Positions 1 through 35,748 of a stretch of DNA of 35,748 nucleotides are shown here, piece by piece (the first letter of the stretch is position 1; every line of letters starts with the position of its first letter). The translations under genes were made by a program, and so were the position numbers. The notes under the pieces were generated by a model. The model did not search any database. It had not been told where the DNA came from and saw only the letters and a list, made by a program, of their open reading frames with translations. Source of the stretch: Candidatus Methanoperedens sp. (GTDB taxonomy: Archaea; Halobacteriota; Methanosarcinia; Methanosarcinales; Methanoperedenaceae); assembly GCA_012026835.1 (NCBI GenBank), contig VEPN01000032.1, positions 1 to 35,748 on the forward strand, written 5' to 3'.

Positions 1-61
1 TTGAGAGTTTTATTTCTTTTACTCTTTGATAACATTTAAAAGTACATTGTTCGTATGTATA

Positions 62-322
62 CTAATAATTTCGGGTATATAGGCTATGATCGACTATATC
101 TGTTGTTAAATCTATGTCTTTGGAATTTAGATATGAAATTACGTCTAAAATAATTTGAGGCGCGTTAGAGTAATCAAAATCAATAGAATACTCTTGCTTT
201 TCAGGATTATAATCAAAGTTCAAAACTGAACTGAAATATACCCTGTGTATACCTTTGGACAGAATGGGATTATTAGAAATATCTAAAATTATTTTTTGTG
301 AAATTATTTTAAGTTGAGACAT
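62..322 (-). CDS. Small hypothetical protein, last visible gene of the methylase cassette
   Basis: An 86-residue protein that I do not recognise. It has no membrane segment, no cysteine cluster and no obvious nucleotide-binding motif; the composition is rich in Ile, Asp, Tyr and Ser, with a probable beta-rich middle. Its ATG lies 8 bases after the stop of the ParB-like gene on the same strand, so the two are very likely co-transcribed. Only 61 bases remain to the window edge, so further genes of the cassette may lie beyond it. The base composition is AT-rich like its two upstream neighbours and unlike the core genes after 4 kb. It could be an accessory subunit or an immunity/antitoxin-like partner, but nothing in the sequence shows which. 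Confidence 0.6.
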   Translation of the reverse strand: MSQLKIISQKIILDISNNPILSKGIHRVYFSSVLNFDYNPEKQEYSIDFDYSNAPQIILDVISYLNSKDIDLTTDIVDHSLYTRNY

Positions 323-330
323 TTTAAATT

Positions 331-1575
331 CTATTTGGTCTCTAATAGTTTTGCAGTTAACTCAGCAATGCTATTTAAAAGCTTAATTATTTCTGTATCT
401 TTCATATTTGTGTGTTTTGGATCAATGCTTTCGATACTACTCAAAGCTCTTTTAAGGAGTGTTTTAGGCTTGTCGGATTCTTTATGAGCCTTATAAGTAT
501 CTACGATATCTGCGAAATCCTCTTTAAAATCCTCGGCTATATTGGTGAGTGTCTTAGGTTTTATCTTTTTAGGAACTTTTTTATGTTCGACCCTTTCTGA
601 TTCATCTCTACTTTCCTTAGATTCTTCTCTGATTTCTTCTTGTGCACTTTGTGTCTTTTCAATAGTTCTTTCGACTGATTTTTTTAAATCCTCTTTAGTC
701 TTTATATCAGTCATGAGATTTTTAATCCTACGAACTTCCATATGTGGTTCTTTAGCAATAATAAGTTGAAATCCTGCTAAAGTGGCATAATGAATATCTT
801 CTGCACTCATATTTTTCTTTTTGAAAGTCGAAATACAATTTTGAAGATCAATAAAATGTTCATGCCATCCTTTTACTTCTTCGTAATCATTGGGCTTTTC
901 GATAAATTCTAAATAACCATCAATTAACTTTAAACGTTCAAGTCTTTCCTTAATATCATCCTCGGTAAAACCTCCGAACAGTGAATTGGCGATTTGTTTA
1001 GATGCAAGACCGATCCGTGTGCCTTCTTGTATCTTAAGTAATTCATTAATAGGACCATAATCTTTTCGATAAGGTCTAGATAACTGGAGATCTATTTCTA
1101 ATCGGTATATATCTTTTTCATCTATACTTTGGGGAAGTCGGGCTACTGTCAAATAGCCATATTTAGGATCTGATTCTTGTAAATCCTCAAATACAGCCAT
1201 TCTTCTGTTGCCATTTATCACAACACCATCAAAAGTCATTATTCCAGGATCTATCTGGCCAATTTTTATTAAATTGTCTTTTAAAAGTTGCGTAGTATTT
1301 TCATCTTCTCCGAGTAATAATTCTTTTATGATTTTTCTATCCTCTTGATTTAACGGATCTAGTTCTCTTCCAATCTTATTTTGTTTTTGCATTATCTCCG
1401 CTGCGAACCGCCCATTTCGCTTATTATAAATCAAAAATTCAATTGGAAGTTTATAAACATCTAACAGCTTAAGTTCCCCTTTTAATTGAACAGCTAATTG
1501 ATTTTTTTGTAAACAGTCTTTATTATTTCTGACATAAGAGTCAATCTCAGTTGCCTTTGCAGAGTTTATTTCCAT
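331..1575 (-). CDS. ParB-like (ParB/Srx fold) protein linked to DNA methylase
   Basis: A protein of about 414 residues. Near residue 120 it carries LIKIGQIDPGIM followed by VVINGNRRMAVFEDL, the pattern of a ParB N-terminal/sulfiredoxin-like domain (target-box region, then GNRR). A helical middle, including an ASKQIANSLFGGF stretch that could be helix-turn-helix-like, leads to a highly charged Lys/Glu-rich segment and a helical C-terminus. The frame opens with an ATG at 1623, but the ATG at 1575 has a good Shine-Dalgarno (GAGGTC, 1584-1589) and avoids overlap with the methylase, so I chose it. In this family CTP or ATP binding and nuclease activity both occur; neither can be assigned here. The context (DUF1156-type methylase upstream, small gene downstream) argues for DNA modification or defence rather than chromosome segregation: no ParA is visible. 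Confidence 0.65.
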   Translation of the reverse strand: MEINSAKATEIDSYVRNNKDCLQKNQLAVQLKGELKLLDVYKLPIEFLIYNKRNGRFAAEIMQKQNKIGRELDPLNQEDRKIIKELLLGEDENTTQLLKDNLIKIGQIDPGIMTFDGVVINGNRRMAVFEDLQESDPKYGYLTVARLPQSIDEKDIYRLEIDLQLSRPYRKDYGPINELLKIQEGTRIGLASKQIANSLFGGFTEDDIKERLERLKLIDGYLEFIEKPNDYEEVKGWHEHFIDLQNCISTFKKKNMSAEDIHYATLAGFQLIIAKEPHMEVRRIKNLMTDIKTKEDLKKSVERTIEKTQSAQEEIREESKESRDESERVEHKKVPKKIKPKTLTNIAEDFKEDFADIVDTYKAHKESDKPKTLLKRALSSIESIDPKHTNMKDTEIIKLLNSIAELTAKLLETK

Positions 1576-1583
1576 ATTTTCGA

Positions 1584-1589
1584 CCTCAT
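1584..1589 (-). promoter_or_regulatory. Ribosome binding site deciding the ParB-like start
   Basis: GAGGTC read on the minus strand lies 8 bases before the ATG at 1575 and complements the archaeal 16S 3' end. The alternative ATG at 1623 has no comparable site and lies inside the upstream methylase gene. A TATA-like AT-rich run (about 1590-1610) also precedes it, so an internal promoter is possible. Confidence 0.5.
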
Positions 1590-1603
1590 TTAAATATAAA
1601 AAT

Positions 1604-3706
1604 TTAAAAATTATTCTCTCCAAAACTCCCTGAATCTAATCCACTAAGCAGGGTTATCATATTTTCAGTTGGTGCTGGACATTGTGTTAAACGGGCAACT
1701 GCTAGTGAGAAAATAAAACTTTTTTCATCAGCTTCATTAAATTCAATGGAAGCTTCATTAAGCCTCTTCTTCCACATATATATATGCGTATTTATCCATT
1801 TTCTAAAATAATTATCTTTTATAACTTTTTTTTCCCCTAACTTCATAGGACGACAACAGAATACAGAATCCCACTTAATACTTCCACTCGTGCTATGGAA
1901 ACCGCTTCGCCCTTCTGAACGTACAGGAAATATGTTCATTACCTCAAAACTATTTTCTGTCAAGGCAATTGCCAATGACATCCAAGCTTTTATATCTTTA
2001 TGATGATAAGTAAAAATCATCATTCCATCTGGTTTTAACACACGTTTACATTCTTGGAATACTTTTATAAGTCCATTGGCATATCTATCATGTTCTTCTT
2101 TAGTTTTTCTTGACACAAAAAGCGCTTCTTTATAAGGCGTAGAGGAGTTATTCCATATATTATATTCTTTCAATTGGTCTTTTATCCATACATAGTAAAA
2201 ATCTGCCATTTCTGAATATGATAGATTATCATAGTAAGGAGGGTCGGTTAAAATCAAATCTATGGTCGAATCTTGGAGGGAAAATAAATCCTCTGAAGAT
2301 TTGTTCAGAAGTAAGCATTGAGCATCCCTGTTATACCATTTTTGTGGGTCTGATGTTACTATCGCTTCTAAGTTTTCTTTGGTATATATTTTCTTAAGTT
2401 TTCCATTGATATATGACAGCTCATAAGGGTTAGCACAATATTCTTTTCCTCTCAACATTTTAGAAATAGCCGATGTAAAGCTACCTCTGCCAAATCTAAT
2501 ACCCCACACGTTTCCCTCTACGGGTCTTGTCACCATTCTATAGGCATGTAGTCCGAATAAGGGGGTTAATTTTCTATAACCAAAAGCATAAGAACATAAC
2601 ATATTGTTGCTAGCCAGTGAATCGGAAAATGCTAATAATATAAACTCGCGGACATTAACGTCCTTTATTTTTAAGATTTCATCGTAAATTAACGAAAGAC
2701 TGAGCAGTTGCCTTTTGTTGAAAAGTTGGTAGTAGTGAGTATATCCATAACTTAAAGGTCTGGGATCTTTCCTATTTTCTGTGGGGATAGGATTCCGTGG
2801 GAAAAGTAGGCTTTTTTCTTTCTGATCAAACATTTCGCATGCTTTATTGAAAAGTTCGTTATCATAATCAGATACCGCTTTAAATTCACGACTATTCGTA
2901 ACAGGATGTAAATATTCTAAAGCAAAGATTTTTTTTGAAATTGGCACTCCCGGCTTTGATAGACCCCTTATTGAACCCTGAGATTGACAGTTTGGGCACC
3001 TATAAATTGCCTTCTTAATAGGTCCTTTATTTATTTCAATATAAGTTCGACATTTTTTACATTGACACCTGTCTTGATCTATTGGAATCTCACTTATTGT
3101 GTGACAATCTGGGCAAAAGACGACCTGGTATTGCTTTTTATGCGATTCGTATAATTTAAAATGAGGATGAGCTTCAAAGGAAAAATTACAATCCGGACAT
3201 TTGATAACATCGACCCAAAAGTGATAAATCACCTCTGCAAACTCGCCATTCTCCAATTTGGTCTTATAAAAAGTTTTTATTGTTTCTTCTAATTTCTCTT
3301 TTATTCTCTCAAATTCCTTTTTTACAAGTACTGTATCGCAGACTTCCAATTCTTTTTTAGTAATAAACCAAGCTACTGGGTCTATATCAACTCCAACTGT
3401 TCTAAATCCACATTTTGTTGCCTCAATTATAGAGGTTCCACCGCCCATGAAGGGGTCCAGTAAAGTTAGGTTTTGTTGTCCGTCATTTTGATAGAAAGAT
3501 TTCCACAATGTTTCTTTTCGGGTTCCAGACTCATGTTGAGTGGATTTTAAAAACATGCGGAAGTTGCTTCCTAATCTTCTTGCCCACCATTTGTGGATTT
3601 CATAAACGGGTCGTTTTTTGTTACCCTCGCATAGAGCGATAGGATAGAGTTCTTCTACAGGAAAATCTCGTTCAATCCTTGCTGGTTCAGGCGTACTCAT
3701 TTTCAT
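1604..3706 (-). CDS. DUF1156/COG1743-type adenine-specific DNA methylase with Zn-ribbons
   Basis: A protein of about 700 residues that should transfer a methyl group from S-adenosylmethionine to DNA adenine. Numbered from the GTG at 3751: RDFPVEELYP at 28-37 and HKWWARRLGSNF at 53-64 are the hallmark of DUF1156; DPFMGGGTSI at 99-108 is the SAM-binding motif; DPPYYDN at 503-509 is the catalytic DPPY motif. Between them lie four Zn-knuckles (CPDC, CPDC, CKKC, CPNC at about 185-255), typical of the Zn-ribbon methylases of COG1743. The frame begins at a GTG (3751) without a Shine-Dalgarno; I prefer the ATG at 3706, preceded by GGGG, which still keeps the whole DUF1156 region. It is first in a leftward cassette with the ParB-like gene. 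In other prokaryotes this family sits in defence islands, often with a DUF499 ATPase, which is not visible here. Confidence 0.85.
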   Translation of the reverse strand: MKMSTPEPARIERDFPVEELYPIALCEGNKKRPVYEIHKWWARRLGSNFRMFLKSTQHESGTRKETLWKSFYQNDGQQNLTLLDPFMGGGTSIIEATKCGFRTVGVDIDPVAWFITKKELEVCDTVLVKKEFERIKEKLEETIKTFYKTKLENGEFAEVIYHFWVDVIKCPDCNFSFEAHPHFKLYESHKKQYQVVFCPDCHTISEIPIDQDRCQCKKCRTYIEINKGPIKKAIYRCPNCQSQGSIRGLSKPGVPISKKIFALEYLHPVTNSREFKAVSDYDNELFNKACEMFDQKEKSLLFPRNPIPTENRKDPRPLSYGYTHYYQLFNKRQLLSLSLIYDEILKIKDVNVREFILLAFSDSLASNNMLCSYAFGYRKLTPLFGLHAYRMVTRPVEGNVWGIRFGRGSFTSAISKMLRGKEYCANPYELSYINGKLKKIYTKENLEAIVTSDPQKWYNRDAQCLLLNKSSEDLFSLQDSTIDLILTDPPYYDNLSYSEMADFYYVWIKDQLKEYNIWNNSSTPYKEALFVSRKTKEEHDRYANGLIKVFQECKRVLKPDGMMIFTYHHKDIKAWMSLAIALTENSFEVMNIFPVRSEGRSGFHSTSGSIKWDSVFCCRPMKLGEKKVIKDNYFRKWINTHIYMWKKRLNEASIEFNEADEKSFIFSLAVARLTQCPAPTENMITLLSGLDSGSFGENNF

Positions 3707-4009
3707 TAGCCCCGTTCGAGTCCGTCTTTTGATAAGATCTAAATTCTTCACCAGTCATATATCTGCCTATTGTCCACATCGCTTCATATTGTATAGTTTT
3801 TTTGGTACATATATAATAATACTTCCTCTTTATTAATCGTTTCCATATTCATCTTATCTCTCCATCGTTCCTTCAAATACATAGCCGCTTCTGCCACATT
3901 CCGCTTAGTAAAATATATCGGCAACAATCATCAATCGGGATGCATCAACAGAGGGCAAATCCTGTAACTTCATTTCTCCAAGTAAAAGTGACATCGCATT
4001 TACTCCCAT
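3687..4009 (-). pseudogene. Frame-broken remnant of an unknown gene
   Basis: There is no intact gene here, but protein-like sequence runs through three frames on the minus strand. A 34-codon frame (4009 to 3905, starting just after the PH-protein stop) ends in ...SRLMIVADIFY. The next frame continues as TKRNVAEAAMYLKERW and reaches a stop at 3784. A third frame (3779 to 3687, starting MWTIGRYMTGEEF) runs into the methylase start region. Read end to end the pieces make plausible helical protein, so I infer an old gene with at least two frameshifts. I do not recognise the family. The third piece may be chance. Confidence 0.4.
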
Positions 4010-4012
4010 AAT

Positions 4013-4627
4013 TCATCTCGGCTCATACCTTGTCTTATACCCCGGATTCCTCTCAGGCCTTAAAGCATTGGGATAATTCCAGTCCGTCTTGATGTCCACA
4101 GATACTTCTTTGATCCTTTTGAACACCTCATAAGGCTCAGGAATAGCAATGAACTTATCATAAATATTTGCGCCTTTGTTAGTTGTCCTGCCTGAAAAAG
4201 CCTGTACCGTACCCACACCTAATAAATTCTCAATCGGGTTTACATTCACTTCGATATCCGATATCTTATCGTAATCTATCGCCTTAAAATCGGTTCCCCA
4301 GAACCCGCTTCTCATCATCAGGCGTTTATTCGTGTATGCATAGAACGTATTGCCGTGGACAAGGAACAGGCGCATCATATTGAGAATACTTGCATAGAAC
4401 GGGAAAAGGTGAATGGCAAAAAATGGTATCATAAATGATGCTGCCTCACCATTCATATTCCTGATAAACCCAAAATAGTCAAAAGCACCCCAGAGCAGCC
4501 CAAAAATCAAAAATGGGATTCCACTCATAATGAATGGTATAAATGCGGGCTTTCCAACCCAGAGTATCCTTTCATCCTTATCCCTTACAGCTTCAAATTG
4601 CGGAGGGGTGCTTGTATCAATTAACAT
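4013..4627 (-). CDS. PH-domain (bPH2/DUF304-like) membrane protein
   Basis: A protein of 204 residues. After a short N-terminal segment (DERILWVGKP, residues 18-27) come two hydrophobic membrane segments (about 30-52 and 63-90). They are followed by the region FYAYTNKRLMMRSGF (about 95-109) and DFKAIDYDKISDIEV (about 113-127), the pattern of bacterial/archaeal PH-like domains, which usually sit on the cytoplasmic face of the membrane. Function in archaea is unknown. The start is supported by AAGGAG about 5 bases upstream of the ATG. It stands alone, with the decayed gene downstream and the geranylgeranyl reductase convergent in neither sense but upstream on the same strand, 73 bases away. Confidence 0.75.
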   Translation of the reverse strand: MLIDTSTPPQFEAVRDKDERILWVGKPAFIPFIMSGIPFLIFGLLWGAFDYFGFIRNMNGEAASFMIPFFAIHLFPFYASILNMMRLFLVHGNTFYAYTNKRLMMRSGFWGTDFKAIDYDKISDIEVNVNPIENLLGVGTVQAFSGRTTNKGANIYDKFIAIPEPYEVFKRIKEVSVDIKTDWNYPNALRPERNPGYKTRYEPR

Positions 4628-4700
4628 ATATCTCCTTTGGCCACCATTATGTTTTTAAAGTCTAAACTATCCTAACGGATTTATAATTTTCTCCATGGGG

Positions 4701-5867
4701 TTAAAAAAGTGTCCTGAACGCAGTTCCCAACAATTTAATAAGCTTCTTCTTATCCCCTTCCATTACAAGTTTCTGCATGAGGACAGAGGGATGATCCATA
4801 TCGCCATATTCCGTGATAATATCTCTTATCTCAGGCTGGTTCAGGTACGCTACTAACTCATTCAGGCCGTCATCTCCCAGTTTACCGAGACTCTTATGAA
4901 TCCTCATCCCTATGGAGAGTTCCCGCCCTACAGCCTTGCGCCATCCTTTTTCGTACTCCGCAAGGCTCGCCTCATCTCTTGAAGCACGCGCAGCTACCTC
5001 GCCAGCTATCTTTGCGCACACGGCGCCCATGTAAACACCCCCTCCCGAGGTTGGCTTAACCTGTCCGGCCGCATCGCCTGCAAGCAGCACATTATCTTTT
5101 ATGGTCTTATCCGGGGGGCCAAGCGGGATTCCGCCAAGCACATACTCCGTGCGCGAGCCTTTGTATCTTGAAGCCACAACAGGATGGCTCATGAGTTTTT
5201 CAAGGCATTGCAGCGGTGAAACATCATCCTGGTTCTTTGCAAGACCGATGCGTGCCATGCCGGAAAAAGGGACAGCCCATGCAAAAAAACCCGGGGCAAC
5301 ATCATTTCCTGTGAAAATCTCAACGTATTGCGGGTCTTTTGCAGTGTAGGGAGCTTCAAGCTGTATCCCTGACAGGAATTTCTTACAGCGCGAAATTCCG
5401 GCTGCGCGGCCAACGCTGCTCTGTATCCCGTCTGCGCCGATTATGATACTTGAATGGATCTCCTTTTTCTCACCCTCCGATATTACCGATATCTTTCCCT
5501 TCCCGAGACCAGTAAAACGTGTCCTTAATAAGAGGTCAGTCCCCTCATCCAGCGAGCGCTCAACAAGCGTCCTGTCGAACATTTTCCTGTCTATGACATA
5601 AGCTTTTACATCCTTCCCGCGTATGCACAGTTCTTCACAATCCGGGGCGTACACAAAAGCCCCTTTCATCTTTGCAAGAACATAACTTCCCTCCCCGACC
5701 TCGCATTCCCCAAGAGCGGCAGTACTTACAAGCCCCGTGCACTGGACTGGGGAGCCTATGCTTGCATGCTCCTCTATAAGCAGGGTGCTTGCACCGTTTT
5801 GGGATGCGTATTTTGAGGCCATGGCACCCGCAGGCCCGGCGCCAATGACCACGACATCATATTTCAT
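4701..5867 (-). CDS. Geranylgeranyl reductase family FAD enzyme
   Basis: A protein of 388 residues with an N-terminal FAD-binding Rossmann motif (VVVIGAGPAGAMASKYA, 5-21). It also has the PVQCTGLVS signature with a conserved cysteine (41-49) and the second FAD motif NVLLAGDAAGQVKPTSGGG (about 259-277). This is the geranylgeranyl reductase family, which in archaea saturates the isoprenoid chains of membrane ether lipids (digeranylgeranylglycerophospholipid) or of quinone-type carriers at the membrane surface. Length is normal for the family (about 390-400). Methanosarcinales carry several paralogues, so the precise substrate cannot be fixed from sequence. It is divergent from the gene at 5925 with a 57-base shared promoter region. 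Confidence 0.85.
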   Translation of the reverse strand: MKYDVVVIGAGPAGAMASKYASQNGASTLLIEEHASIGSPVQCTGLVSTAALGECEVGEGSYVLAKMKGAFVYAPDCEELCIRGKDVKAYVIDRKMFDRTLVERSLDEGTDLLLRTRFTGLGKGKISVISEGEKKEIHSSIIIGADGIQSSVGRAAGISRCKKFLSGIQLEAPYTAKDPQYVEIFTGNDVAPGFFAWAVPFSGMARIGLAKNQDDVSPLQCLEKLMSHPVVASRYKGSRTEYVLGGIPLGPPDKTIKDNVLLAGDAAGQVKPTSGGGVYMGAVCAKIAGEVAARASRDEASLAEYEKGWRKAVGRELSIGMRIHKSLGKLGDDGLNELVAYLNQPEIRDIITEYGDMDHPSVLMQKLVMEGDKKKLIKLLGTAFRTLF

Positions 5868-5924
5868 GTGCCCAATAATGTCCAGGTAGATAAATAACCC
5901 TTAGCAGAAAGCTTTTAAGAATCC

Positions 5925-6425
5925 ATGACGATACAACATACCATGAAACGTACTTATCACCAGTTCCCCCAGAAGCCTGAGCTTGAACAAAAATATAATT
6001 TCAAAGCTGACCTTCCCTATATCGTAAAAGCAATGGCTGGGATGGACGGGCAGTTCGGGACTTTTATTACAGACACCCCGGACCTTAAAGGACGTCCCAT
6101 AACTGCAAAGCGGACAATAGATGTTGAAATCACAAACAAAAGAACTGATTTCACTTCACTGAACAAATACTCTCTTGATTCCATACTTGCAGATATAGAC
6201 AACGAAGGAACCATAGATTTCAGAGTCATCCTGAAATACTCATTCCTTGATAAAAAATATGACCGCGTACCATTCAAGGGAGACTCTTTTTATGTACGTA
6301 CAAATCTTGATAATAACGTGCTTACCCTGAAAGTACATCATATCGAGGGAATGGGCAGGACCGAATGCTCGCGAATAGCAGATACCATTGTTGAAGAAAT
6401 AAGAAGAAACGCGCCAGATGTCTGA
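5925..6425 (+). CDS. Conserved hypothetical protein, operon with DUF2240 gene
   Basis: A protein of 166 residues with no recognised domain. It is soluble, mixed alpha/beta, with no cysteine motif or membrane segment. A second in-frame ATG at 5943 is an alternative start. Its last codons overlap the next gene (ATG at 6418, stop at 6423-6425), so the two are translationally coupled and probably act together. A TATA-like run just before the ATG suggests a very short or absent leader. Confidence 0.7.
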   Translation: MTIQHTMKRTYHQFPQKPELEQKYNFKADLPYIVKAMAGMDGQFGTFITDTPDLKGRPITAKRTIDVEITNKRTDFTSLNKYSLDSILADIDNEGTIDFRVILKYSFLDKKYDRVPFKGDSFYVRTNLDNNVLTLKVHHIEGMGRTECSRIADTIVEEIRRNAPDV

Positions 6426-6891
6426 CCTTATATATACTGTTTCGATGCCCTTTTTAAGAAAGGGGAAAGAAACGCTCAAAGAGAGCGATTTTGTGCTCGC
6501 GCTTGCGATCGATCTTAACTGGTTCACTCCTGAAGCCGCAAAAAACATACTGGCCCTTGCCGGGAAAGAGGGGCTTTTGAAAAAGGATGGGGATGTTATA
6601 AGTCCTGCATTTGATCTTGGCTCAGTAAAAATACCTTCAGGATTCAAACCCCAGCAGTCTGTTGTTGAAAAAAAATCGCTTTTTGACAGGGTGATTGATC
6701 GTATCATACAGGGCACAGGCATGGAAAAGCGTAAAGTGATATCACTAATAAATAAAAAACAGGAAGATCTGTGCAAACTCGTTGAAATCGAGGTAAGCGC
6801 CATCCTCGTTGCCCTGGAACACGGGATAGCTGCCGATGACCTCATCGATGAGGAATATAAGGCTTTAATTAGTCCTTTGCTTTCTTCGTGA
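6418..6891 (+). CDS. DUF2240 family protein
   Basis: A protein of 157 residues that resembles the archaeal DUF2240 family. Its N-terminal part reads like a winged-helix-like module: ESDFVLALAIDLNWFTPEAA, then ALAGKEGLLKKDGD. A predicted helical C-terminus contains FDRVIDRIIQGTG. The family is confined to archaea and has no established function; a DNA- or RNA-associated role would be a guess. It is coupled to the preceding gene by an 8-base overlap and its 3' end overlaps the convergent rpoL gene by 23 bases. Confidence 0.65.
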   Translation: MSDLIYTVSMPFLRKGKETLKESDFVLALAIDLNWFTPEAAKNILALAGKEGLLKKDGDVISPAFDLGSVKIPSGFKPQQSVVEKKSLFDRVIDRIIQGTGMEKRKVISLINKKQEDLCKLVEIEVSAILVALEHGIAADDLIDEEYKALISPLLSS

Positions 6892-7147
6892 AGATCTCAA
6901 TAAATTCATCGCATTCCTTGATGACTTCATTTGCAGCTTTTTTAATTATTGCTATCGGGTCTGCGCCGTCTGTCCTCACGAAAAGGATAGGGTCGCTTAT
7001 TGTTGTATGTTTGATATCATACGACGCTATTTCAACGTGTTTGTTGTTCAGTAAAGCGGTTTTCAATGTATTGAGGAGCGTATGGGTCTCCCCGACGACC
7101 TTGATGCTTATCTCGTTCTCGGTCTTATTGACGATTGTAAGTTCCAT
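6869..7147 (-). CDS. rpoL: DNA-directed RNA polymerase subunit L (Rpo11)
   Basis: A protein of 92 residues. It starts MELTIVNKTENEISIKVVGE and then has HTLLNTLKTALLNNKHVE, the archaeal Rpo11 pattern (eukaryotic RPB11, bacterial alpha-NTD fold). It should pair with subunit D to nucleate RNA polymerase assembly. Length is normal. It follows csl4 by 8 bases on the same strand, an arrangement that keeps RNA synthesis and exosome genes together. The 3' end overlaps the convergent DUF2240 gene. Confidence 0.92.
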   Translation of the reverse strand: MELTIVNKTENEISIKVVGETHTLLNTLKTALLNNKHVEIASYDIKHTTISDPILFVRTDGADPIAIIKKAANEVIKECDEFIEIFTKKAKD

Positions 7148-7155
7148 GATATCAC

Positions 7156-7701
7156 CTAAATAATGCCAGTCCCGTAATCAGAGGACAGTTTTCTTGTCTC
7201 GTTCCTGTTGCATTTGGGGCATTTGAGTTTCCCGTTATCCTTTTTCAATGCAGTCCTGCAATTGCCGCAATAAGCTTTCATCACACCGAGTTCTTTATTC
7301 ACTGTGGTAAGGCGCATGTTCCTCATATCTATGACCCTTGCTTTGACAATATCAAAAGGTGAAAATTCATAATATAATTCCTTCACATAAGCGTCCTTGA
7401 CATTTGAAACGTGGATTGCGGCCTGCTCGGCATTAAATATTTCCCGCTCGCCCCTTCCTTTGATACCTGCAATCTCAACAAGTGCTACTGAATCTTTCAC
7501 ATCAGTCACCTGGCCGATAACGATGTCCCCAACCTGCAGGTTGGGGGGCGTATTCGTGACAGGGGTTATTGAAATCGAGCGCTCCTTATTATTTATCTTT
7601 ACTATTCCGGTGGTTGCGGCATAAATATTGCCTTTATCTACGAAGGTCCCGGTTTTTCCCGTCAACTCCTCCGATGTTCCGATAAGGTCTCCAGGCAACA
7701 C
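7156..7701 (-). CDS. csl4: Exosome cap subunit Csl4, with probable N-terminal extension
   Basis: A core of 181 residues from a GTG codon. LPGDLIGTSEEL and GTFVDKGNIYAATTG open the N-terminal Csl4 domain; an S1-type RNA-binding domain follows in the middle. The C-terminal Zn-ribbon is CGNCRTAL plus CPKCNRN. Csl4 forms the RNA-binding cap of the archaeal exosome and bridges to DnaG. The reading frame remains open upstream of the GTG for about 79 codons (to 7938), encoding a basic patch and then a Glu-rich tract that looks translated, yet no ATG, GTG or TTG occurs there. The GTG at 7701 has only a weak Shine-Dalgarno. The true start is therefore unresolved. rpoL follows 8 bases downstream. Confidence 0.88.
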   Translation of the reverse strand: MLPGDLIGTSEELTGKTGTFVDKGNIYAATTGIVKINNKERSISITPVTNTPPNLQVGDIVIGQVTDVKDSVALVEIAGIKGRGEREIFNAEQAAIHVSNVKDAYVKELYYEFSPFDIVKARVIDMRNMRLTTVNKELGVMKAYCGNCRTALKKDNGKLKCPKCNRNETRKLSSDYGTGII

Positions 7702-7906
7702 GATTCTGGTTTCTTCCTGTACTTCCTGTGTCTCCTCTTCAGGTTGTTCTGTCTCCTCTTCTACTTCTTCTTCAATTTCCTGGGGAGCCTCTTCTGCCTC
7801 TAAAATCTCTTTTTCTTCAGTTTTATCAGCTTTCTCACTTTCTTCGCCTTTTCCAAGCTTTCTCCTGCTTGTAATCTTCCGTCTCTTTATTCTAATAATG
7901 ATCCCT

Positions 7907-8497
7907 CTATCTTTTCTCGATCCTGAATATCTCTGCTTTTATGACCTGTACTTCCCTGGTATGGAATCTGAATGTCCTTTTAATGGGAAAATCAATTAAT
8001 ATATGCTCTGTTATGACCGACGGGCTGATAAATTTTTTTATGAACTCGGCACTTCCGGCATTGTGTATGGAGTAAACCACGCTGCTTAGTTCGAGGGCTT
8101 TCCTCAAAAAAGGGCGGTCGCTTCCTTTCACCTGTGCGCCAAACGGCGGGTTCATCACCACCGAATGCGCTTTACCGCGCACCTCATTTATGCTGCTGCA
8201 TACGAACTCGACATCTGCGCCAAGCTTCTGTGCATTTGCCCGTGCAATCTCAAGAGCGTCTCTATCGTCATCAAACCCTATAACCTTTTCTGCTCCAAGG
8301 AGCTTTGCCCCGATGGCAAGTATTCCGCAGCCGCACCCAAGGTCATAGACAGTATCCGCGATATCCCCTTTCATGAATGCATAATGCAACAGTTCGGCTG
8401 CCACGGTTGCAGGCGTGGAATATTGTTCTTTTGATGGTTTCGGGGAAGAAAAGCCGCAAACCTGTTCCAGCAGTATCTCAAGATGTTTTTTTCTCAT
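7907..8497 (-). CDS. METTL5-like RNA adenine methyltransferase
   Basis: A protein of 196 residues, a class I SAM-dependent methyltransferase. It has the SAM motif YDLGCGCGILAIGAKLLGA (about 50-68), an acidic ribose-binding loop (FDDD), and the catalytic MNPPFGAQ motif (about 114-121) of N6-adenine methyltransferases. The N-terminal LEILLEQVCGF and PKPSKEQYSTPA are characteristic of the METTL5 family, which in eukaryotes methylates small-subunit rRNA; an rRNA target is inferred here. It overlaps the upstream methyltransferase by 4 bases and lies directly before the csl4 frame. Confidence 0.85.
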   Translation of the reverse strand: MRKKHLEILLEQVCGFSSPKPSKEQYSTPATVAAELLHYAFMKGDIADTVYDLGCGCGILAIGAKLLGAEKVIGFDDDRDALEIARANAQKLGADVEFVCSSINEVRGKAHSVVMNPPFGAQVKGSDRPFLRKALELSSVVYSIHNAGSAEFIKKFISPSVITEHILIDFPIKRTFRFHTREVQVIKAEIFRIEKR

Positions 8498-9147
8498 GTT
8501 TTTTTAGCTGTGAAGTGGAGGGCAGGCAGCATGGCTTCCCCGTGGATATTTACCTGTTCAAAATACTGCTTTGCAAAGGCCTTTATTCCCAATCCGTCAG
8601 CATCCTTTTTTACCAGGTTTCCAAGCATCAAAAGATGCGACCTTATAAAATCCCTTGGTAAGACTATCTCGCGTTTTATGGTTTCGACAGTGATCTCACC
8701 AAAGCCTGATAAGGAAAGCTGCCTGCTTATATCTTCGAATTCATGTGAGTAAAGAGCGCCTGAATTTCTAAGCAGTTCGTTGAATAAAAAGCTTGAGCGT
8801 TGCGCTTCATTCTGTGGAACCCACAGAAGGATCATGAAAGAAAAAACGGACTCGCTGTTCAATACTCTTGTCACTTCTTTAAAAATCGGGCCGAGCATGT
8901 CAAAAGGGACGAGGTCGAAGTAGTGGTATGAGATAACGGCGTCAAAAATCGAATCCCGGAATGGCAGATTTTGCGGTTTTATGAGGACAGCGTTTTTCAG
9001 GGGTCTTTTGGTCGTGACCCCGAAGACCGGGGAAGCAAGTTCATTAAAAAGTGCTCCCCCCAGATCGAGTACGCGCGTTTCCGGCTTGATATCAGACCGT
9101 TTAATAAATTCCTGTCTGTCTTTTGCTGCGTAGGGCATAATGATCAA
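8494..9147 (-). CDS. Class I SAM-dependent methyltransferase-like protein
   Basis: A protein of 217 residues with a methyltransferase fold: RVLDLGGALFNELASPVFGV stands where motif I would be, followed by NLPFRDSIFDAVISYHYFDL, the typical motif II/III region of type-11 methyltransferases. Motif I is unusual because it lacks the normal GxGxG, so catalytic competence is uncertain. The substrate is unknown. The 4-base overlap with the METTL5-like gene suggests the two are expressed together, possibly for rRNA or tRNA modification. Confidence 0.65.
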   Translation of the reverse strand: MIIMPYAAKDRQEFIKRSDIKPETRVLDLGGALFNELASPVFGVTTKRPLKNAVLIKPQNLPFRDSIFDAVISYHYFDLVPFDMLGPIFKEVTRVLNSESVFSFMILLWVPQNEAQRSSFLFNELLRNSGALYSHEFEDISRQLSLSGFGEITVETIKREIVLPRDFIRSHLLMLGNLVKKDADGLGIKAFAKQYFEQVNIHGEAMLPALHFTAKKT

Positions 9148-9238
9148 AAATTCGGCTGTTCCAGGTTAGAATTCTCCTTCGATAGGACTAATCTTTACCT
9201 CTATCTTAATAAATATTAGGTTCGCCATTTTAATCTCA

Positions 9239-10258
9239 TTAAATCCTGACCTCATCTATCAGGAAAGGTGGGTAAAAAACGCCGTTCTCGGTGATGACCG
9301 CGGTTACATTTTCCATAGGTGTGGCATCAAAGGCTGGATTATAAACCTTAACATCAAGGGGTGCTATCTGGTGTTTTCCGAAATACATCAGCTCTTCGGG
9401 TTTTCGAAGCTCGATCTCGATATCGTCTTCATAGTGCTCAAAATCGAAAGTCGATACCGGTGCAGCGATATAGAACGGTATCCCGTGCTCTTTTGCGATA
9501 ACGGAATGAGTGTATGTCCCTATCTTGTTGAATACCGCATCCTGTGTTATCCTGTCAGCACCCACGATGACCTTATCGACCATGCCTTTTCGCATTACAT
9601 GGCCCGACATGCTATCCGTGATGAGAGTGACCGGGATTTTATCTTCCATCAACTCCCACGCCGTAATGCGGCTTCCCTGATTAAGAGGACGGGTCTCGCA
9701 TGATATGACTTTTATATCCTTTCCTTCTTCTCTGGCCGAGCGGATAACCCCGAGAGCAGTTCCCCAGTCCACACACGCAAGCCTTCCTGCATTGCAATGT
9801 GTCATGACAGTATCGCCGTCATCAAGCAGTGCAGCACCGTATCTTCCCAATTCCCTGTTCTTCTCTACATCCTCGTCGGCTATTGCTTTTGCTTCATCCA
9901 GTGAAAAAACCCTCACTTCTTTAATATTATTGGCATCCTCAATCGCCCTGATAACCCGTTTCACGCCCCATGAAAGGTTGACTGCTGTGGGCCTTGTGCT
10001 GATTATAGTTTTTCCGGCTTTGGCCACTTCATCTATTAACACATCCAGCGTCGGGGCGTTGCTCCTGTAAGCCGCAAGGGCGACGCCGAACCCTCCCGCT
10101 GCTCCAAGTGCCGGAGCCCCCCGCACGCGAAGGGACTTTATGGCCTCGCACAGTGACCCGATTGTGTCACATTCAATTATTTTGTACTCCCCTGGCAGGA
10201 GGGTCTGGTCTATCATAATTATATTGTTTTTCTTAGAATCCCAGTCTATCGTTCTCAT
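9239..10258 (-). CDS. mtnA: Methylthioribose-1-phosphate isomerase (MtnA)
   Basis: A protein of 339 residues of the aIF2B/MtnA family. LRVRGAPALGAAGGFGVALA (about 43-62) is the substrate loop. HCNAGRLACVDWGTALGVIR (about 154-173) carries the catalytic cysteine, and the catalytic aspartate is in GADRIT (about 233-238). MtnA isomerises 5-methylthioribose-1-phosphate to methylthioribulose-1-phosphate. In archaea it may feed methionine salvage or the routing of 5'-deoxyadenosine and methylthioadenosine. Ribose-1,5-bisphosphate isomerase is a close relative, but the length and the RVRGAPALG signature favour MtnA. It is divergent from mfnE across 56 bases. Confidence 0.85.
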   Translation of the reverse strand: MRTIDWDSKKNNIIMIDQTLLPGEYKIIECDTIGSLCEAIKSLRVRGAPALGAAGGFGVALAAYRSNAPTLDVLIDEVAKAGKTIISTRPTAVNLSWGVKRVIRAIEDANNIKEVRVFSLDEAKAIADEDVEKNRELGRYGAALLDDGDTVMTHCNAGRLACVDWGTALGVIRSAREEGKDIKVISCETRPLNQGSRITAWELMEDKIPVTLITDSMSGHVMRKGMVDKVIVGADRITQDAVFNKIGTYTHSVIAKEHGIPFYIAAPVSTFDFEHYEDDIEIELRKPEELMYFGKHQIAPLDVKVYNPAFDATPMENVTAVITENGVFYPPFLIDEVRI

Positions 10259-10283
10259 TTTAATGGCTATTACATGCCGTTAC

Positions 10284-10292
10284 ATATTTAAA
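10284..10292. promoter_or_regulatory. Shared, near-palindromic TATA box for mtnA and mfnE
   Basis: ATATTTAAA lies 27 bases (centre to ATG) before the rightward ATG at 10315 and 30 bases before the leftward ATG at 10258. Archaeal TATA boxes sit about 26 bases before the transcript start, so both genes would have almost no leader. Because the motif is nearly self-complementary it could serve both directions. Confidence 0.5.
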
Positions 10293-10314
10293 CTCTTCAG
10301 GTCAGTAAAAAGAG

Positions 10315-10914
10315 ATGATAGTTATAAAGCTCGGAGGCAGCCTGATAAGCAGTGCAAAAGGGCTTGTAAAAGAGATACTCGATCATTCTGATAAATATGG
10401 TGACAAAATCCTGATTGTCCCCGGCGGTTCGGTCTTTGCAGACACTGTACGTAAAATAGATGTTTCACAGGAAGCTGCCCACTGGATGGCTGTTCTTGCA
10501 ATGGAACAGTATGCCTATTACCTGGCAGACGGGACGGGAGCAAAACTTATAGACAGTCTTAATGTCGAAGGTAAAGGGACATATATCCTTCTGCCCTACA
10601 GGCTGCTTAAAGAAAAGGATGAACTTCCGCACACCTGGGATGTTACTTCCGACACTATCGCAGCCTGGGTCGCAAAACAGCTTGATGCGCGATTCATCAA
10701 AGTTACGGACGTGGACGGCGTATATATAAACGGGGTACTGGAAAAAGAGATTTATGCAGGTGAACTCATAGGAAAAGAAACCTGTGTGGACAGGGAACTT
10801 CCATATTTCCTGATCAAGAACAAAATGAGTTGTAAAGTTATCAACGGGAATTGTCCCGGAAGGGTAATCAAAGCTCTCGAAGGCGAGATAATCGGGACGA
10901 TCGTTAAAGGATAA
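10315..10914 (+). CDS. mfnE: Amino acid kinase-fold protein, probable MfnE (methanofuran biosynthesis)
   Basis: A protein of 199 residues with the amino-acid-kinase fold. VIKLGGSLISSAKGLV (3-18) binds phosphate, ILIVPGGSVFADTVR (32-46) is the second glycine-rich loop, and FIKVTDVDGVYINGVLEKEI (about 124-143) is the nucleotide-binding segment. The short length and the DTVR...AHWMAVLAMEQYAYYLAD stretch match the small archaeal kinases assigned as MfnE, which phosphorylate 5-(aminomethyl)-3-furanmethanol phosphate during methanofuran synthesis. A generic amino acid kinase or a fosfomycin/isopentenyl-phosphate kinase relative is the alternative; isopentenyl-phosphate kinases are longer and have a catalytic histidine not seen here. 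The context with mtnA does not help. Confidence 0.7.
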   Translation: MIVIKLGGSLISSAKGLVKEILDHSDKYGDKILIVPGGSVFADTVRKIDVSQEAAHWMAVLAMEQYAYYLADGTGAKLIDSLNVEGKGTYILLPYRLLKEKDELPHTWDVTSDTIAAWVAKQLDARFIKVTDVDGVYINGVLEKEIYAGELIGKETCVDRELPYFLIKNKMSCKVINGNCPGRVIKALEGEIIGTIVKG

Positions 10915-11221
10915 ATTAAATAGCGTTGTCTTATCAAAGGTTAAATACCCATCCACAATGTCTTTAACTCTCTCAACAGCACCCTTTTCGCTATAATCCT
11001 TCGACCACGTCCGGAATCCGTTTCATCAAATCATCCGGCACTTCTGCGGTGTAGCTATCGGCTTCGGTGCTATGCCTATATATTTCCAGAGTGGTTCTTG
11101 TATCCAACGCAAGACCACACAGCATATAGAAATGAGCGAAGGCGCTATTTTCCTCTTCGATTGAGACTTCGCTATATTTATGTAGCGCTATTTTTAGCCC
11201 CCTTTTTGTCTGGATGCACAT
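10905..11221 (-). pseudogene. Probable frameshifted gene fragment
   Basis: A 76-codon frame (11221 to 10991) ends ...MKRIPDVVEGL. Sequence that looks equally protein-like continues in the next frame (KDYSEKGAVERVKDIVDGY...) past the stop to about 10905, where it runs into the 3' end of mfnE. I read this as one gene broken by a frameshift near 10995, with its N-terminus probably lost too: the ATG at 11221 has no Shine-Dalgarno and the frame is open only five codons further. I do not recognise the family. The alternative is a genuine 76-residue protein. Confidence 0.4.
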
Positions 11222-11371
11222 ACTGGAAGGGCAGGTTTAAGCTTGCTACTTTCTTTTTGCTTGTTTTGTACTATCCCAACACAATCGATACGAGTATAAT
11301 TAATTTGAAAGAATATTTATGGCAGCACAAGGTATTAAGCCATCATCAATTGGAAATAATGAGAGAATAAT

Positions 11372-11683
11372 ATGGATGAAGAAGACAAAATTCACATCTA
11401 TAAAGGTATCTTTATGATACTTCCCTTGCTATTCTTTATGGTACTTTTCGATACTCAGTTGGAAAGATTTAGAGAGTTGATAGGAGCGATTCTTTTATTT
11501 CAATTAGGTATATTCTTTATAGCTGGGGTAGCAGAACTATTTTATGCTTTAGGATTCATGCATAAAAATGAAGATGAGGACAAAATCTGTTTAACCAAAG
11601 AAATGTACCAGCGAATATTAGAATATGAACAACAAAAGGCTCAAATGGAAAATGAGAACAGAGGAAAGGAATTGGATAAGTGA
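11372..11683 (+). CDS. Small two-span membrane protein, unknown function
   Basis: A protein of 103 residues with two hydrophobic segments. IFMILPLLFFMVLF is at about 14-27 and LIGAILLFQLGIFFIAGVAE at about 36-55. A charged, helical C-terminal tail follows (about 65-103, rich in Glu, Gln, Lys). No family is recognised. It starts with an ATG close to a weak GAGAG element. It stands in an AT-rich patch between gene remnants, and may be an acquired gene. Confidence 0.5.
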   Translation: MDEEDKIHIYKGIFMILPLLFFMVLFDTQLERFRELIGAILLFQLGIFFIAGVAELFYALGFMHKNEDEDKICLTKEMYQRILEYEQQKAQMENENRGKELDK

Positions 11684-11712
11684 AACCAATAAGATGTTCT
11701 GAGTTTGGATGC

Positions 11713-11832
11713 TCAGTTGTTCAATTCTTCAAGACACTTAATAACTCTCTGATGTTGTCTTCCCCTGATAGTATATTTCTTTATCAAAGCTTCTTTAGAC
11801 CAGCCTGATTTGTAATAAAAAGAGAAGGATTA
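11713..11832 (-). pseudogene. 3' remnant of an unknown gene
   Basis: A frame without a start codon encodes FYYKSGWSKEALIKKYTI and then RGRQHQRVIKCLEELNN before its stop at 11713-11715. Upstream in the same frame there are several stops and no initiator. The composition is clearly protein-like (helical, basic, possibly a DNA-binding C-terminus), so I interpret it as the surviving tail of a degraded gene. Confidence 0.4.
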
Positions 11833-11980
11833 AACAAAATATTAATCCTTAACTCAGCCAAATATAGGAAATATTGAGTATATATTGCGCCGAAGCATGT
11901 TGAAATCAAGGGTTTTTCATATTACGCAAATGCGTATTATAGTGAAGTTCGAAAATAACCGGAATATCCATGAAAAACAA

Positions 11981-12052
11981 AACCGCAGATAAACGCAGAT
12001 GAACGCAGATTTGCTGCTACGTATCTGCGTTTATCCGCGTTCATCTGCGGTT
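11981..12052. repeat. Palindromic intergenic repeat built of 10-mer triplets
   Basis: The left arm 11981-12010 is three 10-mers in a row, AACCGCAGAT, AAACGCAGAT and GAACGCAGAT. The right arm 12023-12052 is its inverted copy with 27 of 30 positions matching, around a 12-base loop. It would fold into a long hairpin. This type of intergenic repeat recurs in many bacterial and archaeal genomes. The 596-base stretch 11684-12279 has no intact gene; it holds the gene remnant at 11713 and this and the next repeat, and I see nothing else in it. Confidence 0.8.
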
Positions 12053-12106
12053 CGTATATTGCGGAAATTTAGGAATCTTGCTATAGTAGTTAAATTTTAA
12101 ATAATT

Positions 12107-12177
12107 CACCGCGAAGAACGCAAAGAGCGCAAAGATTATAAAATTATTTCTTTGCGTACTTTGCGCCCTTTGCGGTG
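12107..12177. repeat. Second palindromic intergenic repeat built of 9-mer triplets
   Basis: The left arm 12107-12135 contains the 9-mers CGCGAAGAA, CGCAAAGAG and CGCAAAGA(T) after CAC. The right arm 12149-12177 is its inverted copy with 24 of 29 matches around a 13-base AT-rich loop. The core sequence differs from the repeat at 11981 but the design is the same, and the two lie 54 bases apart. Confidence 0.8.
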
Positions 12178-12279
12178 TTTAAATTTCAATAAAATGTCAA
12201 AGAACACTTTAATAGGGTTATTAGTTGTTATGATGCATTATTTTATTTTGATATTACATAACACATGCAGAGTTATGGA

Positions 12280-13302
12280 TTAATATAATGTTGCGACTAA
12301 ACTACCATCCATCAATATTATTCCTTCCTTGACCAGCTCTTCATCAATTTCGAGATTATCAAATGCCGCAAGCATATTCAGCTCCATAATAAAGAGATCG
12401 AGTAACGATTTCAAATATGTGAATGCTGAACTTATTAGAGGTTGTGATATATTTTTACTTATAAAATACTGATGACATATAAATTTGTCTCTTTCCACAA
12501 CCCTTTTTAAGTAATCTCTGATCAAATTTTGTGCGTTTGGTGATATGCTTCTAATAACAATTTCTGAAAAATCGATACTTTTTATAATCCCAAGATCACC
12601 TTTTTCGTTCATTTGAATTCTTTGGATTGAATCCGTTTTAAACTTGAAAAAATCCCATCTTAAATCCTTAGTAACATATGATGGTAAATCAAAAAATTTT
12701 TCTCTATCTAAATGTATTTTGAGGTGTTCTTTTGCGTTTTCATAATCTTGGCTCAGTTCTATATTCATATTTTTAATATATTCCAATAATTTTTCTCTTA
12801 ATTTCAGAGGGGGGATATAATCGTTGAAATCCTTTAGAAGATTACTATAAACTTTTCCAAATTTGTATAAATTTTCCCTTTTCAAATTTATCGGTAGAGT
12901 TGATAGCAACTCTGTACCCATAGAATATACATCTCGGTTTTTTTCTCCCTGCCATAATCCTCTACAAGACATGTTGACATCTAACTGAATTCTCCAATTG
13001 AAAGAGATGTAAATTGGGAATTCTCTACATATCCTTGGTCGTATATCATAGATCTTGCATTTTTTACCTTCAAGAAAAATACAACTACCAATATCCCCCT
13101 TTTTTAGAGAAAAAGAGCGCCTTTCTGTTGATGTTGGGTCTTTAATGCATCCAAGTACAACACCATTTTTAGTTCGTATGTTATTTTGATAAAATTTATA
13201 CTCAGCTTTTTTTAATGCTGGTTGAAAGGTACAACAAAAACCACATCCTTCTAAACATTTGAATTTTAATCCCTTGAGAGGTGAGAGATCTACTTCGTTC
13301 AT
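12280..13302 (-). CDS. YkgJ-type cysteine-cluster protein
   Basis: A protein of 340 residues. The N-terminal part has FKCLEGCGFCCTF (14-26), then CIFLEGKKCKIYDIRPRICR (about 74-93) and a later MSCRGLW (about 111-117). This is the pattern of the YkgJ/CxxCxxCC family, thought to bind a metal ion or an Fe-S cluster. The remaining 200 residues are helical and not recognised. Function unknown. It is AT-rich compared with the core genes. A TATA-like TATATTTAAAA (13327-13337) lies about 30 bases before the ATG, so the transcript is probably leaderless. Confidence 0.75.
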   Translation of the reverse strand: MNEVDLSPLKGLKFKCLEGCGFCCTFQPALKKAEYKFYQNNIRTKNGVVLGCIKDPTSTERRSFSLKKGDIGSCIFLEGKKCKIYDIRPRICREFPIYISFNWRIQLDVNMSCRGLWQGEKNRDVYSMGTELLSTLPINLKRENLYKFGKVYSNLLKDFNDYIPPLKLREKLLEYIKNMNIELSQDYENAKEHLKIHLDREKFFDLPSYVTKDLRWDFFKFKTDSIQRIQMNEKGDLGIIKSIDFSEIVIRSISPNAQNLIRDYLKRVVERDKFICHQYFISKNISQPLISSAFTYLKSLLDLFIMELNMLAAFDNLEIDEELVKEGIILMDGSLVATLY

Positions 13303-13326
13303 ATCTTTAGCGTTCTAAGTCTGATG

Positions 13327-13337
13327 TATATTTAAAA
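13327..13337 (-). promoter_or_regulatory. TATA box of the YkgJ-type gene
   Basis: An AT-only run of 11 bases centred 30 bases before the ATG at 13302, the spacing expected for a leaderless archaeal transcript. Confidence 0.45.
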
Positions 13338-13397
13338 GTTCTGAATTGTTTCCTAACAAAAAATAGAAGTGGAATATAACCATTAGATTTCTTTACG

Positions 13398-13442
13398 TTA
13401 AATTTAATAGCATTAGATTCTATGGAAGTCCCAAAATAGGAG
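13398..13442 (+). promoter_or_regulatory. TATA box and Shine-Dalgarno of the Zn-ribbon / EF1-beta operon
   Basis: TTAAATTTAA at 13398-13407 is a good archaeal TATA element, and AGGAG at 13438-13442 lies 6 bases before the ATG at 13449. Transcription should begin near 13430 and cover both translation genes. Confidence 0.5.
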
Positions 13443-13448
13443 AATATT

Positions 13449-13613
13449 ATGGCAGAACAAAAAAAATGTATATCATGCGGAGTAAATCTTATTGAGCGCG
13501 GTTATGCGCGATTCCCGTGCCCGCAATGCGGAACAGAACTCGGAAGATGCGTGCGCTGCAGGCACCAGAGCAATTCTTATAAATGCCCCAACTGCGGGTT
13601 TGAGGGACCGTGA
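13449..13613 (+). CDS. Small Zn-ribbon protein (HVO_2753-like), upstream of aEF1-beta
   Basis: A protein of 54 residues, almost entirely Zn-ribbons. It has four CxxC pairs: CISC (7-10), CPQC (24-27), CVRC (34-37) and CPNC (46-49), enough for two Zn sites. It resembles the archaeal small Zn-finger proteins encoded next to elongation factor 1-beta. The role is unknown; the steady linkage to a translation factor suggests a ribosome- or RNA-associated function. The stop at 13611-13613 is followed 4 bases later by the aEF1-beta start, so the genes form an operon. Confidence 0.85.
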
Positions 13614-13617
13614 AAAA

Positions 13618-13884
13618 ATGGGAGAAGTTGCAGCCAAGATACAGGTAATGCCATCAGGCATGGACGTTGATTTAAAAGACCTCCAGGAACAGTTAAAAAA
13701 AGTTATTCCCAGCGGGGCACGCTTGCACAGCTTTTCTGAGCAACCCGTGGCCTTTGGCCTGAAAGCCCTCATAGTTGTAGTCAAAGTAGGCGATATTGAA
13801 GGCGGAACAGAGAAGGTTGAAGAAGCCTTCAGTAAGGTAAAGGGAGTAGAAAGCGTATCAGTTGTAGAACTCGGCAGGATGTAG
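13618..13884 (+). CDS. ef1b: Elongation factor 1-beta (aEF1B)
   Basis: A protein of 88 residues, the full length of archaeal aEF1-beta. It starts [19 protein letters not shown] and contains [17 protein letters not shown] (about 44-60) and [20 protein letters not shown], the EF1-guanine-exchange domain. It promotes GDP/GTP exchange on aEF1-alpha in the cytoplasm. I chose the ATG at 13618; the same frame is open further left, but that segment overlaps the Zn-ribbon gene. tRNA-Ala begins 39 bases downstream on the same strand. Confidence 0.93.
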
Positions 13885-13923
13885 GAAAATCTTATATTCC
13901 CGTGGGTGATATTATTTTTTTCA

Positions 13924-13995
13924 GGGCCTGTAGATCAGGGGTAGATCGTTGCGTTCGCAACGCAAAGGCCGCGGGTTCGAATCCCGCCGGGTCCA
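13924..13995 (+). tRNA. tRNA-Ala (anticodon CGC)
   Basis: A full cloverleaf of 72 bases. The acceptor GGGCCTG pairs with CGGGTCC and includes the G3-U70 wobble, the alanine identity element. The D stem is GATC/GATC; the anticodon arm is TTGCG, loop TTCGCAA, CGCAA; the T arm is GCGGG, loop TTCGAAT, CCCGC. The discriminator is A. CCA is not encoded. It reads GCG codons. Confidence 0.95.
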
Positions 13996-14013
13996 TTAAA
14001 AAACAACAGCACC

Positions 14014-14760
14014 ATGAATCCCCAATTATCGGTAATCGTCCCGGTACTTAACGAAGCAAAGTATCTTGAGGAGACACTTAAGGCCATCGTGGACCAGAAT
14101 ACGAACGTGCCTTTCGAACTCCTGGTATCGGATAACGGGAGCACTGACGATAGTATTGATATCGCAAAACGTTATGCCAACCGCATACTTTCTTGTGAGG
14201 AACGAGGGATCGGGGCGGCAAGACATTATGGGGCTGTGCATGCGAATGAAAAAAGTAGATATTTCATATTTATCGATGCAGACACGCACATACCAGGCTA
14301 CTACCTTTCCTATGTTTACGAAACCTTCAAAACAGAGCCTGAACTTGCGGGATTTTCAACAGTGTTCCAATTTTCAGAATGTTCGGACCAGATAAAACTG
14401 GCAGAAAGCGTCTCTAATAAGTATTTCATTATGAGGGGGAAATTACGCTCTGCCACACTGCCAGGTTTTAATACATGCGTGCGGCGCGAGGCGTATTTTA
14501 AATGCGGCGGCTACCAGAATGTCCTTCTTGAGGATGTTGATTTCAGCAGGAGGTTGAATAAGATAGGAACAGTAAAATTCTTTTCCAATGTAAAAGTAGT
14601 GAATTCATCCAGGCGCCTGGAGGTTATGGGGCTCCTTGGTACGCTTTATTATTATGCGCAGCTGGATTTAGGGTGGGAACTCAATTCTTCATGGATAGAT
14701 AAGCTCACAAAGAAACTGGGAATTGCTGACCTTAGGGAATATATCGGCATTCGCAAATAA
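14014..14760 (+). CDS. Family 2 glycosyltransferase
   Basis: A protein of 248 residues with a GT-A fold. LSVIVPVLNEAKYLEETLKA (5-24) and LLVSDNGSTDDSIDIA (37-52) form the nucleotide-binding half. YFIFIDADTHIP (about 86-97) holds the DxD metal site, and VLLEDVDFSRRL (about 170-181) supplies the catalytic ED region. It transfers a sugar from an NDP-sugar to an unknown acceptor, probably a cell-surface glycan or lipid. No transmembrane helix is evident at the C-terminus. It starts only 18 bases after tRNA-Ala with no Shine-Dalgarno, so it may be transcribed through the tRNA. It is convergent with rps27ae. Confidence 0.85.
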   Translation: MNPQLSVIVPVLNEAKYLEETLKAIVDQNTNVPFELLVSDNGSTDDSIDIAKRYANRILSCEERGIGAARHYGAVHANEKSRYFIFIDADTHIPGYYLSYVYETFKTEPELAGFSTVFQFSECSDQIKLAESVSNKYFIMRGKLRSATLPGFNTCVRREAYFKCGGYQNVLLEDVDFSRRLNKIGTVKFFSNVKVVNSSRRLEVMGLLGTLYYYAQLDLGWELNSSWIDKLTKKLGIADLREYIGIRK

Positions 14761-14780
14761 TGGCCGGCAAATAAAAAAAA

Positions 14781-14930
14781 TTATTTCTTGAATTCGGTAT
14801 ATCCGCATTTCCCGCATGCGAAGCGGTTCTTATGATTTGCGAGAAATACCCCTGGTCCGCATCTTGGGCATGACTGCTTTATCTTTTTTGCTTTATTTCC
14901 GCTTACTTCGTAAAATTCATGTACTGCCAT
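14781..14930 (-). CDS. rps27ae: 30S ribosomal protein S27ae
   Basis: A protein of 49 residues starting [24 protein letters not shown] (21-25) and CGKCGYTEF (39-47) form a C4 zinc ribbon. This is the normal archaeal S27ae, which lies on the small subunit. It is the last gene of the aIF2-gamma operon, 18 bases after rps24e; S24e and S27ae are neighbours in most archaea. Confidence 0.93.
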
Positions 14931-14948
14931 CAAAATCACTTCTACTCT

Positions 14949-15299
14949 CTATTTTTTCTCTTCGGTTTTAGGCTCAACTTTAGGTTTCGCTTCAGGCGCA
15001 CTTTCTGCGGCTTTTTCTTCCGCAGCCTTCGGCGCCCCTCTTATAACAAGATGACTATGCGCAAGCTGCTTCAAACGCTCCTCGCTCTCATAGATATTTA
15101 CAGCCCCGATAACTTCCTGTTTCCCGAATTTGGCATCAAGATGCTCTATGACTATAAGTTCGGGTTTGGAATTCGCTATCGCTGCCAGCTTATTCTTCAC
15201 TTCAATCCGTGAGGGTGTCGTTTTATTCTGGATTTTTACGGTTATCTCTCTTCTTTTCAACAGTGGGTTTGTCTTATCTTTGATAATTTGGATTTCCAT
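14949..15299 (-). CDS. rps24e: 30S ribosomal protein S24e
   Basis: A protein of 116 residues. The start MEIQIIKDKTNPLLKRREI is followed by TPSRIEVKNKLAAIANS, and GKQEVIGAVNIYESEERL lies in the middle (about 59-76). The core is the S24e fold. A tail of about 28 residues rich in Ala, Glu, Lys and Pro extends it beyond the usual archaeal length (about 100); similar charged tails occur on Rpo7 and perhaps Csl4 in this window. The start overlaps the preceding stop by one base. Confidence 0.92.
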   Translation of the reverse strand: MEIQIIKDKTNPLLKRREITVKIQNKTTPSRIEVKNKLAAIANSKPELIVIEHLDAKFGKQEVIGAVNIYESEERLKQLAHSHLVIRGAPKAAEEKAAESAPEAKPKVEPKTEEKK

Positions 15300-15835
15300 T
15301 ATTCTTCCTCCTTACATTTCATTCTGTCAATAAATGATTGTATTTCTTTTTTCTTTTTATCGGTCACTTTAACTAATACCGCCCCTTCGTCCGGCAACCC
15401 ATATATAACTACTGATGAGATAGGCGCCATCGCAATGGCCGGGAGGGCTGCAAGATCCTCCTCCCCTTTAATGAATATCCTGACAGGATTGCCTGAATCC
15501 ATGGCCCTTTTGACTTCATGCATTAATTCTTCAGTTATAGTACCTGGCGGATTATTTACCGTAATTGTTTTAAAACGCGGATGTTTTGTCCCGTGCATTA
15601 CATTATCTGAAGCCGGGCCGCGCTTTGTCCTGTCATCCACAAAAGATATATCCGGGATCAGCCCGGCATTAAGAAGGTTAAAAGTCACGATATCCCCGAC
15701 TGAGATTATCTTGGTCGGATTGTTCAGGTCACTCATTATCTGTTTTACGGTGTCAGGACCGTCTCCCCTGTAAAGCTCCCCATGAAGTTTGCGAAGCTCT
15801 GCCCTTAATTCATCTGGAAGGCAATATCTTTTCAA
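15299..15835 (-). CDS. GTP-dependent dephospho-CoA kinase (DUF359)
   Basis: A protein of 178 residues matching the archaeal DUF359 family. IISVGDIVTFNLLNAGLIPD (43-62) and SFVDDRTKRGP (64-74) form the N-terminal signature, TVNNPPGTITEEL (about 93-105) the middle, and IKGEEDLAALPAIAMAPISS (about 120-139) the C-terminal one. The family phosphorylates dephospho-CoA with GTP as the last step of archaeal CoA synthesis. It sits in the RNA polymerase/ribosomal operon as in other archaea: 1 base after spt4 and overlapping rps24e by 1 base. Confidence 0.9.
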   Translation of the reverse strand: MKRYCLPDELRAELRKLHGELYRGDGPDTVKQIMSDLNNPTKIISVGDIVTFNLLNAGLIPDISFVDDRTKRGPASDNVMHGTKHPRFKTITVNNPPGTITEELMHEVKRAMDSGNPVRIFIKGEEDLAALPAIAMAPISSVVIYGLPDEGAVLVKVTDKKKKEIQSFIDRMKCKEEE

Positions 15836-15836
15836 G

Positions 15837-16022
15837 CTACCGAACCTTCAATGCATATGCCCCGGCCATTTTTACACCGAGTCTTTTTCCGATCTTGGAT
15901 TTTTCAGGATCGATAATTACTGCATAACCGCTCCAGTCAGAAGTAAGGGATGTTGAGTTGCAAACCAGACACACAGGCCCTTTCACTATCCTGTTGCATT
16001 CCTTGCAGACATATTCAACCAT
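15837..16022 (-). CDS. spt4: Transcription elongation factor Spt4 (RNA polymerase subunit E'')
   Basis: A protein of 61 residues with two zinc-binding pairs, CKEC (6-9) and CLVC (18-21), then SDWSGYAVIIDPEKSKIG. This is archaeal Spt4/RpoE2, which binds Spt5 and increases processivity of RNA polymerase. The start overlaps the Rpo7 stop by one base, the usual archaeal arrangement. Confidence 0.92.
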   Translation of the reverse strand: MVEYVCKECNRIVKGPVCLVCNSTSLTSDWSGYAVIIDPEKSKIGKRLGVKMAGAYALKVR

Positions 16023-16672
16023 TATGCTACCTCTGCCCCGGATATTTCATGTTTGCTTGTTTCGGGGGCTTCGTCTCTCTTTTTCTTCTTCGGCTTTGCT
16101 TTTTCTTCAGCACCCTCTTTCGGCTTGCCTGTCCTGGCCTCTTCAAGCCATTCGAGTTTGCCCAGGGCATGCTGGCGCATGGTGAGGCCGATCTTGCTGT
16201 CCCTTGGTTCGCGCTCGTTGAGACTCACTGCCACTATCCTTGCCCTGACCCGGTCCCCGACTGTTATCGCGCGGCCCGATTCCTTGGTTATGAGACGGGA
16301 GTTCTTCTCATCATAGCTTACGAATTCATCTGTCATCTGGCTTACATGCACAAGCCCGTCAAGAGGGCCGATACCAACAAATATGCCGAACTCAACAACC
16401 TCTAAAACGCTGCCTTCAATGATCTCCTGCATTTCAGGCATAAAAGTCAGTGCATCGAAAACCGCATCGTAATATACTCCGGCATCCCCTGCGAGAATAT
16501 GTCCCTCGCCTACTTCTATGACATCCTTTATCGCGACCATAGCCCCGATCTTCTTGTCCACGAGTCCTTCAAGTTTATCCCGCAGGGCGACCTTAACCGC
16601 CTCTTCCACAGGTTCACCGAGTAATTCTGGTGCAATTCTCACCGTATCTGCCAATCTCATTCTTCTATACAT
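16022..16672 (-). CDS. rpoE1: RNA polymerase subunit E' (Rpo7)
   Basis: A protein of 216 residues. It starts MYRRMRLADTVRIAPELLGE, followed by the RPB7 N-terminal domain and, from about residue 80, an S1 RNA-binding domain (GSVLEVVEFGIFVGIGPLDG, then VHVSQM). Rpo7 pairs with Rpo4 to form the polymerase stalk. The last 30 residues or so are a Lys/Glu/Pro-rich tail beyond the usual end (archaeal Rpo7 is about 185-190 residues). It follows the PIN gene by 23 bases. Confidence 0.92.
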   Translation of the reverse strand: MYRRMRLADTVRIAPELLGEPVEEAVKVALRDKLEGLVDKKIGAMVAIKDVIEVGEGHILAGDAGVYYDAVFDALTFMPEMQEIIEGSVLEVVEFGIFVGIGPLDGLVHVSQMTDEFVSYDEKNSRLITKESGRAITVGDRVRARIVAVSLNEREPRDSKIGLTMRQHALGKLEWLEEARTGKPKEGAEEKAKPKKKKRDEAPETSKHEISGAEVA

Positions 16673-16695
16673 CTAAATCCTCTTAATAAAAGATA

Positions 16696-17064
16696 TTAAA
16701 TACTTAAACGAGTCTTTTCCCGAAGGTGTATTATAGTAACTCCCTTACTACATAATCTTTTCTTTAATCCGGTATCACTGGTAAGACAGGCTGCTTCCGT
16801 ATCAATAGCCATCTCTGCGATTATATCATCTGTAAATCCTTCTTTTTCAATTATGGTACACCTGTCAAGCAGGGATAATGCTATCTTTGCCGCCACCCTG
16901 TCCTTACCATGTCCCTGTGAATATATTTTCTCAAGCTCCCTGACTGATGCCCTGGGAATGATGAACGAATCAAAACCCAGTCTCTTTAATTCTGAAAAAA
17001 TATCCACACCGAACTGACCCGGAATCATCAGGCCATTGGTATCAATAATGACTTTCCTTGTCAT
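16696..17064 (-). CDS. PIN-domain protein (FCF1/Nob1-like small PIN)
   Basis: A protein of 122 residues. [20 protein letters not shown] (4-23) starts the PIN fold with its first acidic residue (D8). [10 protein letters not shown] (about 38-47) adds a glutamate and [15 protein letters not shown] (about 91-105) the C-terminal aspartate. These are the metal-binding residues of PIN ribonucleases. The fixed position between aIF2-gamma and rpoE1 is typical of archaea and speaks for an rRNA-processing or ribosome-linked role rather than a toxin; no antitoxin gene is present. Its start overlaps the aIF2-gamma stop by 4 bases. Confidence 0.85.
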
Positions 17065-18290
17065 TTAAACTCTTTCAATATACCTGAACCTATGAGCCTC
17101 CAGCGTGCCCCGACACGGCGGCTGATGGCTATTGGAGCGCCTTTGTCGGCGCATACGGGCCTTTTAAGCTTGACCTCAGCATCATTGGGTCTTGCGCTTG
17201 TGACGACACCGATGGTTGTTGCAGTTCCCAGGTTCAGCATCAGGAGTTCATTTGAACGTATTGGCTCGACATTGGATTCATCGCTCACCCCGACCACGCG
17301 CGGAAGCAATTTTGTCTCCATGATAAAACCGTCAATGGTAGGAGGGATCGATCCCGGAATACCGGCGACCTGGCCCACAAGTGCGTCGCTTTTGGTGAGA
17401 AAGGGATCAAGCTTTGTACCAACACCTATGAGGCCGCCCGGAGTTGCCTCTTTTATTTCTTCATTTCCTGAAAATATCTTTGTAATAACTGTTCTGATTG
17501 GATGCCATTTAACTGTCCCGCCTGCCTCGACTTTCCTGCCGGGGCGAAGTTCTATCTCGTCCCCCGGGTGCAGGCGCCCGCTATTTAAGGAACCGCCTAT
17601 CACGCCACCCAGAAGCTGGTCTGGCGTTGCGCCTGGCTTGTTCACGTCAAAGGATCGCGCAACGAACATCAAAGGGGGTTTATCCAGGTCATGGGCAGGG
17701 GTAGGGATATATTTCTCAATAGCTTCAATGACAAGGTCAATATTAGTATTCTGCTGGGCAGATACAGGGATGATAGGGGCATTCTCAGCCACGGTGCCTT
17801 TCACAAAAGCAATTATCTGCTTATAATTCTCTATGACTTTATCCCGTGGCACGAGGTCTATCTTATTCTGGACTATCACGATGTTTTTTATCCCGATGAT
17901 ATTCAGGGCCATCAGGTGCTCTTTTGTCTGCGGCTGCGGGCACTGCTCATTTGCGGCTATGACAAGGAGTGCTCCATCCATCAGCGCGGCACCGGATAGC
18001 ATGGTTGCCATCAGTGTTTCATGGCCGGGAGAATCAACAAAAGAAATTGGACGCAGTACCTGCGTTTTCGTCCCGCATTTTTCGCATACGTCTTTTGTCG
18101 TATATGCTTCGGGTTCGGGACAATTCGGGCATTTCCTCAGCACAACATCGGCGTAGCCGAGCCTGATAGATATTCCCCGTTTAATCTCTTCGCTATGCCT
18201 GTCTGTCCAGACGCCTGCAAGTGCCCTTACGAGCGTGGTCTTGCCATGGTCAACATGTCCTACGATTCCTATATTAACAACAGATTGCAA
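17061..18290 (-). CDS. eif2g: Translation initiation factor aIF2 subunit gamma
   Basis: A protein of 409 residues. G1 is [18 protein letters not shown]3 is DSPGHE, G4 is VQNKIDL, with domains II and III following. A zinc-knuckle region has CPNCPEP and CEKCGTK (about 54-76). It carries initiator Met-tRNA to the small subunit as part of aIF2. The start codon is TTG (18288-18290), supported by a strong Shine-Dalgarno GGAGGT at 18295-18300. It heads the operon running left through PIN, rpoE1, spt4, dephospho-CoA kinase, rps24e and rps27ae. Confidence 0.95.
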
Positions 18291-18294
18291 TGAA

Positions 18295-18300
18295 ACCTCC
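18295..18300 (-). promoter_or_regulatory. Strong ribosome binding site before the TTG start of aIF2-gamma
   Basis: GGAGGT on the minus strand ends 4 bases before the TTG at 18288-18290. It identifies TTG as the start: no ATG or GTG with comparable support is nearby, and the first residues after it ([15 protein letters not shown]) already match the family. Confidence 0.6.
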
Positions 18301-18407
18301 GATAGAAATATGCTTTACATTGGACTCCTTGTATTTAACGGCTTTTACAATCAGGGGTGAAGATGGTTGTAAAAAAGAGAAAAAAAGAATATCAAGAAGA
18401 GATACGG

Positions 18408-19181
18408 CTATTCACTCTTCGTGGCTTCGTGCTCCCCGGATTCTGATGGCACCGCCTTGCCGCTCATCTTATTGTAGCCCCTGGCAAGATTGGTGTTGAC
18501 ATGCACCACGCCTTCATTAAGGTGACTGAACACATAGTCTTCGGTTATTGCTGGCAAAGCATCCGCTGCCGACTGGTTGTTAACTATCATTCCAAGGGGT
18601 ACGTATCTCCCGTCAGGAATGGTCACGCCAACGATCTTCGCGCCGGGTTCAAGTACCACCTTGTTCCCTACTTTTGACTTGAATACAAAAGCCTGCATGC
18701 CCACAAAGGTATCATCTCCTATGCTTGCAGGGCCATGCACCTGTGACTGGTGGGCGAGAGTGGCACGTTCTCCTATATACACAGCATATTTCTTACCATC
18801 GACCTCCACAAGGTTATTCTCAACAGGTTTACCTTCCCCGTCCTGCGTCTCAAGGGCATGGATCGCTACACCGTCCTGGACATTTGAATCGTTGCCGATA
18901 TGTATAGGTGCGCCTTCATCGCCCCTCACGGCAGCCTGGGGTGAAACCATCACGTTCCTGCCGACATACACATCCCCGATAACCGATGCTTGGGGATGTA
19001 TGTAGGCCGATAGCTCGATATCAGGCATTTTATTTTCCTCGCTCCAGGGGGTTATCGGGCTTGCGCCTGTGTTCGGTTTGTTATATATCGTTTCTACCCG
19101 GTCAACGCAGCCGGTTACTAGCAAAGCTGCCAGTACTAAAAGCACAGTTATTTTCATAGGGTTCATTCTAATAAAAACCAC
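18408..19181 (-). CDS. cam: Gamma-class carbonic anhydrase, prototypical Cam type, lipoprotein-like
   Basis: A protein of 257 residues. The N-terminus has a signal peptide ending in a lipobox-like cysteine (VLLVLAALLVTGC, about 13-25). The mature part is a left-handed beta-helix: HPQASVIGDVYVGRNVMVSP, RGDEGAPIHIG, SNVQDGVAIH, LAHQSQVHG and GMQAFVF. The three zinc-ligand histidines lie in QDGVAIH and HQSQVHG. The acidic loop with the proton-shuttle glutamate (ALETQDGEGKP) is present, which marks true Cam rather than the shorter CamH. It hydrates CO2 outside the membrane. In Methanosarcinales Cam is linked with acetate or bicarbonate exchange. It is preceded by an AT-rich promoter region. Confidence 0.92.
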   Translation of the reverse strand: MVFIRMNPMKITVLLVLAALLVTGCVDRVETIYNKPNTGASPITPWSEENKMPDIELSAYIHPQASVIGDVYVGRNVMVSPQAAVRGDEGAPIHIGNDSNVQDGVAIHALETQDGEGKPVENNLVEVDGKKYAVYIGERATLAHQSQVHGPASIGDDTFVGMQAFVFKSKVGNKVVLEPGAKIVGVTIPDGRYVPLGMIVNNQSAADALPAITEDYVFSHLNEGVVHVNTNLARGYNKMSGKAVPSESGEHEATKSE

Positions 19182-19245
19182 CAGAGGAGATGGAATATGT
19201 TTTTGGTATTTAAGTTTTTTTAAATCTTCCTGATAAAAAAGACTA

Positions 19246-19926
19246 TCAGTGTTTCAGGCGTTCAAGAAGCGGGTCTTTTGCATCTACAAGGTCAAAGGCC
19301 CTCTTGCGCCTGAGACACGATTCACATACCATGCACGGCTTTTCTTTGCCTTCGTAACATGACCACGACCACTCAAGAGGCGCATCTATCTCAAGCCCTC
19401 TTTTTACTATCCCGGCCTTATCCAGGGAGATCAGGGGAGTGTAAACCACAGGATGCTTGAGAGTCCCGCATTTTAGCATGTCGTTGAATTTCTCAACAAA
19501 CTCAGGGGTGTTATCCGGGAATGTTGCCGCTTCCTCTGCATCAAACCCTGTAACTATCAGGTCGAATCCATAGTTTTCAGCAAGAGCCGCCCCTATTGAG
19601 AGAAATACAACATTGCGTGCAGGTACCCAGACCTGTTCGGCTGTCTTGCGGGTAATCTCTATCTTATCCAGCTCATTTCCCGATATTTTGGGGAGCTCCC
19701 CGCCGCCTGTCAGCGCTCCGCGAAATATCCTGTACCATGGAAGGTCAATGATAATGTGGCCCACATGAAAGCGCTCGCAGATGATTTTTGAGAAACCGAG
19801 CTCTTTTTCCCTGGCCCTCTGGCCATAATCAAAGGTTACGCACAGTACTTCATCGCACCTGTGGTAAGCTTCTTTGAATGCTACTGTGGAATCAAGGCCT
19901 GAGGATAAAAGAACTATGGATTTCAT
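19246..19926 (-). CDS. queC: 7-cyano-7-deazaguanine synthase QueC
   Basis: A protein of 226 residues. The PP-loop SSGLDSTVAFKEA (8-20) binds ATP; FDYGQRAREKE (33-43) and VPARNVVFLSIGAALAENYG (about 97-116) are family signatures. The C-terminal CYEGKEKPCMVCESCLRRK binds zinc with four cysteines. QueC makes preQ0, which archaea use for archaeosine at position 15 of tRNA. The other preQ0 genes (queD, queE, tgtA) are not in the window. Confidence 0.93.
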   Translation of the reverse strand: MKSIVLLSSGLDSTVAFKEAYHRCDEVLCVTFDYGQRAREKELGFSKIICERFHVGHIIIDLPWYRIFRGALTGGGELPKISGNELDKIEITRKTAEQVWVPARNVVFLSIGAALAENYGFDLIVTGFDAEEAATFPDNTPEFVEKFNDMLKCGTLKHPVVYTPLISLDKAGIVKRGLEIDAPLEWSWSCYEGKEKPCMVCESCLRRKRAFDLVDAKDPLLERLKH

Positions 19927-20019
19927 ATATGAATCATTGTTTGATTGATATTAAAAACTATCATGGATTCCTCAGGAACGGAAACCCATCGAAAATTTTT
20001 AAAGGACATTTCAGGTTAA

Positions 20020-20982
20020 TCAAACCCCGGAAGCCCCGGGAGGCCACGCAGAAGGCGCTTTCTCAAGCAGGGTCTTGAGACTTATTTTCCCCTGCCCCCT
20101 GAAAAGCTCCATTGTAACTATATCGCCCACATCATGCTTGTTGATAACTTTGATCAGGTCCTTCACATTGTTTATCTCAGAACCATCGATGCGTACAAGG
20201 ATATCCCCTATCCTGACCCCCGATTTTTCGGCTTCCCTTCCTGGAATAACATTTGTGATAACCACTCCTTTTTCTGTGGGCAGGTTATAGTAAGCTACGA
20301 GTTTGGGGTTGACCTCAACGACATTTATTGCTATCCACGGCCTTATGACTTCACCATGTTCACGTAGCTGCCTTGCTATCCACATGGCGGGCTGTATCGG
20401 GATGGCAAACCCGATGCCCTGCGCAAAAGGTATGATTGCGCTGTTGATGCCTATCACGATGCCTTGACTGCTTATAAGCGGGCCGCCGCTGTTTCCCGGA
20501 TTAATGGCAGCATCGGTCTGTATAAGACCTTCCATGAATGTCACCTCTGTCTGGATTGACCTGTTCAAGGCGCTTATTACGCCTGCCGTAACAGTCGGGC
20601 CGCCTACAAGTCCCAGGGGGCTTCCGATAGCGATGGCCATCTGTCCTATCCGCATGTCGTTATCTTTTGCCATCTCTGGAACAGGCAGGCCGGTTGCATT
20701 AATCTTGATAACTGCAAGGTCCATCAAGGTATCAATACCCCTGATTTCGCCCGGTAATATGCTCCCGTTTTCAAGTGTCACTTTTATTTCTTGTGAACCA
20801 AAAACGACATGGGCATTTGTAAGTATGAAACCGTCTTCACTTATTACAAAGCCCGAACCCACCCCAGGGACAGGATGCACGCGCAGGTAAGCATCTTTCA
20901 TCAACCTTACTTCGCTGATATTCACAACGCTTGGAATTACTTTTTCAACTGCTGAAGTTACCATTTCATCAAAACCGATCAT
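20020..20982 (-). CDS. HtrA/DegP-like trypsin-type serine protease with PDZ domain
   Basis: A protein of 320 residues with the catalytic triad: H58 in LTNAHVV, D88 in LMDLAVIKI and S165 in NPGNSGGPL. A C-terminal PDZ domain (about 215-305) contains GVVITNVIPGREAEKSGVR and GDILVRIDG. HtrA proteins degrade or refold damaged proteins. Unlike most bacterial HtrA there is no signal peptide or membrane anchor, so it is probably cytoplasmic; the family occurs in methanogens. Translation begins at an ATG at 20982. Confidence 0.92.
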   Translation of the reverse strand: MIGFDEMVTSAVEKVIPSVVNISEVRLMKDAYLRVHPVPGVGSGFVISEDGFILTNAHVVFGSQEIKVTLENGSILPGEIRGIDTLMDLAVIKINATGLPVPEMAKDNDMRIGQMAIAIGSPLGLVGGPTVTAGVISALNRSIQTEVTFMEGLIQTDAAINPGNSGGPLISSQGIVIGINSAIIPFAQGIGFAIPIQPAMWIARQLREHGEVIRPWIAINVVEVNPKLVAYYNLPTEKGVVITNVIPGREAEKSGVRIGDILVRIDGSEINNVKDLIKVINKHDVGDIVTMELFRGQGKISLKTLLEKAPSAWPPGASGV

Positions 20983-21107
20983 ATCAATTACCCCATAAAG
21001 TCTTGGTCTTTATAATATTTGAAGCTATTTATGCCGGATTCTCACTATCCGTTCTACCATGGAACAATACGGACCAACAATACGTTAGTTTAAAATAACC
21101 TGAAGGA

Positions 21108-21114
21108 TATTTAA
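21108..21114 (+). promoter_or_regulatory. TATA box of tRNA-Leu
   Basis: An ATATTTAA-type element lies about 15-18 bases before the mature tRNA 5' end at 21126; with a start near 21120 or slightly later this fits a short precursor leader. Position is approximate. Confidence 0.4.
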
Positions 21115-21125
21115 CGTGTCCCCAT

Positions 21126-21208
21126 GCGGGGGTAACCAAGCGGCCAAAGGTGCAGGACTTAAGATCCTGTTGCGCAGGCATTCGTGGGTTCAAATCCCAC
21201 CCCCCGCA
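21126..21208 (+). tRNA. tRNA-Leu (anticodon TAA)
   Basis: A type II tRNA of 83 bases. The acceptor GCGGGGG pairs perfectly with CCCCCGC. The anticodon arm is CAGGA, loop CTTAAGA, TCCTG, giving TAA for UUA codons. A long variable arm (TTGCGCAGGCATTC region) follows, and the T arm is GTGGG, loop TTCAAAT, CCCAC. The discriminator is A. CCA is not encoded. Confidence 0.95.
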
Positions 21209-21222
21209 TCATTAGAGGCGAT

Positions 21223-21369
21223 ATGGCGATAAGGCCGATTTGCGATAAATGCAAAAAAGAATTGGAGGATTTTGGAGGTATCCTGTTCGGCCCTCCTGAT
21301 GAAAACAACAAAGTGGAGAAATTCCATTTATGCAGGGAGTGTTATGAGGAGATTATCGGCTCTTTTTAG
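21223..21369 (+). CDS. Small treble-clef-like Zn protein behind tRNA-Leu
   Basis: A protein of 48 residues, MAIRPICDKCKKELEDFG at its start and HLCRECYEE near its end. Two CxxC pairs (7-10 and 37-40) should bind one zinc. The middle GGILFGPPDENNKVEKF links them. Function unknown; such mini Zn proteins are common in methanogens. A longer frame starting inside the tRNA is open, but the ATG at 21223, 14 bases after the tRNA, is the only sensible start. It has no separate TATA element, so read-through from tRNA-Leu is likely. Confidence 0.75.
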   Translation: MAIRPICDKCKKELEDFGGILFGPPDENNKVEKFHLCRECYEEIIGSF

Positions 21370-21412
21370 TTGAAGAGTGTTCAATCTGCGAAGGACTATA
21401 AAAAAAATAAAT

Positions 21413-22687
21413 TTATTTCCTTTTCCCTGTCATCTCATCCAGCAGTTCCTTCGCCCTGTCGGCCCTGACCTTCTTTTCGCTCACCATTATTGCGGCTATC
21501 CTGTCGACCATATCTCCGGCCGCTCCTGCCTGGATCGCGACATTCCTTGAGTGAAGCCCCATATGCCCTCTCTGGATGCCTTCTGTTGCAAGCGCCCTCA
21601 TGGCCGCGAAGTTCTGGGCAAGACCCAGCGCCGCAAATACCTCGCCCATTTCGGTGGCCGTCCTGACGCCAAGTATCTTCACAGCAGCGCGGGCTATAGG
21701 GTTCGTCTTTGTTGCACCTCCGACAAGACCTACTGCCATAGGCATCTCGATAGTCGCGACAAGATCACCGCCTGCGTTCTTTTCATAGGCCGAAAGCGGG
21801 CGATAGGTTCCACTTCGTGACGCATAGACATGCGCCCCGGCCTCAATTGCCCTTGTATCGTTGCCAGTTGCAAGCACTGCCGCGGTCACACCGTTCATTA
21901 TGCCCTTGTTATGGGTCGCAGCGCGGTACGGGTCTCCTGCCGCAAAATGATATGCAGCAAGAATGCCGTCCACGACCTCTTCGCCGCCTATCGCCTCTTT
22001 TGTGAACACGGCTCTTGCCCTCATCAGGCGCTTGTCTGCAAAGTTCGAGATTATCCTCAGGTACACACGCCCCCCGGTCAGCTCTTCGATATAAGGTGCA
22101 ATGGTTTCGGCCATAGTATTCACGGCATTTGCACCCATCGCATCCCTGCAATCAACTATCAGGTGGGTAATGACCATTTTTTCACCTGGTGTATCTATAA
22201 CCCTTACTTCAACATCTTTTGCTCCCCCGCCGAACTTAACAAGAACGGGGTCCACCTCGTTCGCACGCCTTATTATTTCATCCCTTTTCCCGAGGATATT
22301 CATCCTCGCCCCGTTTGGGTCAGCTATCCCCACAGCCTGTATCTGGCCTATCATCAGGGGACCTGTGCTGCTCGTTTCGAATCCTCCCCCTTCCCGCGCC
22401 ATCTTTGCGGCATTGCTGGCCGCAGCTATGACGGATGGTTCTTCTATCGCCATAGGGATCAGGTAATCCCTGCCGTTGATTAGGAAATTCACGGCCACGC
22501 CCATCGGGACTTCCATAATGCCTATAAGATTCTCAACCATGCGGTCAGCCGCGTCAAGAGACAGGGCACCCGTGGCGCTGATGCATGACGCCTCCTCTTC
22601 CGAGAGACCTGAAAATCCGGATACGGCTTTAAGTCGTTCCTGCGGACTTAATTTATAAAAACCCGAGATTTTAGAAGTTCTTGTCAT
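21413..22687 (-). CDS. hmgA: HMG-CoA reductase, class II (bacterial type)
   Basis: A protein of 424 residues. GFYKLSPQERLKAVSGF opens the protein. Active-site motifs are MEVPMGVAVNFLINGRDYL (with EEPSVIAAAS following), VDCRDAMGANAVNTMAE, THNKGIMNGV with the catalytic lysine, and EGIQRGHMGLHSRNVA with the catalytic histidine. RDAMGAN and QRGHM are the form seen in class II enzymes such as that of Pseudomonas mevalonii and Archaeoglobus, not the class I form usual in methanogens and haloarchaea. The product mevalonate feeds archaeal isoprenoid lipids, so the reaction should run as a reductase. The TATA-like CTATTTATACC on the minus strand lies at about 22726-22737. Confidence 0.93.
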   Translation of the reverse strand: MTRTSKISGFYKLSPQERLKAVSGFSGLSEEEASCISATGALSLDAADRMVENLIGIMEVPMGVAVNFLINGRDYLIPMAIEEPSVIAAASNAAKMAREGGGFETSSTGPLMIGQIQAVGIADPNGARMNILGKRDEIIRRANEVDPVLVKFGGGAKDVEVRVIDTPGEKMVITHLIVDCRDAMGANAVNTMAETIAPYIEELTGGRVYLRIISNFADKRLMRARAVFTKEAIGGEEVVDGILAAYHFAAGDPYRAATHNKGIMNGVTAAVLATGNDTRAIEAGAHVYASRSGTYRPLSAYEKNAGGDLVATIEMPMAVGLVGGATKTNPIARAAVKILGVRTATEMGEVFAALGLAQNFAAMRALATEGIQRGHMGLHSRNVAIQAGAAGDMVDRIAAIMVSEKKVRADRAKELLDEMTGKRK

Positions 22688-22839
22688 TATTTTTAATCAC
22701 CCTCAGGAAGGTTTAAGACAGCAAGGTGGTATAAATAGGTTTTTGGCGATATGGTAGCTATTGACATTTATATATTGAGGATGTATGTTGATAGAAAACT
22801 AAAAAAGAGAGGACTTATATTAAAGACTGAGGCATAACT

Positions 22840-23472
22840 ATGGGAATAATAAAAAGGCTGGGGCTGAACTTTACCTGGTTGAAAAGGATATTCAAGAAAA
22901 AGAGAGCGAGAATAGGAATATATGGTCCGCCCAATGCTGGTAAAACCACACTTGCGAACAGGATACTCAGGGACTGGACTGGCGATGCCATGGGTTCTGT
23001 ATCCAATGTACCGCATGAGACGCGCAGGGCCAGAAGGCGTGAAGGCGTGACAATAAATTCTAATGGCTCAGCCGTGACCCTGGACATTATTGATACTCCG
23101 GGGCTTGCCACTAAAATCGATTTTCATGATTTTATGGCGTTTGGCATGAATGAGGAAGAGTCGAAGAGGCGCGCCAAAGAAGCCACGGAAGGAGTCATAG
23201 AAGCCGTAAAATGGCTGGATGAACTTGACGGGATAATACTGGTGATGGACGCGACGGAAGACCCGTACACGCAGGTGAACGTGACGGTCATAGGTAACAT
23301 GGAAGCAAGAAAACTTCCACTTTTGATAGCTGCCAACAAGATAGATCTTCCCAACTCATCACCCGCACGGATACACAGCGCCTTCCCCCAGCATCCTCTT
23401 GTACCCATTTCAGCCCTTGAAGGACAGAACATCGATTTGCTGTATCGGGAAATTGCAGAACACTTCGGGTGA
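22840..23472 (+). CDS. oapA: Era/Der-like GTPase, OapA type
   Basis: A protein of 210 residues with the small-GTPase fold. G1 is YGPPNAGKTTLANRI (about 27-41), G3 is IDTPGLAT (about 86-93), G4 is AANKIDLP (about 166-173) and G5 LVPISALEGQ (about 186-195). It is the GTPase that heads the three-gene cluster called oapABC (origin-associated proteins) in haloarchaea and conserved in many Euryarchaeota. Actual function is unknown. It overlaps the next gene by 4 bases. The DTPG loop is followed by a charged helix not seen in Era. Confidence 0.8.
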   Translation: MGIIKRLGLNFTWLKRIFKKKRARIGIYGPPNAGKTTLANRILRDWTGDAMGSVSNVPHETRRARRREGVTINSNGSAVTLDIIDTPGLATKIDFHDFMAFGMNEEESKRRAKEATEGVIEAVKWLDELDGIILVMDATEDPYTQVNVTVIGNMEARKLPLLIAANKIDLPNSSPARIHSAFPQHPLVPISALEGQNIDLLYREIAEHFG

Positions 23473-23837
23473 TTAAAATGAAAGGAATTCAGCTTGATTT
23501 AATATCAGAAGATAAACTTGATGGCATGACTTCTATGGAAAAGGTGCGGTTAATCCTTGACGAGGTCAGGAACGGAAAAATACTGGTGCTTGAAAAAGGA
23601 TTGACCCCCAGTGAGCAGAACAAACTGATAGAGCTTACAATGACAGAGATAGCACCCGATGATTTCTCAGGTATCGAAATAGAGAGCTACCCGGTAAAAC
23701 AGAACGATAATTTCCTGAACAAGCTCTTCGGGAAAAACACCCTTAAGACCAGGCTTACAGTCATCGGTCCGGCAGCGCAGTTGAAGACAATAAAAAAGGA
23801 CAGGGATCTGATAAGTGCCCTTGTCTCAACACCATAG
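23469..23837 (+). CDS. oapB: OapB (DUF2073) protein
   Basis: A protein of 122 residues. It matches the archaeal DUF2073/OapB family: GIQLDLISEDKLDGMTSMEK at 6-25, EVRNGKILVLEKGLTPSEQN in the middle, then a C-terminal GPAAQLKTIKKDRDLISAL. No enzyme motif is visible. The ATG overlaps the OapA stop (positions 23469-23472), so the two are coupled. It is co-linear with OapA and OapC. Confidence 0.82.
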   Translation: MIKMKGIQLDLISEDKLDGMTSMEKVRLILDEVRNGKILVLEKGLTPSEQNKLIELTMTEIAPDDFSGIEIESYPVKQNDNFLNKLFGKNTLKTRLTVIGPAAQLKTIKKDRDLISALVSTP

Positions 23838-23840
23838 ATT

Positions 23841-24272
23841 ATGCCGCATAAGTGTACAAAGTGTGAAAGCATATTCAAGGACGGTGCCGCGATAATATTG
23901 AGCGGATGCCCGAAATGCGGCTGGAACAAGTTCCTTTACGTAAAGGATGAGAAAACAGCGCAGGAAAAAATTGAAGCCCCTGCAGGTTCGCTCCCTCCGG
24001 CGGCCACAAAATTCATCAAAGAAGTGGATGACCTGCTTGGCAACAGGGCGGTAAAGGCAGAAAAGGCAGAACCAAAAGATTCAAAACCCCCAACACCCGA
24101 AGAAGTAGGGAGCCGTGTGGAGTCAGTCAGGATACTGTCTCCAGGGTCGTATGAATTGAATCTTGAGTCGCTTCTTGAGAGAGATGAAATAGTCATGGCT
24201 CTTAAGGAAGACGGTACGTATATTGTTCATCTGCCCTCTGTTTTCCAGAAAAAGAAACATCAAGAACGATAG
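23841..24272 (+). CDS. oapC: OapC (DUF2072) Zn-ribbon protein
   Basis: A protein of 143 residues. The N-terminal Zn-ribbon is HKCTKCESIFKDGA and SGCPKCGWNKFLY. A Pro/Glu/Lys-rich linker (about 45-95) leads to a C-terminal segment, SVRILSPGSYELNLESLL then VMALKEDGTYIVHLPSVF, typical of the DUF2072/OapC family. Start lies 3 bases after the OapB stop. Its 3' end overlaps the convergent exported-protein gene by 13 bases. Confidence 0.85.
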   Translation: MPHKCTKCESIFKDGAAIILSGCPKCGWNKFLYVKDEKTAQEKIEAPAGSLPPAATKFIKEVDDLLGNRAVKAEKAEPKDSKPPTPEEVGSRVESVRILSPGSYELNLESLLERDEIVMALKEDGTYIVHLPSVFQKKKHQER

Positions 24273-24988
24273 TATATATTGGGTGTTGAGTATATCAGCG
24301 TTGAATACAAATAGATTTTAGGTGGTTCGTTTTCTTCCTTAACCTGTTTAACCAGTAGCTCATATGCCTGGCCATCACTGGTTTGTAGAACTGCCCTGTC
24401 TGTTCCTTCAAGCACTATCTCGGCTGATTTCTCATCTGTAAATATGTATATGGTTTTATCATCTTCGTTTTTGGTGATTTTTGCATCTTCCACCCAATCA
24501 AGGCCAAGATCGTCTTTCAGGAAACCCAGGAGTTTGTTGCTCTCACTGCCAGGAACACTGTGCCAGTTAAAAATGTACATACCTGAGTATTTTTTCGGTT
24601 CTGTTGAATCAGATGTATATATATAAATCGTTCTTATACCTTCTCCGAATTTAATACGTGAATCATGCAGATAATATCCTTTTTCAAACCGTGAGAAGTT
24701 TTTTACCCTGAGTATTGCCTGGTCCTGGTCTATCTTCTTAATTTCATAATCAAAGTTTGCGAACATAGATCTGATCTTAGGTTCAAGGTTCTTGCTTCCG
24801 AAAAGGAGAAGGTACATTTTTGGTAGTCTGTCAAAATCATAATTTACCGTAAATATCGCATCGGTCTTATCAAAAGTAATGGTAAGGGAAGAGATATCAA
24901 GTGAACGTTTCTCAGGAGCGCTTGCGGCGATTGGGAAAATGGATGCAAGCAACAGGGCCACCAATACGAGAACTAATGCCGGCTTCAT
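24260..24988 (-). CDS. Exported protein of unknown function
   Basis: A protein of about 242 residues. Starting from the ATG at 24988, a clear signal peptide (MKPALVLVLVALLLASIFPI, then AASA) is followed by a beta-rich exported domain. The frame is open to an ATG at 25063, but that start would put 25 polar residues ahead of the signal peptide. In the mature part DISSLTITFDKTDAIFTVNY and LKDDLGLDWVEDA are noticeable; no cysteine, sugar-binding or catalytic motif is seen. The domain family is not recognised. It probably sits outside the membrane. Confidence 0.7.
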   Translation of the reverse strand: MKPALVLVLVALLLASIFPIAASAPEKRSLDISSLTITFDKTDAIFTVNYDFDRLPKMYLLLFGSKNLEPKIRSMFANFDYEIKKIDQDQAILRVKNFSRFEKGYYLHDSRIKFGEGIRTIYIYTSDSTEPKKYSGMYIFNWHSVPGSESNKLLGFLKDDLGLDWVEDAKITKNEDDKTIYIFTDEKSAEIVLEGTDRAVLQTSDGQAYELLVKQVKEENEPPKIYLYSTLIYSTPNIYYRS

Positions 24989-25132
24989 TAACAGAACATT
25001 ATACGATGTCTGAATATATATCTTATGGTCTTTCCGAAACATATTAGAAACAAATAAATGCATGTATGATAGTATAACATTGGGGTAAATTTCATAAATA
25101 AATAGAAAGGGAGTTATCCAAAATTAACATAT

Positions 25133-25678
25133 ATGTATATTCCGAAAAAAGCGTTCTTAACAAAAGGAGTAGGAGTCCACAAAGATAAACTTGCCTCGTT
25201 TGAGCTTGCATTAAGGGATGCAGGCATAGAAAAATCCAACCTGGTCTCAGTATCAAGCATACTGCCGCCAAACTGCAGGATAATACCAAAAGAGGAAGGA
25301 CTGAAGCTGCTGAATCCCGGCCAGATAACTTTCTGCGTATTCGCAAGAAATGAAACAAACGAGCCAAACCGCCTTATTTCCGCAGCGATTGGAGTTGCAG
25401 TGCCCAAAGATACAACAGTTTATGGGTATTTATCAGAGCATCATTCTTTTGGTGAGGTGGCTAAAAAAGCAGGTGAATATGCAGAAGACCTCGCAGCCAC
25501 TATGCTTGCAACAACCCTTGGCATTGAATTTGACCCGAATCAGGCATGGGATGAAAGAAAGCAGATATACAAAGCGAGCGGGCACATATTCAAGACTACC
25601 CATATTAACCAGTCGGCTGAAGGAAATAAGGATGGGTTATGGACGACTGTATTTGCTGCTGCGGTTTTTGTTGAGTAG
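25133..25678 (+). CDS. pdaD: Pyruvoyl-dependent arginine decarboxylase
   Basis: A protein of 181 residues. The self-cleavage site lies in [10 protein letters not shown] (39-48), between S41 and S42, giving a beta chain and an alpha chain with N-terminal pyruvoyl. FSELASF-type variants are absent; instead [19 protein letters not shown] starts the protein, and [20 protein letters not shown] is the conserved helix. The enzyme makes agmatine from arginine, the first step to polyamines in most Euryarchaeota (and, in archaea, a source of agmatidine for tRNA-Ile). A TATA-like ATATATGT precedes the start closely. Confidence 0.93.
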
Positions 25679-25709
25679 GATAGAAAAGCCGGAATTTTGT
25701 TCCAGAATT

Positions 25710-26342
25710 TCATAATTTTTTTGCAACAGCGGAAATCGTATGCCTTGTATAAACCTCCCCATCAAACCGCTTTTCTTTTCTGGATTCAATAATCTGATGA
25801 GAAAAGCCTTTTAGTAACCCTTCCAATTCGTTTTTATCAAAATAATGGTATACGATGCCGTTTTTCCTGGAGAATGTATTGTGCTCGACTTCATTTCCGC
25901 CATATCTCATATCGCCTTCGCCAAAGACCTCAATGAATAATAGTCCCCCCTCTTTCAGTATTCTGTGGAATTCGCAGATGGCAAGCCCTCTTTCATTTAA
26001 CATCAGGTGTTGCAGGACGCCATAACACCATATTATATCAAATCGTGCCTCCCTGAAAGGCATCGTATAAATATTGGCAGCCAGAAGCGTGATATCAAGT
26101 TTCCGGCCTGCACTCCTGTCTCCCGCAATCTTCAGGGCTTTCAATGATACGTCAATAGCAGTCACATCAAACCCGCACATCCGCAGGGGAAGCGAATATT
26201 TTCCTCCCCCGCACCCGGCATCCAGGAGTTTCCCTCTTTTATGTCCCTGACCAAGGAGTCCAAGGGAATAGGGCCCTCCTTTCCAAGTTTTGTATTCGTT
26301 ATGCCATGCTTTGATGTGGGATGTCGTATATGTGCACCTCAT
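25710..26342 (-). CDS. Class I SAM-dependent methyltransferase
   Basis: A protein of 210 residues. KLLDAGCGGGKYSLPLRMCG (about 38-57) is motif I, TAIDVSLKALKIA the acidic loop, and PFREARFDIIWCYGVLQHL (about 98-116) motifs II-III, the type-11/25 methyltransferase pattern. FHRILKEGGLLFIEVFGEG follows. The substrate cannot be told; a tRNA wobble-uridine (TrmO/Trm9-like) or small-molecule target is possible. The start ATG lies inside the first of four short direct repeats shared with the thiD upstream region. Confidence 0.75.
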   Translation of the reverse strand: MRCTYTTSHIKAWHNEYKTWKGGPYSLGLLGQGHKRGKLLDAGCGGGKYSLPLRMCGFDVTAIDVSLKALKIAGDRSAGRKLDITLLAANIYTMPFREARFDIIWCYGVLQHLMLNERGLAICEFHRILKEGGLLFIEVFGEGDMRYGGNEVEHNTFSRKNGIVYHYFDKNELEGLLKGFSHQIIESRKEKRFDGEVYTRHTISAVAKKL

Positions 26343-26393
26343 CTAACTTGCAATCATCTAACTGTCATCATCTAACTGCCTTCATTTTAACTG
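26340..26393. repeat. Four short direct repeats between a methyltransferase and thiDN
   Basis: CATCTAACTTG (26340), CATCTAACTG (26355), CATCTAACTG (26369) and CATTTTAACTG (26383) recur at 15, 14 and 14 bases. The array covers the start of the leftward methyltransferase and lies 37 bases before the rightward thiDN start. It could be an operator array or a slipped microrepeat. Confidence 0.65.
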
Positions 26394-26429
26394 GAACTAT
26401 TATAATGTATGCAGGACATTCTTTGCAGG

Positions 26430-27737
26430 ATGAAAATAGCAATGAGCATTGCAGGCGTTGATCCCGGCGGGGGAGCGGGTATAGCCGCAGATATAAAAAC
26501 ATTTGCCGCATTCGGGGTGCACGGGACATGCGTGGTAACATCGGTAACAGCACAGAACACAAAAGGCGTGCTGGGTTCATTCGATCTCCCTGTAAAATTC
26601 ATTGAGGACCAGTTCAATGCCGTGATTAACGATATCAAAGTCGATTGCGTAAAGACCGGGATGCTCTCATCTCCTGATATTGTGAGAGCAGTCGCGGGGA
26701 TGGTAGAAAAACAAAAATTACCTCTTGTAATCGACCCTGTAATGGCGGCAGAGGCCGGCGGGGAGCTCCTTAGGGATGAGGCTGTCAGGATTTTAATTGA
26801 AGAACTTTTGCCGCTGGCTGAGGTGGTCACGCCTAATGTATTCGAGGCAGAGCGCTTATCAGGAATGGGAATTAAGGATATTGACGGAGCCAGGAAAGCG
26901 GCCAGGAAAATCCATGACCTTGGCGCAAAAGCTGTTATTGTGACAGGCGGTCATCTTGAAGGGACAGATGTTCTTTATGACGGGGACTTTACTCTCATAG
27001 AAGGAAAATTAGTAAAAGGGGGAACACACGGTTCAGGATGTACCCATTCAGCCGCGATAACGGCAGAGCTTGCCATGGGAACGCACCTTATAGAAGCTGC
27101 AAGGCGCGCAAAGGAATTCGTGGGACAGGCGATACTTGCAAGTATAAAAATAGGCGGCGGGGCGGCGCCTGTAAACCAGGCGGGCCGGATGCTTGCGGAT
27201 TCGGAAAGATATCATGTCCTGACCAGCGTGAAAGAAGCTGTTGAGCTTATTGAAAAAAATAAGGTATTTTCCGGACTCGTCCCGGAGGTTGGATGCAACA
27301 TCGCAATGGGTATTCAGGGTGCTTCTTCAATAAAAGACGTGGCTGCTGTCTCAGGAAGGATAGTCAGGTTAAAAGGCTCACCCCGTGCTGTCGGATGCGT
27401 GGAATTCGGCGCGAGCAGCCATATTGCACGGATAGTGCTTACAGCGATGCAGTATGATGGTTCGACAAGGGCAGCGATGAATATACGTTATTCCGAAGAT
27501 ACGCTTTCTGTATGCAGGAGACTCGGTATGAAAATAGCTTCGTTCTCAAGAAAGGATGAGCCTGAAGACGTATCAACAATGGAATGGGGTGTGGCTGAAG
27601 CTATAAAGAATGCAGGCTGTCTCCCTGATGTGGTTTATGATAAAGGCGATGTCGGGAAAGAGGCGATGATCCGCCTCCTGGGCAGGGATGCCGTGGAAGT
27701 TGCTGGAATGGCGCTTCAGATTATCGCTTTTCAGTAA
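26430..27737 (+). CDS. thiDN: Bifunctional HMP-P kinase / thiamine-phosphate synthase (ThiD-ThiN)
   Basis: A protein of about 435 residues. The N-terminal half is ThiD: SIAGVDPGGGAGIAADIKTF, VKTGMLSSPDIVRAVAG, VIDPVMAAEAG, and GTHGSGCTHSAAITAELA. It phosphorylates hydroxymethylpyrimidine phosphate. The C-terminal half (from about residue 270) is ThiN: VPEVGCNIAMGIQGASS, GCVEFGASSHIAR, and MEWGVAEAIKNAG, which joins pyrimidine and thiazole in most archaea in place of ThiE. I prefer the ATG at 26430, which gives the normal short ThiD N-terminus; an ATG at 26409 is also in frame. No thi-box riboswitch is seen upstream. Confidence 0.9.
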   Translation: MKIAMSIAGVDPGGGAGIAADIKTFAAFGVHGTCVVTSVTAQNTKGVLGSFDLPVKFIEDQFNAVINDIKVDCVKTGMLSSPDIVRAVAGMVEKQKLPLVIDPVMAAEAGGELLRDEAVRILIEELLPLAEVVTPNVFEAERLSGMGIKDIDGARKAARKIHDLGAKAVIVTGGHLEGTDVLYDGDFTLIEGKLVKGGTHGSGCTHSAAITAELAMGTHLIEAARRAKEFVGQAILASIKIGGGAAPVNQAGRMLADSERYHVLTSVKEAVELIEKNKVFSGLVPEVGCNIAMGIQGASSIKDVAAVSGRIVRLKGSPRAVGCVEFGASSHIARIVLTAMQYDGSTRAAMNIRYSEDTLSVCRRLGMKIASFSRKDEPEDVSTMEWGVAEAIKNAGCLPDVVYDKGDVGKEAMIRLLGRDAVEVAGMALQIIAFQ

Positions 27738-27754
27738 ACATTAACAGGATTTAT

Positions 27755-27785
27755 AAAGGAGGCGTTCTCGTTATCACCTCCCTTT
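27755..27785 (+). terminator. Possible hairpin terminator after thiDN
   Basis: AAAGGAGG (27755-27762) can pair with CCTCCCTTT (27777-27785), with one bulged C and a 14-base loop, 18 bases after the thiDN stop. T-rich sequence follows but no long T-run. The region 27738-27993 contains no convincing gene. Confidence 0.35.
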
Positions 27786-27993
27786 CTGGTGATTTCTGTC
27801 ATTTTATCACATGAGGGAATTATTCCTCAAACAATAATACTGTGCACAACGGGATATTTCCATTTACTACTATACGTAGCAAAGGCCATACCTGCCCCAC
27901 TGTTAAAGAAAATTAAATATGAAAAGCTATTAAAATCAAAACTCATTATTATGATAGTGATTAGTGTAAAAAAACAAATTTAAAGGCCAATGC

Positions 27994-29454
27994 ATGATCC
28001 TGCGTAAAAATATCTCTTTAACTGAGGAATATCTAAAAAAACTCGGACCTCTCCTGGAAAAACATAACGGGAACCTCAGCGCTGTCATACGCGAGGTAAT
28101 AGACCTGGCGGATGCGGCGTTTGCAGACCCGGACTCGGTAAAAAGGCTTATTTCAGGATTAAGAGAGGAGCAGAACCTGACCTCTTCGACCCTCATATGG
28201 GCTCTTAAAAATCTTACAGGCAGAATGCCGGACTGGGAGATGGTCAGAAACATCGTCGGTAACAATATATCTTCAGTCTCATCCCTTGAAACGCGTTTAA
28301 ACGAACTCTGCGGTGAGATATACTGGGCCTCTTCCATTAAAATAAGCCCCGATGATGATAACAGGCCGACAAGCGCCGTTTTTACTATCACAGGGAAAAA
28401 CCAGGATATGAACAGGTACCTTGCATCTGTAACAGCCCTGTTCATTGCAAGAAAATTCGGCATGGGCGTATCAGGGACTAAAAATATAAATAACTCTTTT
28501 GAGATGGAGATGAAAAAAGGGGAAAACGAGTGGGCGCTTAAAAGCATCATTGGGAACTTCGGGTATTTCGATGAGGTTTTTTCTGAAATTTACAAAAAAC
28601 CGGAATTCTGGGCAATACTAATAACCCTTTATATAAAGATGAATTATGACATGGTGGCGATGTCAAGGCTGTTCTATGAAGAAATCCTGGGGGAAAAGAC
28701 GCCTAAAACCACGATATGTATCGAAAGATTTTACGATTGTCCTGTTAACAGCATCCCTCATGAAGAGTTCATTAAAAAAATAGCAGCGCTTTACCCATGC
28801 ATGGGTATAATTAAAAAATTGGATATAAATAAAGATTCATTAATAATACATCACGGCCTTACCGACCCCGGGGCTGTTAAAAAACTGGCAGATATGTTCA
28901 CTGATATACTGAATTTGAGCGGTCATACCTACGGCCCGCAAATCAGTGAGAGCCTTATAGTTATGAAGCAGCAGCCTGAGGTGGGGAAAATACTCACAAG
29001 GATGATAGATGATCTAAAACCAAGGGAACTTCCACTTTCGGATTATCATAAAGATCTCCTCAAGCTGCTGGATATTTTGAAAAATGTACCCCCTGATGAA
29101 GAGTTCATAAAATCATTTGGAAGCAAGTTTGGCAAAAAAATGATACAGAATTATGAAAAAGACAGGAGCGTAGAAAAATGGAATGCCGAAATGTTTGTAA
29201 ATTACCTGAAAGAAGCAAGCATCATCATTGGGCAGGATTCGAACTGGTCAAATGTGAGTGAAAGTGTAATCCACGGCGAAATTACCGGATGTAACCTTGT
29301 AAAATGTAATGGCGATATCAGTGTCACCAATTGCATGTTCATCAAAGGGATTTTCAACGGCTGGGTAAACCATGCTTTTGGAGCCCCTTCAAAACTGGTT
29401 TATAATAACGGTGCAGGCAGGACCGACGTCTGTGAAATCTATATTGCGCTTTAG
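27994..29454 (+). CDS. Unknown protein with ribbon-helix-helix-like N-terminus, in sensor-kinase operon
   Basis: A protein of 486 residues. The first 45 residues (MILRKNISLTEEYLKKLGP, then HNGNLSAVIREVIDLAD) look like a ribbon-helix-helix DNA-binding segment: a beta-strand followed by two helices. The rest is mixed alpha/beta; LTDPGAVKKLADMFTDI and PHEEFIKKIAALYPCMG lie in the middle. The C-terminus (EITGCNLVKCNGDI, then NCMFIKGIFNGW and VCEIYIAL) places four cysteines around glycines, faintly like V4R/hydrocarbon-binding domains. I cannot assign a family with confidence. It lies 14 bases before the sensor kinase, so a role as a transcriptional output or sensor of that system is inferred. A TATA-like AAATTTAAA (27977-27985) is so close to the ATG that the promoter may lie further upstream. 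Confidence 0.65.
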   Translation: MILRKNISLTEEYLKKLGPLLEKHNGNLSAVIREVIDLADAAFADPDSVKRLISGLREEQNLTSSTLIWALKNLTGRMPDWEMVRNIVGNNISSVSSLETRLNELCGEIYWASSIKISPDDDNRPTSAVFTITGKNQDMNRYLASVTALFIARKFGMGVSGTKNINNSFEMEMKKGENEWALKSIIGNFGYFDEVFSEIYKKPEFWAILITLYIKMNYDMVAMSRLFYEEILGEKTPKTTICIERFYDCPVNSIPHEEFIKKIAALYPCMGIIKKLDINKDSLIIHHGLTDPGAVKKLADMFTDILNLSGHTYGPQISESLIVMKQQPEVGKILTRMIDDLKPRELPLSDYHKDLLKLLDILKNVPPDEEFIKSFGSKFGKKMIQNYEKDRSVEKWNAEMFVNYLKEASIIIGQDSNWSNVSESVIHGEITGCNLVKCNGDISVTNCMFIKGIFNGWVNHAFGAPSKLVYNNGAGRTDVCEIYIAL

Positions 29455-29468
29455 TACCAGGTAATCAA

Positions 29469-32400
29469 ATGACAAAAACTAATCATGCCTTAAAGGTGCT
29501 GATAATAACAGGCTCAGTTTTCTTAATGGGATACTTGCTTGAATCGCTGCGTCATATTTCCCCTATGGCAGGAGACTATTTTACAATCTCAACAGAGCTT
29601 TTATCGCTTGTCCTGTCCTTTTCCATCTCATGCGTGACATGGTATACATACAGGAGAAGCAGGGATAACCATTCACTTTTCCTTGGCGCTGCTTTTCTTG
29701 TGGTCGGGCTTTTTTATTTTTTCCACCTGCTATCTTATCCATTCATGCCTGATTTCATAACACCCAACTCCTTACAGAAAGCAGCGATCTTCTGGAACGA
29801 GGCAGGGCTGGTTTCAGGTATCTTATTCCTTGCAAGTGCATATGTGTATAAAGACACATTCCCGAAAGCTATCAACAAATCCAGCCTGTTCATAGCCGCG
29901 ATAGTATTATCTATTATTCCTCTTGCCCTGACGCTATTTTTTGCTGATGGGCTTCAAGTCATATATTCCCAGCGGGGGATAGACCCCTTGGTGCCAGGCA
30001 TATTTTTACAATTTATTATATCATCGCTTGTCCTCTATGCAGGCTACCTGTACTCAGAGAGGCTTCAAAAGACAGGCCAGGAGAACTTGGTCTGCATGAT
30101 ATACGGCTTTATAATACTGTTTTTCAGCTATGTTGTATATTTTTTTTACGAATATCCGGAACATCTGCTCAGGGCGGCAGGTTTCTATTTCGTATATCTT
30201 GCTTTGTATAAGTCCTCTATAGACCTTCCTTATGAAACTCTGGCTCGTACTGATGAAAAGCTTAGAAAAGCAACAGAGGAAAAGTACCGCAACCTTTTCG
30301 ACAATGCACATGACGCAATCATAACAACAGATCTTAACGACAGGATCACCTCATGGAATCACAGCGCATGGAAATTGTTCGGCTGGACAGCCGGTGAGGC
30401 TACCGGAAAAAACCTCTCTGTGCTGATAATTCCAGAAGCCCGGTGGGATGAAAGGAAACAGATTATCCGTGACGCCATGTCAGGCTCTGAAGTTGTGGCG
30501 TTTGATACCGTTAATATACGTAAGGATGGAACAGAAGTCGATGTAAATGTCACGATATCACCCCTGCGAGCAGAAAATAATACCCTCGCATTATCGTCCA
30601 TCGTCAGGGATATAACAGAGCGCAAGAGGTCAGAGAGAGAATTACAATACAGGCTTGATTTTGAAAAACTCATAATGAACCTTTCAACAAACTTCATCAA
30701 CATAGCCCCGGATGAGATTGATAAGGAGATTAACGATGCATTAAGAACTATAGGAGAATTCTCAGACATTGATCGCAGTTATGTTTTGCTTTTTTCGGAC
30801 GATAGAACATCAATTAACAACACGCACAGATGGTGCAGCAATAAAGACGCATCCCATATACGGATGCCAAAGAGAGAACAATTTGATTCTTTCAAATGGT
30901 TTTCAGAAAAAATGAGGAGACGTGAGACAATTTATGTCCCCCGTATCGCTAACCTTCCACCCGAAGCGGGTGCAGAAAAAGCAATGCTTCAGCAGACCCC
31001 GGTAAAATCGCTGATAGAAGTTCCCATGATAAATGGCGGGCTTGTTATCGGCTATCTTGGTATGGCTTCTGTGAGGAAAGAAGTAATCTGGCCTGAGGAT
31101 ATGATTGCCCTTCTGAAAATAGTGGGAGAGATATTTGTAAATGCACTGGTGCGCAAACATGCTGAAGAAAAACTCAAGCAATCCGAGGAAAAATACAGGA
31201 CGCTTATCGATAATAACCATGACGGGATTTTTATTATTCAAAATTATAAAATCCACTTTGTCAACGAGGCGTTTGCCAGGATTGGCGGGTACACGGTTGA
31301 AGATGTAATAGGAAAGAGTTTCCAGGAGTTCATAGCGCCTGAAGATAAGGAGAGGGTCGTAGATTACTATGCCAGGAGACTGGCAGGTGAAGATATCCAG
31401 AGGGAATATGAATTCAATATACTTCATAAGGACAGGAAAACAAGAATCACGGTACATCTGAATGTCGGGACGATCAATTACCTTGGCGGGATAGCAACGA
31501 TGGGATCGATGACTGATATTACTGAGCGAAAGCGTGCCGAGGAAGCGCTGTCCTGGGAACTGGAAGTCAATGCAACCATCGCGGAAATGTCAAGCACATT
31601 GCTCTCTTCTGCGAACGTTGATGAAATCTCATCCTTCGTACTTGAGCACGCAAAGCGTCTCACAGGCAGCATATATGGTTATGTCGGGTATGTAGACACG
31701 AAGACAGGCTATCTTGTCTGCCCTACTATGACAAGGGACATGTGCGATACATGCAAAGTCAAGGATAAGAATAATATACTCAAGGATTTCCAGGGACTTT
31801 TCGGCTGGGTATTGATAAATGGTAAATCCCTTCTTACAAACTCGCCTGCAGATGATCCAAGGTCATCGGGCACGCCAGAGGGCCATATACCCATCCATCG
31901 TTTCCTATCTGCCCCTGCATTACTGAAAAGGGATCTTGTGGGCCAGCTTTCGGTTGCAAGTCCTGTCGGGAACAAGATCCACATAATGCGATATTATGAT
32001 AAGGGTCAACTGGTGGGCCAGGTGGCATTGGCTAACTCCGATCGTGATTATACTGACCGTGACCTTGCTTTTATCGAGCGCTTGGCAGACCTTTATGCTA
32101 TCGCCATTAATCGCAACTGGACAGAGATGCAGATCAAGGAATCTCTCAAAGAGAAGGATGTACTGCTGCGGGAGGTCCACCACAGGGTCAAGAATAACAT
32201 GCAGATAATCTCAAGCCTTCTGCGGCTCCAGTCCAGGTATATAACTGAGGAAAAGTACCTGGAAATGTTCACTGAAAGCCAGAACAGGATAATGTCGATG
32301 TCGCTTATCCATGAAAAGCTTTACCAGTCCAAAGGCCTGGCAAGAATTGATTTTGATGATTATATCAGAGACCTTGTAACCGGCCTGTTCCAGTCTTATT

Positions 32401-32759
32401 GTGTGAATAGCAACATTACACTGGATATGGACGTAAAGAAAATTTCTCTGGGGATTGATTCTGCTATCCCATGCGGATTGATAGTCAACGAACTGGTTAC
32501 TAACTCGTTAAAACATGCGTTTCCTGAAGGCAGGAAAGGCAGGATAGGGATAATTCTGCGCCCGGCGGGTGAAAATATGGTCGAACTCATGGTAAGCGAT
32601 GATGGTGTAAGCATTCCCCCGGATGTGGACATAAATAAAACAGAATCGCTGGGCCTGCATCTTGTTACAATAATGGTGGAGAACCAGCTTCATGGTCAGA
32701 TAGATCTGGATCGAAGCAAGGGAACAGAATTCCGTATTAAGTTCAGGGATGTGAAATAA
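29469..32759 (+). CDS. Multi-domain sensor histidine kinase (MASE3-PAS-GAF-PAS-GAF-HisKA_2-HATPase)
   Basis: A protein of 1096 residues. Seven or eight hydrophobic spans (about 10-250) resemble the MASE3 sensor domain. Then come PAS (about 270-390, EEKYRNLFDNAHDAIITTD), GAF (about 400-555), PAS (about 565-690), and a second GAF (about 700-880) with cysteines C751, C759 and C762 and the EGHIPIHRFLSAPAL motif. A HisKA_2 dimerisation domain follows with EVHHRVKNN, phospho-acceptor H905. A HATPase_c domain ends the protein with NELVTNSLKHAF and SDDGVSIPP. It should autophosphorylate in response to a cytoplasmic or membrane signal. Partner: the response regulator, whose start overlaps the stop by one base (TAATG). 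Redox or heme sensing by the GAF cysteines, as in Methanosarcina MsmS-type kinases, is possible but unproven. Confidence 0.9.
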   Translation: MTKTNHALKVLIITGSVFLMGYLLESLRHISPMAGDYFTISTELLSLVLSFSISCVTWYTYRRSRDNHSLFLGAAFLVVGLFYFFHLLSYPFMPDFITPNSLQKAAIFWNEAGLVSGILFLASAYVYKDTFPKAINKSSLFIAAIVLSIIPLALTLFFADGLQVIYSQRGIDPLVPGIFLQFIISSLVLYAGYLYSERLQKTGQENLVCMIYGFIILFFSYVVYFFYEYPEHLLRAAGFYFVYLALYKSSIDLPYETLARTDEKLRKATEEKYRNLFDNAHDAIITTDLNDRITSWNHSAWKLFGWTAGEATGKNLSVLIIPEARWDERKQIIRDAMSGSEVVAFDTVNIRKDGTEVDVNVTISPLRAENNTLALSSIVRDITERKRSERELQYRLDFEKLIMNLSTNFINIAPDEIDKEINDALRTIGEFSDIDRSYVLLFSDDRTSINNTHRWCSNKDASHIRMPKREQFDSFKWFSEKMRRRETIYVPRIANLPPEAGAEKAMLQQTPVKSLIEVPMINGGLVIGYLGMASVRKEVIWPEDMIALLKIVGEIFVNALVRKHAEEKLKQSEEKYRTLIDNNHDGIFIIQNYKIHFVNEAFARIGGYTVEDVIGKSFQEFIAPEDKERVVDYYARRLAGEDIQREYEFNILHKDRKTRITVHLNVGTINYLGGIATMGSMTDITERKRAEEALSWELEVNATIAEMSSTLLSSANVDEISSFVLEHAKRLTGSIYGYVGYVDTKTGYLVCPTMTRDMCDTCKVKDKNNILKDFQGLFGWVLINGKSLLTNSPADDPRSSGTPEGHIPIHRFLSAPALLKRDLVGQLSVASPVGNKIHIMRYYDKGQLVGQVALANSDRDYTDRDLAFIERLADLYAIAINRNWTEMQIKESLKEKDVLLREVHHRVKNNMQIISSLLRLQSRYITEEKYLEMFTESQNRIMSMSLIHEKLYQSKGLARIDFDDYIRDLVTGLFQSYCVNSNITLDMDVKKISLGIDSAIPCGLIVNELVTNSLKHAFPEGRKGRIGIILRPAGENMVELMVSDDGVSIPPDVDINKTESLGLHLVTIMVENQLHGQIDLDRSKGTEFRIKFRDVK

Positions 32760-33835
32760 TGTCAGAAACTAAGATATTGGTTGTTGAAGATGAGGTTATT
32801 GTAGCAGAGGATATTAGAAGCAGTTTAGAGAATATGGGGTATGTTGTACCGTCAACTGCATCCTCCGGGGAAGAGGCCCTCAAAAAAGTCGCACAGTTCA
32901 TGCCTGATCTGGTATTGATGGATATTATCATCCAAGGCAGGATGGATGGGATTGAAACTGCAAAAGAAATACGTTCACGTTTTAATATCCCGTTTGTGTA
33001 TCTTACTGCATTCTCAGATATAAAAACGCTTGAGAGGGCAAAAATAACCGAGCCTTTCGGCTATATCATTAAGCCCTTTAAAGAACGGGAATTGCATATC
33101 AATATTGAGATAGCCCTTTTCAAGCATAAGATGGAGACAAGGTTGAAGGAAAGCAAGGAGTGGTTCACCACGACCTTAAAAAGTACAAGTGATGCTGTTA
33201 TCGCAACAGACCCGGATGGTTGTGTGAAGTTCATGAATCCGGTTGCCCAGTCCCTGACCGGGTGGGAATTTGCACAGGCCAGCGGGAAGCCGCTGAAAGA
33301 AGTGTTCGATATTATTAGTAAGGAAGCTATGATCAAGGGAAATCAAACAGTTCTTGTCAGCAGGAACAAATCCAATATACCCATTGAAGTCAGCAGCGAC
33401 CCCATAAGAGATGAGAAGGGGAACATAACAGGCATTGTTATGGTGTTCCGTGATATTACAGAGCGCAAACGGGCGATGGATGAAATTATCCGACTTAAAG
33501 GGTTTTATGAAAGCGTTCTTGAAGGTATTGTTAACGGTGTATGGGTGACTGATAAAGACGATATTATTGTGTATTCCAATAAGGGGATGAAGGCAGTTAC
33601 AGGTTTGACCGCAAAGGAAATCGAGGGCGCAAGTGCTTTGAAAGATTTCCAGGAATTTTTCAGGCCGTATTATATGAAGGCCAGGGAAACGTTACAGCCT
33701 TTCTATTACCAGGCTGTTCCTTTTATCACCCCTGATAAGGGTACAAGCTACCAGTCGGGATGGCTGGTTCCGCTTATCAAGGATGGGAAGTTCAGTGGCA
33801 TGATATGCACTATCGAGAGCATCCCGAAACATTAG
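32759..33835 (+). CDS. Response regulator REC-PAS-PAS without DNA-binding domain
   Basis: A protein of 358 residues. The REC domain (1-120) has E10 and D11, the phospho-acceptor D55 in LVLMDIIIQG, the threonine in YLTAFSD and K105 in YIIKPF. PAS 1 spans about 130-245 (STSDAVIATDPDGCVKFMNP) and PAS 2 about 250-358 (GFYESVLEGIVNGVWVTDKD). No output domain (DNA-binding, enzymatic or kinase) follows, so it probably acts by protein contact. Archaeal regulators commonly have REC-PAS-GAF arrangements like this. The gene overlaps the kinase stop by one base. It ends next to a decayed minus-strand remnant. Confidence 0.9.
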   Translation: MSETKILVVEDEVIVAEDIRSSLENMGYVVPSTASSGEEALKKVAQFMPDLVLMDIIIQGRMDGIETAKEIRSRFNIPFVYLTAFSDIKTLERAKITEPFGYIIKPFKERELHINIEIALFKHKMETRLKESKEWFTTTLKSTSDAVIATDPDGCVKFMNPVAQSLTGWEFAQASGKPLKEVFDIISKEAMIKGNQTVLVSRNKSNIPIEVSSDPIRDEKGNITGIVMVFRDITERKRAMDEIIRLKGFYESVLEGIVNGVWVTDKDDIIVYSNKGMKAVTGLTAKEIEGASALKDFQEFFRPYYMKARETLQPFYYQAVPFITPDKGTSYQSGWLVPLIKDGKFSGMICTIESIPKH

Positions 33836-34005
33836 CAGAAGGAGTAATTGAAACTGAATTCCTGGATATGTGCAATATCGGAGACTTCATCCTCACTTTC
33901 TTCTTCAAGACCAAGATTTAAGGATGTCGGAGCTTGCCGCTATCTTTTTGATAAACAAATTCAATACGGACTTGTTCGAATTTAGATTTAAATATTTTTA
34001 ACTGC
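33832..34005 (-). pseudogene. Frameshifted C-terminal gene remnant
   Basis: Two minus-strand frames join into one protein-like tail. KFEQVRIEFVYQKDSGKLR (about 33990-33920) is followed by a stop, and the next frame continues as TSLNLGLEEESEDEVSDIAH to a TAA at 33832-33834. The sense near KLRHP recalls the end of an ATP-dependent DNA ligase-like enzyme, but that is weak. The remnant ends inside the stop codon of the response regulator. The stretch 33836-34344 has no intact gene; it holds this remnant, the repeat arm at 34117, and the 3' side of the IS element. Confidence 0.4.
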
Positions 34006-34116
34006 TGTGGCGCCAAACAGAATACGTAGCAGCCACCTAGATAAAAAAGTTCACCGCAAAGTCGGCTATGAACTGGATGTTCACAGGTAACAATGAAAAA
34101 GATACAACCGGGCGGA

Positions 34117-34143
34117 ACACGGATGACACGGATTGGACGGATT
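34117..34143. repeat. Three tandem 9-mers, single arm of an intergenic repeat
   Basis: ACACGGATG, ACACGGATT and GGACGGATT run end to end. The unit length and pattern recall the arms of the palindromic repeats near 12 kb, but no inverted partner is visible on either side. An apparent minus-strand frame through this segment is not a gene. Confidence 0.55.
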
Positions 34144-34200
34144 TCCCATGAAAATATCTTGGGTAACAACTTACAACCATTCGCACCATAAAACAAATTC

Positions 34201-35649
34201 AATGTTATGAGAACACTTCAACAGCAAAAATCTTGTCCTGAGAATGAATTGCCGGGTAAAAATATATCAAATAATTTTATGGCCTAAGCTATATAAGTTC
34301 AGAAAAATCAACCACAATGTACTATTTTTAAATTTAACTTGGAATTAAGTATATGCACCTCCACAACTCAATTTTTTGACAGTGTATCCTGCCCTAACAA
34401 GGACATTTACCATATCTTGCTCAGTCATTCGGACAGGGGAGGAAGCCCTATCCAGCTTGACATTTTTAACTTTTGAGGATTCATCTACATATTTCTCTCT
34501 ATTCAACAGAAGATGGTGCAATACGCAAAGTATTTTCCTGGCTAATGCCACAATTGCTTTCTTCTTTCCTCTTCTTGCCTGTACTCTTAGAAAGAATCTC
34601 TTCAACTTTGAGCTCTTTGACCTGACAATAGCATGAGCAACCTGAACAAGCATCCTTCTTACGTGTTTTGAGCCCTGTTTTGTAATATTACCTGTAACAA
34701 GCACATCTGCGGATTGGGAAACACTCGGTACGAGTCCGCACCATGAAGCAAGCTGTTCGCCAGTTTTAAAATCTTTATAGTTTCCTATCTCTGCCAGTAC
34801 CGTTATTGCTGATGTTAATCCCATCCCTGGCATGGACATTACAATCTCTAAATCCTCTCTCACCCTCTGGATTCTGGTCAGGATTTCTTTGTCCAGCTTC
34901 TCGATTTCACCTTGAATCTTTTCAATCAGCCCAAGATATGTTTGTATCATGAAAACCTTTGCAGGGTCCAAGCTGTTTTTTATGGCATCTCTTAACATCT
35001 GCTCCTTTTCAAGAATTTTTTTAGATGTTATCCCTTTCAGGATTTCATCTATGCTCTTTCCTTCAAGTAAACCATTCAGGATTTGCATTCCAGACTTCCC
35101 AAAAATGTCAGAGAGAACTGAGGAAATCCTGATGCACGATGATTCCAGTGCTTGATGAATCCTGTTCTTCATTTGAGTACTATTATTGACCAGGTTTTCT
35201 CGTGCTCGTGTTAATGTTCTAAGTTCCCTATCTTCTCTTGGAAAAATTCTTGAAGGTTCTATCATTCCGTTGAGACATAACTGTGCAATCCATTCGGAAT
35301 CTCGCATATCTGTCTTCCTCCCAGGTGTATGCTTGATCTTGTAGGCATTTGCTACGATTACATCTATGCTTCCTTCTAAAGTTGTATATATTGGAACCCA
35401 ATATACACCAGTTGATTCCATTGCAGCTTGTTCGCAATTGTTATCTATGACCCATTTCTTAAACTCCAGGATATCATTGAGATTCATTCCAAATCTCTTT
35501 GTAATTTTATATCCATCTCTGGAAAGAATTGTGGCAACAATGAATTTCTTGTGAATATCGGCTCCGCAAACTTTTTCTTTTTGTTTCTCCATAACTCTCT
35601 ATTCCTGATATGAGCAGTTATTACTGATGTTCACACATAACATTCAGCC
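34201..35649 (-). mobile_element. IS110-family insertion sequence, probable IS1111 subgroup
   Basis: A minus-strand transposase is flanked by an imperfect inverted repeat. On the plus strand AATGTTATG with AGAACA starts at 34201; read on the minus strand from 35642 comes AATGTTATG with GTGTGAACA. The nine-base match plus GAACA gives a unit of about 1.45 kb, a normal IS110/IS1111 size. Sub-terminal inverted repeats are a feature of IS1111 rather than classical IS110. About 130 non-coding bases lie between the transposase stop and the left repeat. Exact ends and target site are uncertain because these elements make no target duplication. Confidence 0.6.
34345..35592 (-). CDS. IS110-family transposase (DEDD plus serine recombinase)
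   Basis: A protein of 415 residues. The N-terminal RuvC-like DEDD domain has D12 (CGADIHKKF), E59 (AAMESTGVYW), and D95/D98 (GRKTDMRDSEW). A coiled middle (about 140-250) leads to the Transposase_20 domain (MPGMGLTSAITVLAEIG, then LASWCGLVPSVSQSAD) with the likely catalytic serine S294. All expected catalytic residues are present and the frame is intact, so the element may still be active. These enzymes are guided by an RNA encoded by the element's own non-coding end. Confidence 0.93.
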   Translation of the reverse strand: MEKQKEKVCGADIHKKFIVATILSRDGYKITKRFGMNLNDILEFKKWVIDNNCEQAAMESTGVYWVPIYTTLEGSIDVIVANAYKIKHTPGRKTDMRDSEWIAQLCLNGMIEPSRIFPREDRELRTLTRARENLVNNSTQMKNRIHQALESSCIRISSVLSDIFGKSGMQILNGLLEGKSIDEILKGITSKKILEKEQMLRDAIKNSLDPAKVFMIQTYLGLIEKIQGEIEKLDKEILTRIQRVREDLEIVMSMPGMGLTSAITVLAEIGNYKDFKTGEQLASWCGLVPSVSQSADVLVTGNITKQGSKHVRRMLVQVAHAIVRSKSSKLKRFFLRVQARRGKKKAIVALARKILCVLHHLLLNREKYVDESSKVKNVKLDRASSPVRMTEQDMVNVLVRAGYTVKKLSCGGAYT

Positions 35650-35747
35650 AAATTAAAGTTTTCATTTACTTCGTATGACCAATTAGAATATTTTACATCA
35701 ATATTTGATTTATCCGACCCATAAAAACTTAGATCTATATCCAGGTT
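35631..35747 (-). CDS. Partial gene at the right edge, possibly cut by the IS element
   Basis: A frame of 38 codons enters from beyond the window and ends at a TGA at 35631-35633. The residues (NLDIDLSFYGSDKSN, then VKYSNWSYEVNENFN) look like a genuine beta-rich protein. The last five codons overlap the IS inverted repeat, so the original gene was probably interrupted there and now ends on IS sequence. Family not recognised. The short length makes the call tentative. Confidence 0.4.
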   Translation of the reverse strand, partial: NLDIDLSFYGSDKSNIDVKYSNWSYEVNENFNLAECYV

Positions 35748-35748
35748 A

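Follow-up and report, generated by a model that had tools for sequence, protein, structure and literature searches.

RESULTS

A kinase gene and a response regulator gene follow P486

The window, by which we mean the whole 35,748-nucleotide stretch of DNA that was analyzed, is contig C45 of a 3.3-Mb genome (99.8% complete) from a methane-oxidizing, Methanoperedens-related archaeon. Near its end lie three co-directional open reading frames (ORFs), with a 14-bp gap between the first and second and a one-base overlap between the second and third, as follows.

27994 to 29454, plus strand: P486, predicted ribbon-helix-helix (RHH)/V4R-like transcription regulator of 486 residues (ORF, profile and model)
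29469 to 32759, plus strand: histidine kinase of 1,096 residues, MASE3-PAS-GAF-PAS-GAF-HisKA_2-HATPase_c (Pfam)
32759 to 33835, plus strand: response regulator of 358 residues, REC-PAS-PAS, with no DNA-binding domain (Pfam)

The three-gene operon described in the initial annotation is therefore real in its positions, its order and its 14-base spacing, and Pfam confirms the two signaling proteins named there, a MASE3/PAS/GAF kinase and a REC-PAS-PAS regulator that does not itself bind DNA. The kinase fits the HisKA_2 histidine kinase class, with HisKA_2 (PF07568; E = 2.4e-31), HATPase_c (PF02518; E = 2.7e-10), and an H-box, HHRVKNN, at residue 904 whose phosphoacceptor site looks intact. The regulator fits the REC-PAS class of response regulators: its phosphoacceptor, Asp55 of REC, looks intact, and the Pfam search matched only REC and the two PAS domains, with no DNA-binding domain.

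P486 represents an undescribed family in the Methanosarcinales

P486 belongs to an undescribed Methanosarcinales family, whose members have either 340 to 400 residues (an RHH-like head and two alpha-beta modules) or about 480, with a V4R/MetOD1-like tail added. The closest named matches come from “Candidatus Methanoperedens nitroreducens” Mnv1 and an uncultured archaeon (66 to 67% identity). The protein family has 10 matches in the source genome and is present in all 34 genomes examined from the same archaeal family and in 91 of 149 genomes of the order, many of them with several copies. Neither Pfam nor NCBIfam, which hold no model for the family, gave P486 a match of its own, and the Msr-type HTH-DUF1724 was not matched in Pfam. 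Sequence searches for solved relatives of the whole protein or its head returned no credible match, no viral homologs were found, and a lookup by presumed locus tags found no papers on the Methanosarcina homologs. The two terminal domains are as follows.

27994 to 28134, plus strand: RHH-like head, residues 1 to 47, with the predicted contact strand RKNISL, in which residue 6 is Asn (profile and model)
29011 to 29451, plus strand: V4R/MetOD1-like C-terminal domain, residues 340 to 486 (hhalign and Foldseek)

The RHH-like head proposed in the initial annotation is supported, not proven. In its favor, profile-profile alignment places “RKNISL...LSAVIREVI” in register with RHH proteins, and a G-N-x-S-A-x-I-R turn is conserved almost throughout the family. 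The profile scores, however, are weak: RHH_1 matches 7 of 25 family members below curated cutoffs (best E = 0.0057) and leaves P486 of the window unmatched, and the comparison with bona fide RHH proteins from the same order reached, as the best of 19 sliding windows, an hhalign E value of 0.003 with a probability of only 10%. A structure prediction, which the annotation had suggested as a check, is similarly divided. The AlphaFold model (built from 66 sequences; mean pLDDT of 80) has the strand-helix-helix order, with residues 1 to 10 extended and helices at 11 to 23 and 28 to 44, but its Foldseek matches include no RHH protein; the model is of a single chain, whereas the RHH strand pairs only in a dimer.

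The tail, previously described as of unknown type, can now be placed. Profile alignments indicate that it is homologous to V4R (over residues 340 to 485; hhalign probability of 96, E = 1e-9) and to MetOD1 (probability of 77, E = 2e-5), and the Foldseek matches of P486 are to Bet3, H-NOX and BcsD, which we assign to the tail on the basis of how long the alignments are and of the profile results. Both V4R and MetOD1 have a conserved cluster of three cysteines (PMC5847659). Tail cysteines occur in P486 of the window and in most of its clade (see below) but are all absent from its two closest orthologs, G002 and G027, and we therefore regard the tail as a homolog of V4R and MetOD1 without filing it as either. 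The same absence led us to reject the idea that the tail cysteines form a metal site characteristic of the clade. For the two middle modules, hhalign gave no support for a relationship to V4R (probability of <2%).

Linkage and co-inheritance within one clade

P486 of the window falls in a clade of 16 genes with 47 to 67% identity, in 15 of which kinase and/or REC genes follow on the same strand. Such genes lie within 4 kb of P486 in 15/16 clade members versus 3/37 other family members, the latter being those with surrounding sequence, a few on short contigs; this linkage is far above chance. (The relatives' genomes are drafts with mechanical gene calling, and the G025 locus, split over contigs L249 and L208, was counted as linked through L208.) The usual order after P486 is a HisKA_2 kinase and a REC-PAS regulator, and one subclade has a HisKA kinase, a REC-only protein, a HisKA_2 kinase and a REC-PAS regulator. 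G007 has P486 and the regulator with no kinase between them, G031 has P486 and a kinase with no regulator following, and G032 has P486 with neither. Members of the family outside the clade mostly lack a kinase, and their neighborhoods include cytochrome, Rnf, mtr and archaellin genes. Conversely, the genus has many kinase/REC-PAS pairs of this type, and nearly all of the others lack an adjacent P486. Homologs standing alone without a kinase, which the initial annotation had listed as evidence against its model, are thus found when the whole family is considered, but not as the rule in the window clade.

The search for conserved synteny that had been proposed alongside bears out the association, since P486 and kinase trees also match. 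Distances among P486 proteins correlate with those among their kinases (r = 0.87 over 13 loci; Mantel P = 0.0002) and among REC proteins (r = 0.72). The linked kinases form several lineages in the kinase tree, three of which match clades of the P486 tree, with the qualification that these trees were built on 125 to 212 columns and are only partly resolved. G008 and G023 each have two copies of P486, and each copy lies beside a kinase of its own lineage, so the pattern goes beyond what the species tree alone gives.

A palindrome tracks P486

Three elements lie upstream of P486 in the window.

27864 to 27882, no strand assigned: motif A, 19-bp imperfect palindrome TTACTA-N7-TAGCAA, probable P486 operator (motif counts and promoter comparison)
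27921 to 27936, plus strand: BRE/TATA-like element GAAAAGCTATTAAAAT (promoter comparison)
27943 to 27961, plus strand: motif B, AT-rich repeat TCATTATTATGATAGTGAT, just downstream of the TATA element (by eye)

Nearly identical bases to GAAAAGCTATTAAAAT precede P486 in G002 and G027 and the kinase in G028, and other orthologs have elements that, judged by eye, resemble it; ATNATNAT-like elements occupy the place of motif B in several orthologs, again by eye and without statistics. Motif A lies 38 bp upstream of the BRE/TATA-like element, and a site some 40 bp upstream is suitably positioned for activation.

The consensus of motif A, TTRYTA-N7-TMRYAA, is common to the upstream regions of P486 orthologs in otherwise unrelated surroundings. 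It occurs with at most one mismatch in 12 of the 16 clade promoters (9 of 15 without mismatch, two more and that of G025 with one) and is absent from G022, G023b, G031 and G032. Perfect matches are lacking upstream of all 53 kinase genes without P486 and of all 409 other genes; one-mismatch sites occur upstream of 3/53 and 14/409, respectively. Because these promoters themselves supplied the consensus, only sites elsewhere test it fairly. A stricter pattern, which yields about one control match per genome, has no site in G028, a genome that has lost P486. Its extra sites in G002, G027 and G003 precede orthologous DUF5658-type genes, as does a one-mismatch site in G025 and, in G031, a site with two mismatches. 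Among orthologs of at least 50% identity, those of P486-free G011 (at the syntenic locus), G004, G024 and G017 have no motif A. A REC or partial REC gene follows the DUF5658 gene in three of four cases; in G025, a single motif A site serves divergent P486 and DUF5658-type genes, and the REC gene that follows is REC-only.

A further motif A, on contig C24, is flanked by genes for an IS240-like transposase and an HxlR-like protein, and IS240-like transposase genes also adjoin the divergent genes of G002 and G027. We rejected the reading of motif A as simply the end of an insertion sequence: there is no such gene beside the P486 sites of the window, G003 and G025, and no transposase gene by the DUF5658 sites of the four genomes.

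From the alignment with RHH proteins and from RHH structures, we take residues 4, 6 and 8 of the head to face DNA. P486 of the window has Asn at residue 6, one subclade of five has Ser there, and base 4 of the half-site is C with Asn6 and T with Ser6 in 12/12 motif-bearing loci. This covariation represents one evolutionary change and is therefore suggestive only. Paralogs of 480 residues with other contact residues have no motif A.

A probable natural loss of P486

The nearest relative, G028, has at the syntenic locus a ThiD/ThiN fusion gene, the promoter, the kinase and the regulator, and misses exactly bases 27986 to 29436 of the window, the gap being flanked on one side by the kinase and on the other by 98 bp of promoter with 91% identity. 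Identity to the window proteins is 95% in the REC and HisKA_2/HATPase domains, and dN/dS values of 0.14 (kinase) and 0.11 (regulator) indicate purifying selection. Because the kinases linked to P486 in G002 and G027 branch beside the window/G028 kinase pair, loss of P486 in G028 explains the pattern more simply. Kinase and regulator are thus able to persist without P486, at least for some time, which rules out strict co-occurrence of P486 with the pair.

DISCUSSION

P486 as the probable output of a proposed split signaling system

The initial annotation proposed P486 as the transcriptional output of its operon. This proposal is supported by the palindrome, which is peculiar to P486 operons, by a second candidate target gene that carries it only in P486-bearing genomes, by the covariation of residue 6 with the half-site (in one clade) and by the long co-inheritance with kinase and regulator. 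As far as sequence comparison can indicate, P486 is probably a DNA-binding output that regulates its own operon. The computational observations are the order of the genes, their domain content, the conservation of their linkage, their co-inheritance and the way in which a promoter motif follows P486; beyond them, we infer that P486 binds DNA and that phosphate passes from kinase to regulator, and, solely from conserved linkage and co-inheritance, that the regulator acts on P486. Taken together, a split archaeal signaling system in which the regulator modulates P486, its DNA-binding output, and in which the operon is under its own control, is a reading that we place just on the probable side.

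In such a system, a dimer of the RHH-like head would bind motif A and control the P486-kinase-regulator operon and, in some relatives, also the gene for the small membrane protein DUF5658. The membrane kinase would phosphorylate the REC-PAS-PAS regulator, which, having no DNA binding of its own, would most likely modulate P486 through contact between the two proteins, perhaps via the alpha-beta modules or the V4R/MetOD1-like tail; the tail may also add a ligand or redox input. A bolder version, which we advance tentatively and hold to be somewhat short of probable, sees in the P486 clade the first DNA-binding partner for archaeal REC-PAS regulators, controlled in trans by the phosphorylated regulator with the V4R/MetOD1-like domain as receiving surface, and thus a split counterpart of the REC-MetOD1 regulators. 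If so, the remaining family members would make up a large class of RHH proteins that regulate energy metabolism (cytochrome, Rnf and mtr operons) in ANME and Methanosarcina. Kinase-free family members, kinase/REC-PAS pairs without P486, and G028 all speak against a strict three-part machine.

The chief rival to this split-output model treats P486 as a one-component regulator: its tail would sense a ligand or redox state, its head would bind motif A, and the kinase and regulator would be targets of P486 rather than its controllers and would signal to other proteins. P486 does have a V4R-like domain and so may itself sense a ligand; its kinase-free relatives near cytochrome, Rnf, mtr and archaellin genes, the many kinase/REC pairs without P486, and the retention of both signaling genes in G028 fit the same reading. 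Nevertheless, linkage is confined to the kinase-linked clade, three of its lineages have each stayed with a kinase lineage of their own despite deep divergence, and the two closest orthologs have lost the tail cysteines; we consider a one-component P486 rather improbable, if deserving of serious weight. It is unlikely that P486 does not bind DNA and that motif A instead belongs to some other transcription factor that happens to be co-inherited with it. The weak RHH similarity and the motif A site between the transposase and HxlR-like genes on contig C24 would suit another factor, but motif A tracks P486 rather than kinase or regulator, and its half-site covaries with a residue for which the RHH alignment predicts DNA contact. 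That the three genes are neighbors with no functional tie, as the absence of one or the other in some relatives might suggest, is highly improbable in the face of linkage in 15/16 versus 3/37 loci and of matched trees.

Comparison with known systems

Returning to P486 as a split output, its closest parallels are partial. Among RHH regulators, NikR carries an ACT-like domain. The head of P486 is predicted to share the strand/two-helix register of NikR and CdrS and the GNxSAxIRE turn, but P486 differs from both in its weak profile score, its 486 residues and its V4R-like tail. That tail is homologous to V4R sensor domains and to MetOD1, an output domain on REC that is related to V4R and HNOB (PMC5847659); unlike in REC-MetOD1 regulators, it is joined to an RHH-like head and not to REC, and the three-cysteine cluster is not kept across the clade.

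The two-component systems LtrK/LtrR of Methanococcoides burtonii and FilI/FilR of Methanosaeta harundinacea (PMC11784639, PMC5847659) likewise tie an archaeal kinase and a REC regulator to gene control. LtrR, with its HTH, and one FilR, with a putative DNA-binding domain, carry this function inside the REC protein, whereas in the window it would lie on a separate protein; the window regulator, missing a DNA-binding domain, is not of the LtrK/LtrR type. Nearer in layout is Methanosarcina acetivorans, in which the kinase MA4377 and REC-only proteins neighbor the stand-alone transcription regulators MsrC/MsrX (PMC11784639), although these are HTH-DUF1724 proteins, P486 is RHH/V4R-like, in the same operon and co-inherited, and the authors' preliminary data excluded involvement of the Msr regulators (PMC11784639). 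The three-part layout, which the initial annotation had thought undescribed, is therefore not wholly unprecedented as an arrangement of kinase, REC protein and stand-alone regulator, but among described systems in the open-access literature, we found no RHH/V4R-like protein in an operon with a kinase and a REC-PAS regulator.

Most archaeal response regulators lack output domains. REC-PAS and REC-PAS-PAS regulators without an output domain form an archaeal class whose interacting partners are unknown (Galperin et al. 2018, PMC5847659); the window regulator has exactly this architecture, to which the locus adds a conserved, adjacent DNA-binding candidate and a probable operator. The P486 family thereby brought to light consists of probable transcription regulators in methane-oxidizing or methane-making archaea. 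For the REC-PAS class, the operon supplies a concrete candidate partner, a 19-bp candidate operator and a candidate second target gene, so that how such archaeal sensors reach their genes becomes testable with three proteins and one DNA fragment.

A natural deletion of P486

In the nearest relative, G028 (locus L190, C57:169000-188900), the gene for P486, the predicted ribbon-helix-helix-like protein, is cleanly deleted, with the promoter, kinase and regulator retained, and this locus constitutes a ready-made natural P486 mutant. A ThiD-ThiN fusion gene lies upstream of the kinase there too, as it does before the window operon.

26409-27737, + strand: ThiD-ThiN fusion gene, preceding the operon
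34345-35592, − strand: IS110-family transposase, immediately past the operon's end

An IS240-like transposase gene starts approximately 50 to 70 bases from a site for motif A, the palindromic candidate P486 operator, in L250 and L258 (G002 and G027) and in L252 (G000:C24). P486 adjoins the transposase and motif A in G002 and G027; the C24 site is without P486. The IS240-like element may use the neighbouring motif A site.

Genomic settings of P486 relatives

The loci of these P486-family genes are as follows.

L090, 6005-7471: P486 relative beside the rnf operon
L134 (G122:C1:318000-332000), 6586-7716, and L137, 6893-7972: P486 relatives, 359-376 aa
L055 (G000:C43:15500-35400), 6978-8420, 9005-10447 and 12491-13933: three P486-family genes, 480 aa each
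L054 (G000:C25:36500-56400), 9782-11708: two P486-family genes, 350 aa and 222 aa

Relatives of 488-521 aa in other families of the order (L089, L090, L094 and L095) are convergent with a neighbouring operon, which in L090 is rnf (RnfC, RnfD, RnfA/E and RnfB), the other three loci being assessed from gene lengths only. Within Methanosarcina-like genomes, mtr genes, assigned by reading the sequences, adjoin the relative in L134 and L137, and a second site (L135) carries three tandem copies.

The three relatives in L055 are interspersed among genes encoding NrfD, a 4Fe-4S protein, cytochrome b561 and proteins that carry haem-binding CxxCH motifs; the regulatory targets of these relatives may be respiratory complexes. 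Immediately downstream of the L054 pair come a REC protein gene and a row of archaellin genes, and these P486-family proteins are possible archaellum regulators.
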